Origin: Indolivaga macrotermitis
GTDB lineage: Bacteria > Bacteroidota > Bacteroidia > Bacteroidales > Dysgonomonadaceae
Assembly: GCF_900128985.1 (NCBI RefSeq)
Contig: NZ_FQUC01000001.1
Location: forward strand, 682,001 to 746,000
Length of the DNA: 64,000 bases
Direction: 5' to 3'
The translations under genes and the position numbers were made by a program. Below the pieces are notes generated by a model. It saw only the letters and a list, made by a program, of their open reading frames with translations, was not told the DNA's origin and made no database searches. Positions 1 to 64,000 of the stretch are shown here, one piece after another (the stretch's first letter is position 1; every line of letters begins with the position of its first letter).

Positions 1-2930
1 TAAAGCAATACCGTTTTAAAGATACTTCGTTTGCCAGCTTGATGAATAAGCGGATTTACAACGTATTGCTGATAGCAACAAAGTACGATATCTTCATACT
101 GGAAGAAGACGGACGTGTCGATGAACAAATATTTGATGAATATACATCTTTGAGCCTTCGTTATCCACCGCGGTTTACGCAGGTTTCGACCGAGGAAGAA
201 GCATACGAATGTTTACGGGACAATCATTACGAACTTATCATCTTCATGCCTAATATGGACGATAGTGAAATGTTTTCACTGGCCCGGAATATCAAGGCAG
301 AATATGAAGATACGCCAATGATTGTATTAACAGCTTTCTCAAAGGAAGTATCGAAACGATTATCGACCGAAGACCTCTCTTTTGCCGATTATGTATTCAG
401 TTGGATGGGCAATTCCAATCTTCTGCTGGCTATTATAAAGCTGATAGAAGACGCGATGAATGCCGAACACGATACCGAAATGGTAGGCGTACAGATTATT
501 CTGCTGGTCGAAGACTCCATCCGTTTTTATTCATCGGCTTTGCCTGCCTTGTTTAAGATCGTGCTCGAAGAATCTCAGGAATTTTCGAAAGAAGCACTGA
601 ACGAACACCAGCAGACTTTGCGGATGCGTGGACGTCCTAAAATCCTTCTGGCACGCAGCTACGAAGAAGCAGCGGCTATATATACCCGGTATAAGGAAAA
701 TATGTTGGGTATAGTTACCGATATGAGCTATATGCAAAGCGGGACAAAAGAACGTCTGGCAGGTTATAACCTTGCAAAATGGATAAAAGCTCAGGATCGT
801 TTTCTTCCCGTTATATTCAATTCGTCAGAAGAGGTCAACCGCCAGTATGCCGAAGAGTTGAACTGTACTTTTATAGATAAAAACTCGAAGCGTTATCCTT
901 TGGATTTAAGGACGCAGATCGTAGAACAGTTCGGGTTCGGAGACTTTGTTATTATTGATCCCGATACAAAGGAAGAAATACTCCGTATCAAGAACCTGAA
1001 AGATTTACAGCGTTCGATCAAGACGATACCTGATAAATCATTACTGTATCATATGTCTCACAATCATTTTTCGCGATTTCTGTATTCGAGGGCTATGTTC
1101 CCGATAGCAGAAGCACTGAAAAAGATAGACGTGAAAGATATCAATACAGATATAGCCCGCGAGTTTATTTATGATGCGATAGTAGAGTACCGGCGGATAA
1201 AGAATTCGGGGGTAATTGCGGTTTTCGAAAAAGACCGTTTTGATGAATTCTCTAATTTTGCACGTATAGGAAAAGGCTCGTTAGGAGGGAAAGGGCGAGG
1301 ACTCGCATTTCTTGGTAATGTCGTAAAAACCCATATGGAACTTAATGACAATGCAGCCTTTCCAGTGATCCTACCCAAAACGGTAGTACTGTGTACCGAC
1401 ATATTCGATGAGTTTATGGAAAGCAATAATCTCTATCCGATGGCACTGTCGGAAGCGTCGGACGAAGATATTCTGAAAGCTTTCTTACATGCGGAACTTC
1501 CCGGACGATTAGATGAAGATTTTCTCGCACTGTTCGAAGCTGTGCATGCTCCTATAGCCATACGCTCATCGAGTTTATTGGAGGACTCATATTATCAGCC
1601 GTTTGCCGGAATATATTCGACTTACATGATTCCTGATCTGGAAGATAAGGAGAAGCGCCTGAAAATGATCAAGGATGCTGTAAAATCAGTATATGCATCG
1701 GTTTTTTATGGCGATAGCAAGGCATATATGACAGCAACGCAGAACCTGATAGATCAGGAAAAAATGGGTATCGTATTGCAGGAGGTTGTTGGCAGCCGGT
1801 ATGGCAACCGTTTTTATCCGACGATGTCCGGTGTAGCCCGTTCCCTGAATTTTTATCCGATAGGACATGAAAAAGCCGAAGAAGGAGTCGCAAACATTGC
1901 TCTCGGATTAGGTAAATATATTGTGGACGGGGGAACCACTTTGCGTTTCTCTCCGCATCACCCCAATAATATATTGCAGTTGAGTACAATGGATTTCGCA
2001 TTACGCGATACCCAACGGCAATTTTATGCACTCGATCTGGAAGACATAGATAGGGAATTTTCTATTAATGATGGATTCAACTTACTAAAGGTGAATGTTT
2101 CGGATGCACTGTCCGATGATTCGCTTCGTTATATAGTATCAACTTTTGATCCCATCGATCAGGTAATATACGAAGGCTTTTATGAAGGAGGGCGGAAGAT
2201 AATCTCGTTTGCTAATATTCTTCAGCACGATTTATTCCCGTTCGCCAAAGCTTTGCAAAAAGTACTGCAGATAGGACAGGAGGAAATGGGAAGGGCAATC
2301 GAAATAGAGTTTGCCGTGAATATCAAGAATAAGGACGAAGCTGCATTCTACCTACTTCAGATACGGCCGATTGTACAGAATAAAGAAGCAATGACCGAAG
2401 ATCTGTCCTTGATTCCCGAAGAGGATACCATCCTTGTTTCTCAGAATGCCTTGGGAAATGGTATTATTGACGATGTTTTTGATATTATATATGTAAAATC
2501 GGAAGGTTTCAATGCAGCGAATAACCAATTTGTAGCATACGAGATAGAGAAGCTGAATAAGCAATTTGCGCAGGAAGACAAAGGATATGTGCTAGTCGGA
2601 CCCGGACGATGGGGGAGTAGCGACTACTGGTTGGGTATACCGGTCAAATGGCCTCATGTAAGTAATGCCCGTTTGTTGGTTGAGTCCGGTTTGGAAAACT
2701 ACCGGATAGAGCCGAGCCAGGGAACCCATTTCTTCCAGAACCTGACTTCTTTCGGAGTAGGGTATTTTACTGTAAATCCTTATCTGAAAAATGATGGCAT
2801 CTTCGATGAGGAATACCTGAACAGTCAGCCCGCAGTTTTCGAATCTCAGTATCTGAGGCATGTAAGGTTTACGCACCCTATTGTAATAAAGATAAATGGA
2901 AAGAAAAAGTATGGTGTTGTTTTAAAGTAA
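1..2930 (+). CDS. PEP synthase / pyruvate phosphate dikinase-like protein, 5' end outside window
   Basis: The reading frame is open from base 3, so the gene starts upstream of the window; an internal ATG at 42 is probably not the start. The first ~130 visible residues look like a receiver-type alpha/beta domain (a VLLIA strand, later IIFMPNMDD and MIVLTAFSK), and a second similar block (QIILLVEDS) follows at about 150-290. From about residue 400 (counted from the ATG at 42) comes a PPDK_N-type ATP-grasp region with GSLGGKGRGLAF, IRSSSLLEDS near 506 and LLQIRPIV near 770. The swivelling phosphohistidine domain and the PEP-binding barrel of true PpsA/PpdK are not seen, so the classical reaction is doubtful. 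I infer a regulatory or ATP-dependent phosphotransfer role. The family assignment of the ATP-grasp part is firm; the function is not. Confidence 0.8.
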   Translation, partial: KQYRFKDTSFASLMNKRIYNVLLIATKYDIFILEEDGRVDEQIFDEYTSLSLRYPPRFTQVSTEEEAYECLRDNHYELIIFMPNMDDSEMFSLARNIKAEYEDTPMIVLTAFSKEVSKRLSTEDLSFADYVFSWMGNSNLLLAIIKLIEDAMNAEHDTEMVGVQIILLVEDSIRFYSSALPALFKIVLEESQEFSKEALNEHQQTLRMRGRPKILLARSYEEAAAIYTRYKENMLGIVTDMSYMQSGTKERLAGYNLAKWIKAQDRFLPVIFNSSEEVNRQYAEELNCTFIDKNSKRYPLDLRTQIVEQFGFGDFVIIDPDTKEEILRIKNLKDLQRSIKTIPDKSLLYHMSHNHFSRFLYSRAMFPIAEALKKIDVKDINTDIAREFIYDAIVEYRRIKNSGVIAVFEKDRFDEFSNFARIGKGSLGGKGRGLAFLGNVVKTHMELNDNAAFPVILPKTVVLCTDIFDEFMESNNLYPMALSEASDEDILKAFLHAELPGRLDEDFLALFEAVHAPIAIRSSSLLEDSYYQPFAGIYSTYMIPDLEDKEKRLKMIKDAVKSVYASVFYGDSKAYMTATQNLIDQEKMGIVLQEVVGSRYGNRFYPTMSGVARSLNFYPIGHEKAEEGVANIALGLGKYIVDGGTTLRFSPHHPNNILQLSTMDFALRDTQRQFYALDLEDIDREFSINDGFNLLKVNVSDALSDDSLRYIVSTFDPIDQVIYEGFYEGGRKIISFANILQHDLFPFAKALQKVLQIGQEEMGRAIEIEFAVNIKNKDEAAFYLLQIRPIVQNKEAMTEDLSLIPEEDTILVSQNALGNGIIDDVFDIIYVKSEGFNAANNQFVAYEIEKLNKQFAQEDKGYVLVGPGRWGSSDYWLGIPVKWPHVSNARLLVESGLENYRIEPSQGTHFFQNLTSFGVGYFTVNPYLKNDGIFDEEYLNSQPAVFESQYLRHVRFTHPIVIKINGKKKYGVVLK

Positions 2931-2943
2931 AATCTAAATAAGA

Positions 2944-2977
2944 ACGGGGCTGATATCCGATATCAGCCCCGTTTTTT
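2944..2977. terminator. Bidirectional intrinsic terminator between convergent genes
   Basis: A 13-bp perfect stem, ACGGGGCTGATAT with ATATCAGCCCCGT, has a CCG loop. It is followed by TTTTTT on the plus strand and preceded by an A-rich stretch. It lies between the convergent PEP-synthase-like gene and the DUF4293 gene and can serve both. Confidence 0.85.
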
Positions 2978-2993
2978 ATGTTGTAATGAAATC

Positions 2994-3452
2994 TTACCTT
3001 ATTCTGTTGAGAGACTGGATAAGTTTTTCGTCCGCTTTTATCTTGGTGATTGCCAAAATGATGAATATTAAAGCAATAACCGGTAATAGCAAGCCATACT
3101 TCACATTTACAAATGTAGTAGCAGTTGCAGTAAGCCCTGCTTGTAGATAAGCATAGAATGTACCGTAAAAAGCAAGGATAATAACTATCGAGGTATAACA
3201 TAACTTCAACTGTAACTTCCTCTTCTTATATAAGAAAATGGTAATAAACAAGAGCACAGTTACAAGCGCAGCAATAACTATTACACCACAAGTCGGATAC
3301 TCGAGGCCTACTCCATTTTTGTAAAAGCCTAAACATCTGGCGATAAAATATCCATCAGCATTGTCTGCCAGAAAAGCCAGAGGGCTAAAAACGGTTACAG
3401 CCATCAAAATGGCTGCAACTAACAAAAATATAGATTGTATTCTCTGTATCAT
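2994..3452 (-). CDS. DUF4293 family integral membrane protein
   Basis: 152 residues starting MIQRIQSIFLLVA, the typical N-terminus of the Bacteroidota DUF4293 family. Four hydrophobic segments are visible, at about residues 5-27, 57-78, 86-108 and 118-140, with short polar connections and a lysine/arginine-rich C-terminus, so it is a small inner-membrane protein. Its function is unknown. It is the last gene of a minus-strand group bamD / omega subunit / DUF4293; its start overlaps the omega-subunit stop by one base, so co-translation is likely. A strong hairpin terminator follows it. Confidence 0.8.
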   Translation of the reverse strand: MIQRIQSIFLLVAAILMAVTVFSPLAFLADNADGYFIARCLGFYKNGVGLEYPTCGVIVIAALVTVLLFITIFLYKKRKLQLKLCYTSIVIILAFYGTFYAYLQAGLTATATTFVNVKYGLLLPVIALIFIILAITKIKADEKLIQSLNRIR

Positions 3453-3784
3453 TAGAAGTTATCTTTATCCTTATTTGGATTTCTGTAATAGATTTTTCCC
3501 TCTGTATATTCCTGAGCTGCAATAAGTGAAGCCTTAGGCAGTTTTTCATAATAGCGAGAGATCTCGATCTGCTCACGGTTTTCGAAAACTTCTTCCAGAT
3601 TATCATTGTATGAAGCAAACTCCTGTAGCTTACGATCCAAGTCTTGTTTCATTTCTACAGCTATCTGATTAGCTCTTTTTCCGATGATTCTGACAGTTTC
3701 ATAAATATTTTCAGTGTCAGCCGAAAGGCTCATCATATCTCTGGTTACCGTGTTGCTGGGTGCATTCGTCTTTTTGTAGTCCAT
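3452..3784 (-). CDS. rpoZ: DNA-directed RNA polymerase omega subunit, Bacteroidota type
   Basis: 110 residues starting MDYKKTNAPSNTVTRDM. The core has GNIYE-like and IIGKRANQI segments (here ENIYETVRIIGKRANQIA), matching the Rpb6/omega fold, where this helix clamps the beta-prime C-terminus. The C-terminal part (FENREQIEISRYYEKLPK, then KIYYRNPNKDK) is a conserved Bacteroidota extension. Omega helps RNA polymerase assembly and stability in the cytoplasm. The gene lies 81 bases after bamD and abuts DUF4293, an arrangement I know from other Bacteroidales. Confidence 0.85.
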   Translation of the reverse strand: MDYKKTNAPSNTVTRDMMSLSADTENIYETVRIIGKRANQIAVEMKQDLDRKLQEFASYNDNLEEVFENREQIEISRYYEKLPKASLIAAQEYTEGKIYYRNPNKDKDNF

Positions 3785-3865
3785 AATTGTTTAAATCGCT
3801 ATATAATGTATTTGTTATTTCTATTATTTATCCTGTTTATTAAACAGGCATCAGATGTTTTTAGT

Positions 3866-4705
3866 TTAAAGAGCAGGAGCTGCTTCCGTAGCATCCGGAT
3901 CTTGTCCGATTTCTTTCATTGCTTGTCTGCGGTATCTGTCAGCTTCTTTTTTATATTTTCCTTCAGGGAACATATTCAGATAGTTATACTGCTCGTCGAT
4001 AACATCTCTAAAACGTTCGGGCTTGCGCTCATCAATACTCTGAGTTGCCAATTCATAACGCGATCTGAGTATTAGTATCTGGTATTCTTCGAGATACTGA
4101 GAGTAAGGATATGATTTTATCGCTTCGCGGGCAGTTATTACACACGATTCGTAATTGTTACCCATATAATTACCTAAGTTGAAGTAGAGCCTGCATGCCA
4201 TCAATTCTTTAAGAGCCAGTTTCTCCTGCATTTCGAACAGATACTCTTGGGCAAGTTGTACCTTGTCACTTTGAGGATATAGTTCGAGAAATGTCTGGAA
4301 CTCCTGCATCGATTTATATGTATTGGTTTGGTCTAATCTCACATCTGGCGAATCCAGATATAAGCCATACGCAGCATTGTACCTCGATAATTCGGTATAT
4401 TCACCTTTGGGGTAAGTTGAGCAATAGGCTTTATAATACTGGGTTGCAGTTGTATAATCTTTGTTGTAAAAATAACTCTGGGCTAATAAGAATAATGACT
4501 CTTCGGCATGTGCAGTACCTTTAAATATCGGAACTAACTCTTCGAGTAAAGTAACTGCCCTGCCATACTTTTTCTCATCAAAATACTTTTTTGCGTAAGT
4601 GTATTTCAACTCATAGTCGGTACTCTTTAGTATTTTATTATACTCGCCACACGATGTAGTGATAAGTAAAGTGAGAAAAAAAGCTAAAAGGATTTTTATT
4701 TTCAT
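3866..4705 (-). CDS. bamD: Outer membrane assembly lipoprotein BamD
   Basis: 279 residues from the ATG at 4705. A longer reading from a TTG at 4732 would put residues before the signal peptide and is rejected. The N-terminus MKIKILLAFFLTLLITTSC is a lipoprotein signal with a lipobox ending in Cys19. The rest is tetratricopeptide-like helices (YAKKYFDEKKYGRAVTLLEE, SLFLLAQSYFYNKDYTTA, YPQSDKVQLAQEYL), as in BamD/YfiO. It is predicted to sit on the periplasmic face of the outer membrane and work with BamA in beta-barrel insertion. It heads the minus-strand group with rpoZ and DUF4293. The C-terminus ends in an Ala/Glu-rich tail. Confidence 0.85.
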   Translation of the reverse strand: MKIKILLAFFLTLLITTSCGEYNKILKSTDYELKYTYAKKYFDEKKYGRAVTLLEELVPIFKGTAHAEESLFLLAQSYFYNKDYTTATQYYKAYCSTYPKGEYTELSRYNAAYGLYLDSPDVRLDQTNTYKSMQEFQTFLELYPQSDKVQLAQEYLFEMQEKLALKELMACRLYFNLGNYMGNNYESCVITAREAIKSYPYSQYLEEYQILILRSRYELATQSIDERKPERFRDVIDEQYNYLNMFPEGKYKKEADRYRRQAMKEIGQDPDATEAAPAL

Positions 4706-4729
4706 TATTCTAAAATGAGGTTTAGGGCA

Positions 4730-4737
4730 CAAATTTA
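4730..4737 (-). promoter_or_regulatory. Putative -7 box of the bamD group
   Basis: The minus strand reads TAAATTTG, matching the Bacteroidota -7 consensus TAnnTTTG, 25 bases before the bamD ATG. No clear TTTG -33 element is visible at the expected spacing. Confidence 0.4.
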
Positions 4738-4819
4738 AGTAAAGCTTTTATATTTTGAAAAAAAAGTCTTTTTTTTAAGTTATTTTGCATATATAGGTCT
4801 GTTTCTGAACGAAAGTTTA

Positions 4820-6331
4820 CTACTTATTGTCTTTTAAGAAGGTAATAAGCCTTTCTACATAGTCCCGGTTATTAGACAGACGGGGTATTTTGTTTTGCCC
4901 TCCGGCTTTGTTTATTGACTTTAACCATTCGTAAAAACTACCCTTTGGAAGCGAATACACCTGAGGAGCCATTAACGACAGATTATAAGACCGTTTTGCC
5001 TCGTAGTCGGAATTTACTTTTTTCAAACCATCATCCAGAGCCCGGGCGAAACTATCCATGCTATCGGGTTCAACCTCAAATTCGATCAACCATTCGTGTG
5101 CCCCTGCAGAATTGTCACCGAAATATACTGGGGCTGCCGTGTATTCCGAAATAACAGCACCTGTTAGGGCACAAGCTTCGGCTAAGGCTCTTTCTGCATT
5201 GTCGATAATAATTTCTTCGCCGAAAGCATTTATAAAGTTTTTAGTACGCCCTGTTATTTTAAAAAGGAATGGGTAAGTGGATGTAAATTCAATAGTGTCG
5301 CCGATCATATATCTCCACAAACCTCCGTTTGTAGAAATAACAATGGCATAATTTTCACCTGTTTCCACTTCTTCCAGTGTCAGTGTCTGGGGATTGGCAG
5401 AATCCACTTCTGTAATAGGTATAAACTCATAATATATATTACTGTCGAGCATCAGCAGCATATCTTTCGATTCTTTGGACAACTGCACCCCGAAGAAGCC
5501 TTCGGAAGCATTGTATGTTTCCCAATAATTCATCGATTGTTTAGCAATAATCTTCCTATATTGTTCTTCGAAAGGAGTAAAACTTACACCTCCGTGAAAA
5601 AAGACTTCGAGATTGGGCCATAAGTCTGTAAGTTCTTTTCCTGTCTCGGCTTTGATTTTTTTAAGAAGAACCAGCAGCCACGAAGGTACTCCCATAAAAG
5701 CCCGCACATCTTTCTTTACAGCATAATCGGTAAGAGCCTGCAGTTTAGTCTCCCAATCGGGCATAAGTGAAATGCTCTCGGGTGTGCGGCTTAGTTTTGC
5801 CCAGAAATAAAGGTTTTTGATCAGAATCGCCGATATATCGCCAGTGAAAATACCATCGCCAATATTATTGATCTGTTTGCTACCCCCTAAAACTAAAGTT
5901 TTACCTAAAAAGAACTTGGTATCGGGGTTGCTGCGGGCGTAAATCGAAAGCATTTGTTCTCCGCAACGGTAGTGACCTTGCGTGAGCGATTCTTTTGTAA
6001 CAGGTATATATTTACTCTTATCTTCGGTAGTACCCGATGACATGGCAAACCATTGAACAGGTTTGTTCCAAAGTATATTTTGTTGCTTGTCGACAATTAT
6101 TTTGTCGAGGTAAGGCCTGAGGTCTTCGTAATGAAATATCGGAACGTTTTTCCTGAAATCATCTTTACTTTTGATAGAAGAAAAATCGAATTGTTGTCCG
6201 ATCAGAGTATTTCTTCCCGATTCCAGTAAATAACGGAGTATTTTTTCTTGAGTGAGATACGGCTTCTGTATGAAAAGATCTATTTCCTTGAATTTATAGT
6301 CAAGAAATTTACGAAATATAGATGCAATCAT
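4820..6331 (-). CDS. GH3 family acyl-adenylate-forming protein
   Basis: 503 residues of the GH3 family (ANL-type adenylating fold, best known from plant auxin/jasmonate-amino acid synthetases). Three ATP/AMP-binding motifs are visible: SSGTTEDKSKYIPVT near residue 94, YNASEGFFGVQL near 270, and STNGGLWRYMIGD near 335. The C-terminal GRTKNFINAFGEEI segment is also typical. It is expected to be cytoplasmic and to activate a carboxylic acid with ATP; the acid and the acceptor are unknown in bacteria. The start overlaps the stop of the crp-like gene by four bases, so the two are likely co-transcribed and translationally coupled. Confidence 0.8.
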   Translation of the reverse strand: MIASIFRKFLDYKFKEIDLFIQKPYLTQEKILRYLLESGRNTLIGQQFDFSSIKSKDDFRKNVPIFHYEDLRPYLDKIIVDKQQNILWNKPVQWFAMSSGTTEDKSKYIPVTKESLTQGHYRCGEQMLSIYARSNPDTKFFLGKTLVLGGSKQINNIGDGIFTGDISAILIKNLYFWAKLSRTPESISLMPDWETKLQALTDYAVKKDVRAFMGVPSWLLVLLKKIKAETGKELTDLWPNLEVFFHGGVSFTPFEEQYRKIIAKQSMNYWETYNASEGFFGVQLSKESKDMLLMLDSNIYYEFIPITEVDSANPQTLTLEEVETGENYAIVISTNGGLWRYMIGDTIEFTSTYPFLFKITGRTKNFINAFGEEIIIDNAERALAEACALTGAVISEYTAAPVYFGDNSAGAHEWLIEFEVEPDSMDSFARALDDGLKKVNSDYEAKRSYNLSLMAPQVYSLPKGSFYEWLKSINKAGGQNKIPRLSNNRDYVERLITFLKDNK

Positions 6332-7029
6332 CCTATTTTACTGATTTTTCGAAGTCTTTCTTCGTCAATGACTTTTATTTTGCGTCCATCCAGAGAGATG
6401 ATACGCTCGTCAACGAAAGTAGATAATGTACGGATGGCATTAGAAGTAGTCATGTTCGACAGGTTTGCCAAGTCTTCGCGTGACAGGTATATGCTTATGG
6501 TGGCGCCATCTTCTTCCAGTCCATAATTTTCGAGTAAAAATACAAGTGATTCGGCCAACCTGCCCCTGATGTGCTTTTGGGTAAGGCTAACCACCCGCTC
6601 GTCGGCAATACCAAGGTCTGTAGACAACTCTATAATAAAGAACATGGCTAATTTTGAGTTCTGAAGTACCAATTTCTCGATGATATCCATCGGGATTAGG
6701 CAAATGGTAGAAGCCTCGAAAGCAGATGCATTCGTAACATAAGGTTCGTTTGCAAAGTATGCTCTGTATCCGAAGTTCTGTACAGGCCTTACCATCCTGA
6801 TAATCTGGCTACGTCCACCCACACCATTCTTGAATATCTTCACTTTGCCTTTGAGCAGGCACATTAAGTCTTTAGGAATTTCTTCCTCGCAATAGATGAT
6901 TTCGTTTTTTTTGAAATTAACAATTTTTGCGGTCTCCTTAACTATTTCCTTCTCTTTTTCGTTCAGAAGTGTCCATATTCCGGGGATACTGGTTTCTAAG
7001 CCAATTTCCTCTCCCTTATCTTTTACCAT
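6328..7029 (-). CDS. Crp/Fnr family transcriptional regulator
   Basis: 233 residues. The N-terminal half (about 25-130) is a cyclic-nucleotide-binding-type beta roll (KNEIIYCEEEIPKDLMCLLKGKVKIF). No cysteine cluster of the FNR Fe-S type is seen. A long dimerisation helix follows, then a winged-helix HTH_Crp domain at about 170-228 with LSREDLANLSNMTTSNAIRTL as the recognition region. It probably regulates the downstream GH3 gene, with which it overlaps by four bases, and perhaps the divergent tig. The ligand cannot be read from the sequence. Confidence 0.85.
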   Translation of the reverse strand: MVKDKGEEIGLETSIPGIWTLLNEKEKEIVKETAKIVNFKKNEIIYCEEEIPKDLMCLLKGKVKIFKNGVGGRSQIIRMVRPVQNFGYRAYFANEPYVTNASAFEASTICLIPMDIIEKLVLQNSKLAMFFIIELSTDLGIADERVVSLTQKHIRGRLAESLVFLLENYGLEEDGATISIYLSREDLANLSNMTTSNAIRTLSTFVDERIISLDGRKIKVIDEERLRKISKIG

Positions 7030-7079
7030 ATAAGTGCAGAATTTAACTATGACCTAAGTGCATAATGATAATGCTGCAA

Positions 7080-7087
7080 CAAATATA
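7080..7087 (-). promoter_or_regulatory. Putative -7 box of the crp-GH3 pair
   Basis: The minus strand reads TATATTTG, a perfect TAnnTTTG match, about 50 bases upstream of the regulator's ATG. No well-spaced TTTG is found upstream. The 373-base gap from 7030 to 7402 otherwise holds only this box and the tig promoter. Confidence 0.4.
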
Positions 7088-7271
7088 GGTATTTTTTGAG
7101 TATTTTTATGTTTTTTAGCAAAAAACGCATGTTTTACGTCCCAATACCGGTATGTTATCTCCTCTTAATAATAGGTTATGCATGATGAAGGCTCTGGCTT
7201 ATTCCCTGATTAATGTATTATTTAGTATGTATATAAGGAGGTTATTCTTTATGGTGAAAAAGGGAAATAAA

Positions 7272-7303
7272 TTTGAATATTGGAATAATATAAACTATTT
7301 TTG
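7272..7303 (+). promoter_or_regulatory. Bacteroidota-type promoter of tig
   Basis: TTTG at 7272-7275 and TATTTTTG at 7296-7303 are separated by 20 bases, the expected TTTG / TAnnTTTG spacing. Transcription would start near 7310, leaving a leader of about 90 bases before the tig ATG at 7403. Confidence 0.7.
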
Positions 7304-7402
7304 CACCACTGAAAAATCAGATTTTATGGTAAGTAGCTATAAACCTTGGTTTTTCTGCCTTAGAATAAACAAGATAGAAGTTATATAAATAAAAGACCAA
7401 AG

Positions 7403-8782
7403 ATGGATACATCTCTTATAAATGTTGATAGTGTAAACGCTATCCTGAAAGTTGAAGTAAAGAAAGCGGATTACCAGGGAAAAGTGGATGAGGCAATCAA
7501 ATCTTTCCGTAAAAAAGCAAATGTACCGGGATTTCGTCCGGGAACAGTACCTGCAGGAATGGTAAAGAAAATGTATGGTAAATCTATTTTAGCCGAGGAA
7601 GTAAACAAATTGGTTGGAGAAGGTATTTACAATTATATACAAGAAAACAAACTGAATATATTAGGTGAGCCGCTACCAAATCAGGAAAAACAGCAGCCTA
7701 TTGATTTTGCGAAAGAAGAAGATTTTGAATTCTTTTTTGACATAGCTCTTGCCCCGGAGATCAAACTTGACCTGAGCAAAAAAGACAAGATGGATTATTT
7801 CAAAATTGCTATAGATGAAGAATTAGTCGAAAAACAAATTTCTTCATACAAAGCTAACTATGGCAAATATGAGTCTATCGAAGAGGATGTTAAAGAAACA
7901 GACTTGCTGAAAGGCGAAGTCGTGGAATTAGAGAACGGAGCGCCTAAAGCAGATGGTATTGCAGTAGAAAACGCAGTACTTATGCCATCTTATATGAAAG
8001 ATGAAGAAGAGAAAGCGAAATTTACAAATATCAAGAAAGAAGCTCAGATAGTATTCAATCCGGGTAAAGCTTATGATGGAAACGAAACTGAAATAGCATC
8101 GTTCCTTCATATCGATAAAGATAAAGTAGAAGCTATTGCTCCCGAATTTATGTTTACAGTAAAAGATATAACCCGCTACAAAGAAGCAGACCTCGATCAG
8201 GCATTGTTCGACAAAGTATTCGGTGAGGGGACAGTAAAAACAGAAGCAGAATTCAGAGAAAAAATCAAAGAATCTTTAGCTTCTCAATTGGCTCCCGACA
8301 GCGATTACAAATTTTTGTTAGATGCCCGTACTTTATTGGAAAGCAAAGTTGGTGAATTGACATTCCCGGATGCATTCCTGAAAAGATGGTTGCTGACAAC
8401 AGGTAAAGATAAAACAGCGGAAACGTTAGAGGCCGAATATCCAAGAATTATCGAAGACCTTAAATTCCACTTGATAAAGGAACAACTGGCAAAAGATAAT
8501 GACATAAAGATCGAAGAAGCAGATGTACGCGCTGTGGCACTTCAGGCAGCACGTGTTCAGTTTGCTCAATACGGAATGGTAGGTATGCCTGATGATGTAT
8601 TGATGAATTACGCTAACGAAATGCTGAAAAATCAGGAGACTTCACGCAGCCTGGTAGACAAGGCGATGGAAGAGAAAATTGCTGCATGCCTGAAATCTGC
8701 AATCACTCTGAATGAGAAAGAATTAAGCTTGGATGAATTCAAGAAATTCTTCGAAACTGAAGAAACAGAACAAGAAGCTTAA
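7403..8782 (+). CDS. tig: Trigger factor chaperone
   Basis: 459 residues. The N-terminal ribosome-binding domain carries the signature loop GFRPGTVPAGMVKKMYG (about 47-63), the variant of GFRxGxxP used for docking at the ribosomal exit tunnel. The middle part (about 150-250) corresponds to the PPIase-like domain, but is divergent and lacks an obvious FKBP active site. The C-terminal part is helical and acidic, forming the chaperone cradle. It binds nascent chains in the cytoplasm. It is followed by clpP and clpX, the usual tig-clpP-clpX quality-control order; a long inverted repeat and a new promoter separate it from clpP. Confidence 0.9.
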   Translation: MDTSLINVDSVNAILKVEVKKADYQGKVDEAIKSFRKKANVPGFRPGTVPAGMVKKMYGKSILAEEVNKLVGEGIYNYIQENKLNILGEPLPNQEKQQPIDFAKEEDFEFFFDIALAPEIKLDLSKKDKMDYFKIAIDEELVEKQISSYKANYGKYESIEEDVKETDLLKGEVVELENGAPKADGIAVENAVLMPSYMKDEEEKAKFTNIKKEAQIVFNPGKAYDGNETEIASFLHIDKDKVEAIAPEFMFTVKDITRYKEADLDQALFDKVFGEGTVKTEAEFREKIKESLASQLAPDSDYKFLLDARTLLESKVGELTFPDAFLKRWLLTTGKDKTAETLEAEYPRIIEDLKFHLIKEQLAKDNDIKIEEADVRAVALQAARVQFAQYGMVGMPDDVLMNYANEMLKNQETSRSLVDKAMEEKIAACLKSAITLNEKELSLDEFKKFFETEETEQEA

Positions 8783-8805
8783 TCTTCTTTTGTAGAGAAG
8801 GTTTT

Positions 8806-8923
8806 AAATAAGGGAAACCTTTGCCTGATTTTTGTCTGAAGTTTAAAGTTGTATTTGTTTTAATTGAACTAAATATTTATAACTTTGTTCGGGCTCGAAT
8901 GAGGGGCAAAGGTTTCCTTATTT
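8806..8923. repeat. Long inverted repeat between tig and clpP
   Basis: AAATAAGGGAAACCTTTGCC at 8806-8825 is the inverse complement of 8905-8923, with one base missing in the right arm. The arms bracket 79 bases that contain the putative clpP promoter. It may be a terminator/attenuator stem at the end of tig, or a remnant of a small palindromic element. No clear target-site duplication is seen. Confidence 0.65.
8854..8887 (+). promoter_or_regulatory. Putative clpP promoter
   Basis: TTTG at 8854-8857 and TAACTTTG at 8880-8887 match the Bacteroidota consensus with a slightly long 22-base spacer. The site lies inside the long inverted repeat. The implied leader to the clpP ATG is about 110 bases and includes the right arm of the repeat. 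Confidence 0.5.
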
Positions 8924-9006
8924 CATGTTTTAGTGTTACGGATAAATTTTAGGCACAAAATTTGTAGAACCTTCTTCCGAAAACCAATAAAAGTAATATT
9001 ACGATT

Positions 9007-9690
9007 ATGAAAGATTTTAGAAAATATGCAACCCAGCATATAGGAATGAACGGGTTGGCTCTAGACCAATATATGAACAGCGTGAATAACATGAATATCA
9101 CAAGCAGTTATATCTCGCCTACTATTATTGAAGAGCGTCAGCTGAATGTTGCCCAGATGGACGTATTCTCACGATTGATGATGGACCGTATTATTTTCCT
9201 CGGTACACAAATCGACGATTATACCGCAAACGTAATTCAGGCTCAGTTACTGTATCTCGATTCTGCCGATTCGGGTAAGGATATTTCAATCTATATCAAT
9301 TCTCCCGGAGGTTCGGTTTATGCCGGCTATGGTATCTACGATACTATGCAATTTATAGCAAGTGATGTATCTACTATCTGTACAGGGATGGCAGCATCTA
9401 TGGCAGCAGTACTGTTAGTGGCCGGACAAAAAGGCAAACGTTTCGGTTTGAAGCACTCAAGGGTGATGATTCACCAGCCACTGGGAGGTGCACAGGGGCA
9501 GGCTTCGGATATCGAAATCACAGCACGTGAGATAGGAAAGGTAAAACAAGAATTGTATAAAATTATCTCGGATCACTCGGGCCAACCTGTCGAAAGAATT
9601 GAAAAAGATTCGGATCGTGACTATTGGATGAGCTCAGGCGAAGCCAAAGAATATGGTATGATAGACGAAGTTTTGCTTAGAAATAAATAA
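9007..9690 (+). CDS. clpP: ATP-dependent Clp protease proteolytic subunit
   Basis: 227 residues with the complete serine protease triad: Ser131 in GMAASMAAV, His156 in MIHQPLGG and Asp203 in DSDRDYWM. The N-terminal extension before [16 protein letters not shown] is longer than in E. coli ClpP, as is usual in Bacteroidales, and may be processed. The protein forms the 14-subunit barrel that degrades substrates unfolded by ClpX, encoded immediately downstream. A hairpin between the two genes probably sets their ratio. Confidence 0.95.
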
Positions 9691-9714
9691 TGAAGAAATA
9701 TCGCCTATTTGATA

Positions 9715-9748
9715 AAAAGACTACCTGTGTTTTCATGGGTAGTCTTTT
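9715..9748 (+). terminator. Intrinsic terminator between clpP and clpX
   Basis: AAAAGACTACC pairs perfectly with GGTAGTCTTTT across a 12-base loop. The U-tract forms part of the 3' arm. It likely causes partial termination, so that clpX is made at a lower level or from read-through. Confidence 0.7.
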
Positions 9749-9779
9749 ATTGAATGCAGGCAATGAAGAAATATAATAT

Positions 9780-11024
9780 ATGGCAAAAAAAGGAGCGAAC
9801 GATTTTTGCAGTTTTTGTGGAAGATCCGGTAGCGAAGTAAACTTGTTAATATCGGGGATCTCGGCTCATATCTGCGATAGATGTGTTGAGCAGGCTTACC
9901 AGATAGTAAAAGATTCGGTAAACACAGGAAAGGATGCTGCGGATGTATTGGATCGTAAGAATCTCCCCAATCCCCAGCAGATCAAGACCTTTTTGGATCA
10001 GTACATAATCGGTCAGGACGATGCAAAACGTTACCTGTCCGTATCCGTATACAATCACTATAAACGGTTACTGCAAGATACAGGGAAAGATGAAATAGAA
10101 ATAGAAAAGTCCAATATAATTATGGTTGGGCCTACCGGCACCGGTAAGACGCTTTTGGCTAGAACGATAGCTAAGTTGTTGCATGTGCCTTTTGCTATAG
10201 TAGATGCTACGGTATTGACCGAAGCCGGATATGTAGGCGAAGACATTGAAAGTATTCTTACCCGGCTATTGCAGGCTGCCGATTATGACGTGGCTGCTGC
10301 CGAACGCGGAATTGTTTTTATTGACGAAATAGATAAGATTGCCCGTAAAGGGGATAATCCGTCTATAACCCGTGACGTAAGCGGCGAAGGTGTTCAGCAA
10401 GGATTGTTGAAACTACTGGAGGGATCTGTTGTAAATGTTCCGCCTCAGGGAGGACGTAAACATCCCGACCAGAAAATGATAGCTGTTAATACCAAGAATA
10501 TCTTGTTTGTATGCGGCGGAGCCTTTGACGGCATCGAGCGTAAAATTGCACAGCGCCTTAATACACGTGTAGTTGGATACGCTGCTGCGCAGAAAAATGC
10601 TGATGTAGACAGGAATGAAATGTTGAAATACATTATTCCGCAAGACTTGAAATCGTTCGGGTTGATTCCTGAGATAATCGGACGTCTGCCTATCCTTACA
10701 TATCTGAACTCTCTTGACAGGGATGCGCTGAGAAGAATCCTTACCGAACCGAAGAACTCGATTATAAAGCAATATGTCAAGTTATTCGAGATGGATGATG
10801 TAACGCTGACCTTCGACGAAGATGTATACGATTATATTGTTGATAAGGCAGTCGAATATAAATTAGGAGCGAGAGGATTACGGTCGATAGTAGAGACAAT
10901 TATGATAGACGCTATGTTTGAGATACCTTCGACAGGCGAAAAAAACTTGCATGTAACAAAAGCATATGCAGTAGAGCGACTTGAAAGTTCGCATCTCGAC
11001 CGCCTCAAAAATTCTCACGAATAA
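9780..11024 (+). CDS. clpX: ATP-dependent Clp protease ATPase subunit ClpX
   Basis: 414 residues. The N-terminal zinc-binding domain has CSFCGRSG (about 11-18) and ICDRCVEQ (about 35-42), a C4 zinc finger used for dimerisation and adaptor binding. The AAA+ module has Walker A GPTGTGKT near 117-124, Walker [12 protein letters not shown] near 182, sensor regions, and the [15 protein letters not shown] pore-loop region. It unfolds tagged proteins, including SsrA-tagged ones, and feeds them to ClpP. It directly follows clpP. Confidence 0.95.
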
Positions 11025-11161
11025 ATCAATTTTTCTATGAAAATAAACCTTTTTTTTATTGGATTTTTCAGTTAAGACGCTATCTTCGTACCTAGTAAAG
11101 GTTATCCGATGTATATTTTGAACTTTTACTTTGACGTTATTTCAGCTCGACTTAATTAACT

Positions 11162-13348
11162 ATGCCAAAAAAAGAAGATTTATTGATAGAGAATCTGAAA
11201 AAGCATTTTGGATTTGATAAGTTCAAGGGTACCCAGGAGGCTATCATTCAGAATATTTTGGCGGAAAATGACACTTTTGTCCTTATGCCGACAGGCGGAG
11301 GGAAATCGCTCTGTTACCAGTTGCCCGCTATATTGATGGAAGGTACTGCTATTGTAATATCCCCGTTGATAGCCCTGATGAAAAATCAGGTAGATGCAAT
11401 GCGGAATTTTAGCGAAGAAGACGGTGTAGCCCATTTTCTGAATTCCTCGTTAAATAAGGCAGCCATAGAGCAGGTGAAGGCTGATGTTGTAAGCGGAAAG
11501 ACGAAACTGTTGTATGTTGCACCCGAGTCATTGACGAAAGATGATAATATAGACTTCCTTCATCATATCAAAGTGTCATTCTATGCAATAGATGAAGCAC
11601 ACTGTATTTCGGAATGGGGGCACGATTTCAGACCCGAGTACCGGCGTATCAGACCTATTATAAACGAAATAGGGCAGAGGCCGATCATCGCGTTAACTGC
11701 TACAGCAACACCTAAAGTACAACACGATATCCAGAAGAGTCTGGGAATGTTGGGTGCCATGGTATTCAAGTCGTCATTCAACCGAGAGAACCTGTATTAC
11801 GAAGTAAGATCAAAGACTGATAATGTAGATAAAGACATTATCAAATATATAAAATCGCAACAAGGAAAATCGGGTATTGTATACTGTCTTAGTAGAAAGA
11901 AAGTAGAGGAATTCGCTGAAATATTACGGGCTAACAATATCAATGCGTTAGCATACCATGCCGGGCTGGATGCCAGCACACGCGCTGAAAATCAGGACTC
12001 GTTCCTGATGGAGAAAGTAGATGTCATAGTGGCTACTATAGCTTTTGGTATGGGTATAGATAAACCGGATGTCAGATATGTGATACATTATGATATGCCT
12101 AAGAGCCTGGAAGGTTATTATCAGGAAACCGGACGTGCCGGACGTGATGGTGGCGAAGGCAAATGTGTTGCATTCTATTCATACAAAGACCTGCAGAAGT
12201 TGGAAAAATTCATGCAGGGTAAGCCTGTCGCCGAACAGGAAATAGGAAAACAGCTTTTACTCGAAACAGCAGCTTATGCCGAAACGGCATTGTGCCGGAG
12301 GGTAGTGCTTTTACATTATTTCGGCGAAAAGTATAACCAACAGAACTGTGGAAATTGTGACAATTGTATAAATCCAAAAAAACTAGTGGAAGCTCAAGAT
12401 TTATTATTAACGGCCATAGAGGCTGTAATGGCATTAAAGGAAAAATTCAAAACAGAGTATGTTATCAATATACTGAGAGGAAAAGAAACCTCCGAGATAG
12501 AAACATACGGGCATCAGGAACTGGATGCATTCGGATCGGGTGAAGGAACAGATGAAGATACATGGAATGCTGTTATCAAACAAGCCCTGATCGCAGGTTA
12601 TCTGGATAAAGACATTGAGAATTACGGACTTCTGAAAGTCACGAAAAAAGGAAAGGATTTTCTGAAAAAACCTGTATCATTCAAGATCGCACAAGATGCC
12701 GATGAAGAAGATGAGGAAGACGATGATGTAATTATTAAAGGAGGAGGCGGTAGCTCGGCGGTAGACCCGGTGCTGTTTTCGATCATGAAAGACCTTCGAA
12801 AGAAGATGTCTAAAAAACTAAATGTCCCTCCTTACGTTATATTTCAAGACCCATCATTGGAGGCGATGGCAACAATCTACCCGACAAGTATCGACGAATT
12901 GCAAAATATTCCCGGTGTCGGAGCTGGTAAAGCCAAAAGGTATGGGGCTGAATTTGTGGAGATTATAAAGAGGCACGTTGAAGAAAACGAGATCGAGCGT
13001 CCCGAGGACTTGCGTGTCAGAACAGTCGCTAATAAATCGAAACTAAAAGTAGCTATCGTTCAAAGTATCGACCGGAAGGTTGCATTAGACGACCTGGCTG
13101 AATCGAAGGGTATCGAATTTTCGGAACTGTTGAGCGAATTGGAAGCCATCGTTTACTCAGGAACAAAAATCAATGTAGATTATTTCCTTGAAGAAGTAAT
13201 AGACGAAGATCACATGGCCGATATATTCGACTATTTTCAGGAAGCAGAGTCCGATGATCTCGAAGCAGCTATTAATGAACTGGGAATGTATACTGAAGAA
13301 GAAATACGTCTGGTAAGAATTAAGTTTATATCGGATATGGCTAATTAA
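11162..13348 (+). CDS. recQ: ATP-dependent DNA helicase RecQ
   Basis: 728 residues. SF2 helicase motifs are present: motif I MPTGGGKSLCYQLPA near 42-56, motif II AIDEAHCISEWGHDFR near 141, motif III ALTATATPKV, and motif VI QETGRAGRDGG. The RQC domain has zinc-binding cysteines in CRRVVLLHYFG and NCGNCDNC (about 378-401). A HRDC-like domain with a helix-hairpin motif (IPGVGAGKAKRYGAEF) follows at about 535-615. The last ~100 residues form an additional helical tail, common in Bacteroidales RecQ. It unwinds 3'-5' in recombination and repair and is probably monocistronic. Confidence 0.92.
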   Translation: MPKKEDLLIENLKKHFGFDKFKGTQEAIIQNILAENDTFVLMPTGGGKSLCYQLPAILMEGTAIVISPLIALMKNQVDAMRNFSEEDGVAHFLNSSLNKAAIEQVKADVVSGKTKLLYVAPESLTKDDNIDFLHHIKVSFYAIDEAHCISEWGHDFRPEYRRIRPIINEIGQRPIIALTATATPKVQHDIQKSLGMLGAMVFKSSFNRENLYYEVRSKTDNVDKDIIKYIKSQQGKSGIVYCLSRKKVEEFAEILRANNINALAYHAGLDASTRAENQDSFLMEKVDVIVATIAFGMGIDKPDVRYVIHYDMPKSLEGYYQETGRAGRDGGEGKCVAFYSYKDLQKLEKFMQGKPVAEQEIGKQLLLETAAYAETALCRRVVLLHYFGEKYNQQNCGNCDNCINPKKLVEAQDLLLTAIEAVMALKEKFKTEYVINILRGKETSEIETYGHQELDAFGSGEGTDEDTWNAVIKQALIAGYLDKDIENYGLLKVTKKGKDFLKKPVSFKIAQDADEEDEEDDDVIIKGGGGSSAVDPVLFSIMKDLRKKMSKKLNVPPYVIFQDPSLEAMATIYPTSIDELQNIPGVGAGKAKRYGAEFVEIIKRHVEENEIERPEDLRVRTVANKSKLKVAIVQSIDRKVALDDLAESKGIEFSELLSELEAIVYSGTKINVDYFLEEVIDEDHMADIFDYFQEAESDDLEAAINELGMYTEEEIRLVRIKFISDMAN

Positions 13349-13401
13349 TTTTAGTCCGATCAGATAATAAAGATTGGTAATAATATAGAGAGGTCTTATT
13401 T

Positions 13402-13857
13402 ATGATGAAGAAAGCCATTTTCCCCGGAACATTCGATCCGTTTACGATCGGGCATGCGTCATTAGTGCGCCGTGGGTTGGCTATTGTCGACGAAATAGTT
13501 ATTTCTATCGGAGTGAACGATACGAAAAAGAATTATTTTACCCTCGAAAAGCGTATTGATATGGTGCGCGAGCTTTACGCCGGAGAATCCCGGGTCTCGG
13601 TACAGTCTTATGACTGCCTGACTGTCGATTTTGCTAAAGAAGTCGGAGCCGATTTTATAATAAGGGGCATACGTTCGGTAAACGATTTCGAATACGAGAA
13701 AACTATTGCCGATATGAACCGGAAGATTTCAGGGATTGAGACTTTCGTATTATTTACCGAACCTGAATATACTCATATAAGTTCGACGATTGTACGTGAA
13801 TTAATGCGCTATAACCATGATATATCGGATTTTGTGCCCGAAGGACTTAAGATTTGA
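13402..13857 (+). CDS. coaD: Pantetheine-phosphate adenylyltransferase
   Basis: 151 residues. Nucleotidyltransferase motif [19 protein letters not shown] at the N-terminus contains the TxGH ATP-binding signature, and [14 protein letters not shown] near residue 128 holds the second conserved SSTxVR motif. It converts 4'-phosphopantetheine and ATP to dephospho-CoA, the penultimate step of CoA synthesis, in the cytoplasm. The start could be either of two adjacent ATG codons (13402 or 13405). It lies 53 bases after recQ and may be co-transcribed with it. Confidence 0.92.
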
Positions 13858-13973
13858 CTATTATCGTAAATGCAGTTCCAATTGGATAGGGTCTATATAA
13901 AACAATATATCACGGAGTCAAGTAAGAAAAGCCTTCTACTTGGCTTCTTTGCATAAAAATATTAGAAGATCAC

Positions 13974-15572
13974 ATGAAAAAGACATTGTTTATCGTTATA
14001 GGATGTATGTCGCTTGTTGTCAGTGGAGTATCTGCTCAGTTCAGCATGAGTGAAGGTACCCGTAAGTTGGCTACTACAATGACATTGATAGAGCGGATGT
14101 ATGTAGATAAGGTCGATGACGAAAAACTGGCAGACGATGCTATTGTATCTATACTGAAGGAACTCGATCCGCACTCTTCTTATCTGAGTGCCGATGCTGT
14201 TGCGGAAATGAATGAGCCTCTGGAAGGTAATTTTGACGGAATAGGTATCTCCTTTAACATGATGAATGATACTTTATATGTGATAGAGACAATTGCTGAC
14301 GGACCATCGGAACGGGTGGGAGTATTGCCCGGAGACAGGATTATAGCTGTAAATGACACAGCGATTGCCGGAGTCAATATGAGCACTAAAGATATAATGA
14401 AGCGTCTGAGAGGGCCGAAAGGAACTACGGTACATGTAAAAATACTGAGACGGAGTGTCAACGATGTTATTGATTTCAGAATCGTGAGAGATAAAATTCC
14501 GATCTATAGCCTCGACGCCTCGTATATGATAGATAAGACTACGGGATATATCCGTTTAAGCCGTTTCGGTGCTACTACAGTAGACGAATTCAGAGAAGCT
14601 TTGATCAAGCTGAAAGAGAATGGTTTACAGAACCTGATTTTGGATTTGGAGAGCAACGGAGGTGGCTATCTTACGGCAGCAACCGAGTTAGCCGACGAGT
14701 TTTTAGGAAAAGACAAGCTGGTGGTTTATATGGAAGGTGCGCATCAAAAGAGATCGAGTGACGTTGCTACCGAGAAAGGCATGTTCGAGTCTGGTAAACT
14801 TGTCATCCTTGTGGATGAAGGTTCGGCTTCGGCAAGTGAAATCGTGTCGGGAGCAGTTCAGGACTGGGACAGGGGAGTAATCATCGGGCGTAGGACTTTC
14901 GGGAAAGGACTTGTACAAAGGCAGTTCCCTTTGTCAGACGGGTCTATGATCAGGCTTACAGTAGCCCGTTATTATACCCCGACAGGACGTTGTATTCAGA
15001 AACCATATGTAAACGGAGATCAGGATTCTTACAATAAGGATTTGATTGATCGTTATAACAGAGGTGAAATGATGAATGCCGATAGTATCCATTTTCCTGA
15101 TTCGTTGAAATACAAAACGTTGGTAAATGATCGTATTGTTTATGGAGGTGGAGGTATTATGCCCGATTATTTTGTACCATTGGATACTGCCGAATATACA
15201 GATTACAGCGGACGGGTTAATGCTATGGGCATTATTTACCGTTTTGCCTTGAATGAGGTTGACACACATCGGAAAGTGCTATTGAAGAAATATCCGACCG
15301 TGGAAAAATATAAAAAAGAATATCAGGTATCTGAAGAACAATTGGAAGAATTGATCAAACAGGCAACAGAAGCCAAGATCGAGTTTAAAGAAGATCAATA
15401 TGAGCGATCTAAAGAGCTCTTGCGCCGGCGGATAAAGATGTCAATGGCTCGTGACCTGTATAGCATATCCGATTATTTTCAGTTGGCTAATGACGAAAGT
15501 GAGATATTCCGTAAAGGTTTGGAAATAATCCGTGACGACAAGCAATATTTCCGGTTGTTAAAACAGGAATAA
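13974..15572 (+). CDS. S41 family C-terminal processing peptidase
   Basis: 532 residues with an N-terminal signal peptide (MKKTLFIVIGCMSLVVSGVSAQ). A PDZ domain spans about 85-170 (IGISFNMMNDTLYVIE, then GVLPGDRIIAVNDTAI). The tail-specific protease core has the Ser in DEGSASASEIVSGAVQDWDRG near residue 290 and the Lys in GRRTFGKGLVQRQF about 25 residues later, forming the Ser-Lys dyad. It is exported to the periplasm, where the family trims or degrades envelope proteins. The C-terminal ~100 residues are charged and helical. The 116-base gap to coaD holds no clear consensus promoter. Confidence 0.88.
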   Translation: MKKTLFIVIGCMSLVVSGVSAQFSMSEGTRKLATTMTLIERMYVDKVDDEKLADDAIVSILKELDPHSSYLSADAVAEMNEPLEGNFDGIGISFNMMNDTLYVIETIADGPSERVGVLPGDRIIAVNDTAIAGVNMSTKDIMKRLRGPKGTTVHVKILRRSVNDVIDFRIVRDKIPIYSLDASYMIDKTTGYIRLSRFGATTVDEFREALIKLKENGLQNLILDLESNGGGYLTAATELADEFLGKDKLVVYMEGAHQKRSSDVATEKGMFESGKLVILVDEGSASASEIVSGAVQDWDRGVIIGRRTFGKGLVQRQFPLSDGSMIRLTVARYYTPTGRCIQKPYVNGDQDSYNKDLIDRYNRGEMMNADSIHFPDSLKYKTLVNDRIVYGGGGIMPDYFVPLDTAEYTDYSGRVNAMGIIYRFALNEVDTHRKVLLKKYPTVEKYKKEYQVSEEQLEELIKQATEAKIEFKEDQYERSKELLRRRIKMSMARDLYSISDYFQLANDESEIFRKGLEIIRDDKQYFRLLKQE

Positions 15573-15611
15573 TAAGTAGAATAAAATAATCGAAAAATAA
15601 AACCGACAAAA

Positions 15612-16046
15612 ATGGCAACTAGAGTGTACAATGAAATCGCAAGTGCTCTGACAGAAGCAATCAATAGTTTAAAAGAAGACTATGCCGGAAGTTCGTTGAC
15701 TGACATATATATGGTTGTCGATAAAGACAGCGGTGAGTTATCGGTTTATGACGACGAACAGAATCTGTTGTCACAGATAATAATTGAGTCATGGATAGAA
15801 CAGGAAGACGATAGCCGTATTGTAAAAGCGTTGGGTGAGGTTGTCCGGCAGTTTAATGAGGATGGACGTTTCGACTCACTCGATACATACAAACCATTTT
15901 CGGTAAGTTTTACTGATGAGAACTTTATCGTTCAAGAGGAGCTTTTGGTTATAGAAGACGATTCAATAATAAGAATCGAGAATGATTTTATGGAACGTAT
16001 CGATAAAGAATTCGATGACTTTCTGAATAAGTTATTGAACGAATAA
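15612..16046 (+). CDS. Conserved hypothetical acidic protein
   Basis: 144 residues, strongly acidic, without signal peptide or membrane segment, so probably cytosolic. It has a regular alternation of predicted helices and strands (YNEIASALTEAINSLKEDY, DIYMVVDKDSGELSVYDDE, SFTDENFIVQEELLVIEDD). I do not recognise the family with certainty. It lies between the S41 peptidase (39 bases upstream) and smpB (37 bases downstream), all on the same strand, and is likely co-transcribed with them. No catalytic motif is visible. Confidence 0.65.
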   Translation: MATRVYNEIASALTEAINSLKEDYAGSSLTDIYMVVDKDSGELSVYDDEQNLLSQIIIESWIEQEDDSRIVKALGEVVRQFNEDGRFDSLDTYKPFSVSFTDENFIVQEELLVIEDDSIIRIENDFMERIDKEFDDFLNKLLNE

Positions 16047-16083
16047 AGAAGATACGGGATCTTTTTTGTGAATTGGAAGTGAA

Positions 16084-16539
16084 ATGAAACAATTATCAAA
16101 TATAAATATTAAGAATAAACGGGCGACTTTTGACTACGAGTTGCTTGATACATATACAGCCGGGCTTGTTTTGACCGGAACCGAAATTAAATCTATAAGA
16201 TTAGGGAAAGCGAGCCTTGTAGATACTTTCTGTATTTTCGAAAAAAGTGGGTTATGGGTACGGAATATGAATATATCGGAGTACTTCTATGGCTCATACA
16301 ACAACCATGTTGCCCGGCGCGACCGGAAGTTGCTGCTGAACAGTAAGGAGCTGAAAAAAATAGAGCGCATGGTAAAAGAGACAGGTTATACTATTGTACC
16401 TACCCGTTTGTTTATAAATGACAAAGGACTGGCTAAGTTGAATATTGCAGTTGCCAGGGGTAAAAAGCAGTATGACAAACGGCAATCGTTGAAGGAGAAG
16501 GATGATAAACGTATGTTAGACAGAGTGATGAAAAGATAA
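16084..16539 (+). CDS. smpB: SsrA-binding protein SmpB
   Basis: 151 residues. It has the SmpB beta-barrel signatures [20 protein letters not shown] and [19 protein letters not shown], and [17 protein letters not shown] at the C-terminus, the basic tail that enters the ribosomal mRNA channel. It binds tmRNA and recruits it to stalled ribosomes; the tagged products go to ClpXP, whose genes are 5 kb upstream. I did not find the tmRNA gene in this window. It is followed after 8 bases by a DUF6056 gene. Confidence 0.93.
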
Positions 16540-16547
16540 TTAAGGTA

Positions 16548-17912
16548 ATGACTGACAATAAGAGGGATATTCGAAAATGGATATTGGGAATCTTCTTTCT
16601 GACCTTTTTCGTCTTGATTTTTATATTGAACAGAATGTATCCGGTTCATTCCGATGACTGGATGTATTCTTTTGTATTTTATGAAAAGCCTGTTCGTTTT
16701 GTAAGCAGTATAGGGGATATATTTGTTTCGCAATACAATCATTATTTGTATTGGGGAGGGCGCAATGTGGTTCATTTTATAGATCAGTTACTATTATTAT
16801 TCTCGCCTTTGGTGCGCGAGATTATTAATAGTCTGGCATTCTTGGGTTTTATATATATCATATATAAGATAGCAAATGCGAGAAAAGAAGTTTCTCCATA
16901 TTTATTCCTTTTTATAGCAATTGTACTTTGGATAGGGTTACCTACTTTCCCTCAGACAGTGGTATGGATAACAGGGAGTGCCAATTATCTTTGGGGAACA
17001 CTTATTGCCTTGGCTTTTATATATCCGTATTATAACTATTATCAGACTGAAAGTCTAAAGAATAGTGTGGCGAGAAATATATTATTTTTCATTGCTGGAA
17101 TATTTTCCGGTTGGACAAATGAGAATTTGTCAGTGGCACTGTTATTTATTTTATTCGTCTTTCTGTTATACTTTAAAATAAGACATATTCGTTTACCACA
17201 ATGGGCAGTCTGGGGTTTTATCGGGGCATTATCGGGATGTGCTATAATGCTTGCTGCTCCCGGTAATTTTATCAGGGCAGAAGGTACTAATGCTGCATTT
17301 AATTTGGATGAAAAGCCCTTTGTCGATGTATTATGGTTTAAAGCCAGGAATATTTACCTCATATATAAGTATATTCCTACAGTGATAGGGCTGATCGGAG
17401 CTTATGTGATCTCTGTTTTAATATATTGGTTTGGTAATAAACATACCCGGAATCCGAAAGTGGTGTCAGGTTCAGTATTATTTTTTATGGCGGCTCACGT
17501 TTCGGCAATAGCTATGATCGCTTCTCCGATATTTCCGGTAAGAGCATCATTTTGTATGCATGCGTTCATGATTGTTTCAATAGCGATTCTGTATGGCGAT
17601 TTTGTATTGGATAGCCGTTGGAAGAAGATGGTTAATATTGCAATGTTAGCTATACTCTGTATCTGGTTTGTAAAAGTATACGAGTCTATCTATACACCGA
17701 CACATTATCTAAATCAACGTTATAAAGTAAGAGAAGAATATATTGAGGAGCAAAAAAGAAAAGGAGTTAATGATGTTGTTTTAACAGAACCCGAAATTAT
17801 CTTACCCGGACAGTTCGACTTTGAGGATATAACAGCCGACGATACATCGTGGCGTAATACTATTTGTGCCGATTATTATAAATTAAATTCGATAAAACGG
17901 ATATCGAAGTAA
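16548..17912 (+). CDS. DUF6056 family polytopic membrane protein (first of two)
   Basis: 454 residues with about ten hydrophobic segments. Conserved loop motifs shared with the next gene are HSDDWMYSFV near residue 37, GGRNVVHFIDQ near 70, TVVWITGSANYLWGT near 140, SGWTNENLSVAL near 188 and AAPGNFIRAEGT near 238. An acidic pair (DD) after the first membrane segment recalls GT-C glycosyltransferases, so a lipid-linked sugar transfer role is possible but unproven. The last ~80 residues are soluble. It is only 11 bases from its paralogue, consistent with tandem duplication. Confidence 0.7.
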   Translation: MTDNKRDIRKWILGIFFLTFFVLIFILNRMYPVHSDDWMYSFVFYEKPVRFVSSIGDIFVSQYNHYLYWGGRNVVHFIDQLLLLFSPLVREIINSLAFLGFIYIIYKIANARKEVSPYLFLFIAIVLWIGLPTFPQTVVWITGSANYLWGTLIALAFIYPYYNYYQTESLKNSVARNILFFIAGIFSGWTNENLSVALLFILFVFLLYFKIRHIRLPQWAVWGFIGALSGCAIMLAAPGNFIRAEGTNAAFNLDEKPFVDVLWFKARNIYLIYKYIPTVIGLIGAYVISVLIYWFGNKHTRNPKVVSGSVLFFMAAHVSAIAMIASPIFPVRASFCMHAFMIVSIAILYGDFVLDSRWKKMVNIAMLAILCIWFVKVYESIYTPTHYLNQRYKVREEYIEEQKRKGVNDVVLTEPEIILPGQFDFEDITADDTSWRNTICADYYKLNSIKRISK

Positions 17913-17923
17913 TAATATAAATA

Positions 17924-19327
17924 GTGGATAAATATTTAGAAAAATTTTATTCATACAGTAATAGGATACGCTTATTCTTATCAGAGGATAAAAGCCAAAG
18001 GTTCTCTTTTGGACTTTTATTCATGGTATTCAGTGCCATTATATTCATTCTGAATAAAACTTATCCGCTATATGCCGATGATTGGGGATATACCTTTGTC
18101 TCCGGGTCTGAACTGACAAAAAGGATTACGGGGTTGGGGGATATTTATCAATCACAGTACAGTCATTATTTCGACCATGGAGGGCGGGTTGTGGTGCATG
18201 GCATTGCCGAGTTTCTTTTATTGATCGGGGGCATAGGCTCCGATTTGCTGAATAGTATGGGATATATTCTGTTTGTGTTGGTTATATATAAAATAGCAAA
18301 CTTACAGAATAAAACCAGTGCGTCTTTATTTTTTATAATTAATATACTGATCTGGTTCTTCCAGCCCGCATTTGCACAAACAATACTCTGGATAACCGGT
18401 AGTGCCAACTATCTCTGGGGTGGACTTATTATTCTATCCTTTTTATATATTTATGTAAAAGGATTTCTTACCCCGGGAGGTAGAAACTCTACATTGAAGG
18501 CTATTGTTTTATTTCCGGGAGGAATTATAGCTGGTTGGACAAATGAGAATACTGCATTCGGAATGATTATTATTATCGTTCTGATAATAGCCTTTATGAA
18601 AGTAAGACGGGAAAAAATCCCGTTATGGATGCTTACAGGTTTAGCAGGGGCAATCGTTGGTTATATTCTTATGGTTGCTGCTCCGGGAAACTTTGTTCGT
18701 TACGAAGAATCAATTGCCGTAAATTCTATGACGGAAGTATCTAAACTTAAGTTTTATCTAAGCCGTTTACTCCCGGTTGTGGGGGACTTCTATAAATTTG
18801 CACTATCTTTAGTATTCATATATTTTGTAGCTTTGTCTACATACCTGTATTTCGAACCAAAAAAGGATGTGAGGGTTATCTGCCTCTCGGCGTTATTTTT
18901 TATTGGAGGAATAACAGCAGACCTTGTAATGATAGCTTCGCCGGAGTTCCCACCCCGTGCATGGTTTGGTATCATTACTTTCTTTATTGTGGCAATATGT
19001 ATTCTTTATGCAAATATCCGTATTGATAATACATCTCTGTTTACAATCAAGGCATTGGTTTGTGTATTTGCCGGAATATATTTTATGCTCTCCTTGCAGA
19101 GGGGATATAAAGATTTATACAAAATAAACAAGGTATTTGAAGAACGGGAAAGAATTATTGCAGAACAACCGGATAAAGCGAATTTTGATTTTGTAACACA
19201 TGAAACAATTAATCCTCAAACGGGATTTCCGATGATCTATGAAATTCCGTCGGATTCCTCCCATTGGATAAATATGTTCTATGTACGTTACCATAATATA
19301 AAATCCTTCACTATAGAGAGGGAGTAA
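17924..19327 (+). CDS. DUF6056 family polytopic membrane protein (second of two)
   Basis: 467 residues from a GTG start at 17924; no in-frame ATG precedes the first membrane segment. It shows the same order of motifs as the preceding gene: ADDWGYTFVSG, GGRVVVHGIAEF, TILWITGSANYLWGG, AGWTNENTAFGM and AAPGNFVRYEES, so the two are paralogues with clear divergence between motifs. About ten membrane segments and a soluble C-terminus are predicted. It may act in surface polysaccharide or lipid modification, by weak analogy to GT-C enzymes. metH follows 29 bases later, probably by chance rather than function. Confidence 0.68.
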   Translation: MDKYLEKFYSYSNRIRLFLSEDKSQRFSFGLLFMVFSAIIFILNKTYPLYADDWGYTFVSGSELTKRITGLGDIYQSQYSHYFDHGGRVVVHGIAEFLLLIGGIGSDLLNSMGYILFVLVIYKIANLQNKTSASLFFIINILIWFFQPAFAQTILWITGSANYLWGGLIILSFLYIYVKGFLTPGGRNSTLKAIVLFPGGIIAGWTNENTAFGMIIIIVLIIAFMKVRREKIPLWMLTGLAGAIVGYILMVAAPGNFVRYEESIAVNSMTEVSKLKFYLSRLLPVVGDFYKFALSLVFIYFVALSTYLYFEPKKDVRVICLSALFFIGGITADLVMIASPEFPPRAWFGIITFFIVAICILYANIRIDNTSLFTIKALVCVFAGIYFMLSLQRGYKDLYKINKVFEERERIIAEQPDKANFDFVTHETINPQTGFPMIYEIPSDSSHWINMFYVRYHNIKSFTIERE

Positions 19328-19356
19328 TACTAAACACTTATTATATTTCTTTTTTG

Positions 19357-22300
19357 ATGTACAATATAAAAGATATACTAAAACAACGGATATTGATATT
19401 GGATGGAGCTATGGGCTCTCTTATCCAACAATATAAACTGCAGGAGGAAGACTTTCGGGGAGAAAGGTTCAAGGATACTGTAATTTTACAGAAAGGGAAT
19501 AACGACCTTTTATGCCTTACCCGTCCTGATGTTATTGAAGCTATCCATAATAAATATCTCGAAGCAGGAGCGGATATAATAGAAACCAACTCTTTTAATG
19601 CAACTGCTATATCGATGGAAGATTATGGTATGCAGGATCTGGTTTATGAAGTGAATGTAGCTGCGGCCCAATTAGCAAAGAAGGCTGCCGATAAATATAC
19701 AGCACTGAATCCTGACAAGCCCCGTTTTGTAGCCGGTTCGATCGGACCTACAAATAAGACAGCCTCTATGAGTCCCCGGGTAGAAGACCCTATGTACCGT
19801 GCTGTCACTTTTGACGATATGCATCGTGTCTACAAAGAGCAGATAGAAGGGTTGGTCGACGGAGGAGTAGACTTGCTTCTGATCGAAACCATATTTGATA
19901 CACTCAATGCAAAAGCCGCTTTATTCGCCGCCGAAGAAGTGCGCAAAGAAAAAGGAGTAGATGTCCCCATAATGATATCTGTCACTCTGTCAGATAAGGG
20001 TGGACGTACCCTTTCGGGACAGACTATCGGTGCTTTTCTGGCATCAATAAGCCATATCGATTTTCTATCGGTAGGGTTGAACTGTTCGTTTGGTGCATCG
20101 GATATGAAACCGTTCCTGAAAGAATTAGGTAAACTGGCTCCATCTTTCGTATCGGCATATCCCAATGCCGGGTTACCTAATCAATTTGGAGAATATGATG
20201 AGACGCCTGAGATCATGGCTCGTCAGATCAAAGAATATATCGACGAAGGTCTGGTTAACATTCTTGGCGGATGCTGTGGTACTACCCCTGATCACATAGC
20301 TAAATATGTTGATCTGGTACAAGGAGCAACACCTCATATTCCGGCAGAAAAGCCAAAATACATGTGGTTGTCCGGTTTGGAATTGTTAGAGGCAAAGCCC
20401 GAAATAAACTTTATAAATATCGGAGAACGTTGCAATGTCGCCGGTTCCCGTAAGTTTCTTCGCTTAATTAAAGAAAAGAACTACGAAGAAGCTCTTACTA
20501 TTGCCCATAAACAGGTAGAAGACGGTGCCCAGATATTGGACGTGAATATGGATGAAGGCTTACTGGATGGAGAGGTAGAAATGACAAACTTCCTGAATCT
20601 TGTAGCTTCCGATCCGGACGTGTCACGTATTCCGGTAATGATAGATTCATCGAAATGGGAAGTACTCGAAGCCGGACTGAAATGTGTTCAGGGTAAGTCG
20701 GTTGTTAACTCTATTTCCTTGAAAGGTGGTGAAGAAGAATTTCTTCGTCAGGCACGTCTGGTAAAAAAATACGGGGCTGCCGTTATTATTATGGCATTTG
20801 ACGAAACAGGTCAGGCCGACCGCTTCGAAAGACGTATCGAAATCTGTGAGAGGGCGTATAAGCTATTGGTGAATGACGGTTTCAACCCGATGGATATTAT
20901 TTTCGACCCCAATATATTGGCAATCGCTACAGGAATAGAAGAGCATAGAGGATATGCAGTTGATTTTCTGAATACAATAGACTGGATCAAAGCTAACCTG
21001 CCTCATGCTAAAATAAGCGGAGGGGTAAGCAACCTGTCATTCTCGTTCCGGGGCAATGATTATATACGGGAAGTGATGCATTCCATATTCCTTTATTATG
21101 CTATTCAGAAGGGAATGGATATGGGTATTGTAAATCCTGGGCAGTCGGTTATTTATGAAGATATCCCTGAGGATTTGAAGAATCTGGTCGAAGATGTGAT
21201 TTTTAACCGGAGGGAAGAAGCTACAGACGAACTGATTGAATATGCTGAGCGTGTAAAATCGGAAAAATCTAGCCAACCGGCTGACAAAGTTGAAGAGTGG
21301 CGTACCTATCCGTTAGATCAGCGTCTGGAATATGCCCTGATAAAAGGTATAGGAGACCATATGGAAGAAGATATGGCTGAGGCGTTACAGGCATATCCGA
21401 AGGCCATTGATATTATAGATAAGCCGTTAATGGCAGGGATGAATAAAGTGGGGGATTTGTTCGGGTCGGGAAAAATGTTCCTTCCGCAAGTTGTAAAAAC
21501 TGCCCGCACAATGAAGCGTGCGGTGGCGATACTTCAACCGACAATCGAAGCCCAGAAGGATTCTTCTTCAACATCAAAAAGTGCAGGTAAGCTTCTTATA
21601 GCTACTGTTAAAGGAGATGTACACGATATAGGTAAAAATATTGTAGCTATTATTCTGGCTTGTAACAATTACGAAGTGATCGATCTGGGAGTGATGGTGC
21701 CACCGGAAGTTATTATACAAAAGGTAAAAGAAGAGCAGCCCGATATTCTGTGCTTGAGCGGCCTTATTACTCCGTCGTTGGAAGAAATGAGTATCGTGGC
21801 ACATGAGATGGAAAAGGCCGGATTCTCAATTCCATTGATGATCGGAGGCGCAACCACCTCTAAACTGCATACAGCTATCAAGATTGATCCTAAATACCAG
21901 AGAGGTTCGGTCGTGTATACTAAAGATGCTTCGCAGGCACCGGCAGCGGTAGCGAAGTTGATAAATCCGAATACGAAAGACGATTTTATCAAAGAAGTTA
22001 AAGATGAATACCAAGGGCTAAGAGATTCTCAGGAGAGTAAGAAAGTACAGTTATTACCGTTGAAAGAAGCTATAAGTAAATCTTTTAAAATTGACTGGAC
22101 CGATTATACTGCCCCGAAACCCAATATTGAGGGAGCTAAAGTCATACCTCATATTCCTGTTGGTAAAATAGTACCATTCATTGACTGGAAATTCTTTTTT
22201 CATTCATGGAATTTATCGGCACGGTATCATACAGCACAGTTTCTGGACGATTGTCCCAGTTGTAAGATCACATGGATTAACTCGTTCCCCGAAGCAGAAC

Positions 22301-23052
22301 GCGAAAAGGCAGAAGAGGGATACAAACTATACAAAGACGCCCGGAAAATGCTGGATCGTTTGATCGACTCGAAAGCAGATTACATCAAGGCAACCTATGG
22401 CATTTTCGAAGCATACAGCGACAATGAATGTATCTATATCAATGATATATGTTTCCCGATGTTGCGTCAACAGAAAAAGAATGAGAAGGATGTATATCTG
22501 TCACTTTGCGATTTTGTACCTCCTAAAAATTCAGGAATAAAAGACTATGTGGGGGCATTTACTGTAACAGCTGGAGCCGGAGGCGCTAATGAGCTTCTGA
22601 GCGAATTCGAACATAAAGGCGACGAATACAGCGTGCTCTTACTGAAATCGGTATTAGACCGTCTGGCGGAAGCTGCAACTGAATTTCTGCATGCTAAGAT
22701 CAGGACAGAATACTGGGGATTCGGTTTCGGTGAGAATATTACCGTAGAACAAATGTTTGCCCTGAAGTATCAGGGAATACGTCCGGCAGTAGGCTATCCT
22801 TCGATACCCGACCAGTCGATAAATTTCTTGTTGAACGAAAAACTGCTCGATTCGAGGCAGGCAGGAGTAGAACTTACCGAGAATGGAGTAATGCTGCCCA
22901 ATGCATCGGTAAGCGGGCTGATTTTTGCACATCCTCAATCAAGATACTTTACAGTAGGACAGATTTCGGAAGAACAAGCTGAATTTTATATTAAGAATAG
23001 GGGCGAGAAACCTGATCTAACCCGTAAGTTTTTAGCCGCTAATATGATGTAA
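19357..23052 (+). CDS. metH: Cobalamin-dependent methionine synthase
   Basis: 1231 residues from the ATG at 19357 (a TTG just before it is ignored). All four modules are present: the homocysteine-binding barrel with zinc ligands in GLNCSFG near 240 and GGCCGTT near 303; the pterin/methyl-THF domain (INIGERCNVAGSRKFLRLI near 350 onward); the B12 cap and Rossmann domain with the axial histidine in KGDVHDIGKNIV near 755; and the AdoMet reactivation domain from about 910 (SARYHTAQFLDD, then RTEYWGFGFGE). It methylates homocysteine from 5-methyl-THF. No riboswitch is seen in the short upstream gap. It is a full-length, intact enzyme. Confidence 0.95.
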   Translation: MYNIKDILKQRILILDGAMGSLIQQYKLQEEDFRGERFKDTVILQKGNNDLLCLTRPDVIEAIHNKYLEAGADIIETNSFNATAISMEDYGMQDLVYEVNVAAAQLAKKAADKYTALNPDKPRFVAGSIGPTNKTASMSPRVEDPMYRAVTFDDMHRVYKEQIEGLVDGGVDLLLIETIFDTLNAKAALFAAEEVRKEKGVDVPIMISVTLSDKGGRTLSGQTIGAFLASISHIDFLSVGLNCSFGASDMKPFLKELGKLAPSFVSAYPNAGLPNQFGEYDETPEIMARQIKEYIDEGLVNILGGCCGTTPDHIAKYVDLVQGATPHIPAEKPKYMWLSGLELLEAKPEINFINIGERCNVAGSRKFLRLIKEKNYEEALTIAHKQVEDGAQILDVNMDEGLLDGEVEMTNFLNLVASDPDVSRIPVMIDSSKWEVLEAGLKCVQGKSVVNSISLKGGEEEFLRQARLVKKYGAAVIIMAFDETGQADRFERRIEICERAYKLLVNDGFNPMDIIFDPNILAIATGIEEHRGYAVDFLNTIDWIKANLPHAKISGGVSNLSFSFRGNDYIREVMHSIFLYYAIQKGMDMGIVNPGQSVIYEDIPEDLKNLVEDVIFNRREEATDELIEYAERVKSEKSSQPADKVEEWRTYPLDQRLEYALIKGIGDHMEEDMAEALQAYPKAIDIIDKPLMAGMNKVGDLFGSGKMFLPQVVKTARTMKRAVAILQPTIEAQKDSSSTSKSAGKLLIATVKGDVHDIGKNIVAIILACNNYEVIDLGVMVPPEVIIQKVKEEQPDILCLSGLITPSLEEMSIVAHEMEKAGFSIPLMIGGATTSKLHTAIKIDPKYQRGSVVYTKDASQAPAAVAKLINPNTKDDFIKEVKDEYQGLRDSQESKKVQLLPLKEAISKSFKIDWTDYTAPKPNIEGAKVIPHIPVGKIVPFIDWKFFFHSWNLSARYHTAQFLDDCPSCKITWINSFPEAEREKAEEGYKLYKDARKMLDRLIDSKADYIKATYGIFEAYSDNECIYINDICFPMLRQQKKNEKDVYLSLCDFVPPKNSGIKDYVGAFTVTAGAGGANELLSEFEHKGDEYSVLLLKSVLDRLAEAATEFLHAKIRTEYWGFGFGENITVEQMFALKYQGIRPAVGYPSIPDQSINFLLNEKLLDSRQAGVELTENGVMLPNASVSGLIFAHPQSRYFTVGQISEEQAEFYIKNRGEKPDLTRKFLAANMM

Positions 23053-23084
23053 GGTGATAGACACTATATCGTATTTTGTAATAG

Positions 23085-23125
23085 AACGACAGAGCCGGAT
23101 CAATATTTAATCCGGCTCTGTCGTT
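23085..23125. terminator. Bidirectional terminator after metH
   Basis: A 16-bp perfect stem, AACGACAGAGCCGGAT with its complement, has a nine-base AT-rich loop and lies between the convergent metH and DUF1593 genes. The U-tracts are weak but the stem is strong. Confidence 0.75.
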
Positions 23126-23167
23126 ATTTAGAATACAGGTAACAGAATAGTATATACAAATTATTTA

Positions 23168-24451
23168 CTATTCTTTCAGCCATCCCCAGCGTTTACCCCA
23201 ATCAGCCATTATGTCATTCCTCCATTTATAGACAGTTTGTGCCCCTTGATAATTGTTCCAGAAATATTCAGGAGCACTCTTATCGGTAAACCATTGCCTG
23301 CCTACTTTATAATCGGTATCACTAGTTCTTCCCGGCCAGATATTTTCAACAGTGACCGCTCCTTCCTGATTTGGAAATCCCGGAATATCAGAGACAATTG
23401 TATAGGGTAATGTGCCTAGGAAATAGGTCGAATGACGAACAACATAATCGCCGTTCCCTAAGTGGTAGCCGTCCCATTTTTGTTTTCCGATGGTCAAGGT
23501 CATACATGCCGAATCGATAGGAATATTGTTGAGTACAGGACCTTTCACATGAAACTCTATTGTCGAAAATACAGGTATCGTATCCCTTTCGGTTGCAGGA
23601 CGATAAAAAACAGAACGTGCACTGTGCGTACAAGGCTCAAAACTTCCGCCCCATGATTCTTTCGACGGGTTCGACGGATCGCCGTCCATCATATAAAGTA
23701 ATGAGGGAGTATCGCCCAATTTAGGATTACCTTCATAATAGTTAATAAAATCTCTACCCAAATTTCCTGCGCCTTTTATGTATGTATTATAATAAAGTGA
23801 ATTGTATTTATCATTGATTTTGCTTTGATATGTGAAGCCACGATAAGAGACATTGTTCTCGATAAACCATAGGTCCGGAAAATTCTGCACTATATAAGCA
23901 TAGCTATTCACACTCCATTTTTTGTTCGGCCCCCCGATCCAGTAAACACGGATCTTGTTTTGAATATCGGGAGCGTCATGAAGCGCCTGAGCTAGATCTT
24001 CCAGTCCGCCCCAAACAAGCACATACAATGGGCGTTCGTCTGCGCGACGGGCACACTGTACAATCCAGTCCGAACCTTCGGTTGCGGATGTAAAACCGCA
24101 GTAAGGTGCAGCTCCTTTTCGTCCTTGTTTAGTGATGGAACGAAGATAAGCAGGAGAGGCGAGTCCTTGAACATGCTTTTCTAGCTTCGGTAAATCTATC
24201 TCGTAAAGGTCTATCATCCGGAGAATCTCTTCTTTCCTGCCCTCACCAAAAGAGGGAGAAGATATAAGACCTTCCGTATCAAACTCGTTACTATACATTA
24301 AGAAATGAGCCATAGATTGATTGTCGTCGGGGTCGGTACCTCCGATATCAGAACTGATCAGGATACGTGGCTTTTGCGGTACCGGTTGTTGAGCAACCGA
24401 ACTGCTGATTGCAATAAATGATGCAAGAAGTAAAGTCATTATTTTTTTCAT
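23168..24451 (-). CDS. Secreted nucleoside-hydrolase-like protein, DUF1593
   Basis: 427 residues with a signal peptide (MKKIMTLLLASFIAISSSVAQ). The N-terminal domain starts PRILISSDIGGTDPDDNQSM, a variant of the DxDxxxDD calcium site of inosine-uridine nucleoside hydrolases. It continues as a Rossmann-like fold (LYVLVWGGLEDLAQALHD, IRVYWIGGPNKKWS). The C-terminal ~140 residues form a beta-rich domain. DUF1593 proteins are often annotated as cellulose-binding or sugar hydrolases, but the substrate is unknown. It follows an SGNH hydrolase gene by 76 bases on the same strand, suggesting a small glycan-degradation operon in the periplasm. Confidence 0.75.
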   Translation of the reverse strand: MKKIMTLLLASFIAISSSVAQQPVPQKPRILISSDIGGTDPDDNQSMAHFLMYSNEFDTEGLISSPSFGEGRKEEILRMIDLYEIDLPKLEKHVQGLASPAYLRSITKQGRKGAAPYCGFTSATEGSDWIVQCARRADERPLYVLVWGGLEDLAQALHDAPDIQNKIRVYWIGGPNKKWSVNSYAYIVQNFPDLWFIENNVSYRGFTYQSKINDKYNSLYYNTYIKGAGNLGRDFINYYEGNPKLGDTPSLLYMMDGDPSNPSKESWGGSFEPCTHSARSVFYRPATERDTIPVFSTIEFHVKGPVLNNIPIDSACMTLTIGKQKWDGYHLGNGDYVVRHSTYFLGTLPYTIVSDIPGFPNQEGAVTVENIWPGRTSDTDYKVGRQWFTDKSAPEYFWNNYQGAQTVYKWRNDIMADWGKRWGWLKE

Positions 24452-24527
24452 AGATATGTATTATCAGATTTAAGTAACAGAGGTTGTTATCCTTATAGAT
24501 TAAAGGATAGTGAAAAGATCCGGGACA

Positions 24528-25175
24528 TTAATCTTTCCGGATTATAGCGTAATATACTTCTTTAGCCAGTATTTTCGCTCCTGCCTCATTCGGATGTATT
24601 TCGTCAGGGAAATTCTCTTTCATGTTGCTTGTCGGAGTATGGAGATTAATGATTTTAGCACCACATTCTTCGGCTACTTCTGTCAGGTAAGGGATTATAT
24701 CATTTACAATAATACTGTCGTTGATACCCCATTTCAAGGAATAAGATTTAGCTGGATAACAAAGATATATCTGTGGATGGGATGGTAAATTTTTGAAACT
24801 ATTCACCAGTATTTCCGTATCATGTTTATATTCATTTTTGTGTACCCAATTCTGAGGCTTAGAGTCATTTGTTCCAAGTTTGATGACAACAATGTCCGGA
24901 TTAAAAGCCAAAGCATCCTGATATTGTTGTTCTTTCATGTAAGGATGGTCTCCGTTATTGAGCATAGTACGCGCACTGACTCCGAAATTACGGACATCGT
25001 AGCCGTCTCCCAGCATCTGCCCTAATACCGAGGGGTAACTATGTTTGTCCCTGTCTTTTATTCCGGCTCCAAAAGTAATACTGTTACCGACACATGCTAC
25101 TCTAATAACATCTTGTGCAAAAGTCGGTGCTGAAATAAGCAAAGAGAAAATAAAAAGTAAGCAAAACTTCTTCAT
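24528..25175 (-). CDS. Secreted SGNH/GDSL family esterase
   Basis: 215 residues with a signal peptide ending near APTFAQ. All SGNH blocks are visible in normal order: block I CVGNSITFGAG with the nucleophile Ser, block II NFGVSARTML with Gly, block III KLGTNDSKP with Asn, and block V DEIHPNEAG with the Asp-His pair. The family deacetylates sugars (sialate- or acetylxylan-esterase-like). It is first in the pair with the DUF1593 gene; together they may process an acetylated glycoside. The intergenic region upstream is shared with the divergent metNIQ operon. Confidence 0.82.
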   Translation of the reverse strand: MKKFCLLFIFSLLISAPTFAQDVIRVACVGNSITFGAGIKDRDKHSYPSVLGQMLGDGYDVRNFGVSARTMLNNGDHPYMKEQQYQDALAFNPDIVVIKLGTNDSKPQNWVHKNEYKHDTEILVNSFKNLPSHPQIYLCYPAKSYSLKWGINDSIIVNDIIPYLTEVAEECGAKIINLHTPTSNMKENFPDEIHPNEAGAKILAKEVYYAIIRKD

Positions 25176-25311
25176 GGTTTTTTTATTTGATTATAGGTTT
25201 ACAAATGTATAAAAAGTATATCATTCGATACAATAGGATTATCTGTATATTCTGTCCGTTTTTTATCTATGTGATAGAGAGGGTGAACATAAATAAAAAC
25301 ACAAAATAAAA

Positions 25312-25418
25312 TTTACTGTAAAAAATGTCACTTTTGTCACTTTACGAGCCTTATCTGTATAGTATACAGTAAAATACTAAGGTGACACAGTAAACAAAAA
25401 AGTGACATCAAAGTAACA
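25312..25418. promoter_or_regulatory. Repeat-rich regulatory region upstream of metN
   Basis: In the 326 bases between the SGNH gene and metN, TTTACTGTA (25312-25320) is inverted at 25365-25373, and ACAGTAAA recurs at 25386-25393. TGTCAC occurs at 25326 and 25335, its inverse GTGACA at 25382 and 25402, and a variant GTAACA at 25413. The last copies sit where the -33 element of the metN promoter would be. This looks like a multi-site operator for an unidentified regulator. Confidence 0.6.
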
Positions 25419-25437
25419 CTCAATGTATAAGAATGTA

Positions 25438-25445
25438 TACTTTTG
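25438..25445 (+). promoter_or_regulatory. Putative -7 box of metNIQ
   Basis: TACTTTTG matches TAnnTTTG. No TTTG is present about 20 bases upstream; a GTAACA repeat occupies that place, hinting at activator dependence. The implied leader is about 50 bases. Confidence 0.5.
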
Positions 25446-25501
25446 CCCTGAAAGGATTATTTTTTTGTTACTTTGTTTTATGATTGGAAAGAGTAGGCAG
25501 G

Positions 25502-26533
25502 ATGATTGAATTAAAGCATATAACTAAGATTTTCCGGCAAGAGGGCAGGGAGACCAAAGCCCTTGACGATGTTTCTATCTTAGTACCAAAAGGTAAGATT
25601 GTAGGGGTGATAGGCGAATCGGGTGCAGGTAAGAGTACCCTGATCAGGACAGTAAATCTGCTGGAGCGACCGACACTGGGAGAAGTTTTCGTTGATGGGC
25701 AAAATCTGATAAGCATGTCGGATAGCCAACTAGCGAAAGCCCGGCGGGATATCGGAATGATCTTTCAGCATTTCAATTTACTATCGTCACGCACGGTTTT
25801 TGAAAATATAGCCCTTCCGCTTGAATTGGATAAAACGCCGAAAGATGAAATACGCCGGCGGGTAGAAGAGCTTTTGCTGTTAGTTGGTCTCGAAGGAAAG
25901 TCGGATGATTACCCGTCTAAATTGTCCGGAGGACAGAAACAGAGGGTGGCAATAGCACGTACACTGGCTACCAACCCGAAAGTATTACTCTGTGATGAGG
26001 CGACCAGTGCCCTCGATCCGGCAACTACACGCTCCATTCTGGCTCTGTTGAAAGATATTAACAGCCAGCTGAATATTACGATCCTGTTGATCACTCACGA
26101 AATGAATGTAGTGAAGGAGATTTGCGATGAGGTAGCTGTTATCAGTGGCGGACAGTTGATAGAGCAGGGTAGTGTCGCCGATATATTCTCCCATCCGAAA
26201 GAACCTTTGACCAAGCAGTTTATAGCTTCCTCTTTGCATATGGAGATACCTGCCGACTATCAGGAAAGGCTTCAGGAAAATCAGAAAGAAGGGAAACATG
26301 CCCTGCTATGGGTAGAGTTTACGGGCAACTCGGTGGATGCGCCCGTATTGTCGGAAGTAGCCCGCCGTTTCGAGATCAACAGTAATATTATCAGTGCCCG
26401 TATGGATTATATCGGAGGGCTTAAATTCGGTATTATGCTGGTCGAATTTATAGGATCGGTAGAGAACGAAAACCGGGCAATAGAATTCCTGAAGAATAAG
26501 AATATAAAAGTGGAGGTATTAGGTTATGTCTGA
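25502..26533 (+). CDS. metN: Methionine ABC transporter ATP-binding protein
   Basis: 343 residues from the ATG at 25502; an upstream TTG at 25484 would add six residues. The ABC ATPase shows Walker [10 protein letters not shown] near 38, Q-loop [12 protein letters not shown], signature [13 protein letters not shown] and Walker [13 protein letters not shown]. The C-terminal ~75 residues form the NIL regulatory domain ([14 protein letters not shown] to VEVLGYV), which in this family binds methionine and causes transinhibition. It overlaps metI by eight bases, so it is clearly in an operon metN-metI-metQ. It imports D/L-methionine across the inner membrane. Confidence 0.92.
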
Positions 26534-27179
26534 TTCGATGATAGATATTTTGCTGAAAGGAACATGGGAAACGGTAGTGATGACCTTCGTTTCGGGTTAT
26601 TTCAGTTTTATGCTGGGGTTACCTATCGGCGTGGCGTTGTTCATTACCCGTAAAGGACAGATAAAGGATAATAAAAAGGTGAACCGTTTTATTGCATTCT
26701 TCGTAAACGTATTTCGTGCCATACCTTTTATTATACTTATTGTGTGGATGATTCCTTTTACGAGGATTATCGTAGGAACCTCCATTGGAGTAGAAGCTGC
26801 GTTGGTTCCTCTGAGTATCGGTGCTGCGCCTTTTGTTGCCCGTATGGTAGAGAATAGTTTGCTCGAAGTTCCGGGTGGACTTATTGAAGCATCACGTGCT
26901 ATGGGGGCTACCCCTTTTCAGATCATAACAAAAGTGCTGCTGCCCGAAGCTTTACCTTCCCTGATAAACAGTGCTACTATAACCCTTATTACTCTTGTCG
27001 GTTATTCGGCTATGGGTGGTGCAGTAGGAGCAGGAGGTTTAGGGCAGGTCGGTTATCAGTATGGTTATGTAGGCTATGATACCACTGTGATGAATATTGT
27101 TTTGGTACTATTGGTTATTCTGGTCTTTATTATTCAGGTTACAGGTAATTATATTTCTAAAAAAGTCGATCATCGTTAA
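26526..27179 (+). CDS. metI: Methionine ABC transporter permease
   Basis: 217 residues with five to six membrane segments. The BPD_transp_1 coupling loop is visible as [22 protein letters not shown] (about 121-142), containing the EAA motif that docks on MetN. MetI family features such as [16 protein letters not shown] and [20 protein letters not shown] are present. Its start lies inside the end of metN and its stop codon abuts the metQ ATG, giving tight translational coupling. Confidence 0.92.
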
Positions 27180-27995
27180 ATGAAGTCTAAGCTATTTATA
27201 CTCATATCGGTACTGTGCTTTATCGCTCTGTTTATTGTTTTCGCCAATGGACGGAAAAGGAAGAACGATCCTGATTACATACGAGTAGCAGTGGTTCTGG
27301 GTCCGGAATACATTGTAGCAAAGGCTGCTCAGAAAGTGGCCAAAGACCGTTATGGCTTAGATGTGGAATTGGTAACACTGACCGATTATGTGGTGCCCAA
27401 CACCCTTTTAGATCAGGGCGATGTCGATCTTAATGCATTTCAGCATGTACCGTATCTGGAGAATCAGATGGAGGAACGGGGATATAAACTGGCTGTTGTC
27501 GGTAATTCTTTTGTATATCCTTTAGCGGGCTATTCGAAAAAGATCAGGTCTTTGGATGACCTGCAAGATGGCAGTACTATCGTTATACCAAATGATTTGA
27601 CGAACGGCGGGCGTGCCCTGCTACTGATGCAAAAGTATGGTTTGATAAGGCTAAAGGACAATGTAGGGCTTGTGCCCCGTGTATCGGACATCGTAGAAAA
27701 TCCCCGTAAATTCGATATAGTTGAGCTTGAGGCTCCCCAGTTACCCCGTGTTCTCGATGACCGGAAGGTAGCTGTTGCTATAATAAATAACACATATGCC
27801 GCAGGAGCCGGACTGACTTTACAGGACGGGATATTTATAGAGGATAAAGATTCGCCTTATGTGAATGTTATTGTAGCCCGCGAGGACAATAAGAACGACG
27901 ATAAAGTAAAACGCTTTGTCAAAGCCTTTCAGTCGGAAGAAGTTGCCGCAACGGCCGACCGCGAGTTTAAAGGAGGTGCTGTAAAGGGTTGGTAG
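27180..27995 (+). CDS. metQ: MetQ/NlpA family methionine-binding protein
   Basis: 271 residues. The NLPA-type binding domain runs from about residue 35 (RVAVVLGPEYIVAKAAQKVA) to the end, with typical segments VELVTLTDYVVPN, VDLNAFQHVPYLE and FVYPLAGYSKKI. The N-terminus is a single hydrophobic helix (LFILISVLCFIALFIVF) followed by basic residues. It lacks a proper lipobox; the only cysteine, Cys13, is preceded by Leu and sits mid-helix. The protein is thus probably anchored in the inner membrane by an uncleaved helix. It is the third gene of the importer operon. Confidence 0.88.
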   Translation: MKSKLFILISVLCFIALFIVFANGRKRKNDPDYIRVAVVLGPEYIVAKAAQKVAKDRYGLDVELVTLTDYVVPNTLLDQGDVDLNAFQHVPYLENQMEERGYKLAVVGNSFVYPLAGYSKKIRSLDDLQDGSTIVIPNDLTNGGRALLLMQKYGLIRLKDNVGLVPRVSDIVENPRKFDIVELEAPQLPRVLDDRKVAVAIINNTYAAGAGLTLQDGIFIEDKDSPYVNVIVAREDNKNDDKVKRFVKAFQSEEVAATADREFKGGAVKGW

Positions 27996-28018
27996 AGATA
28001 ACTCATAATACAAATAGG

Positions 28019-29074
28019 ATGAGAATATATTTTTTTATTATAACATTCACTGCATTTTCTTTTCTGATAAAAGGACAGAATAATATTGAAATCCATTCAG
28101 AGTCTATAGATTCTCTGTTTTCTTGGTTCGATAGTAAATGTCCGGAAAATCGTATCCGGTCACTGTTGGCTATTCCTTCTAACCAGATAATGGAGCAGCT
28201 TCTTTTAAAACAAGAAAAAGAGGCAAGTTCTTTCTCTGATATATTATCCCGTTTTTCAATTAAATGTTCTTTAGCTGGCAATGATTATCTTTTGGAAGAT
28301 GCTTTTAAGAACCGACAGGAAATATCAGCAGTCTTAACCGAATTGAAAGATGTTGAAATCTATAAACAAACTTTCGACTATGTGAAAGCGTTCTTTCCTG
28401 CAGGTTTTACCTCTTCTGCCCGGTTTAATATTTACCTGACTACAACCGGATGGAAATGGGGAGACGCAATGACATTCAATTATGTAAAAGAGGGAGGTAA
28501 GTACCTTCTTTCGGAAAAGGGAGCTTCTGCTATTATCTTTAATCTAACCATAATGAACTCTAATTATGGGAAAACTGTAGAAGAACAAATTATTACCTAT
28601 AGAAAGGTGCTTAGTCATGAACTATTTCATGCTATACTTGAAGAGTATATCGTGGATAAGGATTATTATAACCGCGATCAGATAGAGTCCGAAGTAATAT
28701 TTTTACTAATGAATGAGGGGGTGGCCCATTATATTGCAGACCAGAAATATATTGCAAATAATTATGATACCTTGAAAGAAAAAGAGGTATTGAGCTTTTC
28801 CTCTTTCTCTGAAAAAGCAGCTATTATTTTCGACAGGAATAACGATATGGAGATACGGAAGACTGTCTTGGAAGACGGACTTTATGGAAAATACTGGAGT
28901 AAGTATATCTGTATCTCCGGTATGTTTATGGCATACCATATTGATAAATATGGAGGCCCAGACTTATTGAGAGAATGTATAGAAAATGGTCCTCACTTTT
29001 TTATTGAGAAATATAGAGAAATTTGTAACACAAATGATAGTTTACCCCTGTTGCCCAATATTATTAATGAATAA
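28019..29074 (+). CDS. Secreted zinc-peptidase-like protein (DUF5700-like)
   Basis: 351 residues from the ATG at 28019, which begins a clear signal peptide (MRIYFFIITFTAFSFLIKGQ); the longer reading from a TTG at 27989 is rejected. It contains HELFHAILEEY (about residues 201-211), an HExxH zinc motif, and downstream NEGVAHYIADQ, whose Glu could be the third ligand. This resembles the gluzincin-like DUF5700 family of Bacteroidota. Substrate unknown; location periplasmic or surface. It starts 23 bases after metQ and might be read through from that operon, although a functional link is not obvious. Confidence 0.68.
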   Translation: MRIYFFIITFTAFSFLIKGQNNIEIHSESIDSLFSWFDSKCPENRIRSLLAIPSNQIMEQLLLKQEKEASSFSDILSRFSIKCSLAGNDYLLEDAFKNRQEISAVLTELKDVEIYKQTFDYVKAFFPAGFTSSARFNIYLTTTGWKWGDAMTFNYVKEGGKYLLSEKGASAIIFNLTIMNSNYGKTVEEQIITYRKVLSHELFHAILEEYIVDKDYYNRDQIESEVIFLLMNEGVAHYIADQKYIANNYDTLKEKEVLSFSSFSEKAAIIFDRNNDMEIRKTVLEDGLYGKYWSKYICISGMFMAYHIDKYGGPDLLRECIENGPHFFIEKYREICNTNDSLPLLPNIINE

Positions 29075-29082
29075 TTCTCTTG

Positions 29083-30729
29083 TTACTTCTTATAGTTTTT
29101 TTGTAAGGCTTTAACTTCATCATAGGTTTTGTTTCCGATATATCTTTCGGTGGGGACAAAGTTCTTAGAGAAGATACTTTTGGTATCGTCATAGTCCTCA
29201 TATTTCAGATTGGCTAAATCCGAAATACTGAAAATCACATCACCTGTCGAATACGGTCTTTCGGGTACAATACTAAGATCCGATCTCATGTTTCTATAGT
29301 TTGACGATAACCACACCACGAACGGAACTTCACACATATAAGTCGATATCTTTTCGTAGGCATGTCCCGAAAAGTTTCGCATATCGTATATCTCCTCACC
29401 ATGATCCGAAAAGTATATGAGGGCGCTCTCTCCTTTTTGCTTATTTTGCAAGGTCTTAATCAGTTTATATACCAGATCGTCGTTGTATAGAACCGAATTA
29501 TCGTACTTGTCTATAGTATGAATTGCCTGTTTATCTCTGTATTCGGTCTCCTTGATCATATGATCTTTGTTATTGTTGAATACATTGAATGACGGAGTGT
29601 ACCTGAATTCGTAAGCCATGTGATTACCAATGAGATGGATAATAATAAGCTTATTCTGTTTTGCACTTGTTTGTTGTTTCAATACTTCTTCGAACTTAGG
29701 CAATACAATTTCGTCGGGTTGGTTCTCAATTGAGAGGTCACAGGAGTATTGAGATAAGTTGAGCAAGGCATCATAGCTGGTTTTGAAATTACCGCCAAAA
29801 GGCTGGGTACTGATGAAATAAGTCTTATATCCGGCCCTGTTGAACAACTCTATCAAAGAAGGTTTTTGTGTAATATTATTAGGATTATTCCTGTCAGCCA
29901 TAGTCATAACCGAACGTAAAACCGGTATGGTATGTACTTGAGGGGATAAGACATCTTTATAAACAAGTAAGCTATCTCCCAACGAAGCTAATCTGGGATT
30001 AGTTTCGCGTGGATATCCGTAAAGCGACATGTGTGTACGTGTGAGCGATTCGCCAATGACTAACACTATCGTTTTTTGATATGCCGAATCAATATCATTA
30101 ACAACATAAGCCTGACTCTGTCTTGCTATTATGGCTTTTTCCTCCTTATCTAATCGGATTTTATAGTGTACAAACAACTTGTAGAATTGAATGAAATATA
30201 CCGGCTTCGATAGTGGAGGAACTACTAAAAAGAGAATCACTCCGACCAAAGCGGAGACAAAGAGTGCTTTGTGCTCCTTTATTTTTATACGGGGAACTGC
30301 CCGCATCTTCCATATAATAAAGAAACAGAGGAAAATATATACGACAAATCCTACAATGATCCAAGGGTTGAAGTAATGTGCCAGAAACTCTTTACTTTCT
30401 GTCGGATTGGTTTCAAAAAGGCTAATGATACTATTGCCTTGCAGAAGAACATGTGCAAAAAGCAGGTAGCTGATATATATACTTCCGGGAAGATAGGCTA
30501 TAACGAATATTCCGGTATAGATTCTCTTTTCCCATCTTGGGCTGGCAAATAATAATAAGATCAGAATAGCTATAAAGAGGATGCAGTTGGCGCTGATCAG
30601 CCAAAGTACATCCTGCTTGGTCAGATTCTCAGCTAATGGGCTCAGAACCGGAAGAAGCAAAACAAGATAAAACAAAAAGAAAAATTGTAGTTTCTTTTTA
30701 ACCAATATTTTGAGTACAGAATTAACCAT
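29083..30729 (-). CDS. EptA-type phosphoethanolamine transferase
   Basis: 548 residues from the ATG at 30729, the usual family length; ATGs at 30777 and upstream would add residues that do not look like signal sequence. Five N-terminal membrane segments (about 10-190) are followed by a periplasmic alkaline-phosphatase/sulfatase domain. That domain has the nucleophilic Thr region VIGESLTRTHMSLYGYPRE, SPQVHTIPVLRSVM, and the metal-binding SDHGEEIYD with HAYEK. Family members move phosphoethanolamine from phosphatidylethanolamine to lipid A, changing surface charge and cationic peptide resistance. The specificity is inferred; a glycan or protein acceptor is possible. Confidence 0.8.
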   Translation of the reverse strand: MVNSVLKILVKKKLQFFFLFYLVLLLPVLSPLAENLTKQDVLWLISANCILFIAILILLLFASPRWEKRIYTGIFVIAYLPGSIYISYLLFAHVLLQGNSIISLFETNPTESKEFLAHYFNPWIIVGFVVYIFLCFFIIWKMRAVPRIKIKEHKALFVSALVGVILFLVVPPLSKPVYFIQFYKLFVHYKIRLDKEEKAIIARQSQAYVVNDIDSAYQKTIVLVIGESLTRTHMSLYGYPRETNPRLASLGDSLLVYKDVLSPQVHTIPVLRSVMTMADRNNPNNITQKPSLIELFNRAGYKTYFISTQPFGGNFKTSYDALLNLSQYSCDLSIENQPDEIVLPKFEEVLKQQTSAKQNKLIIIHLIGNHMAYEFRYTPSFNVFNNNKDHMIKETEYRDKQAIHTIDKYDNSVLYNDDLVYKLIKTLQNKQKGESALIYFSDHGEEIYDMRNFSGHAYEKISTYMCEVPFVVWLSSNYRNMRSDLSIVPERPYSTGDVIFSISDLANLKYEDYDDTKSIFSKNFVPTERYIGNKTYDEVKALQKNYKK

Positions 30730-30805
30730 CAGGCAATGTGTGTTGAGTTTTCGTGTGCAAGATAAACTTACTTGCATAAGTAATCGCAAATATAGCATTT
30801 TTTCC

Positions 30806-30813
30806 TACTTTTG
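30806..30813 (+). promoter_or_regulatory. Putative -7 box of corA
   Basis: TACTTTTG, a perfect TAnnTTTG, lies 20 bases before the corA ATG, implying a very short leader. No TTTG is visible at the -33 position. Confidence 0.45.
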
Positions 30814-30833
30814 TTATATATGTAAAAAGAACT

Positions 30834-31913
30834 ATGTCTAAACGAACTTCTACAAGCCCGAGAGTGCGTAAACATTTGGATAATGCGCATCTGTTAGAGA
30901 ATCTGGTCTATATGGGAGAAGAAAATGTTTCTACATCCATAGAGCTCATTCAGTATGACAAGACACAAATCTCGGAACGAGCCGTACGCCCCGATGAGAA
31001 ATTGAAGGAACTGATAAAGCCTGATTGTGTCAACTGGTTCAGAATAACCGGTATTTCGGATGCCGGAACTACTTACAATATCTGTAAAGCGTTTGGGATA
31101 CCTCGCTTTGATGTGAAGGACCTGTTATCAGGTTATCGGGTGACAAAGGTTATAACGCACGATACCAACACATTTATCTTAATGTCGGGGGCATATATAA
31201 GCGAGGATAAGGAGCTGATAATCTATCAGAATGCATTTATCTTAGGGGATAATTATGTTGTAAGTTTTCAGGAAAGGCCTTCTACTATTTTCAATGATGC
31301 GAAAGATGCGATTAAAGAAGGGCGTGTGATGATAAGGGAAAAAGACGAAGATTACCTACTTTATATATTGCTCAACTGTCTGCACTCGTCATTTAATGAC
31401 GCGATTATCAAACTGAACAACCGTCTTAATGAGATGGAAGACCGTCTGATCGATGATGATACCGAGAATATCAATGTAATGAGATTTATCAGCCGCCGGA
31501 AGAAAGACGCCTCTTCACTAAGGCGTATTATAGCTCCATTACGTGAAGAATATATAAATCTGCTCCATAATACCAACAAGCTGATAAAGCCTGAAAATAT
31601 CATGTATTTCGAGGATTTCGACGACCGCTTACGTACGTCATTAGACGATCTTCTGGCTTTTCGTGAATCGGTGAGTTCGCTGTCCGATCTATATTTCAAT
31701 AACAATAATCTAAGGCTGAATAACGTAATCAAGAAACTTACCATTGTTTCCACCATCTTTATTCCCCTCACATTTATGGTAGGAGTTTGGGGTATGAATT
31801 TCGATTATATGCCCGAATTAAGATGGGCACATGGCTACCTGTTTGCTTGGGGAATTATGCTATTGATAGTTATTCTGGCTGTCTTTTATTTGAAACGGAA
31901 GCGTTGGTTTTAA
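30834..31913 (+). CDS. corA: CorA family magnesium/cobalt transporter
   Basis: 359 residues. A large cytoplasmic N-terminal domain with long charged helices (about 170-290) is followed by two membrane segments at the C-terminus. The first ends in the signature GVWGMNFDYMPEL (GMN near residue 323), the selectivity loop of the CorA pentamer, and the second is followed by the basic tail YLKRKRWF. It mediates Mg2+ (and Co2+/Ni2+) influx. It is divergent from the phosphoethanolamine transferase gene, with a 104-base shared intergenic region. Confidence 0.9.
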   Translation: MSKRTSTSPRVRKHLDNAHLLENLVYMGEENVSTSIELIQYDKTQISERAVRPDEKLKELIKPDCVNWFRITGISDAGTTYNICKAFGIPRFDVKDLLSGYRVTKVITHDTNTFILMSGAYISEDKELIIYQNAFILGDNYVVSFQERPSTIFNDAKDAIKEGRVMIREKDEDYLLYILLNCLHSSFNDAIIKLNNRLNEMEDRLIDDDTENINVMRFISRRKKDASSLRRIIAPLREEYINLLHNTNKLIKPENIMYFEDFDDRLRTSLDDLLAFRESVSSLSDLYFNNNNLRLNNVIKKLTIVSTIFIPLTFMVGVWGMNFDYMPELRWAHGYLFAWGIMLLIVILAVFYLKRKRWF

Positions 31914-31921
31914 ATTCAGCT

Positions 31922-32479
31922 TTACTTCTTATACTCATCTTTTAACATCGAATAATACAATCGGCTGACATATCTGCCATCCATAAAGAAGAAGTCACGT
32001 AAAGTACCTTCATATATAAAGCCGCTTTTCTTTATCACCCCCTGCGACGCGATATTGCCATCCTTATGGCAAACCTGTACTTTGTGAAAGTTTATTTTGT
32101 TGAAACTATAATCCAGTACTAATCTTACGGCTTCAGTCGCATAGCCTTTACGGTGAAATTTACTGCCTAAACAATATTCTATTTCACAGAAGTGATTTGT
32201 GTCATTTACCAGAAATATGGCAATCTGCCCAATGCATATTTGAGATTCTTTTTCGATAATTGCCCATCGGTAGTAATCAGGCCTTTCGTATGATCCTATA
32301 TATTTATCAAGTAAGCCTTTTACCTCTTCTTTTGTCGTATATATGGGTTCGGAGTACATCGATTGAATTTTAGGATCACTAACCCAATAAGCAAGCATAT
32401 CGTTATCATCTGTATATTGAAAAGGTCTAAGTATAAGTCTTTCAGACTCTATAGTCTGGGTGCCACAATGTATAAGCAT
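31922..32479 (-). CDS. GNAT family N-acetyltransferase
   Basis: 185 residues. The N-terminus (IESERLILRPFQYTDD) and the acetyl-CoA-binding motif A (CLGSKFHRKGYATEAVRLVLDYSF, here KFHRKGYATEAV near residues 107-118) are typical of the RimJ/RimL subgroup (Acetyltransf_3). The HKVQVCHKDGNIASQGVIKKSGF segment corresponds to the Nxx(S/A)xxvxeKlGF motif. RimJ-like enzymes acetylate ribosomal proteins, but many relatives act on small amines; the substrate cannot be told here. It is convergent with corA and probably transcribed alone. Confidence 0.8.
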   Translation of the reverse strand: MLIHCGTQTIESERLILRPFQYTDDNDMLAYWVSDPKIQSMYSEPIYTTKEEVKGLLDKYIGSYERPDYYRWAIIEKESQICIGQIAIFLVNDTNHFCEIEYCLGSKFHRKGYATEAVRLVLDYSFNKINFHKVQVCHKDGNIASQGVIKKSGFIYEGTLRDFFFMDGRYVSRLYYSMLKDEYKK

Positions 32480-32535
32480 ATGTACTTGTTAGATAATTAG
32501 GGAATAAGAGTTGTTCTGTAAAAGCAAAAATAAGA

Positions 32536-32567
32536 AAAATCCGGTAAACGATTGTTTGCCGGATTTT
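32536..32567 (-). terminator. Intrinsic terminator after the DJ-1 gene
   Basis: AAAATCCGGTAAAC pairs with GTTTGCCGGATTTT around a GATT loop, with one T-G pair. The arms end in A/T tracts. It is placed just downstream of the minus-strand DJ-1 gene. Confidence 0.7.
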
Positions 32568-32593
32568 ATAATCTTATTCTGTATATTATATTT

Positions 32594-33136
32594 TCAAGCA
32601 AGCAGCAGGCCTTTTGCAACTTCATCACGCTTAGCTTTGCCTGCTAATATCTCTAATAGTTGAAGGGCAAAATCGAGTGTCAATCCGGGGCCTCTTCCGG
32701 TAATAACATTTCCTTGAACAACAACCGCCTCGTCGGTTGCTAATTCGGCACCATCAAGGTATTTTTCAAAACCGGGATAGCATGTTGCTTTTTTCCCTTT
32801 CAGTATACCTAATCCACCTAGTACCATTGGAGCTGCACATATTGCCGCTACATTTTTACCGGCATTATTGAATTCTACCACCTTCTTTTTTAGTCCTTCA
32901 TGTTCATTAATTCTGACAGTACCACCCGGTAAAATCAGGATATCGGCAGCGGAAAAGTCCGCATCATCGAAAAGCTGATCGGCTATTACAGGAATGCCGT
33001 GGCTGCCTTCCACTGTCTTTGAATCTATCAGTGATACTGTTTTGATATCTACACCTCCGCGTCTCAAAACATCTACTGTAGCGAGAGCTTCTATTTCTTC
33101 AAATCCTGTAACTAAGAATATCAATGCTTTTTTCAT
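32594..33136 (-). CDS. DJ-1/PfpI family protein
   Basis: 180 residues, the standard DJ-1 length. The N-terminal strand and Glu are in FLVTGFEEIEALATVDVLRR, and the nucleophile elbow Cys is in VAAICAAPMVLGGLGIL near residue 100. ILILPGGTVRINEH precedes it, and GRGPGLTLDFALQLLEIL is the C-terminal signature. Members act as glyoxalase III/deglycase-type or chaperone proteins against carbonyl stress. It is last of the minus-strand group pdxJ / TonB-like / DJ-1, with 9 bases to the TonB-like gene. Confidence 0.88.
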   Translation of the reverse strand: MKKALIFLVTGFEEIEALATVDVLRRGGVDIKTVSLIDSKTVEGSHGIPVIADQLFDDADFSAADILILPGGTVRINEHEGLKKKVVEFNNAGKNVAAICAAPMVLGGLGILKGKKATCYPGFEKYLDGAELATDEAVVVQGNVITGRGPGLTLDFALQLLEILAGKAKRDEVAKGLLLA

Positions 33137-33145
33137 ACTCGGTTA

Positions 33146-34060
33146 TCAGTTTAAGTTAAACTTATATGTAATAGTCCCCTTTTGATTGTTAGTTGTATTA
33201 ACAAGGGCAAATTTAGTTCGTTGGGCTGCACGAATAGATTCGTTTCGTAGCGTTGAGTTGGTTGTATTAGTACCTCGTCCGATACTTGCCTCAATTACGT
33301 TCCCCTTTGGGTCGACAATAATGTCAACCACTACAGTTCCGTAGTCGTCAACTGTATATGCAGGCAGCTTAAGTCCTCCGGAGCCTACACCCCGTCCCCC
33401 TAAATCGTAAGTTCCGGTACCACCTACGCCTGATACTTTACCTACGTTTCCATTGCCGGCAGGCGAACCTTGAGTTCCTGTACCGTGCGTGTTTCCACGA
33501 CTTCCATTGCCGGATCCGTTTCCGAATAACCCGGCCATTTGGCTATTAATATTTTTCTTCCGGTCAGCTTCTTCCTGTGCTTTCCGGTCGGCTTCGACTT
33601 GAGCTTTCTTTTTTGCTTCGGCAATAACTGCCTCTTGTTGTTTTTTTGCAGCTTCTTGTTTCTTTGCTTCGGATATAGCTATCGTTTTTTCTACATCCTG
33701 GGTTGCTGTCGGGGCTTTGTTGTCTTTTACAACAGGTTTAGCAGCCGGAGTTGTAGGAGCCGGTATCGGTTCTGTTTTCGTAACGGCTTCAGTTTGTTCC
33801 AGATTGTTAGGCATCGTCGGGTCAGATTCTATTGGCTCCAGCACATCTTCGGTAAGCCCGTTTCCTCTGCCAAATGGTTCGTCATCGCCCAATGCATCTT
33901 GTACATTGCCGAACATAACCGGCACTCCGCCAAGTTCGTCATTTAACCGGTCTTTATTACTCGGCTTGATATAATAAAGCAAGAGAAATATAATCAATAG
34001 GACATGAAACCCTATTGTCCCAGCCAACCCTATTGTTTTTTCTTGTTTAATCAAAGCCAT
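33146..34060 (-). CDS. TonB-like energy transducer
   Basis: 304 residues. One membrane helix at about 10-30 (IGLAGTIGFHVLLIIFLLLYY) is preceded by a short basic cytoplasmic end. A long Pro/Thr- and then Lys/Ala/Glu-rich linker follows (about 75-165, AEAKKKAQVEADRKAQEEA), then a Gly/Asn-rich stretch. The TonB C-terminal domain is at about 220-304 (AYTVDDYGTVVVDIIVDPKG, NESIRAAQRTKFALVN). The long charged linker also recalls TolA. No exbB or exbD is adjacent. It lies between pdxJ and the DJ-1 gene and would energise outer-membrane receptors or stabilise the envelope. Confidence 0.78.
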   Translation of the reverse strand: MALIKQEKTIGLAGTIGFHVLLIIFLLLYYIKPSNKDRLNDELGGVPVMFGNVQDALGDDEPFGRGNGLTEDVLEPIESDPTMPNNLEQTEAVTKTEPIPAPTTPAAKPVVKDNKAPTATQDVEKTIAISEAKKQEAAKKQQEAVIAEAKKKAQVEADRKAQEEADRKKNINSQMAGLFGNGSGNGSRGNTHGTGTQGSPAGNGNVGKVSGVGGTGTYDLGGRGVGSGGLKLPAYTVDDYGTVVVDIIVDPKGNVIEASIGRGTNTTNSTLRNESIRAAQRTKFALVNTTNNQKGTITYKFNLN

Positions 34061-34073
34061 AATATAGATGTTA

Positions 34074-34787
34074 TTATTTTAAACAGTTTTTGTATGCTGC
34101 TATAGTCCGTTCCAAGCCTAGATACAAAGCATCGCTGATAAGTGCGTGCCCGATCGAGACTTCTTCGATGAATGGGATATTCTTATACAAAAAGTTTAAG
34201 TTTTCCAAGCTTAGGTCGTGGCCCGCATTGATACCCAGGCCGAGGCGTTTAGCTACTTTGGCAGCTTCAACAAAAGGTTGTACCGCAGCCTCCGCGTCTT
34301 TAGGATATAGCGTAGCGTAAGGTTCGGTATATAACTCAATACGGTCTGTACCTGTCTTAGCTGCATATTCTATTATCTCGGTATCAGTTCCTGTAAATAT
34401 AGAGGTACGTATTCCTACCGATCTGAACTCGTCAACAAGATCACTTAAAAACTGAAAATTTATTTTTGTATCCCAGCCTGCATTAGAGGTTATAGCATCC
34501 GGAGCATCCGGCACAAGAGTTACCTGCGTAGGCTTTACCTCTTTTACCAATTTGATGAAGTCGGGTGAGGGATATCCTTCGATGTTAAATTCGGTTTTTA
34601 TTTTTGACTTTATGTCAAATACATCATTAATTGTAATGTGACGCTGATCGGGACGGGGATGTACCGTTATACCTTCTGCACCGAATTTTTCGCAATCAAT
34701 TGCTACTTGGGCTACATTAGGAACACTCCCTCCGCGGGCATTGCGTATAGTCGCTACTTTATTGATATTTACACTCAACTTAGTCAT
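34074..34787 (-). CDS. pdxJ: Pyridoxine 5'-phosphate synthase
   Basis: 237 residues, the family length. Characteristic TIM-barrel segments are [63 protein letters not shown] and [14 protein letters not shown]. It condenses 3-amino-2-oxopropyl phosphate with 1-deoxyxylulose 5-phosphate to make PNP, so the organism uses the DXP-dependent vitamin B6 route. It is divergent from nadK, sharing a 247-base intergenic region, and starts a minus-strand group with TonB-like and DJ-1 genes. Confidence 0.93.
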
Positions 34788-35034
34788 GATAGATTCTTGT
34801 CGTGATTAAAGTGATGCCGGGGCATATTTATAAAACTTTTTTACCACCTTTGCATTAATATAGTCTGGTATGCAAATTTAATACGAAATACCGAGACTTT
34901 ATGCTATTTTGAGATTTTTAAGGACACTATCAATATCACTATATTAAGTATTGGGGCTGTAAAAATATCTCAAGCCAAAAGCAGATGGTCTGGCTAGCTT
35001 AACAAACAAATATTGAATACAAATTGTTTCGGAT

Positions 35035-35907
35035 ATGAAAATAGGAATATTTGGCAACGAATATCAGAAAAGCGATCAGATAGAGAGAATTCTGGATATC
35101 CTGACTAAAGGAAATGCCGAGATATTTATTCAGAAAGAGTTTCACGAATATTTATCCCCGCAGATCGATTGGAACAATAAGGTAAATGGTATTCTGGATT
35201 GTAAAGACCTCGATCTTGATATGGCTTTAAGCGTAGGCGGTGACGGAACTTTCTTGAAGACCGTATCGTCGGTACAATTGAAGAATATACCGATTCTCGG
35301 TATTAATACAGGCCGTTTAGGATTTCTGGCGGATGTGTCGGAAGACGATATGGAACAGACATTATCAGAGATTCTCGCAGGGCAATATACGGTAGAGGAG
35401 CGTTCGCAATTGCGACTGCTGGTAAACGGCGAAGACGGAGATCCGCAACATTATGCATTGAATGAAATAGCCGTTCTGAAACAAGACCTGGCTTCGATGA
35501 TAAATGTCGATGTTTTTATAAATGACGAACATCTGACCTCATATGAGGCTGATGGTTTGATTATAGCAACACCGACAGGTTCGACCGCTTATTCGTTGAG
35601 TGTAGGCGGACCGATAATGACACCTAATACTTCCACATTGGCTATCACAGCCATTGCTCCGCATAGTTTAAATGCCCGCCCGTTAGTTATCGAAGATGAT
35701 AATGTGATAACGATGAAAGTAAAAAGCCGCAGTTGTTGTTTCCTTATCTCATTAGATGGAAGATCCAAAATGATGTCGGCTGACGGTACTATATTGCAGG
35801 TCGAAAAATCAGCTGTTCCAGTTCGTATCGTAAAACGTAAGGGACATACTTTCTATAATACTTTAAAGAAAAAATTGAAATGGGGCAGTGATCCCCGTTT
35901 AGGATGA
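35035..35907 (+). CDS. nadK: NAD kinase
   Basis: 290 residues. The GGDGT nucleotide motif is in ALSVGGDGTFLKTV near residue 66, followed by LGINTGRLGFLADV, the NE pair in HYALNEIAVLK near 143, and the C-terminal glycine-rich TPTGSTAYSLSVGGP near 180. It phosphorylates NAD to NADP. It stands alone on the plus strand between pdxJ (divergent) and ruvC (convergent, 6 bases). Confidence 0.93.
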   Translation: MKIGIFGNEYQKSDQIERILDILTKGNAEIFIQKEFHEYLSPQIDWNNKVNGILDCKDLDLDMALSVGGDGTFLKTVSSVQLKNIPILGINTGRLGFLADVSEDDMEQTLSEILAGQYTVEERSQLRLLVNGEDGDPQHYALNEIAVLKQDLASMINVDVFINDEHLTSYEADGLIIATPTGSTAYSLSVGGPIMTPNTSTLAITAIAPHSLNARPLVIEDDNVITMKVKSRSCCFLISLDGRSKMMSADGTILQVEKSAVPVRIVKRKGHTFYNTLKKKLKWGSDPRLG

Positions 35908-35913
35908 TATTTC

Positions 35914-36489
35914 TTATTTCAATCCACTGACTTTTCCGGGATTTTTACTGATAAAGTCCTTCCAACTATTGAATTTTTTATCCTGAGTCGGGTTATTCGT
36001 CTGAAAATAATGGCATAAGGCAGCCGCTAATCCGTCTGTAGCATCAAGCTGAGGGAGCATGTTCTCGTCGGGTATTTTCAGATATTGCTGGCACATATAT
36101 GCTACTTGCTCTTTGGCCGCTTTTCCGTTTCCGGTGATAGACATTTTTATCTTCAGGGGAGCATATTCAAAAATAGGTATGTCTCTTGATAAAGCAGCAG
36201 CCATAGCCACGCCTTGCGCTCTGCCGAGTTTGAGCATACTTTGTACATTCTTACCGAAAAAAGGAGCTTCGATAGCCAATTCGTCAGGTAAATATTCTTC
36301 AACCAGTCCGATTACCCTTTCGAAGATGCGTCTCAGTTTCAAATAATGATCATCGTATTTACTCAATTGTAATACTCCCATCGTTATAAGAGACGGTTTA
36401 TTATTGAGCACGCGTAATACTCCATATCCCATCACCTGAGTTCCGGGGTCTATTCCTAATATAATACGTTCTTTATTTATTGTAGACAT
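35914..36489 (-). CDS. ruvC: Crossover junction endodeoxyribonuclease RuvC
   Basis: 191 residues. The RNase H-like acidic residues are all visible: Asp in [16 protein letters not shown] near residue 14, Glu in [15 protein letters not shown] near 70, and the Asp pair in [16 protein letters not shown] near 146-149. It resolves Holliday junctions as a dimer with RuvAB. It follows a small DUF4286 gene by six bases and is probably co-transcribed with it. Confidence 0.93.
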
Positions 36490-36495
36490 GTTTGT

Positions 36496-36804
36496 TTATA
36501 ATGGAATCTCTTCGAGTAAGGTGACGAATCCGGCAACTTTAGTTCCGAATCTTTTCTGTAATTCTTTTTGAAGCTTCTCTCCAGTGCTTCCAGCCCAATT
36601 ATCAAGTGTATCCAAATCGGTAGTTTTAAATTGCATGGCGTAACTAACACCGTGCTCTTCATGCTGGGCATCTATTCTGGCCAGAGATGGTGATTGGAGC
36701 AAGCCACTTTCTAAAGCACTGGGGATATATACATCTTTTAAAAACAAAAGACACTCGTCGTGAATGGAATCATCGAGGTGTAATGTTGTATTGAATATTA
36801 ACAT
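36496..36804 (-). CDS. DUF4286 family small protein
   Basis: 102 residues from the ATG at 36804; the longer frame to 36858 adds an AT-rich, non-conserved stretch and is not used. It starts MLIFNTTLHLDDSIHDECLL, with a ferredoxin-like alternation of strands and helices (YAMQFKTTDLDTLDNW, LQKRFGTKVAGFVTLLEEI). No catalytic residues are apparent and the role is unknown. It lies upstream of ruvC, an association I know from other Bacteroidales. Confidence 0.75.
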   Translation of the reverse strand: MLIFNTTLHLDDSIHDECLLFLKDVYIPSALESGLLQSPSLARIDAQHEEHGVSYAMQFKTTDLDTLDNWAGSTGEKLQKELQKRFGTKVAGFVTLLEEIPL

Positions 36805-36953
36805 CTGATAAAATTGAATTGATACAGCAAAGATAAACAGATAATTTTGATAATTCACCGTGCTTCCGGAACATCGAATATTTCCGAGATTCCCTATTTA
36901 TACAAAATATAAATATTTTACTCTTATTTTAGCTTATGATTCTAATTTTATTC

Positions 36954-36961
36954 TATTTTTG
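36954..36961 (+). promoter_or_regulatory. Putative -7 box of the tRNA-Ala gene
   Basis: TATTTTTG, a TAnnTTTG match, lies 14 bases before the tRNA, with a TTTTAG element about 20 bases further up. Confidence 0.55.
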
Positions 36962-36975
36962 TATCCGAAAAGAAT

Positions 36976-37049
36976 GGGGCATTAGCTCATCTGGCTAGAG
37001 CGCAACGCTGGCAGTGTTGAGGTGATCGGTTCGAGTCCGATATGCTCCA
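36976..37049 (+). tRNA. tRNA-Ala (GGC)
   Basis: A full cloverleaf is visible: acceptor arms GGGGCAT and ATGCTCC (one G-T pair), D arm GCTC/GAGC, anticodon stem CAACG/TGTTG with loop CTGGCAG giving anticodon GGC, and T arm ATCGG/CCGAT with loop TTCGAGT. The discriminator is A. The CCA end is not encoded. It is the left border of the prophage; the integrase starts 142 bases downstream. Confidence 0.95.
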
Positions 37050-37053
37050 CAAA
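37029..37053 (+). other. Inferred left attachment site of the prophage
   Basis: The T arm and 3' end of tRNA-Ala adjoin the integrase gene, the classical arrangement in which the phage att core restores the tRNA 3' end. The second copy, which would prove the boundary, is not in this window, so the exact core is unknown. Confidence 0.35.
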
Positions 37054-37190
37054 ACTCATAAAGCATTGAATTTCAAATAAAAATAAATGTCTACTGAGTT
37101 TTAAATGTCTATCTAGACAAATAAATCTTATAATGTTATAGTTGATATTTGGTGGTTTGTCGCGATTCACTTAATTAAAAACTTAATATT

Positions 37191-38393
37191 ATGGGACGAA
37201 GAAAAGTAAAGTTCGTGCTTCCAAAATTGAACGATGGAGGCGGAAAATTGTCAGCGTTATGGTATGTAGAATATTCATACCGGGATGAGAGGAATGATAA
37301 ACTAGATCGCTTTCGTATTTACGAAGGCTTCAAAGCGTTACAAACTACAGATGAACGCTACAATCATGCAAATGCTATCATAAAGGAAATATCCGATAAA
37401 ATTTTATCGGGGTGGAATCCTTTTGAATTGGAAAAAGTGGTGTTCAATAATCACATTGCATACAACATCCAGGCTCGTGTTTATGGGAATAGAGAGGAAT
37501 CTGAGAAGAATTTTTTCTATTATATCAATGCTTTTCTTGGTGAGAAAAAGCCGTTATTAGCAATAAAAACGATGCAGGACTATACTTCTAAATTACGGAT
37601 GTTCTACCATTGGCTACAAACTAAAGGGTTAGATAATATCTATGCCGGCGAAATATCAAATGATCATGTATCAGATTATATATATACTTTGATTGAAAAG
37701 GGGAGGGAACGGCACACAATAAAGGATACAAAACAAAGAATCAGTCAAGTACTGAACTGGCTTGTAAAGAAAAGAGTAATCAAGAGCAATCCAGTGTATG
37801 ATGTTCCGGACGGAAAGCAACACTATGACCATTCGGCACAACCAATGACACAAGATGAAGCCTCGTTTTTATTAAGTTACATAAAAGAACGAAACGAACA
37901 GCTGTATTTATTCTGCTCAATGATTTTTTATTGTGCCATTCGTCCAGGTACAGAATTGCGACTACTTAAAGTAAAAGATATTAATTTATTCACTAAAACG
38001 ATTACTATTAGGCCTGAGAATGCTAAAACAACGCAAGGTATAGTAAACATGCCTAAAAAGTTGATTGAAATATTAAGTGAGATAAAAATATCTCTGAATG
38101 AAAGGGAATTCTATGTTTTCGGAAAAGAAGGCAAACCAGGTACTGAATGTTGGGGTAAAAATCATTTCAGATTAGAATTTAATAAATACCGGGATGCCGT
38201 CGGGTTTCCTAAAGAATACAAGCTCTATAGTTGGAAGTGTACGGGTGGAATTCTTTTTTCTATGAGTGGTGCACCATTGCCGGCCGTACGAGATCATTTT
38301 CGGCATAAATCAACGGCATATACTGATATATATATAACCAAGAAAATAGGAAAGCAAAACGATTATGTAAAACATAAATTCCCTGAGTTATAA
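37191..38393 (+). CDS. Phage tyrosine recombinase / integrase
   Basis: 400 residues. A SAM-like core-binding domain occupies about 100-200 (KTMQDYTSKLRMFYHWLQ). The catalytic domain has box I Arg in YCAIRPGTELRLLKVKDI near 246, the beta-hairpin Lys in ENAKTTQG, RDHFRHKST in the position of the box II His/Trp, and the nucleophile Tyr in TDIYITK near 388. The usual HxLR motif is replaced by YSWKCTG, so Lys stands where Arg is expected. It would catalyse integration into and excision from tRNA-Ala. It is the only prophage gene on the plus strand besides the repressor and is convergent with the tail gene. Confidence 0.88.
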   Translation: MGRRKVKFVLPKLNDGGGKLSALWYVEYSYRDERNDKLDRFRIYEGFKALQTTDERYNHANAIIKEISDKILSGWNPFELEKVVFNNHIAYNIQARVYGNREESEKNFFYYINAFLGEKKPLLAIKTMQDYTSKLRMFYHWLQTKGLDNIYAGEISNDHVSDYIYTLIEKGRERHTIKDTKQRISQVLNWLVKKRVIKSNPVYDVPDGKQHYDHSAQPMTQDEASFLLSYIKERNEQLYLFCSMIFYCAIRPGTELRLLKVKDINLFTKTITIRPENAKTTQGIVNMPKKLIEILSEIKISLNEREFYVFGKEGKPGTECWGKNHFRLEFNKYRDAVGFPKEYKLYSWKCTGGILFSMSGAPLPAVRDHFRHKSTAYTDIYITKKIGKQNDYVKHKFPEL

Positions 38394-38396
38394 AAG

Positions 38397-38423
38397 AAAA
38401 GGAGGCCTGATCAGCCTCCTTTA
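38397..38423. terminator. Bidirectional terminator between integrase and tail gene
   Basis: AAAAGGAGG and CCTCCTTT form a stem around CCTGATCAG. It has an A-tract on the left and a T-tract on the right, so it can serve both convergent genes. Confidence 0.7.
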
Positions 38424-40268
38424 TTCTTTTGGGAAAAAGTAACCGGCTATATATTCCGAAAAGCCGTTGATCGTAACTTCTTTCTCAATCTTATTACATA
38501 CGTATTTTTTATTATTTATAATAAATATGTCTCTGATATTAAAATCAGGTTTGTATTTAAACATAAATTTATATGTAATAGTAGTATCTGTAATATCGGA
38601 CAACGAATATATATCCCGGTTTAAATTGGATAATCTGAACGGGTCACTACCTTCCGGTGCATAATATTCTATAAGTCCTGTTTTCTCGAAGTATTCACAA
38701 AGTGATTCAACATAAGCAACCGGGTATATAAATTTGATCGGGTCGGATGGCTCAGGATTATACAGCTCCGACAAACCTGAGTAAATAGCCAGGCGCATTT
38801 TGGTATAACCGGTATCGGATTCTAATGATTCGCTCCCTTCTATAATTGACTGTAAATTAATTTTTTCTTCTGATTCCAGACTCGTATCAGTCGGGTTCCA
38901 CAAAGGTGTATAATTTCCGGCTATTGGAATTTGGAACCAAATTTCTCTGTTTAAATCTTGTCCTTCCCTTTCATATTGGGGAATCATCGCTGCCGGAATA
39001 ATATCCAGTTCCTGATCGATTTCAGTAGAATCAGGATTGTTATATAAAGGACGGAAAGAATTAACGCGCCTTGGTACTAATTTTTCGCCGGTATCATAAG
39101 CAATATATTCGTCATATCCGTTTGTAAATATTATATCTTTAATATCGTCTTGAACTGAACCCTGTATCAATTCTACCAATTCAGGTAAAGTATTAAATGT
39201 CTGTTTTCTGGCTTGTGCATACACTTCCGGGTCTATGTTCATAAAACTGTAATACTCATCTGAATCTAAAGCATACCCGATATTTGCAACCTGAGGGTTC
39301 AGCCTGTTTTCTTCATCGGTGGTTCGGGTATATTTATCCAGAACGGAAAGAGTAGATGTTTTGGGGTTGGTTGCATCCAGTTTATAATTGTACAGCATCT
39401 CGACATTCTTTGTTTCAGAATCAACAGCGAATACACAATCAAACTGAAATTCGAGTTTAGATAAAAAATCTTCTACCGTCCAGTCCGGAAGCATTTTTGC
39501 ATATTCCATTGTTTGAATACCATGTACAATATATGCATTTTTAAATATCGGGTGTTCAGCCAGTGCGCTATAGGTAAGTTTATAACCCAGTGCGCTGAAC
39601 ATCCTGTCTATGATAAAGCATAAGTAAGGTTGTGGAACTTGTCCTGAATAATAGGGGTCATAAAATGGATAAAAATCTCTGTCGCCTGTTGTACCTCCAG
39701 GCGCATTATATTCGAGTTGGTAGAATACGAAATTATTACCTAACGGTTCATATCGGTCAAGAGCCTCACTACTACTACTTACGGCATAAGGTAATAGCTG
39801 GTGACCAACATTAGGATATGAAAACTGTAAAAGATATTTTACCTGCCGGGCTATTGCAAATGCTTTAGAGTCATTCGGGTAACCGGCTCCATCCAAAGTA
39901 GCAGCCATACCTAAATCCAATGATCTTAATTTGCGGTTGCTGCCTATCAAAAAACTGAGTTCTGAGTTTCCACTGGCCAGCTGTATCTTTACATCTTCAT
40001 CTGTAATGTCAAGAATAATCTCAGTACCTTTTAAGTGTACCTTGTTATCCACAATTAAAATAGCCTGCCTATTTTCAATTTGGTTATTTACGACATTAGT
40101 CCTGTTAATATTCTGGTATATTCGGGCATTTGTAGTATTTTTCAATGAAAGTGTTATGTCATATGTATAATCACTACTTTTATTGAATACAGGATTTTCA
40201 GAATATAATGAAAATGAAAAGCCATCAGGCAGAACTACCTCTTGTCCGTTAATTAATAATCTAGTCAT
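38421..40268 (-). CDS. Phage distal tail / baseplate-like protein
   Basis: 615 residues, starting MTRLLINGQEVVLPDGFSFS. It is beta-rich with few cysteines and no signal peptide. The N-terminal ~110 residues look like a small structural domain (SDYTYDITLSLKNTTNARIY). The middle contains ASGNSELSFLIGSNRKL, and the C-terminus ends in TYKFMFKYKPDFNIRD and a KKYVCNKIEKEV segment. Directly downstream of the tape measure, with which it overlaps by four bases, such a protein normally caps the tail tube. I cannot place it in a named family, so distal tail is inferred from position and composition. Confidence 0.6.
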   Translation of the reverse strand: MTRLLINGQEVVLPDGFSFSLYSENPVFNKSSDYTYDITLSLKNTTNARIYQNINRTNVVNNQIENRQAILIVDNKVHLKGTEIILDITDEDVKIQLASGNSELSFLIGSNRKLRSLDLGMAATLDGAGYPNDSKAFAIARQVKYLLQFSYPNVGHQLLPYAVSSSSEALDRYEPLGNNFVFYQLEYNAPGGTTGDRDFYPFYDPYYSGQVPQPYLCFIIDRMFSALGYKLTYSALAEHPIFKNAYIVHGIQTMEYAKMLPDWTVEDFLSKLEFQFDCVFAVDSETKNVEMLYNYKLDATNPKTSTLSVLDKYTRTTDEENRLNPQVANIGYALDSDEYYSFMNIDPEVYAQARKQTFNTLPELVELIQGSVQDDIKDIIFTNGYDEYIAYDTGEKLVPRRVNSFRPLYNNPDSTEIDQELDIIPAAMIPQYEREGQDLNREIWFQIPIAGNYTPLWNPTDTSLESEEKINLQSIIEGSESLESDTGYTKMRLAIYSGLSELYNPEPSDPIKFIYPVAYVESLCEYFEKTGLIEYYAPEGSDPFRLSNLNRDIYSLSDITDTTITYKFMFKYKPDFNIRDIFIINNKKYVCNKIEKEVTINGFSEYIAGYFFPKE

Positions 40269-43200
40269 TTTCGTCTGATATTTTTATCCATCTTATCGAG
40301 ATCTGATAATGCTTTCTTAATTCCTTTGTCGCCGGTTGCTGTGTTGACTGTGACAAATGGCTGATTTAACCGTTCACGCAATAACATCTGAACCTGAACA
40401 ACGTCGCTCAATACTGATAACAGATAATCTGAGTTGTCGTTATCAGGTTGTACGATGTTTTGTAATCTACCAGATAGCGGTTGCATTGAAACCCGTTCGT
40501 TATACTCCATGGCTGTGGCAAAGTCAGACGATTTCAAACTTGACACAGTATTACGGCGTTGAGCCATGTCTATAACATCTACAACAGCCCGGGCATTAGG
40601 GTTTGCCAATGTTTCCTGAGTAGCTACAAATTCGCCCCGGTGAACATATCCGGCTACATCGTATTTATTTCCTTTTGGAGTATATCCACCATCCCAATAA
40701 TTAGCCATTGCCGCCTCGTGCTGTTTTTTGATGGCAGCAACGTTGATCAATCCGGCAGCTGTAGCCACACCGGCTGCGATGGGAGCCAATGCCGGACCTA
40801 CTATCGGTATTGCGGCGGTCGATGAATATGCATTGATTGCAGATTGTGCCGTTGATGCCAGGGCCTGGGCAATCTGTATTTTGAAAGAGCGTTCTTCGTT
40901 CGCCCTGTTTGCCTCTTTTAGTTCCTTATCCCTTTGCTCTTCGAGTTTTTTAACCCGTTTCGAATTGTTTCCGGCTGCTTTTATCTGAGCCTCGTATTTC
41001 TTGTTTATTGCTGCTGTTTCGGCTTCGTTTGCAGCCTGGATATACGAAGAATAAGAACTGAGCAATTGTTGCATCGAATCAAGACCAAACTGAGCCGTTT
41101 CGATCATTCTTTGCTGTTTCGCCTTATTTGCTTCTTCTTCCAGTAAAGCATATTTCTGGACGATAGATAAACGAGCCTGCTCATACGCATCTGTGTTTCT
41201 CAAATTTTCGTCAAACATCTGATCCAGGAATGACAGTTCAGCGTCCCGGGCATCTGTCAGGTTTTCTAGTTTCTTCTTTTTATCCAGCCGTGCCTGTATC
41301 TCACTATTTTCTTCATTCAGCTTGCGTAATTTATCCTCTGTTTCTTTCTGAATTTGCAGTTTCTGTTCTTCTGTAAGACCGTCAATTTGTAGCTTTTTTT
41401 GCGCATAGGCTATCTGTATCAGCACCAATTGGTGTTGATATTGCCGTTCGCTCATTAGCCCTTTAGCATATTCCTGCGAAAGGAGTTGCGATTCTCGCGC
41501 CTGGTTATCATCCTGTGTTTTTATTTCCCGGGTAACTTTCGGACGCTCTATCTTACTCATTTTAGCATGGTGTTGTTCTTCGAGTAATTCAAGAGCGGAT
41601 AACTGATCCTTTGTCAGTTTTTCCCTGTCAACCCCAAATAAACCTAACTCCTGCAATCTTCTTTCGTATGCTTCCTGTTCAGCAGCTGCCGGATCAGCAT
41701 CAAGCAGAATCTTTTTAATTTCGGCTTGGCGTTTGATCTCCGATTGCAGAACCTGATTATCTATCTCAGATATTTGTTTATTAATATCATTCTTAACGGT
41801 GGAAACTGAAACTGATTTTAGTAAATCTTTCAGTGCAGCCTTTCTGTCACCGGCATATTTGTTTTGCTGTTCGAGTAGCTTCTGATCTTTCTCAAACTCG
41901 GACTTTATTTCTCCATCCCTGAAATCTTGAAGAATTTTAGTCCTGGCTTTGGTATCTTCTATCTCCAGTTTACGCATGGCTGCCTGAACCTTTGACCGCT
42001 GATCAGAAGCTTTACTGTCACCTGTAGGAGTAGTGGGTGCTGTAGGAGTAGTAGGTGTCTTTTTTTCGGTTTCAGCCATTTCTTCACCCATTTTATTGAT
42101 CTTCATCCAGTGAACTGTCACTTCATCGGATAAGTCATTAATTTCCTTTTCCAGTTTAGCTTTTTGTTTCGGGCTTAAACCGGGTACACTTATAAATTCT
42201 TTCTTTGATTCTATCTGTTTGGTTTTGGTTTCGATCAATTCCATTAACCCGTCAATAGAATTCTCTTTAGCTATGCCTTCCTGAACATCAGCTATTTGTT
42301 TATTGTAATTGCTTACCTTCTTGAGTGAATCTTCGATTTGTTTATCCAGGGAATCATATTCTTTTTCGAGTTCCTTTATCCGTTCTTCATCATAGGCATT
42401 GGTTCTAGGATTGGAATACAATTTATCTAATTCCTCACGGATGGAAATTTGCTTGTCTTTAAGTCCTGTTATGATTTTATCTTCTGCATCGGTACGCCCT
42501 TTCAAAGCGGCAATATCGTATCTCTTTTCATATTGCTTATTTACGTTTCGCAGAACGGCTTCGAGTTCCCTGTTACTCAATACCTCCATGTCGATGTATT
42601 TCAGATATTGGGGATATTGCTCTTTAATCTCCTTTATCAGGGTTTTTCGGATAGTTGATTTCTCGTTAGCATTGATTATAGCTAACATCAGAGAGTTGAA
42701 CGCACTTTGTTCACGGGCTATCTCCTCAGTATATTTTTTTGTTTCTTCTGCTATGCTTTTTTGTAATTCCTTATTTTTATCAAGTTCTTTGTTATTGCTC
42801 TGTAAGTGTTGATAAAGGGTATAGATTGCACCTCCTAAAAGAACGATAACAGAAAGGAACGCACCTACAGGATTTGCTTTCATTGTGACATTGAAGGCTT
42901 GGAGTGCAACACGTGCCCTAGCTAAGTTTCCTGTTAATGCGTATTTTGCTGCAGACAAAAGAGAGGTCGTAAGGATATAGGCCTTTGTTACCAAATTACC
43001 TTTACTCAGTTCAGTATAATATAGCCGTTGTGCAACTATAGCCCTGGTTGTATTACCTGTAGCTACAGCTGTAGCCATTGCATGAGATAAAGTGATTATA
43101 CGGCTCAGTATCAACACGGCATTTTTAGCCTGCTCCCAATATAGCGCTAGTTTAACACCAGCTATATACGATATATAAGCAGCTGCCAAATAAACTATAT

Positions 43201-44707
43201 ATTTACCATATTCAGAGAAAAAGTCAATAACAGCCGGCAATATCTTAATCAGGTCTATCATATAATTGGTAGACGACATCAGCGAGGGAGCTAACCTTTC
43301 CCCTAATTCTAAAGATACGTCTGATAAAGCTTTACGCGCTTTGTCCAAGGTAGCCTGTAGGTTGTTATTCTTAACATTATATTCGTTGGTGAGTGATGTG
43401 CCATCGGCAAAAGCTTTGTTCGAAATCTCTTGTGCTTCGCTTATTTTCCCGATATTGGTGGCCATGGCAGAAAGAACACCGACGGCGCGCGCACCATCCA
43501 GTCCCATTTCCTGAAACATAGGTATGAGAGCTTGAAAACCTCCTTTTTCTGACAATGCCATCAATACCTGTTTGATCGCTGCATTTGTATCCTTACTCAG
43601 GAGGTCATTAAATGCTTTGACCTCCAAACCTGCGATCTTGGCAAATTTAGAAGGCTCGGACATTAATTTCATTATGAAGTTTTGGAACGCTGTAGCGGAC
43701 ATCTCTACAGCTTGTCCGGACTGATCGAGTGCAGATGCGTAGCCTAATATATTTTGTATAGATATGCCTGCCTGAGCAGCCACACCCCCTAAACGTTGTG
43801 CAAAGTTTACCATATAACCTTCGGAAGCTGTAGAACTGGCTCCGAGTTCGTTAATAGCCGAACCTATAGCCAGCATTTTACCTTTGATATCAAGGTTATC
43901 CAGTTCTTTAGTTGACAGTGCGAATACATCCGTCAACTTTCCTATGTTCTTGATTGCCCCTTCTCCGAGGTCTTCACCGAGTGCAACATTAATCTGATTA
44001 CCGGCATCAACAAAATCAAGTATATCCTTTTTCCCTGTCAACCCTAATTTGCCGGCATCACTGGCCAGACTGTTAAGCTCTTCACGCGATGTACGGGTAT
44101 CCATTTTCTTGAAGCTCTCATTCAGATCAAGAACCTGATCACGTGTCATACCGGTTGTCTTCATGACATCAGCATACACATCATCCATTTTCGCAAGGTC
44201 TTCAATCAATTTCTGAAAAGCGAAAGATAATCCGGTGATAGATGCGATGAAAGCAGTGACCATACCGGCAAAGTTTTTAGCACCATCTCCTGCATCAGAT
44301 CCGGATAGGCTATTTTCGGCATTAATTTTCTCAAGTTCACCCCTTACAAGCCTTATTTTTCGTTGTAATTCATCCCACTCCTTAGAATTACGGGCTACTG
44401 CACCTGAGTTTAGTTGTTTATTTAATTCACTTAGAGCCTTCTTTAATTCTTTAGGACCGGCATCCGATAAGTTACTCATTACTTTATTGACATCGAAACT
44501 CGAACGTATAATTGTTCTCATTTCCTTCTCTACCTGTCTCAGCCCTTTCGATGCTTTGTCAACGGCTTTATCGTCACCGGCTTTATTCGCTGCTACCAAT
44601 GCATCACGATAAGCTTGAGCGCGTTTTTCTAGAACGGATAATTGATTTGCTGCCTGTTGTCCGTCGACGGTGACTCTTGTCTGTGCCTGATTAACTATAT
44701 TTGCCAT
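40265..44707 (-). CDS. Phage tail tape measure protein
   Basis: 1480 residues, the longest gene here. The N-terminal ~150 residues are helical (QAANQLSVLEKRAQAYRDAL). A TP901-type core spans about 170-480, with KTTGMTRDQVLDLNESF, ASDAGKLGLTGKKDILDFV and QLGGVAAQAGIS-like segments. Hydrophobic stretches lie at about 500-640 (YIVYLAAAYISYIAGVKLAL, GAFLSVIVLLGGAIYTLY). They are followed by long charged coiled coils up to about 1290 and a small-residue membrane-like segment (IPIVGPALAPIAAGVATAAG). The length sets the tail length; about 1480 residues implies a tail of roughly 200 nm by the usual 1.5 A per residue rule. Confidence 0.88.
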   Translation of the reverse strand: MANIVNQAQTRVTVDGQQAANQLSVLEKRAQAYRDALVAANKAGDDKAVDKASKGLRQVEKEMRTIIRSSFDVNKVMSNLSDAGPKELKKALSELNKQLNSGAVARNSKEWDELQRKIRLVRGELEKINAENSLSGSDAGDGAKNFAGMVTAFIASITGLSFAFQKLIEDLAKMDDVYADVMKTTGMTRDQVLDLNESFKKMDTRTSREELNSLASDAGKLGLTGKKDILDFVDAGNQINVALGEDLGEGAIKNIGKLTDVFALSTKELDNLDIKGKMLAIGSAINELGASSTASEGYMVNFAQRLGGVAAQAGISIQNILGYASALDQSGQAVEMSATAFQNFIMKLMSEPSKFAKIAGLEVKAFNDLLSKDTNAAIKQVLMALSEKGGFQALIPMFQEMGLDGARAVGVLSAMATNIGKISEAQEISNKAFADGTSLTNEYNVKNNNLQATLDKARKALSDVSLELGERLAPSLMSSTNYMIDLIKILPAVIDFFSEYGKYIVYLAAAYISYIAGVKLALYWEQAKNAVLILSRIITLSHAMATAVATGNTTRAIVAQRLYYTELSKGNLVTKAYILTTSLLSAAKYALTGNLARARVALQAFNVTMKANPVGAFLSVIVLLGGAIYTLYQHLQSNNKELDKNKELQKSIAEETKKYTEEIAREQSAFNSLMLAIINANEKSTIRKTLIKEIKEQYPQYLKYIDMEVLSNRELEAVLRNVNKQYEKRYDIAALKGRTDAEDKIITGLKDKQISIREELDKLYSNPRTNAYDEERIKELEKEYDSLDKQIEDSLKKVSNYNKQIADVQEGIAKENSIDGLMELIETKTKQIESKKEFISVPGLSPKQKAKLEKEINDLSDEVTVHWMKINKMGEEMAETEKKTPTTPTAPTTPTGDSKASDQRSKVQAAMRKLEIEDTKARTKILQDFRDGEIKSEFEKDQKLLEQQNKYAGDRKAALKDLLKSVSVSTVKNDINKQISEIDNQVLQSEIKRQAEIKKILLDADPAAAEQEAYERRLQELGLFGVDREKLTKDQLSALELLEEQHHAKMSKIERPKVTREIKTQDDNQARESQLLSQEYAKGLMSERQYQHQLVLIQIAYAQKKLQIDGLTEEQKLQIQKETEDKLRKLNEENSEIQARLDKKKKLENLTDARDAELSFLDQMFDENLRNTDAYEQARLSIVQKYALLEEEANKAKQQRMIETAQFGLDSMQQLLSSYSSYIQAANEAETAAINKKYEAQIKAAGNNSKRVKKLEEQRDKELKEANRANEERSFKIQIAQALASTAQSAINAYSSTAAIPIVGPALAPIAAGVATAAGLINVAAIKKQHEAAMANYWDGGYTPKGNKYDVAGYVHRGEFVATQETLANPNARAVVDVIDMAQRRNTVSSLKSSDFATAMEYNERVSMQPLSGRLQNIVQPDNDNSDYLLSVLSDVVQVQMLLRERLNQPFVTVNTATGDKGIKKALSDLDKMDKNIRRK

Positions 44708-44763
44708 TATTCACTCATTTTGAGCGAATGTATAGGCTATGTTTTATAAGCAAAAAGACACAA

Positions 44764-44792
44764 AAAAGCCCGGACTTCACAGCCCAGGCAAT
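44764..44792 (-). terminator. Possible terminator before the tape measure gene
   Basis: On the minus strand GCCTGG and CCGGGC (one T-G pair) frame a ten-base loop and are followed by TTTTTTG. It would end transcripts coming from the lysis/Acb2-like genes. Confidence 0.5.
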
Positions 44793-44838
44793 TCCAAATT
44801 ATAGATAAAATCGAGTAAAACAGTCTAAGAATATTTTT

Positions 44839-45030
44839 TTATAACCAATCGGGATCGGGTTCATCATTTGACCGTGATGAATCCAGTACTAACCATAAAA
44901 GCCCTTCTTGTAATTTAGTTATTGCAAGACTACGTTCTCTATTTGGACCTAATCGTTTAATTCTTTTGATTATATTTTTAATGCCATCGATTGATTCTTT
45001 GTTAGCAAAAAATTCTTGATTTCTTTCCAT
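44839..45030 (-). CDS. Acb2/Tad1-like hairpin protein (candidate anti-CBASS/anti-Thoeris)
   Basis: 63 residues: a short N-terminal helix (NKESIDGIKNIIKRIKRL), a turn, then PNRERSLAITKLQEGLLWLV, followed by an acidic tail. The second half closely resembles the conserved helix of the Acb2/Tad1 hairpin family, whose members typically show S-R-E-x-S-L-A-x-T-K-L-E-E-A-x-x-W. Acb2 proteins are hexameric sponges that sequester cyclic nucleotide signals of CBASS, and some also bind Thoeris signals. The call is from family memory, not a search. Here the Trp is followed by LVLDSSRS instead of the usual small-residue end, so ligand range may differ. It lies between lysis genes and the tape measure, a moron-like position. 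Confidence 0.68.
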   Translation of the reverse strand: MERNQEFFANKESIDGIKNIIKRIKRLGPNRERSLAITKLQEGLLWLVLDSSRSNDEPDPDWL

Positions 45031-45114
45031 TTTGTTAATTAATTTGGTTGTTAATTAAATTTTCACCTGTTTTTTTTAATAAGAATATTGTTATTTAAAT
45101 TATTCTATACTTTG

Positions 45115-45315
45115 TCATTTCTTTAATTTTAAAATGTCGTTAACTACTCCGATGTAAACTTCTTCATCATGATTCTCAATCAGATTGTCTACATCATCAA
45201 TTGCTTGGTTATAGGCATCTTCTTGTATCAGCCTAATAGCGTTCAGAGCTTCACCTTTTGTCGGTGTATGCAGAAATCCGCTATATTTTACATAAATTTG
45301 TCCTGGTGTTCTCAT
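45115..45315 (-). CDS. Small phage protein of unknown function
   Basis: 66 residues, MRTPGQIYVKYSGFLHTP at the start, then a predicted helix with acidic patches (DDVDNLIENHDEE) and a basic C-terminus (LKLKK). Its ATG overlaps the endolysin stop (ATGA), indicating real, coupled translation in the lysis module. No family recognised. It could be a lysis regulator or an unrelated moron; nothing in the sequence decides this. Confidence 0.6.
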   Translation of the reverse strand: MRTPGQIYVKYSGFLHTPTKGEALNAIRLIQEDAYNQAIDDVDNLIENHDEEVYIGVVNDILKLKK

Positions 45316-45938
45316 TTCAATACATCCTTCGCTTTATCCCATATTTCTTTTCTGTCAGCATATCCGTTAAGTCCGCCGTTTATAACTTTGGTTAACTTTC
45401 GGAAATCATCTTCTTTTAAGGTAGCGTATCGGTTAAGGATATTTACCGACCAATACCAAAAGGCTGATAGAACAGCATATTCCGGCTCTTTCAACATTTC
45501 CGGATGTTTAACAAAGTCAATGTCCGAAATATTATTACCTATGCACCAGTTAGTGAATTTCTGATAATTAGTTTTACCTGTAACTTGAATAAGCCCCTTT
45601 CCTTTATACTTTTGACCATCACCATCAGGTTCCGGTGTATTACCTAATTTGACCGCTAAACTTCCAGTATCATAAGCTTTTCCGGATGCAATTTCTTCTA
45701 CATATTTTAATTGCCCCGATTCGTGGCCTACTTGTGCCAGGAAAGCACATATACGCTCGAAAGTATCTACACCGTATTTATGGAAATATTTATTCAGGTA
45801 GGGTAGATATAGGTCTCTATTTGTTTTGGACGAATATGGGTATATTTTTTTGAGCTGATCTTCGGTAATAAGATCAGCCGGCAGATTCGTGTTATTTTGA
45901 TACGAGCCTGCGAGAAAGCAGCCTTTATTTGTTTTCAT
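45312..45938 (-). CDS. GH19 family endolysin (chitinase-like muramidase)
   Basis: 208 residues without signal peptide. The GH19 core shows FLAQVGHESGQLKYVEEIAS near residues 68-87, with the catalytic Glu in GHESG, then YKGKGLIQVTGKTNYQKF near 112-129 and a C-terminal TKVINGGLNGYADR. Phage GH19 enzymes cleave the peptidoglycan sugar backbone. Since there is no export signal, it should need the holin, whose gene ends 14 bases inside its start. The N-terminal ~25 residues (KGCFLAGSYQNNTN) precede the typical fold. Confidence 0.85.
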   Translation of the reverse strand: MKTNKGCFLAGSYQNNTNLPADLITEDQLKKIYPYSSKTNRDLYLPYLNKYFHKYGVDTFERICAFLAQVGHESGQLKYVEEIASGKAYDTGSLAVKLGNTPEPDGDGQKYKGKGLIQVTGKTNYQKFTNWCIGNNISDIDFVKHPEMLKEPEYAVLSAFWYWSVNILNRYATLKEDDFRKLTKVINGGLNGYADRKEIWDKAKDVLK

Positions 45939-46380
45939 TTTTCTTTTCCTCCATTTTATTGATAATTATATCGGCCAGTTCTTCTTTATTTATGCCTTTC
46001 CACAATTCAGCTGCGGTTTTTGCGGCTTCTTTGTAACGTCCCTTATCTTCGTCTTTCTCGAAGATCGATTTGATCTCGACTAAGCACATGATTATTGCAG
46101 CTCCTATAGTTGCATAAGGAATGTTACTTGGATTAATATCGGAAATAATAATCAGTGAATCTACCAGGCTAAAAGCCAGCAATAGGTTATACCTTTTCCT
46201 TAGTTTATCTAAGGTTCGATCTAATCCATATGTATGAGTATATATACCTTTTGCCTTTGATTTACTTATGCCAGACCAGAGGTCAGCAATAACAGCCAGT
46301 AAGACTATTACATATGCAAACAGAACCTTATAGATGGCAGATAGATAAGGGGATATCAGTTCGTGTACTATTTCTTTCAT
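45925..46380 (-). CDS. Phage holin
   Basis: 151 residues. It has membrane segments at about 12-36 (SAIYKVLFAYVIVLLAVIAD), 68-84 (LLLAFSLVDSLIIIS) and 90-110 (IPYATIGAAIIMCLVEIKSI), with a charged C-terminal tail rich in Lys/Glu. The DLWSGISKSKAKG loop resembles class of holins annotated in Bacteroides phages (D-x-x-x-G-x-x-x-A). The immediate overlap with the endolysin gene supports the holin call. It forms the inner-membrane lesion that releases or activates the endolysin. Confidence 0.75.
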   Translation of the reverse strand: MKEIVHELISPYLSAIYKVLFAYVIVLLAVIADLWSGISKSKAKGIYTHTYGLDRTLDKLRKRYNLLLAFSLVDSLIIISDINPSNIPYATIGAAIIMCLVEIKSIFEKDEDKGRYKEAAKTAAELWKGINKEELADIIINKMEEKKNENK

Positions 46381-46392
46381 ATTTGTATTTTT

Positions 46393-46506
46393 TCAATTCC
46401 AATTAATCTTAAAATCTCTAATATCAGTCAAGAAATCATCAGAGCAATTAACGGCGACCCATACCCAGCTGTTAAGATTATAAAATATAGTTTCTGGTGT
46501 TTTCAT
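46393..46506 (-). CDS. 37-residue ORF sharing the tail fibre C-terminus
   Basis: This ORF begins MKTPETIFYNLNSW and ends DDFLTDIRDFKINWN. Its ATG overlaps the methyltransferase stop as ATGA, so it can be translated by coupling. The last 14 residues match the end of the tail fibre (DFMADIRDFKINWN), and the DNA is alike over 45 bases with four differences. It may be a true microprotein or the displaced 3' end of another fibre gene. No other family is recognised. Confidence 0.5.
   Translation of the reverse strand: MKTPETIFYNLNSWVWVAVNCSDDFLTDIRDFKINWN
46396..46440 (-). repeat. Imperfect direct repeat, copy 1 (45 bp)
   Basis: This stretch is repeated at 47427-47471 with four substitutions. The two copies flank the methyltransferase gene, as if it had been inserted by a duplication or homologous recombination at this sequence. 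Confidence 0.75.
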
Positions 46507-47423
46507 TTCAATACCTCCTCAAATAAATCAGGTTGTAAACTCATTCTATGTTCAGCCTTTCGTTTCTCGCCGGCTTCGAAATATTCGGCATCGATCTCGA
46601 AGCTGATGCAATCACATCCGGAGTTCATACAAGCAATATCAGTAGAAGCGGAACCTCTGAAAGTATCTAAAACTAACGGTTTAGGATTGTTAGGTTCAAC
46701 CTTGCAGACTAAGGCTAATAATCTTTCGATTAGACGAGTCGGTTTTTGCGTAGGGTGGCATCTAGCATATCTGTCATATGGATGTCTTATAATTGTTTTC
46801 TCAACTTGTCCATCTTGTAACATCTTCATAATCGAGCCGCTGATATTTGCTTTTTTCGTGGAATTGGCTGAAATAGAAACAGATTCCTTTTTACGAACTA
46901 CCCCATCTCGATATAGATTACCATCTTCAAGATATCGCTGAACTGCCAGTAGATCTTTTTGGTTACCCAGTATAGAAGATAGCCTTTTTATATCACTACA
47001 GATAGATTCAATATCGTAACCTTTCATTTCCAAATAAGGATTTCTTACCTTATTTAGAATCCCATTTCCTTTTGTGTGGATAGATATAGTCTCATGTATC
47101 CTGCTCACTTTCAATACAGGTGATGAAGTATATTGCTTATCCCAAACAATCTCTTCCTTAAAAGTGAAACCTAAATCAGCCAGAATAGTATTCCATCGGT
47201 AAAAAGAAGTACCACGACCGAATAGGACAATAAAGCCATCCTTTTTTAAGACTCTCTTGACCTGATCGAAGTAAGCTTTTTCGTCAAACGGTCGATCAAG
47301 CTTTTGATTTTTAAGATATAAATACGGAGGGTCCGTACAAATAACATCGACTGACTCATCGGGCAGGAGTTTCATTAGTTTAATGCAATCTCCTTTATAT
47401 GATTTATTACGTTCTAATTTCAT
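46503..47423 (-). CDS. Beta-class DNA adenine methyltransferase
   Basis: 306 residues from the ATG at 47423, just after the fibre stop; the longer frame to 47531 runs inside the fibre gene and is rejected. Motif IV DPPYLYL near residue 28 comes first, and the AdoMet motif I TFRGSAST near 265 comes last, the beta-class order. Between them lies the target recognition region, and HPTQKP near 240 is typical. DPPY predicts N6-adenine methylation. No restriction enzyme is adjacent, so it is an orphan enzyme, perhaps protecting phage DNA from host restriction. It is bracketed by a direct repeat, suggesting recent insertion. Confidence 0.85.
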   Translation of the reverse strand: MKLERNKSYKGDCIKLMKLLPDESVDVICTDPPYLYLKNQKLDRPFDEKAYFDQVKRVLKKDGFIVLFGRGTSFYRWNTILADLGFTFKEEIVWDKQYTSSPVLKVSRIHETISIHTKGNGILNKVRNPYLEMKGYDIESICSDIKRLSSILGNQKDLLAVQRYLEDGNLYRDGVVRKKESVSISANSTKKANISGSIMKMLQDGQVEKTIIRHPYDRYARCHPTQKPTRLIERLLALVCKVEPNNPKPLVLDTFRGSASTDIACMNSGCDCISFEIDAEYFEAGEKRKAEHRMSLQPDLFEEVLK

Positions 47424-47424
47424 T

Positions 47425-49926
47425 TTAATTCCAGTTAATTTTAAAATCTCTAATATCAGCCATGAAATCATTGTGACCGATCTCCCACAGGTATAAATCA
47501 GCAATGTCAGTACCGGCGACAATCCTATCAAGGATTTGCGCCTGAAAGCCCCAATTAGATACGTTATTACCCATAAAGCTGTTAGATAACGTTACATTGT
47601 CCGTGTCTGTCGCCCGAAGTACGCCTCCGGATGAAGCGTAAAGTGTAACGTTAGCGCCCAGTGCAGTTAATGCCCGTGAAATAAATTGCGCCCAGCTGAC
47701 GGTAGTTCCGTTATACGAATATCCGGCAGCAATAGAATCGCCGATAACAGTGACATTCTTTCCCATCCAACTATTTCCGAATATCGGTTTGAGCAATTCA
47801 TATACAGCGGAAAATAGAGCGTCAGCCATCGCTGAACTAGACGATAGACCCGGATGTAATCCATCATCGCACCACGATTTTAAGTTATTATAGTCTATCC
47901 CATTAACGATATTAGTATCGTTGAGAGTATAACCCATTATCGAAGCCAAATCGATAAAAGGAATATTCCTATTTTGGGCGACGGCTTTTTGAGTTGCAAC
48001 CAAAGCTTTTAGCGCTCCATTACCGGCACTACCGTCTGTCGTGAAGTGTCCGCAAAGAACATGTCGTGCATGTGATTTTAATGCAAAAATCTGATCTATG
48101 GCTGTGTTCAAAGACCCTACAAACGTATTCGTGTTCCGCATAGAGATTTTATAGGTATCATCTCCACCACTGCTACCATCTTTAATAATATTCGATTCAG
48201 GTACCATTAAAGTAGGTATCTGAATCTTACCGTCAGTTCCATATGCCTGAGCATCGGATAGTTGATTAGCCGCAATTTCAACTTTTAAATTGTCTGTTTC
48301 TACTGCATCTTCGGAATAGACTTTCTGTAAAATAAGACCTTCCTCAGAAGCGGCAACTGTGTCGTAAGTGTTTTTTACGGCGTTAATCCGGATATACTTT
48401 ACACCAAGTCCATAAGGAACATTAATATATGCGTATGTACGGGGATTTACACCTGCAGCAGCGATTCCCGGTCTATTTAAAGGCTGTTCCGGCATATTCG
48501 CCGGCCATGGTATAAATACCTGATTCTCGCCGCAAAGACTAAATTCGACACAACTATAAGTTGTTCCACTGACAGTCCATGAATTCCTTCGATATGGAGA
48601 TAAATTCAATTTATACAGACCCGGTTTTACGGGAAAATAATAATCGATATAGCAGTAGCTTGCACCCGCCGTATTACCTGCCGGAACAACTACTCCGTTA
48701 ACATCAATATTACGATCTAGTACTGTCAAAGGCGTGGGTATTCCTTCGAATAAATTAGGATTAGGGTCTCCACCGCTAGGGTGTGATACTATTCCCTCTA
48801 TTTTAGTTATTTCTGCCTTGATATCGGTTCCGAAATCAAGGCTTTTCAAACTAACCCCGTTGACATCTACCAACGCATCAGCTGTGCCCGTTGCCCCTGA
48901 CACCTTTTTCAGGGAGATAGTTTCACGGCTATCGAATACCATTGAAGGCATAGGCATACTAGCAGCAGCAACAACGAATGTAGGAGCGGACGATATAGCC
49001 ACATATCCACATAGATATAGCTCTTGGTTAGGTGTTGTGAACCTATATTTCTTCTTATAGTCCGGATAGCAATAGTATGCCGGTGTTGTTGCATACTGCA
49101 TTGCTCCGGAAGAATTAGCAGCAACAAGTACCCACGAAGGCATTTCTCTCTTTACAGGGCTGCCATTATTCCAAGCAACAAGATTGCTATTTGCATCGAT
49201 ATTGTAATAAGGAGGTTCGCCGAAATTAGGAATGTAATTAGCGTTACCGTCAATTTCATATGTGGTGTTTGGTTCGAGTTTATATATAGCCATATAACCG
49301 GCTATATTGGCTGAACCGTCACCACTGGCAACAGGTGCATTTCCATTAGATGGAGGATTGGAGTTCAGACCGTTGAAAAACCAACGGTGAATACCCATGT
49401 ACGCAACTGTTGTAGGGACAAAAGAGGCTTTGAATTCGGTTGTTAAGTCAGTTTCGCCGGTGGTATCCCCTGATGCTGCTTTGTAATAAGTAACCGGTTG
49501 AGCCAAAGTCGAAACTTTGTCGGCTTTGGCTGATAAATCAACATTTGGTATTGTACCATCAGCTGTACGTACTAATGTTCCGTCTGTAGTTGTAGTTTTA
49601 GCATAATCATCTAAATCGTCCTGTGTTGCAACATTCTCGGGATATACGGCAGATTCAAGGTTTACCCATTGAGAGCCGTTCCACTGATAAATAGTTTTAT
49701 CAGCACGAACTAAAACCGTCCATCCATTAGCAGGAGTCGGATATGTTGATAACAATAAAGCGTAAGTATCAACAGCCGGCTGCCGTATTTGACCGGAAAC
49801 GATATTTTTAATGTATTCGGTAATTCCTACCAATACAGAACCAACTATCTGCGAGGTGTTAAGAAATTTACCCGTTTGATTTTTAATTTGATTTGCATAT
49901 TGCAAAATCTGATCTAAAATATTCAT
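47425..49926 (-). CDS. Tail fibre / receptor-binding protein with permuted SGNH hydrolase
   Basis: 833 residues from the ATG at 49926. The N-terminus (NILDQILQYANQIKNQTGKF) probably attaches to the tail. A short repeat domain with WTVLVRADKTIYQWNGSQWV near 75 is common in Bacteroides phage fibres. Beta-rich carbohydrate-binding-like modules fill about 140-570. At the end, the SGNH hydrolase blocks appear out of order: DDGLHPG (catalytic Asp-His block) near 687 comes before VIGDSIAAGYS (nucleophile block) near 728 and WEIGHNDF (block III) near 817. The protein stops soon after. All four catalytic residues exist, so a circular permutant is possible. It would recognise and deacetylate capsule or glycan. 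Confidence 0.78.
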   Translation of the reverse strand: MNILDQILQYANQIKNQTGKFLNTSQIVGSVLVGITEYIKNIVSGQIRQPAVDTYALLLSTYPTPANGWTVLVRADKTIYQWNGSQWVNLESAVYPENVATQDDLDDYAKTTTTDGTLVRTADGTIPNVDLSAKADKVSTLAQPVTYYKAASGDTTGETDLTTEFKASFVPTTVAYMGIHRWFFNGLNSNPPSNGNAPVASGDGSANIAGYMAIYKLEPNTTYEIDGNANYIPNFGEPPYYNIDANSNLVAWNNGSPVKREMPSWVLVAANSSGAMQYATTPAYYCYPDYKKKYRFTTPNQELYLCGYVAISSAPTFVVAAASMPMPSMVFDSRETISLKKVSGATGTADALVDVNGVSLKSLDFGTDIKAEITKIEGIVSHPSGGDPNPNLFEGIPTPLTVLDRNIDVNGVVVPAGNTAGASYCYIDYYFPVKPGLYKLNLSPYRRNSWTVSGTTYSCVEFSLCGENQVFIPWPANMPEQPLNRPGIAAAGVNPRTYAYINVPYGLGVKYIRINAVKNTYDTVAASEEGLILQKVYSEDAVETDNLKVEIAANQLSDAQAYGTDGKIQIPTLMVPESNIIKDGSSGGDDTYKISMRNTNTFVGSLNTAIDQIFALKSHARHVLCGHFTTDGSAGNGALKALVATQKAVAQNRNIPFIDLASIMGYTLNDTNIVNGIDYNNLKSWCDDGLHPGLSSSSAMADALFSAVYELLKPIFGNSWMGKNVTVIGDSIAAGYSYNGTTVSWAQFISRALTALGANVTLYASSGGVLRATDTDNVTLSNSFMGNNVSNWGFQAQILDRIVAGTDIADLYLWEIGHNDFMADIRDFKINWN
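47427..47471 (-). repeat. Imperfect direct repeat, copy 2 (45 bp)
   Basis: This is the partner of 46396-46440. It encodes the last codons of the fibre gene (FMADIRDFKINWN). Confidence 0.75.
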
Positions 49927-50033
49927 ACACACACATATTTATTCTTACAATTGGGACAAACGTAAATATTGCACCGGACACAGAACTTCTGTTTACACAC
50001 CGGACATAATACATATTCACAATGGCTGGCCAT
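49923..50033 (-). CDS. Zinc-ribbon microprotein (36 residues)
   Basis: The ORF reads MASHCEYVLCPVCKQKFCV and continues RCNIYVCPNCKNKYVCV. Eight cysteines in 36 residues form three CxxC pairs (CPVC, CVRC, CPNC), which can hold one or two zinc ions. Its stop overlaps the fibre ATG (ATGA), so translation is probably coupled. Function unknown; small zinc ribbons often bind nucleic acid or proteins. It sits between tail-completion genes and the fibre gene. Confidence 0.65.
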   Translation of the reverse strand: MASHCEYVLCPVCKQKFCVRCNIYVCPNCKNKYVCV

Positions 50034-50103
50034 GGTTTATAATTTTGAGTGAAATAAGGATATTTATTTTGTGTGGTAAAAGACAAAAGCCAGTCTGTTT
50101 ATT

Positions 50104-50526
50104 TTAAAATCGGGGAATTTCCTTCTCAATGATATTTTGCATTACATGCGTAAACTCTTTACCCGATATTTCAGCCATTTTCTCCGCTAATTTCATGCAG
50201 TAATAGTAGAATTTGCGATTAAACCAAAGCTTCCGTTTTCTTTTAGGAGTGAAACCTAAATCACCATCATTACCCTTAGGTATTTCTTTACCGGTTCCAC
50301 GTTCAACATATATTCCGTAATAGTTGAAGAAATGCTCTATGATCTCTATATCACCATTAGCATTTTTCACAAGATTATGAGCCAGATTTTCAGCTACAGA
50401 ATTTAGCAGGCTACCTGTATCCCGAACATTATACACTACTAGTTTTTCAATCCAGATATTTGTCATTGTCTTAGCCCAGGCGTTCAGATATTCCTCCCTG
50501 TCATTCGTACCATTCGTTTGTGTCAT
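50104..50526 (-). CDS. Phage tail-completion / HK97 gp10-like protein
   Basis: 140 residues from the ATG at 50526; an upstream TTG at 50550 is not used. There is a helical N-terminus, then VVYNVRDTGSLLNSVAE, a pattern seen in HK97 gp10 family proteins where a basic/polar motif precedes a beta segment. It continues IEHFFNYYGIYVERGTGKEI and a basic, tyrosine-rich stretch (RKRKLWFNRKFYYYCMKL). The start lies inside the previous gene by 26 bases, typical of tight phage operons. The role as neck or tail-joining protein is inferred from position and the YVERGTG segment. Confidence 0.6.
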   Translation of the reverse strand: MTQTNGTNDREEYLNAWAKTMTNIWIEKLVVYNVRDTGSLLNSVAENLAHNLVKNANGDIEIIEHFFNYYGIYVERGTGKEIPKGNDGDLGFTPKRKRKLWFNRKFYYYCMKLAEKMAEISGKEFTHVMQNIIEKEIPRF

Positions 50527-50998
50527 AGCATAAGTTACGGGGTTGGTCAACAGTAATCATAAAGTAAAGCCCTGTACATCCGGCTATCGCATAACCTTCG
50601 AGTTCATAGAATGGGATACGCTCTGTGTCTAAATAAATCATTTCATTCTCAAGTTCGCGCCGGTCTTTGATCAGCCGTGTGCAAACAGAATGATAAATTT
50701 GCCGGCATATATTCAAGGCCTGGTGTTGCATATCCATATTTCCGGCAGTAATTTTTTTGAGGATAAATATAGTGTACATCTTTCTCTCAAAATATCCGCC
50801 GCCCCGTCCCTGATATATGATTCCGTCGTTTGTATCGTCGATGGCAAAATATGCTTTCTTTCCCCTGAAAGAACTGAGTACTTCTTCCATGTTTGCCAGT
50901 CCGCTGACTTTGCAGGGGTAAAACTCATTGTCTTTCGAAATTTTAAGCTTTTCAGCTATGCCGGTGAAATAGGTGTATGCATTAAACTGGATTCTCAT
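50501..50998 (-). CDS. Phage head-tail joining/tail terminator candidate
   Basis: 165 residues. The fold appears alpha/beta (YTYFTGIAEKLKISKDNEFYP, KMYTIFILKKITAGNMDMQ, then YFMITVDQPRNLCYD). Such proteins between the connector and gp10-like genes are often tail terminators. I do not recognise a named family. It overlaps the upstream gene by four bases and the downstream one by 26. GRGGGYFERKMYTIFIL is the most distinctive segment. Confidence 0.55.
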   Translation of the reverse strand: MRIQFNAYTYFTGIAEKLKISKDNEFYPCKVSGLANMEEVLSSFRGKKAYFAIDDTNDGIIYQGRGGGYFERKMYTIFILKKITAGNMDMQHQALNICRQIYHSVCTRLIKDRRELENEMIYLDTERIPFYELEGYAIAGCTGLYFMITVDQPRNLCYDTNEWYE

Positions 50999-51870
50999 TT
51001 CTGTTTCATTTTACTTAAACGTTCTTCCATTTCTTGTATTTCTTTGGCTTTCCGGTTTAACTTATCAAAAGCCAGCCACGAATCTATATAGAATATCTGC
51101 TCTGTCTTGGTAGCGTCGCCACCATCCAGAACATGAAGCATATTATTAATATGCTCTCTCATTCTTGGCGGCTCTTTTCTGTCTGTTGGTTCCCCAATAG
51201 CCTTTTTAAAGAAATACGGGAACTGCCGGGATAGCATTTCTTTAAATCCCATATAGACAATAAAAACGGAGAAACGGGATACTGCCGGTATCTTCCTGAA
51301 CCTTCGGGCTCTTTTTTCAGTTTGGCTGTCGTCAAACTCTATGCCTTCCGAATAGATCACAGCACAAAGCATATTCAGAAATCTTTCGTCTTTAGTGTAG
51401 AGAAAAGCCTGATAATAGTTTTCGGCTGCTAACCATTGTTTAAAAGGTATACCCTCGAATGTGTGATTAACAGGACTGAATCCTGCTATTGAACTCAAGG
51501 GTTTTACATCGCTGATATTTTCAACGATAAATAGCAGTCTCTGAGAAAAGTCCTGTACTTCGTAATCCAGTATTGTAAAATTATTTCCACCGGATTTGCA
51601 AAACCATAAACCGGACGACGTTTTACGAATAACCTTTATTTTAGTGAAAAACAAAAAGCATTTAGCCAGTATTTCATCCTGGGAGTTATCCATCAGGAAT
51701 AGCTGGCAAATAAACAGGAATTGTTTCTCAGTGAGTTCCTTCCATGATTTCGGTAATGTAAAATCAATATGTTCAACAACAGACAATTTCATTCGCATAT
51801 ACGTAGCGTAACAGGCAAACATAATTATCCAGGCTATAATAGCGATAATGATAATAAGTAATATTTTCAT
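50995..51870 (-). CDS. Phage protein with N-terminal membrane-like helix, unknown
   Basis: 291 residues. The first ~22 residues (MKILLIIIIAIIAWIIMFAC) are strongly hydrophobic; internal Met codons at 17, 25 and 27 are alternative starts that would remove this helix. The rest is soluble and helical (LPKSWKELTEKQFLFICQLF, KQWLAAENYYQAFLYTKDE), ending in a charged coiled coil (LNRKAKEIQEMEERLSKMKQ). The family is not recognised. The phrase-like motif SWKELT near the start of the soluble part is reminiscent of proteins near portal genes in Bacteroides phages, but no function follows. Confidence 0.55.
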   Translation of the reverse strand: MKILLIIIIAIIAWIIMFACYATYMRMKLSVVEHIDFTLPKSWKELTEKQFLFICQLFLMDNSQDEILAKCFLFFTKIKVIRKTSSGLWFCKSGGNNFTILDYEVQDFSQRLLFIVENISDVKPLSSIAGFSPVNHTFEGIPFKQWLAAENYYQAFLYTKDERFLNMLCAVIYSEGIEFDDSQTEKRARRFRKIPAVSRFSVFIVYMGFKEMLSRQFPYFFKKAIGEPTDRKEPPRMREHINNMLHVLDGGDATKTEQIFYIDSWLAFDKLNRKAKEIQEMEERLSKMKQK

Positions 51871-51873
51871 GGC

Positions 51874-52710
51874 TTACCAAACAAAAATTGAACTATCCTT
51901 CGAATTCTGAAACTTGTCACTGATCTTGAGCCTGTAGGTTTCCGAGTTTTTATATGCCGGATATTGGTCTAAATCTTTCACCATAGTATTAACTATAGTT
52001 TCTAACATGGGATATACATGTTCCTTTTTCAGCATCAAACCGATCACGGAATACAAAAACAGCAATACTACCATGTCTGAATCGGTCAGGTCTTGATTAC
52101 GCCTCTTTTGTATCAGTTCATCCATATATTCAGGACTTATCATCTTGGCAATTTGCATTTGATAAGACATTAACATAGGGTGTAATTCGTCCAAAGTATC
52201 TCTCTGAGCGTCTTTTCTTCCGTATTTACGAAGTGAAGCTGCAGTCATTATCAGACATTCAGTGTACCGGTTGTAATTATCCGATTTCTTCCAAAGCAGG
52301 TTGTAATCCTGGTTTTTAAATACCATAAGAATAAGCATATCCACAGCCTCACTGTATCTGGTCTTAACCCAATTCAATAACCTTTCAACGCGCTCTTTCG
52401 ACGCCGGCGCTTGATTCGAATTTGACACTACTGCAAAACCGTTAGGTGTTTGTATCAGGTCAACGAAAGGAATACAGGAATAATAAGCGCTACAGGCAAT
52501 AACCCGGGCAATACTATCATGCAGTTCCTGATCAGTTCCCATTTCGGCAAACGAAAACAGGTCAGCACCTAATAATTCATCCTTTACCCATATTTCTGAC
52601 TCTTGCAGAAACGGTTTAATAATATCATAATCTGACATCTTATCATCCGGATTATATCCGTAAGCTGTAGGAATAAACGAAACGAATTCGTCAATCGAAT
52701 TTATAATCAT
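51874..52710 (-). CDS. DUF6712-like phage connector protein
   Basis: 278 residues. It opens with MIINSIDEFVSFIPTAYG and is almost entirely helical (DIIKPFLQESEIWVKDELLG, RVIACSAYYSCIPFVDLI, RVERLLNWVKTRYSEAVDML). This pattern matches the DUF6712 proteins found next to portal or capsid genes in Bacteroidota phages, some of which act as head-tail connectors. No catalytic motif is seen. It lies between portal (5 bases upstream) and the membrane-helix protein (3 bases downstream). Confidence 0.6.
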   Translation of the reverse strand: MIINSIDEFVSFIPTAYGYNPDDKMSDYDIIKPFLQESEIWVKDELLGADLFSFAEMGTDQELHDSIARVIACSAYYSCIPFVDLIQTPNGFAVVSNSNQAPASKERVERLLNWVKTRYSEAVDMLILMVFKNQDYNLLWKKSDNYNRYTECLIMTAASLRKYGRKDAQRDTLDELHPMLMSYQMQIAKMISPEYMDELIQKRRNQDLTDSDMVVLLFLYSVIGLMLKKEHVYPMLETIVNTMVKDLDQYPAYKNSETYRLKISDKFQNSKDSSIFVW

Positions 52711-52715
52711 ATTCT

Positions 52716-54104
52716 TTAGTTATTATTGGTTGTACGCATTGTATTTTCTTCCGTATCCTTTCCTTTGTCAAGCGTTGTGAGGGTAATTACCGGAACATCG
52801 AAAATAATATCATCCCATCCGTTAAACTCCTTTATAACTAAATAAGGCTCTAACAGAATGTCGTGATATGGCTTTTCGAGCGATTGTTTGATCGTAAATA
52901 ATTCCCGTTGTACCGAACCCTGATAACTTCCCTGTGATTTACCTGGTGTTGCACCGATCATAGCCGGGTGTACAGCATCTGCATAACACATCATGTTAGA
53001 AGCTTCTGCCGAATCATCAATAAAATCACCACCTTCTTTAGTTGTATCTACTAAATTGATTCGTATATACTTGATTTCTTTGCCGGATGGGTCGGTGTAA
53101 TAATCACTGATCCAAACTTTATCTGATTTTTCGAGGCCTGTAAGAAACTCCTCTATATCCTTCCATTGCTTTTTAACCCGGTCTTTCTTGGCTTCATCGG
53201 TTGTAATACCTTCGTTTTTAAACAGGTTTTTCCAGTACTCAGTATGTATTTCCACATGATATCGAACTTTAGTACCATTCTTTAATTTGGCAAGTTTTAC
53301 GATAGGAATGTATCGTTTGTAGCTATACCAACCGCTGTGAAATATAGAGTAATAAGGCGGTATTGGATAGTATTTATCTTCTACCGTCGGAAATTTGTTG
53401 ATTATGGCAAACTTTCGAGTATTAGTCGGTTTCCGCATTTTTCCATCATCATCAGGTATCTTTCCTAATCTTACCTCCAGGTCGCCGATGGGATTGTAAT
53501 AGTCCAGTACTTCTATTATTTCCGTATCTTCTTTTTTAGGTGTATTATCACGGAAGTTGGCATAGTACAGGTGTTCGATTTGCCCCGTTTTAGGATTGCA
53601 CGATTCAAACCGGCAGTGACACGCTTCCTTATGTACAATCCGTACAATCTTACTGCCTTCTTTGTTGAGAATAATAACAGAAACAGTGAACAGAAAATAC
53701 TTCATGTCCACACACTGATCGAGCAGGTATTTAACCGGCCTGTTGTATTTAAAGAAATCAGTAATTTCCTTATCTGCTATTTTCTCGTTATTTTCTTTCT
53801 TGAATGTAAGCCCGGAAGCGTAACAGGTCAAAGCATTAAAATGCTTATTTTGTGCCAGTACTTCATCTGCCTTAATTAAATCTATGGTATTGTACGGGCG
53901 TTGGTTCGATGCACCCCACGGCACATAACCCCGTAAGCTTTCATAACCTGATATTTTGGTAGGAGTTGTTTTCGAATCATCCGTAATATCGGATAACATA
54001 GAGTCCAATTCCCCGAAATCAATCGTATTAATATAGGCTGCATGACCATTACCTAGGTCAATAACTGCCGAATGATATCCTAAATCTGTAATATTTCTGC
54101 TCAT
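52716..54104 (-). CDS. Phage portal protein
   Basis: 462 residues. Portal-like features include an N-terminal region describing the current-cell style ALTCYASGLTFKK segment, a long central beta-helix mix (RIVHKEACHCRFESCNPKTG, KFAIINKFPTVEDKYYPIPP), the wing/stem-like helix KKQWKDIEEFLTGLEKSD, and the C-terminal PGKSQGSYQGSVQRELFTI with SLEKPYHDILLEPYL, typical of portals of Bacteroidota phages. The portal dodecamer at the vertex channels DNA for the terminase. The start overlaps the preceding stop as ATGA. The usual downstream protease and capsid genes are not found. Confidence 0.72.
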   Translation of the reverse strand: MSRNITDLGYHSAVIDLGNGHAAYINTIDFGELDSMLSDITDDSKTTPTKISGYESLRGYVPWGASNQRPYNTIDLIKADEVLAQNKHFNALTCYASGLTFKKENNEKIADKEITDFFKYNRPVKYLLDQCVDMKYFLFTVSVIILNKEGSKIVRIVHKEACHCRFESCNPKTGQIEHLYYANFRDNTPKKEDTEIIEVLDYYNPIGDLEVRLGKIPDDDGKMRKPTNTRKFAIINKFPTVEDKYYPIPPYYSIFHSGWYSYKRYIPIVKLAKLKNGTKVRYHVEIHTEYWKNLFKNEGITTDEAKKDRVKKQWKDIEEFLTGLEKSDKVWISDYYTDPSGKEIKYIRINLVDTTKEGGDFIDDSAEASNMMCYADAVHPAMIGATPGKSQGSYQGSVQRELFTIKQSLEKPYHDILLEPYLVIKEFNGWDDIIFDVPVITLTTLDKGKDTEENTMRTTNNN

Positions 54105-54337
54105 AATATAACTTCCTGATTATTAATTTCGAAAATAAAAAATGCTTTTATCTTCCGTATTTCCCCCGAATCCAGGAACCGGATATTAAAAGTATTCCCT
54201 TTGAAATTGCTCGATGTGCAGATAATGTTCCGGCAGATCATTATTGAGCCGTCTTTCTTCCAGCACTTCATAGATGCAATTTCAGTATGAGAATTCATCA
54301 GCCTGCGTACCTTGCTTATGTGTATATATTCTTTCAT
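54101..54337 (-). CDS. Small phage protein, unknown
   Basis: 78 residues, basic at the start (MKEYIHISKVRRLMNSHTEI), with three cysteines (MKCWKK, ICRNIICTSS) and a beta-rich end (NTFNIRFLDSGEIRKIKAFF). ATGA overlap with the portal start and one-base overlap with the upstream gene show it is part of the operon. It looks like a small single-domain protein; no family recognised. Confidence 0.55.
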   Translation of the reverse strand: MKEYIHISKVRRLMNSHTEIASMKCWKKDGSIMICRNIICTSSNFKGNTFNIRFLDSGEIRKIKAFFIFEINNQEVIL

Positions 54338-55386
54338 CAGTCAAAAGTTAAGTCGAATGTCATATCAAAAATCCGATGAATAAAACCTGCAAAGTCTATT
54401 ACGTCCTGAATACGCTGCGAAATTCTATATTTGAATTCGAACGAAGGAGTTTCCGTTTTGCTGCTACTGCGTTTTACAGTCTGATCACTGATCATTATTC
54501 GTTTACCGATAAGCGTGTCACGCATTTCAAAAACATATAGCGACGAGAATAATTCCAGTTCAAGCCAGTCAGCTGTGAGCCGTTCCAGTACACCTGTGTT
54601 CGCTGTATATTCTCTGTAGAAATCAATATTATATTTGTTATACTCACCTCTGATCGTTCCGATATCGTTCGTGTATTTAGGTTCCCATTGCAGTACACCC
54701 GAGATAGAAAAAGTTTCCAGTACTCCGAAATTATTTGAAAATAGAACCGATAATGCACTGCTTTCCGATAAGTTATCAATCCAGAATGTCATAGACCTGT
54801 CACCGCACGAAACTATATAACGCACCAAGACGAGATTTTCAGCCTCATAATTACCGGGCGACACGTCCAGTAAAGTAACCGTGTCCTTAGTAACCTGATT
54901 ACCGGCTATATCCTTTTCAGAATACGTTTGTGTCTCATTATCCCGGTAATAAGCTTTCACATTAACCGTGTCTTCCGTAAGAGAATAAACCGATACATAT
55001 TCCTTGTTATTAGGACGGGTAACCTTATCCCCCATCAACAGAGAGAGAAACTTATTAGCAACAAATTTCGGGGCGCTTACATTTATTTCAGATCTGGATA
55101 ATATCAGTCTCGATGTATATTCCAATGTTTCATCATCCACCACGAACGAAAAAACAAAGTCGCCTGTTATTACCGGTTCGAGGTAACCGCTCAAAATCTT
55201 TTGCAGGTTCAGAATATAAATTTTCGAATCATTATCAGGAGTGTACAGCTCCGATAAGATTGCTTCATTTTCGCCCGATTCCGTTACCCTGTATAGCACA
55301 AACTTTACGTCACTATCGGACGAAAGAACGATATTTGATACCTGGCTCGAAAATGCCAGATCGGGGATAAAAGTCTCTAAAATCAT
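54337..55386 (-). CDS. Phage structural protein, beta-rich, unknown
   Basis: 349 residues, strongly beta-rich with no signal peptide (FIPDLAFSSQVSNIVLSSDS, KIYILNLQKILSGYLEPVI, FVFSFVVDDETLEYTS). The C-terminus (FEFKYRISQRIQDVIDFAG) is more conserved-looking. The composition resembles tail or baseplate proteins rather than a capsid. It overlaps its upstream neighbour as ATGA. I cannot name its family. It is one of several candidates to check as capsid or fibre. Confidence 0.5.
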   Translation of the reverse strand: MILETFIPDLAFSSQVSNIVLSSDSDVKFVLYRVTESGENEAILSELYTPDNDSKIYILNLQKILSGYLEPVITGDFVFSFVVDDETLEYTSRLILSRSEINVSAPKFVANKFLSLLMGDKVTRPNNKEYVSVYSLTEDTVNVKAYYRDNETQTYSEKDIAGNQVTKDTVTLLDVSPGNYEAENLVLVRYIVSCGDRSMTFWIDNLSESSALSVLFSNNFGVLETFSISGVLQWEPKYTNDIGTIRGEYNKYNIDFYREYTANTGVLERLTADWLELELFSSLYVFEMRDTLIGKRIMISDQTVKRSSSKTETPSFEFKYRISQRIQDVIDFAGFIHRIFDMTFDLTFD

Positions 55387-55904
55387 TTCTCGAAAATATT
55401 TATACCAAAACCGACAACCGGTTTTTTATTAGCAATATCATAACCGGCGGAAAATACAAACCTGTTACGCTGCCATGCCAGGTTAACAATCCCTCGTGTA
55501 TCAGCATTTATACTCAACCGGTCTTTAGGTATCTTATACCGGGTTACTTCCGGATATTCGAACGTGTAATACACCGATCTGCCTGACAGGCTGTTTTCGG
55601 TGACTGTATCTGTAATAGAAACTATCAGTTTATCGGTATTAATAACCGTGTCATTCCTGTACACCTTTTTCGAATAATAATCAGCTATAACAGCCTGAGT
55701 ATCTATTTCGGAAGGAATAATAGCCGGGATTATCTCGATAGGATAGGGAATAGGCACATAAACAGAATCACTTTTCCGGATAGTGTCAATACGCACAATT
55801 TCGTAACTATCTGATTTTTCAGATCGGATATCCGACAATTTCCAGAACAAAGCAGCTGTAGCCACACCGATCAAAAAGCAAATGCCGTAACTCAAATATT
55901 TCAT
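55383..55904 (-). CDS. Single-pass membrane phage protein, unknown
   Basis: 173 residues. One N-terminal helix (YGICFLIGVATAALFWKL) is followed by a periplasm-facing beta-rich region with VPIPYPIEIIPAIIP and YYTFEYPEVTRYKIP. The end (FSAGYDIANKKPVVGFGINI) looks like a paired-strand outer-membrane type. Related small proteins in Bacteroides prophages are known, but the function is not; a spanin-like role is only a guess because the lysis genes are 9 kb away. It overlaps the next gene as ATGA. Confidence 0.5.
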   Translation of the reverse strand: MKYLSYGICFLIGVATAALFWKLSDIRSEKSDSYEIVRIDTIRKSDSVYVPIPYPIEIIPAIIPSEIDTQAVIADYYSKKVYRNDTVINTDKLIVSITDTVTENSLSGRSVYYTFEYPEVTRYKIPKDRLSINADTRGIVNLAWQRNRFVFSAGYDIANKKPVVGFGINIFEK

Positions 55905-55960
55905 AGTCTATAAGTTTTAAGCAAATAAACAAAGCATTACCTACAGCCGAAAAGACAAAA

Positions 55961-55986
55961 AAGACCTGTCAGTTACGACAGGCCTT
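55961..55986 (-). terminator. Intrinsic terminator upstream of the membrane protein gene
   Basis: Stem AGACCTGTC with GACAGGCCT (one mismatch) around AGTTAC, with TTTTTTG following on the minus strand. It ends transcripts from the early small genes at 56014-57343, giving the structural operon separate control. Confidence 0.6.
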
Positions 55987-56013
55987 CTCTCTATTGTTCT
56001 GGACTAGGTTTTT

Positions 56014-56271
56014 TTAATCTTTAATTTGGTTTTTATTATCTTCCTTCAACAGCCATACCGGTTTCTGATCATCAAAACCGATCCGGTAACCGAACTGAAT
56101 CATTCGCTCCGAAATTCCGTCCGCGCTGAAAGAAGCCATCCCCGACAGATCGAAAGCTATTTCTTCACTGCTTTTCCTGATGGTAGTATCCGAATCATTT
56201 GCCTGTAGGAATTGCCCGATGTAGCGCGCAAAAATAATATCTCTGAAATCCTTATCCTTATTCTTACTCAT
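56014..56271 (-). CDS. Small phage early protein, unknown
   Basis: 85 residues, charged, with an Ala/Asp/Ser helical start (KDKDFRDIIFARYIGQFLQ) and a middle strand (ISERMIQFGYRIGFDDQKPV). It has no cysteines and no membrane segment. It overlaps the neighbouring gene by eight bases and belongs to the minus-strand early group controlled by the divergent repressor region. Family not recognised. Confidence 0.5.
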   Translation of the reverse strand: MSKNKDKDFRDIIFARYIGQFLQANDSDTTIRKSSEEIAFDLSGMASFSADGISERMIQFGYRIGFDDQKPVWLLKEDNKNQIKD

Positions 56272-56506
56272 TGTGTCCGGTATTACTTATTTGTTGCAAC
56301 AATTGTTTTATCAAATTTAAATCACTCAGATAATCCATCAAAGTATCCGCCGACTTCTGGATATGGTCCTTTTCGCTCAAAATCAATTCTATCGTACTCT
56401 CTATAATCTTCACATGAGTACCTTCACCCTCTTGAATATCCTTTATCGCAGATATGGTATCATTATTATTTATAATCGCACCACCTATATTTACATGATT
56501 CTTCAT
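56264..56506 (-). CDS. Small phage early protein, unknown
   Basis: 80 residues from the ATG at 56506; the longer frame to 56545 is rejected because it runs into an AT-rich stretch. It is helical and acidic (NDTISAIKDIQEGEGTHVKI, LMDYLSDLNLIKQLLQQI) with no cysteine. It overlaps the next gene by eight bases. No family recognised; composition suggests a small DNA-mimic or protein-interacting factor, but this is a guess. Confidence 0.5.
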   Translation of the reverse strand: MKNHVNIGGAIINNNDTISAIKDIQEGEGTHVKIIESTIELILSEKDHIQKSADTLMDYLSDLNLIKQLLQQISNTGHNE

Positions 56507-56595
56507 AACCCGTCTTTTTATTTTTTTATTACTTAAATATCTCACTCATATATTAATCCATTACTAATAGACCGTATAAATATTTTGAGTGCTGA

Positions 56596-56838
56596 TTATT
56601 CAGTATCGATATCCGTCTGCAGGTCAACCTGTAACCTGTGATTTCCAAGTTCAAACATGTGCGAAACCCCATTATCCAGTATAACACGAGTATACTTCAC
56701 TTTCGAATCATGCGATAATTTCGGGTTCTGGGCAATACAAAGATTGATTTTCTCAACAAATACATGTAGGTCTTCTAACATGTCACGGACCTCAATTGTT
56801 TTACGCCGTACCTGGGCATTTGGAATTTTTGTTTTCAT
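56596..56838 (-). CDS. Small phage early protein, unknown
   Basis: 80 residues from the ATG at 56838 (MKTKIPNAQVRRKTIEVRDM); the longer frame is rejected because this ATG overlaps the preceding stop as ATGA. The N-terminus is basic, then an amphipathic helix (MLEDLHVFVEKINLCIAQN) and a beta strand pair (KVKYTRVILDNGVSHMFEL) ending acidic. No family recognised. Confidence 0.5.
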   Translation of the reverse strand: MKTKIPNAQVRRKTIEVRDMLEDLHVFVEKINLCIAQNPKLSHDSKVKYTRVILDNGVSHMFELGNHRLQVDLQTDIDTE

Positions 56839-57035
56839 AAAGCTGTATTTTTTAAATTTATTATATCGTAATTTTCCGGCCATACAGAACAGGCATATTT
56901 CCAACCTTCAAAATTTACATCAAAATTAACAACACCGTTAACTTTTCCCGGTTTTGTATGGCTTGCAATCTCATCACCGGACTTTAATCCCAAACGGGTT
57001 AATTCATAGTCTAACTCACCTTTTAACTTTATCAT
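56835..57035 (-). CDS. Small phage early protein, unknown
   Basis: 66 residues. It starts MIKLKGELDYELTRLGLKSG and contains GKVNGVVNFDVNFEGWKYAC, a short beta hairpin. The LGLKSGDEI segment resembles small domains in regulatory proteins, but I would not name it. Its stop overlaps the following ATG. It is part of the early minus-strand group. Confidence 0.5.
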   Translation of the reverse strand: MIKLKGELDYELTRLGLKSGDEIASHTKPGKVNGVVNFDVNFEGWKYACSVWPENYDIINLKNTAL

Positions 57036-57043
57036 GATATTAT

Positions 57044-57343
57044 TTATTTTTCTGATTTATAACTAATTCTAAAATGTTCACCTAAGAATCTAATTAGGCT
57101 TTGATGTTTTTCTTCGTTGCTGGGTTTATTAGAAACTTCAAGTCTTACTAATTCATCAACACAATCAATAAAGAGACTACTGTAAGCATATCTACAAGCT
57201 ACGCACTTCACACTAGTATGGTAATTATCCTCTTCGTACTGCTTGCATTTAGCTATATCCCTTTCGTCTGTGATAACTATATCTTCAATAATTACCCTAT
57301 GAATAGTCGGTAATCCTTTTATTTCTGTTTTCTCAATTCTCAT
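57044..57343 (-). CDS. Early phage protein, first gene of the minus-strand early operon
   Basis: 99 residues, MRIEKTEIKGLPTIHRVIIE at the start. Three cysteines are visible, two in CVACRYAYS, and the C-terminal part is basic. It is the first gene left of the immunity region, divergent from the XRE repressor, the position usually held by a Cro-like or antirepressor gene, but no helix-turn-helix is evident. Family not recognised. Confidence 0.5.
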   Translation of the reverse strand: MRIEKTEIKGLPTIHRVIIEDIVITDERDIAKCKQYEEDNYHTSVKCVACRYAYSSLFIDCVDELVRLEVSNKPSNEEKHQSLIRFLGEHFRISYKSEK

Positions 57344-57377
57344 GATTATACATTTTTATTGTTTCATTATTCTTATA

Positions 57378-57408
57378 CAAATGTACATATAAAAATATAC
57401 AAAACAAT
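57378..57408 (-). promoter_or_regulatory. Putative promoter of the minus-strand early operon
   Basis: The minus strand has ATTG (57408-57405), a 19-base spacer, then TACATTTG (57385-57378), matching the consensus TTTG / TAnnTTTG closely. It faces the opposite way to the repressor promoter. Confidence 0.5.
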
Positions 57409-57411
57409 AAT

Positions 57412-57467
57412 TTTGGATAAATATATTTATACTTTAACTAATTTTAGTATATTTATATTTATCTAAA
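57412..57467. promoter_or_regulatory. Candidate phage operator (inverted repeat)
   Basis: Two 21-base arms at 57412-57432 and 57447-57467 are inverse repeats with three mismatches, spaced by 14 bases. The right arm overlaps the -33 element of the repressor promoter. It is a likely binding site of the divergent XRE repressor. Confidence 0.6.
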
Positions 57468-57488
57468 ATATAATTAATCTTACTTTTG
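57458..57488 (+). promoter_or_regulatory. Putative promoter of the XRE repressor
   Basis: TTTA at 57458-57461, a 19-base spacer and TACTTTTG at 57481-57488 fit the Bacteroidota consensus. It is overlapped on both sides by inverted repeats. Confidence 0.55.
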
Positions 57489-57510
57489 TGTATAAATAAA
57501 TATATACACA
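57487..57510. promoter_or_regulatory. Palindromic site before the repressor start codon
   Basis: TGTGTATA and TATACACA are perfect 8-base inverse repeats with an 8-base spacer, ending one base before the ATG. It is likely an autoregulatory operator. Confidence 0.6.
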
Positions 57511-57511
57511 T

Positions 57512-57799
57512 ATGAAATTAAGAATTCAAGAGGTATTAGATCAATACAATATCTCAGCAGCTGAGCTAGGTAGAAGAATTGGTGTATCAAGAGCTAGTAT
57601 ATCAAATACCATAAATAATGGTAATCCTGGCGCACAAATGCTCATAAAATGGGCGGAAGCGATCGGTTGTAAAATTTCTGAATTTTTTGAAAAGCCTCAA
57701 ATAGAAGGAACGACAGGATACATAGAACATAATGGAGAAGTCTATAAAATAAATTCTATCTCCGATATTGAAAAGCTATTAGACGATATAAAAAAATAG
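57512..57799 (+). CDS. XRE family transcriptional regulator (candidate prophage repressor)
   Basis: 95 residues. A Cro/C1-type helix-turn-helix spans about 5-60 (IQEVLDQYNISAAELGRRIG then VSRASISNTINNGNPG). A short C-terminal domain with GTTGYIEHNGEVYKINSISD follows. The HTH plus small C-terminal extension is a design seen in Bacteroides phage repressors. No LexA-type protease domain is present, so induction is likely not by RecA-driven self-cleavage. It is divergent from the early operon, and operators lie between the two. Confidence 0.8.
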   Translation: MKLRIQEVLDQYNISAAELGRRIGVSRASISNTINNGNPGAQMLIKWAEAIGCKISEFFEKPQIEGTTGYIEHNGEVYKINSISDIEKLLDDIKK

Positions 57800-57829
57800 C
57801 AACCGTGGTTATTATAACCACGGTTGCTA
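57797..57829 (-). terminator. Terminator at the exonuclease / repressor junction
   Basis: A 15-bp perfect stem, TAGCAACCGTGGTTA with its complement, has a TTA loop. It is followed by TTTTTT on the minus strand, so it ends the exonuclease-BRCT transcript. The stem overlaps the repressor's stop codon, so it also lies in the repressor mRNA. Confidence 0.8.
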
Positions 57830-57854
57830 CTGGTAAAAAAAGAGGTAAATATTT

Positions 57855-58745
57855 CTATATATCTCTATTAGATTGGCACATCTCCCGGAAATCCTTTTCA
57901 GATAATATACGTACCGATTCACCGTTAGCTATCCTTTTTTCAGCAGCTATATGTTTACTGCTTTTTTTAGCACCTTTAAGAGCCGCTTCATTTTGGATCC
58001 CTACAACTAGTATTGTTGTTTTGGATGTAAAGGATGTATCAACGGCACAACCGGCTTGTGATGCAATAATACTTAAATCTTTTTTAGGCAAAGAAAAACT
58101 TCCTGTAAATACAGCCACTTCACCATATAGATCACCATCAGGATTTCCTTCTTTTTTTATATCATTCTTATATCCGGCATAATCTCGTTCTCTCACCGTT
58201 ATAGGTTGATTTACTCTAATCAGCCAATTCAATACATCTATTTGTGTCTTTTCTATAGCATGTAGTAATATTTGCCCGGTGGCTATTGCATCGTTCAATG
58301 CATCATGATGCTTTAACTTTATATTTAGGAATTCAGAAACAGGAACGAGTCCATATCCACTGTCCTTGAATTGTTCCCATGTCCTTCTAACTATTCTGGC
58401 AGTATTTAGCCAAGCATTTACAGGTAACGGATCAAGACTATACTTTTCATTTATTTTTGAAAGAGCAATCTTATCGAATGCTGTGTGATGGACAACAACC
58501 ATGCCATTAACTATTTCTTTAAGCCGATTGTATATTTCGGGATATTTTGGTTTGCCCGATACCATTTCTTCAGTTATTCCATGTAAACTGACATTAAAAG
58601 GATCAAACCAGTCTTCCGGATCAATAATTAAGTTCCAAGAATCTACTATTTGTCCATCTACAAATTTTACAATCCCAATCTGACAAATACTATCAAGGCT
58701 GGGATTTGCTGTCTTTACATCTAATGCAATAAAATCTTTTTCCAT
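57855..58745 (-). CDS. DnaQ-like exonuclease domain fused to BRCT
   Basis: 296 residues. The N-terminal ~170 residues have the 3'-5' exonuclease (DEDDh) fold: ICQIGIVKFVDGQIVDSWNL, WFDPFNVSLHGITEEMV, exo II VVHHTAFDKIALSK and exo III LKHHDALNDAIATG. Exo I is ALDVKTAN, where the second metal ligand (Glu in DVET) is Lys11, encoded AAG. The C-terminal BRCT domain (about 210-290, GEVAVFTGSFSLPKKDLSII) resembles the ligase BRCT. Family members degrade or edit DNA; the Lys suggests loss or strong reduction of nuclease activity. The gene has its own terminator and a palindrome upstream. Confidence 0.82.
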   Translation of the reverse strand: MEKDFIALDVKTANPSLDSICQIGIVKFVDGQIVDSWNLIIDPEDWFDPFNVSLHGITEEMVSGKPKYPEIYNRLKEIVNGMVVVHHTAFDKIALSKINEKYSLDPLPVNAWLNTARIVRRTWEQFKDSGYGLVPVSEFLNIKLKHHDALNDAIATGQILLHAIEKTQIDVLNWLIRVNQPITVRERDYAGYKNDIKKEGNPDGDLYGEVAVFTGSFSLPKKDLSIIASQAGCAVDTSFTSKTTILVVGIQNEAALKGAKKSSKHIAAEKRIANGESVRILSEKDFREMCQSNRDI

Positions 58746-58783
58746 TATAAAAAGTATTGTTTGTGCAACATTATAGTGTATTA

Positions 58784-58806
58784 TATAGTCTATAAATTAG
58801 ACTATA
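58784..58806. promoter_or_regulatory. Palindromic site upstream of the exonuclease gene
   Basis: TATAGTCTA and TAGACTATA are perfect 9-base inverse repeats with spacer TAAAT, 39 bases upstream of the exonuclease ATG. It is a candidate operator. Confidence 0.55.
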
Positions 58807-58863
58807 AATTTAAATAAAAAAGTATCTGTAAAAACGGAAATTCCCGTTTTTTATAAAAAAAAA

Positions 58864-58890
58864 CAGTTGCCTTTGTCATAAAGGCAACTG
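58864..58890 (-). terminator. Terminator after the DUF4468-like gene
   Basis: CAGTTGCCTTT and AAAGGCAACTG form an 11-bp stem with a GTCAT loop, followed on the minus strand by a run of nine T. The gap from 58746 to 58972 holds this hairpin, a weaker AAAACGG/CCGTTTT hairpin near 58830 and a palindrome at 58784. Confidence 0.85.
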
Positions 58891-58972
58891 AATAAATTTA
58901 GATGGTTAAAAAAATATTTAGAAACCGAGAATTCTAGGTATTTAAATATAAAAAGTGAAAGAGACTTATTTA

Positions 58973-59584
58973 TTAATCAGGCATATTCTCTATAATATAT
59001 AAACCGTCTTCAAATTTAAGAACCTGTTTGCTATTTTGTTTAGGCATAACTATATTAACATTCTTGGTTATTTCATTCTTGAAATGTTTAAAATTATCAT
59101 TAAAATACCATTCAATCAATAGCTTTTCCCTTTGCCTAACAAGCTTAAGTTTATTATTATATATGGGATATCCATCCTTCAAATTTCCTTTAAATAAGAT
59201 GGTATATTTCGAATTCTCGACAGGCATCTGTAATGCTGCAATTTTATATTCAATCTTATTATCATCAAATTTTAATACCACTTCATAAATTGCATATGCC
59301 GGTTTATCATTACCCGGTTTCTGTATAGTAATAAAGTTTGTATCATCAATTCTGAAAGCAAGCGTCTTATTTTTAGTGTATTGAACAATATCCTGTCTTT
59401 CATTTATCAAATATCGGTATGTAACATCATATAACAAATCCTTTGTACTGTTAGGTATAGTTATAGCGACAGATTCAATGTTTTCATCAAATTCAGACCG
59501 TAGTCCATCCGGAGTAACCATAAACTGGGCATGTCCAGAAACAAAGAATATATAAGCTATAAATAATAAGAATATTCTTTTCAT
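58973..59584 (-). CDS. Secreted DUF4468-like protein (lysogenic conversion candidate)
   Basis: 203 residues from the ATG at 59584, beginning a signal peptide MKRIFLLFIAYIFFVSGHAQ. The longer frame to 59734 adds a membrane-like stretch and is rejected because the signal peptide starts exactly here. The rest is beta-rich with charged strands (YEVVLKFDDNKIEYKIAALQ, LLIEWYFNDNFKHFKNEI) and looks like the DUF4468 family of Bacteroidota periplasmic proteins. It lies between hicB and the exonuclease gene and has its own terminator. As a secreted host-like protein in a prophage, it could alter the lysogen's surface. Confidence 0.6.
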   Translation of the reverse strand: MKRIFLLFIAYIFFVSGHAQFMVTPDGLRSEFDENIESVAITIPNSTKDLLYDVTYRYLINERQDIVQYTKNKTLAFRIDDTNFITIQKPGNDKPAYAIYEVVLKFDDNKIEYKIAALQMPVENSKYTILFKGNLKDGYPIYNNKLKLVRQREKLLIEWYFNDNFKHFKNEITKNVNIVMPKQNSKQVLKFEDGLYIIENMPD

Positions 59585-59684
59585 CGGTATTATGTTGTTT
59601 GTAAATAATTTGCTCCTGCAAATATATAGAAAAGTCAAAAAAACTATACATATTCCAGATAAGATATATAATAAAACAAAAAAA

Positions 59685-59706
59685 GGCGAGGAAAAACTTC
59701 CTCGCC
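59685..59706 (-). terminator. Terminator after hicAB
   Basis: GGCGAGGAA and TTCCTCGCC form a 9-bp stem around AAAC, followed on the minus strand by TTTTTTTG. It ends the toxin-antitoxin transcript. Confidence 0.85.
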
Positions 59707-59751
59707 GATGGTGTAAACAAATATCTTTGATCACTCAAAGTAAAATAAAAA

Positions 59752-60156
59752 TCACTTAAATTCGACAGCCAGTAATTCTTTACCTAACTCATGTACGGCA
59801 TCTTTTATTTTATTAGTTTGTTCCTCAGATGCAAAAGCCAGTTTATTTTTATATTGGCGTACTAACGATTCGTTGATACCTGCTTTGGCTGCTATCTTGG
59901 ATATCTTGATACAGTCAAAATCTTCAAAGAATGAAGGAATATCGTATTTAAAAACAAATTCCGGATTATCCAGTTCATCAGGTACGGCGTTCCCTTCATC
60001 CGTATAAATACTAACCAATAGCTGCAACGCTTCGTACATATCGGATTTTGCAGCTTCAACGGTTTTACCCATTCCTGTAAGTCCGTGATCTATCAGGTTA
60101 GTTACATATATACCGTAACCGTCTTTTCCTTTTTCGATGATAGCTATCAGTTTCAT
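59752..60156 (-). CDS. hicB: HicB family antitoxin
   Basis: 134 residues. The N-terminal half is the HicB partial RNase-H-like fold (MKLIAIIEKGKDGYGIYVT, GLTGMGKTVEAAKSDMYEAL). The C-terminal half holds a helix-turn-helix (ISKIAAKAGINESLVRQYKN), with which HicB binds its own operator. It neutralises HicA and represses the operon. It is 44 bases downstream of hicA, toxin-first order being normal for this family. Confidence 0.85.
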   Translation of the reverse strand: MKLIAIIEKGKDGYGIYVTNLIDHGLTGMGKTVEAAKSDMYEALQLLVSIYTDEGNAVPDELDNPEFVFKYDIPSFFEDFDCIKISKIAAKAGINESLVRQYKNKLAFASEEQTNKIKDAVHELGKELLAVEFK

Positions 60157-60200
60157 AACTAAAATTATTATAATGTATATTTTGCAAACAAATGGCAGGT

Positions 60201-60386
60201 CTATTTCAGACCTGCGCTCTTTTCGATGCTTCTTTGAGTACCGATAGGGACTTCCTCGCTCATGTGTCTGCTTACAGGAAACTTTTTATCAGTTATCGGA
60301 CTGTAATAGATATCATGATTGGCTCCGTTCCTAGTTACGTAACAACCGATACGCTCGATTCTACGTCTTAGTTCAGATACTTTCAT
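60201..60386 (-). CDS. hicA: HicA family mRNA interferase toxin
   Basis: 61 residues, the usual HicA size. It has the dsRBD-like fold: MKVSELRRRIERIGCYVTRN, the catalytic His in GANHDIYYSP near residue 24, and PVSRHMSEEVPIGTQRSIEK at the C-terminus. It cleaves mRNA, independent of ribosomes, when free of HicB. The gene is intact, with promoter and operators immediately upstream, so the system is probably active. It can act in plasmid-like maintenance of the prophage or in abortive defence against other phages. Confidence 0.87.
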   Translation of the reverse strand: MKVSELRRRIERIGCYVTRNGANHDIYYSPITDKKFPVSRHMSEEVPIGTQRSIEKSAGLK

Positions 60387-60412
60387 AATTCAAAGAACAT
60401 TTGTTTACAATA

Positions 60413-60444
60413 CAAATATAACGTTTTTGTTATAAATACGCAAG
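60413..60444 (-). promoter_or_regulatory. hicAB promoter
   Basis: The minus strand has CTTG (60444-60441), a 20-base spacer and TATATTTG (60420-60413), close to the consensus TTTG / TAnnTTTG. The start point would be about 20 bases before the hicA ATG. One operator sits in the spacer. Confidence 0.65.
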
Positions 60445-60468
60445 TTTTTTTATAACATTTTTGTTATA
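60417..60468. promoter_or_regulatory. Twin HicB operators
   Basis: Two nearly identical palindromes, TATAACGTTTTTGTTATA at 60417-60434 and TATAACATTTTTGTTATA at 60451-60468, lie 34 bases apart. One is between the -33 and -7 boxes, the other just upstream of -33. This is a classical arrangement for antitoxin autoregulation. Confidence 0.75.
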
Positions 60469-60497
60469 AAAGTAAATGTTCTATTTAAAATACATAT

Positions 60498-60516
60498 AAA
60501 AAGGAATATCCTTTTT
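60498..60516. other. Small hairpin upstream of hicAB operators
   Basis: AAAAAGGA and TCCTTTTT form an 8-bp stem with an ATA loop. It has T-tracts on both sides and could act as a minor terminator insulating hicAB from terminase transcripts. Confidence 0.45.
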
Positions 60517-60654
60517 AAATCGCTTTATATTAAGCCATTACCATAACAAAAGCTTAAATAATGTTTAACTTTATTTCGTTTTTCCGATTAATAATCAGTT
60601 ATTTAGCTAGTTATTAACACTTTTTGTGCTTCTATTTTTGAAAAAATCAGAAGT

Positions 60655-60720
60655 TAAACGAAGTTGACCCCGACCTCGCCCTGTCGCGTCTTTGTAATTA
60701 CCAGGGCGGTAATCGACCTT
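60655..60720 (-). other. GC-rich structured segment, possible small RNA or phage cis site
   Basis: In an AT-rich gap, this stretch is markedly GC-rich. On the minus strand ACCGCCCTG pairs with CAGGGCGAGGT (two unpaired bases) around a loop, and the shorter hairpins TTACC/GGTAA and CGAC/GTCG are nested alternatives. The longest ORF here is not convincing. The 535-base gap between 60387 and 60921 holds no gene that I can support, only this, the repeat at 60755 and the hicAB control region. Confidence 0.4.
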
Positions 60721-60754
60721 ATATGGCAAAGTGTTAAAATATGTAAATATTTGT

Positions 60755-60786
60755 AAATGTTAAAATTTGTGTGAATTTTAACATTT
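60755..60786. repeat. Perfect 13-bp inverted repeat
   Basis: AAATGTTAAAATT and its inverse complement are separated by TGTGTG. A further copy of TGTTAAAAT lies at 60732-60740 in direct orientation, giving three copies of the core. It may be a regulator-binding or iteron-like site. Confidence 0.65.
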
Positions 60787-60872
60787 GAACGGTTGTATGG
60801 CATGCTTATATATACCACTATGATAGGATATTAGATGTGTATTTATACCTCCTAATACGGGTAAAAAAAGGA

Positions 60873-60894
60873 CGGTAATGAGCTGTCATTACCG
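60873..60894 (-). terminator. Terminator after the large terminase gene
   Basis: CGGTAATG and CATTACCG form an 8-bp stem (nine with A-T) with a short loop, followed on the minus strand by CCTTTTTTTAC. It closes the terminase transcript before hicAB. Confidence 0.8.
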
Positions 60895-60921
60895 CCGGAT
60901 GGTATAGAGTAGGAGATAGGG

Positions 60922-62574
60922 CTATCTGCCTCCCATATGTGAGCCTGTGAATATTCCGGATGAATTGTAAGGAAACTTATTCATACCGATAACAAGAGTA
61001 TCATAAGCGTCTGTTCCATCAGTGCGATACTCTAACTTATCTTCTTCCGATTCAGCCAGCTTTTCGCCCGATTTATCCTTCTTGAAACCTTCTGAACCGT
61101 TACGTGTCCCTGTGTTCTCAAGTGCTACAATCAATTCCTCGTTATTCTCTTCATTGATACGGGGTGTTAATCCTCCTTCAACCTGTCCTTTCAGTAGACG
61201 ATTTATTAATAGGTGTTTCTCTATATGTTTCATAGGTTGACCGATGTAAATTAACTCAACCGTCCAACCGTTCTGATTGAAACGCATTTCGGCAACCGAT
61301 TTAAAGTCTTCGTCATTCACAGCATAGTTAGATCCTAATGCTGTCGAATCGTAATAGAATACTACTGTCTTTTTCATGTGATGCCTGTAATAATAACAGA
61401 AATCATCTATAACCTCGGGTAGTTTTCTTTCATACTTGACATAAAAGCTTTTAAGGACGTTTATCCATATTCCCTCAGGTTGACCTGCAACTATCCAGTT
61501 AATGTTAGAATTGTAGTCCATTGCCACGCATATAGGCTCTAAGGGTTGTATATCCCCGTCCTGTAGTGAACTGTTGTCCTGAATTGCTTTCAAGTTGTAT
61601 TCCAGGTCTTGGAGATAGCTATTGTTATTTCTGGTGTAATAATGTATTTTGCTGTTTAGCGCCGCATAGAACCCGTCTCTTAACGTCCCTAACCTCTTAC
61701 ATAAGATGGAGGTTTGAAACACGATAGGGGGCAAATCACGCTTCATTTGCTTGATATAATTTTCACCCAGGATTAACAGGTTTTCGATACTAGACCATTC
61801 CCCGTAATATACAGCTGCACGTCTGAATTTGGATAGTGATTTTGATAAGTATTTGTAATAAGATGTTAGGTATTTAGGTATCGGCTGTTCTTTCTTCTTA
61901 TACTCCTGTATCTTGTTCCTGATCTCCCATAGTTTGTAAATAATGCCGTGTATGGTATCAATCAGTTCCAGATCCATTTTCTCTTTATAGTTTAAAAACC
62001 ATGAACCCTTTTTGGATGTGGGCATATCGGATATGATTAACATTCCGTGATGATATGGAATGTGTCCGAAATGGGATTTAATGCCACCATTAGCAGGAAA
62101 GGTTTCATCTTTCAATTTTTCGAAATCTAAGAACTTAGCTTCATCGCAAAGCAGCCAATCAAGGGTTAATGAATTAGAGGAACCTGTAATGTCCTGAGAG
62201 ATGAAATACTGGATAGAGCCATTATACCAATATATTACATGTTCGTAATTAGCCGGCTCAATAATAGGTTTGGCGAATCCCAGGCTTTTAGGCGGTTTGC
62301 GTCCTATCACATAATGCAGATCGCGTTTAAAACCAAAAGAGTTAAGCGCATTGAGTGTACCTGGTAATGTGTTGGTTAATCCCCGTTTATAAGAAGGAAA
62401 AACGAAAGCACCCGATGAACGGGGCATCTTTTGTGCGTTACGTTGCACATAAGGGCCTGCAACGCCGTGCGTTTTCCCAATACGCCGCCCGGCTACAAAA
62501 ACAGTAGTATGAGCACCGGTGTACATAACCAACTGTTGGGGTGGGTTAAAGTATATTTTCTTACGGTTACTCAT
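60922..62574 (-). CDS. terL: Terminase large subunit
   Basis: 550 residues. Walker A is VAGRRIGKTHGVAG near residues 27-40 and Walker B LDWLLCDEAKFLDF near 140, with GSSNSLTLD before it. The RNase H-like nuclease domain starts near 350 with VAMDYNSNINWIVAGQ (first Asp) and contains YYDSTALGSN near 411 and, near the end, DGTDAYDTLVIGMNKF (third acidic site). It packages DNA into the prohead through the portal. It overlaps the small-subunit gene by eight bases. The family is typical of tailed phages; the packaging mode (cos or pac) cannot be read. Confidence 0.9.
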   Translation of the reverse strand: MSNRKKIYFNPPQQLVMYTGAHTTVFVAGRRIGKTHGVAGPYVQRNAQKMPRSSGAFVFPSYKRGLTNTLPGTLNALNSFGFKRDLHYVIGRKPPKSLGFAKPIIEPANYEHVIYWYNGSIQYFISQDITGSSNSLTLDWLLCDEAKFLDFEKLKDETFPANGGIKSHFGHIPYHHGMLIISDMPTSKKGSWFLNYKEKMDLELIDTIHGIIYKLWEIRNKIQEYKKKEQPIPKYLTSYYKYLSKSLSKFRRAAVYYGEWSSIENLLILGENYIKQMKRDLPPIVFQTSILCKRLGTLRDGFYAALNSKIHYYTRNNNSYLQDLEYNLKAIQDNSSLQDGDIQPLEPICVAMDYNSNINWIVAGQPEGIWINVLKSFYVKYERKLPEVIDDFCYYYRHHMKKTVVFYYDSTALGSNYAVNDEDFKSVAEMRFNQNGWTVELIYIGQPMKHIEKHLLINRLLKGQVEGGLTPRINEENNEELIVALENTGTRNGSEGFKKDKSGEKLAESEEDKLEYRTDGTDAYDTLVIGMNKFPYNSSGIFTGSHMGGR

Positions 62575-63172
62575 AATCTTTCGTATTCTCTAATAAACTG
62601 GGATTAATGCCGATGTCTTCATAGTCTACATCTTCAATATCTGTCATATACTTTTGTTTCATGGCTGCTATCTTCTCCTGAATATTGGCTATCGGTTTAA
62701 TTCCTATTACAGTCGGATCAGATGTAGGCTCATAATTTTGCGGCATAATATCCTCCCATGGAAACTCTAAAGAATCTTCTTTATCGAGTTGGTTATATTT
62801 AGCGTACTTGTCACCTGCCATTACTTCAGCTATGGGATTCTTTTTTATCCTGGCAAGTTCGAAAGCTTCAAGAAACATGGCATTAGCCCTGAACCGGTGG
62901 AAAGCTTTAGTAGCGTTGTTAAAATCACCCAGAAGTTGTTTTATGATTCTAATGTCCTCATACGCTTCCGACATGGAAATATTGAACATGCTGGTAAGCT
63001 TGTCCCTCATTTCCTTGTCTTTCTTTGTAGGATAATCATTCCAGATAGTATAGATCGAGCGTATTCTTTTGATACGTTCGATTATTTGAGGTGGAATACC
63101 TATTTTTTTTAAAGTATCCACATCATCGAATAAATGCCGGTGACATATATCTATTGTTTTCTCCTTACGCAT
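62567..63172 (-). CDS. Terminase small subunit candidate
   Basis: 201 residues. It is helical and charged, with a putative N-terminal DNA-binding helical region (ICHRHLFDDVDTLKKIGIPP, IIERIKRIRSIYTIWNDYP) and TKAFHRFRANAMFLEAFEL in the middle. The C-terminus is acidic (MTDIEDVDYEDIGINPS). Identification rests on its position directly upstream of and overlapping terL, plus size and composition. It would recognise the packaging site. Confidence 0.65.
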   Translation of the reverse strand: MRKEKTIDICHRHLFDDVDTLKKIGIPPQIIERIKRIRSIYTIWNDYPTKKDKEMRDKLTSMFNISMSEAYEDIRIIKQLLGDFNNATKAFHRFRANAMFLEAFELARIKKNPIAEVMAGDKYAKYNQLDKEDSLEFPWEDIMPQNYEPTSDPTVIGIKPIANIQEKIAAMKQKYMTDIEDVDYEDIGINPSLLENTKDYE

Positions 63173-63185
63173 GCCTATCAGTTAA

Positions 63186-63212
63186 ATAGGCTTGCATCCG
63201 TTGCAAGCCTAT
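63186..63212 (-). terminator. Possible terminator between the rightmost gene and terminase
   Basis: TAGGCTTGCA and TGCAAGCCTA form a 10-bp stem (11 with the outer A-T) with a TCCGT loop. The minus-strand T-tract is short, so its strength is uncertain. Confidence 0.5.
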
Positions 63213-63240
63213 ATTTTTGAGTATCTGTTTGTTTTTCTTT

Positions 63241-64000
63241 TCACTTCTCATTTAGCGTAATAGTCAGTCCTAAGTCCTGTAATTCTTTTTCCTGATCAGG
63301 GTCGAATGATTCACCGGCAGCTTTCATTAAGTCATACCTGGTTTGCATATTGTTTTTCAGATTCTCGTATCCGGGTATATTACCGGTTGTTTTCAACTCA
63401 AGTAGTTTAGCCTTGTTTCTACTGAGGTATGCCCGGTGGCTGGTAACTTCTTTTGCTGACAGTGGTGTGACCGCTGTTTTTTCTGGTTCAAGTTCTTCTA
63501 CCTTGGCCGTATTACCATCAGGTATAGGAGCAGCGACAGCTGTGTCGTAAATATCCCAGTTCCGGCGAATTGTATCATCATAAGCCGCTAACTGTTTTAA
63601 AAACGGATACCTGTCACATGGTCTTTCGTTAGCCATCAGTTTCAATTTCTCATGCGTTGACCTTACTTTGGGGTATAAGTCTTCATTTTCGTTGAAAGCT
63701 GCTATTGCAACATCCGGCAGCTGGTCGTGATCTTCCCTTTTACCTTTTGTTTTTTCGAGATAAACAGGCGCAACTTCTTTGTCGAACTTTTCTACCTTAT
63801 CATCCAATTCTTTAACTTCTTCATCCGTCAATGATTTCAGTTCAGTATAATTCGATTTCGCTTCCAGTAATTCAGCCTGTTTTTGCAATTCGTAAATCAG
63901 TTTTTTACGGTATTTTTCAGGATTCCGGGTTATATTCAGGTATAATATCCGGTTTCTGTTCAAACTAAGCAGGAGTTTTGCGCCGGCTTCGATATCGGGC
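63241..64000 (-). CDS. Phage protein of unknown function, 5' end outside window
   Basis: The frame is open to the window edge (the last residues seen upstream read PDIEAGAKLLLSLNRNRIL), so the gene starts to the right. The visible ~253 residues are helical and rich in Lys/Glu (YRKKLIYELQKQAELLEAKS, EEVKELDDKVEKFDKEVAPV). They include a proline/threonine linker (EELEPEKTAVTPLSAK) and HRAYLSRNKAKLLELKTTGN near the end. No enzyme motif or membrane segment is visible. Upstream of terminase, it might be a scaffolding-like or DNA-transaction protein, but I do not recognise it. Confidence 0.6.
   Translation of the reverse strand, partial: PDIEAGAKLLLSLNRNRILYLNITRNPEKYRKKLIYELQKQAELLEAKSNYTELKSLTDEEVKELDDKVEKFDKEVAPVYLEKTKGKREDHDQLPDVAIAAFNENEDLYPKVRSTHEKLKLMANERPCDRYPFLKQLAAYDDTIRRNWDIYDTAVAAPIPDGNTAKVEELEPEKTAVTPLSAKEVTSHRAYLSRNKAKLLELKTTGNIPGYENLKNNMQTRYDLMKAAGESFDPDQEKELQDLGLTITLNEK

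Follow-up and report, generated by a model that had tools for sequence, protein, structure and literature searches.

A 63-codon gene in a prophage of Indolivaga macrotermitis raises the question of whether so small a product can belong to, and still act like, the Acb2/Tad1 hairpin proteins, which take up cyclic-nucleotide signals of antiphage defense. An earlier note, made from the sequence alone, had proposed this family for the protein. The gene was analyzed within a 64,000-nucleotide stretch of the host genome, referred to here as the window. The observation made in the note was confirmed, and its interpretation is partly supported.

A 63-codon gene between the lysis and tape measure genes of a prophage

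The ORF that had been proposed at 44839-45030 was borne out and was found to be on the minus strand, an orientation that the note had not given. It runs from an ATG at 45030 to a stop at 44839, and the frame is intact, with no internal stop. The gene sits in a 42-kb prophage inserted in a tRNA-Ala gene. A second copy of the 16-bp att core lies at 79338, beyond the window and 42.3 kb from the first, and the IMG/VR record behind locus L003 (42,058 bases) covers the same prophage. The features that bear on the gene are as follows.

36976-37050, tRNA-Ala(ggc), overlapped at its 3' end by the att core
37036..37051, no strand, presumed left att core, 16 bp, TCCGATATGCTCCACA
37191..38393, plus strand, ORF next to the left prophage end that we take, by reading, to be integrase-like (ORF list; IMG/VR record end by coordinate arithmetic)
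40265..44707, minus strand, tail tape measure protein (phrog_25337, E 5.7e-55)
44768..44789, minus strand, intrinsic-terminator-like hairpin directly 3' of the 63-codon gene (9 pairs, loop of 4, T tract)
44839..45030, minus strand, gene for the 63-residue Acb2/Tad1-hairpin protein, without the C-terminal tail (Pfam, AlphaFold2, profiles)
45031..45114, minus strand, A+T-rich gap of 84 bp upstream of the gene (15.5% GC; composition)
45115..45315, minus strand, 66-residue ORF with no assigned function and a 4-base overlap with the endolysin gene (ORF list)
45312..45938, minus strand, endolysin (phrog_181, E 6.8e-59)
45925..46380, minus strand, 151-residue protein (phrog_20732, a PHROG whose function is not known), presumably holin-like, by position only

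Along the minus strand, the order is endolysin, 66-residue ORF, 84-bp gap, 63-codon gene, terminator-like hairpin, and tape measure. The location between lysis genes and tape measure that the note had described was thus right, with the 66-residue ORF, for which PHROGs and Pfam gave nothing at E ≤ 0.01, and the hairpin also in the interval. This was the one terminator-like hairpin in 44600-45400 (shuffles: mean, 0.2; standard deviation, 0.6); its folding z score was -2.27, with 3 of 200 shuffles equally good, and it separates the gene from the tape measure. A scan for sigma70-type promoters gave no minus-strand site upstream of the gene (4 sites overall compared to 3.8 by chance), and a Bacteroides-type pattern gave three matches in the window, which is the chance level, and none near the gene.

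The GC content of the gene is 32.3%; when 555 overlapping windows of the same length were taken across the prophage, 12.6% of them were as low or lower. Base composition was rejected as a sign of transfer because this value is not unusual within the prophage. A phage DNA methyltransferase gene (46503-47531; phrog_67, E 1.2e-44) has a tail-fibre-like gene on one side and the lysis genes on the other; in the sister prophage described below, no methyltransferase was present at the corresponding place.

The gene looks like a phage accessory gene

The closest sister prophage, L075, has a tape measure protein 54% identical to that of the window prophage. In L075 the endolysin position is taken by a 124-residue ORF, and the tape measure gene comes next; the gap between the two held no same-strand ORF of ≥40 codons, and there was no match to the 63-residue protein anywhere in the 37.6-kb record, which may be a fragment. 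Because the sister record is without it, the gene looks like a phage accessory gene, or moron in the general sense of that term, in agreement with the prophage location and moron character that had been suggested. The gene is also uncommon. Among the genomes searched with the family profile of Pfam (PF24729), scores over the cut-off were found in 1 of 6 of the genus and 1 of 393 of the order, in both cases the window's own genome; at E ≤ 0.001 the profile matched 3 of the 393.

The protein belongs to the Acb2/Tad1 hairpin superfamily

The profile check that the note had called for gave 27.7 bits (E 3.2e-6) for the 63-residue protein against PF24729 (Acb2_Tad1_hairpin), a narrow pass over the gathering cut-off of 27, and 27.1 bits in the genome-wide search. 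The central segment in which family likeness had been seen, NRERSLAITKLQEGLLW, corresponds to residues 30-46. All 50 rows of our main alignment (A2) matched PF24729 at E ≤ 0.01. Of 54 candidate homolog stretches, 49 entered A2 together with the 63-residue protein; L039, L050, and L061-L063 were excluded, and L064 was missed by the motif filter.

Three further profiles were built without the 63-residue protein, and each was run on 20,000 residue shuffles and on 993 open frames of the window. The profile of the 49 A2 homologs gave the protein 54.6 bits (best shuffle, 11.2; best other frame, 9.2), a test that is partly circular, the viral and genome homologs having been found by exact 8-residue seeds from the protein itself. 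A profile of 36 relatives that contain none of these seeds, taken from a search begun with another protein, gave 42.3 bits (best shuffle, 15.8; best other frame, 6.1), and a profile of four phage proteins found by plain tblastn gave 44.9 bits (best shuffle, 12.4; best other frame, 3.7). Since the seed-free and tblastn profiles far exceed their best shuffles, the family match is not due to chance. The nearest homolog is 55% identical over residues 1-56, and the nearest members are about 52-55% identical. Searches of other collections were less informative: the PHROG matched (phrog_15810, E 3e-4) has no known function, NCBIfam gave no match at E ≤ 1, and phmmer with the single protein against PDB gave Tad1 (8kbb) an E value of 0.29, no better than that of an unrelated ribosomal protein.

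The two-helix layout that had been described was recovered in the predicted structure. AlphaFold2, run with the 50-row A2 alignment, gave an antiparallel hairpin of helices 3-25 and 31-54 (mean pLDDT, 88.2; pTM, 0.71). In a Foldseek search of viral models (BFVD), the top match was a crAss-like Acb2/Tad1 hairpin protein (TMq, 0.82; root mean square deviation, 0.9) and 5 of the best 10 matches carried the family name, with a best E value of only 0.022. Against PDB the model gave no match at E ≤ 0.001, generic helical hairpins, and no Acb2 or Tad1 chain among the best 50 of 90. A tailed relative used as a control found CbTad1 only at rank 12 (E 3.1) and no Acb2 among the best 50 of 80. The PDB search therefore appears insensitive for this hairpin fold and was counted neither way. 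By its profile matches, the 63-residue protein falls within the Acb2/Tad1 hairpin superfamily, as a derived member without a tail.

The protein has lost the tail of its closest relatives

Relatives were found at 52 viral loci, a count that includes the prophage of the window itself, at 5 genome loci, and in 6 phage records that represent 4 phages. Of the 49 A2 homologs, 35 continue beyond the hairpin, SRERSLAITKLQEAxMWLGMDLKRL, into a tail, NPYPxS...DP....IEPTADGLKL. This tail is absent from the other 14 and from the 63-residue protein, which agrees with the remark in the note that the part after the Trp differs from known members. The tail was present in 39 of 40 members of a second homolog set, which was seeded partly on the tailed core. 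Eleven of the 14 tail-less homologs have an aromatic FxYH-like element near the N terminus that is comparable by eye with the Y8 region of T4 Acb2. Minimal hairpins thus occur outside the window as well, since three tail-less homologs are very short (L040, L042, and L047; 45-59 residues).

Bacteroides, crAss-like, and Tenacibaculum phages all have members of the tailed subfamily, as do many viral contigs without an assignment. The earlier suggestion of a Bacteroidota variant is too narrow for these relatives as a group, and within the subfamily the 63-residue protein is the outlier. Several neighborhoods and additions were observed among the relatives. In uncultured phage cr111_1 (L062) the hairpin gene comes directly after a ribonucleotide reductase gene and one gene before a dUTPase gene, and in crAssphage ctcc615 (L064) it comes directly after a dUTPase gene. 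At L012 (5983-6348) the tailed hairpin is joined to about 40 residues with two CxxC pairs that look zinc-ribbon-like by eye.

In a tree, the tailed rows and the 63-residue protein were separated from the rest with 99/100 support, and the protein was placed within the tailed rows on one 99/87 fork. The tree is rough, with 45 columns only, a bootstrap that had not settled, and very long branches for T4 Acb2 and L040; L042, L047, and duplicate cores were dropped from its input. The branch of the 63-residue protein is 2.53 long, compared to an end-branch median of 0.097, and because of this length its exact place is unsure. Its predicted affiliation is nevertheless with the tailed, sometimes RyR-fused branch, with the tail lost. 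By eye, the stretch between stop and terminator contained no remnant of a tail, frameshifted or other, in any of three frames.

Six near-invariant residues are altered in the protein (R14I, D18K, S30N, M45L, G48V, and L51S in an 11-row alignment). Across core positions 31-46 it has the commonest family residue at 13 of 16, counted against 40 relatives that were seed-free or found by tblastn; the exceptions are G43 (6 of 40), L44 (0 of 40), and L45 (0 of 40, with M in all 40). The argument from conservation rests on this count instead of on the 11 columns invariant in A2, which are partly a product of the search seeds.

Fusions of tailed hairpins to RyR domains

The tailed hairpin is fused to an N-terminal RyR domain (PF02026, over the cut-off in each) at no fewer than nine loci, as the following single ORFs.

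L023, 5611-6216
L028, 5518-6195
L058, 5124-5729
L085, 3001-3621
L087, 3001-3633
L088, 3001-3612
L089, 565-1158
L090, 3001-3594
L091, 3001-3600

These were found by a search with one long homolog, and L023/L084 and L028/L086 were counted once each; one protein is shared by L089 and L090. The true number may be higher than nine, since the count covers 80 of 157 loci and leaves out L100, L102, L132, and L137. The hairpin half was over its own cut-off in six of the nine (L028, L087, and L088 scored 26.4, 22.4, and 25 bits, respectively). The spacing H-x2-W, H-x24-H, H-x16-D in L023, L028, and L058 is also found in the phage RyR protein RyDEP, between H75, W78, H100, and D117. According to the available text of a preprint, RyDEP cleaves cADPR signals, and other homologs sequester them (PMC13232231). 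The main text of the preprint names neither Acb2 nor Tad1, and none of the papers searched joined "RyR domain," "Acb2," and "phage."

It is possible that the fusion is a two-headed antidefense protein directed against both cADPR and cyclic-oligonucleotide signals. On the contig that also carries L035, a separate RyR-domain gene (2884-3324) immediately precedes a gene for a tailed hairpin (3396-3725; L101), an arrangement that looks as if a fusion had been split into two genes. From these fusions, signal capture gains support as a function of the tailed branch; the 63-residue protein would, by descent, have this function now or have had it in the past.

Known dinucleotide contacts are missing

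In T4 Vs.4/Acb2, cGAMP is held by Y8, H11, K23, R79, and F82, and L29, A66, A73, and A77 are positions of the hexamer (available text of PMC10097602); the change T68M lowers binding (available text of PMC12657230). In the 63-residue protein, E2 aligned with H11, L49 with R79, and S52 with F82, and Y8 and K23 had no counterpart, the N-terminal part of the alignment being unsure. Two of the hexamer positions have remained small (A36 for A66 and G43 for A73) and two are changed (L47 for A77 and D15 for L29); tailed relatives likewise differ at the latter two. T38 aligned with T68. The tailed relatives are also without the T4 contacts, with M at R79 and K at F82 in 26 of the 27 rows counted in each case. 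The A2 profile gave T4 Acb2 14.4 bits, and the other two gave 7.8 and 5.9, below the best shuffle. Because the profiles of tailed relatives barely detect T4 Acb2, any transfer of T4 biochemistry is remote. For the same reason, and because the T4 contacts are missing, the tailed branch is predicted not to use the T4 dinucleotide pocket as such. The 63-residue protein, by its residues, is not an Acb2 in the strict sense because the dinucleotide contacts tested are missing.

The C-terminal tail of Tad1 is said to form part of its pocket, and trinucleotide sites are located at the trimer interface in the core of both Acb2 and Tad1 (review PMC12043709, available text). The analogy with Tad1 would suggest that the tail of the tailed branch forms part of a different pocket. 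The note had raised the idea of a changed ligand range for the 63-residue protein. The missing T4 contacts and tail would fit such a change; loss of function would explain the same changes.

Defense systems of the host

Genes for the corresponding defense systems were sought in the window's own genome. No SMODS domain (best, 13.7 bits; cut-off, 26.5) or mCpol domain (14.3 bits; cut-off, 26.4) was over its cut-off there, and neither ThsB TIR nor Cmr2 reached one. A SAVED search of the same genome gave no match, with controls that were silent too. SMODS was over the cut-off in 4 of 41 relatives and in none of the 6 members of the genus. The phage may meet cyclic-nucleotide defense systems in other hosts, the present one having given no sign of a target in these searches.

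A proposed reduced sponge, and the alternatives

The best reading, for which we consider the chances somewhat better than even, is that the gene is a moron coding for a minimal Acb2/Tad1-hairpin protein, a reduced sponge that has kept the oligomer core and lost the tail. Judged on sequence, a sponge function is likely. The hairpins would assemble much as those of the Acb2 hexamer do, and the resulting oligomer would sequester a cyclic-nucleotide defense signal of some infected bacterium, not evidently the present host. With the residues of the dinucleotide pocket gone, the core pocket at the trimer interface is the more likely remaining site; in Acb2 and Tad1 it takes cyclic trinucleotides, an analogy drawn from the available text of the review (PMC12043709).

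The main rival, which is rather unlikely in our estimation and yet deserves the most weight among the alternatives, is a decaying sponge, inactive, with the tail lost and the pocket residues drifting, that is kept only because the prophage is young or quiescent. The long branch and the altered near-invariant residues would be expected of such a protein, as would the absence by eye of a tail remnant before the terminator and a host in which none of SMODS, mCpol, ThsB, and Cmr2 reached a cut-off. There are precedents as well: natural inactivation of acb2 is known, with a short form in PaMx41 (review PMC12043709, available text), and loss-of-function changes in acb1 or acb2 occurred in three Panoptes-resistant T4-like phages (PMC12657230, available text). 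However, the frame is intact from its ATG, with no internal stop, and is followed by a terminator-like hairpin of its own, and the commonest residue is kept at 13 of 16 core positions compared to relatives that were not picked by the protein's own seeds.

It is improbable that the hairpin has been re-used for something other than a nucleotide sponge, for example, as a partner of a tail or lysis protein. Such a role would account for a gene between lysis and tail genes and for the missing dinucleotide contact residues, but the sister prophage with the 54% identical tape measure does without the gene in its 37.6-kb record, maybe a fragment, and two crAss-like relatives are near nucleotide-metabolism genes.

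More doubtful still is an adaptive loss of the tail, by which a trinucleotide-only sponge, blind to dinucleotides, would block trinucleotide CBASS (or the cA3 of type III CRISPR) and avoid Panoptes, a defense that is set off when its 2',3'-c-di-AMP decoy is captured by a sponge (PMC12657218 and PMC12657230, available text). A chance ORF with a family-like motif is hardly credible, since the short length, 32% GC, and narrow margin over the Pfam cut-off that might suggest one are outweighed by 42.3 and 44.9 bits with independent relatives (best of 20,000 shuffles, 15.8 and 12.4) and by the nearest homolog, which is 55% identical across residues 1-56.

If the reduced sponge is active, a tail-less hairpin of 63 residues would show the minimum Acb2/Tad1 fold for signal capture and the pocket that the core alone provides. 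If the adaptive reading were true, the hairpin family would have separable pockets, one of which phages drop to escape a guard. The analysis also draws attention to the tailed subfamily of Bacteroides, crAss-like, and other phages, for which no ligands are reported in the available text of the literature consulted; its RyR fusions point to cADPR-type as well as oligonucleotide signals.

Comparison with known systems

In PDB, the family profiles matched no sequence better than the C-terminal hairpin of Tad1 (8kbb); the E value was 3e-6 with A1, the profile of the tailed branch, and 6.2e-7 with A2. The 63-residue protein differs from Tad1 in its length, compared to chains of 123-138 residues, and in being made of helices only, with no room for the N-terminal beta-sheet domain that Tad1 has (review PMC12043709, available text).

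T4 Acb2 (Vs.4) was found by the A2 profile in PDB only at E 0.36. Like the 63-residue protein, it has two long antiparallel helices, and the two have A, T, K, E, and W core positions in common. Unlike T4 Acb2, the 63-residue protein has no N-terminal Y8/H11 element and no K23, and it has L49 in place of R79 and S52 in place of F82. A closer PDB match to A2 was 9ptq, "Acb2 homolog 43" (76 residues, 6 chains), at E 2.5e-5 over 55 residues, compared to only E 0.26 with A1; the name of this entry suggests that Acb2 homologs are being surveyed.

The 63-residue protein differs from the tailed PF24729 subfamily in being without the tail and in having I14, K18, N30, L45, V48, and S51 at near-invariant positions. 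With members of this subfamily, such as WAX08067.1 of Bacteroides phage BK735P4, which is annotated as a hypothetical protein and is 44% identical to it, the 63-residue protein has the same hairpin core.
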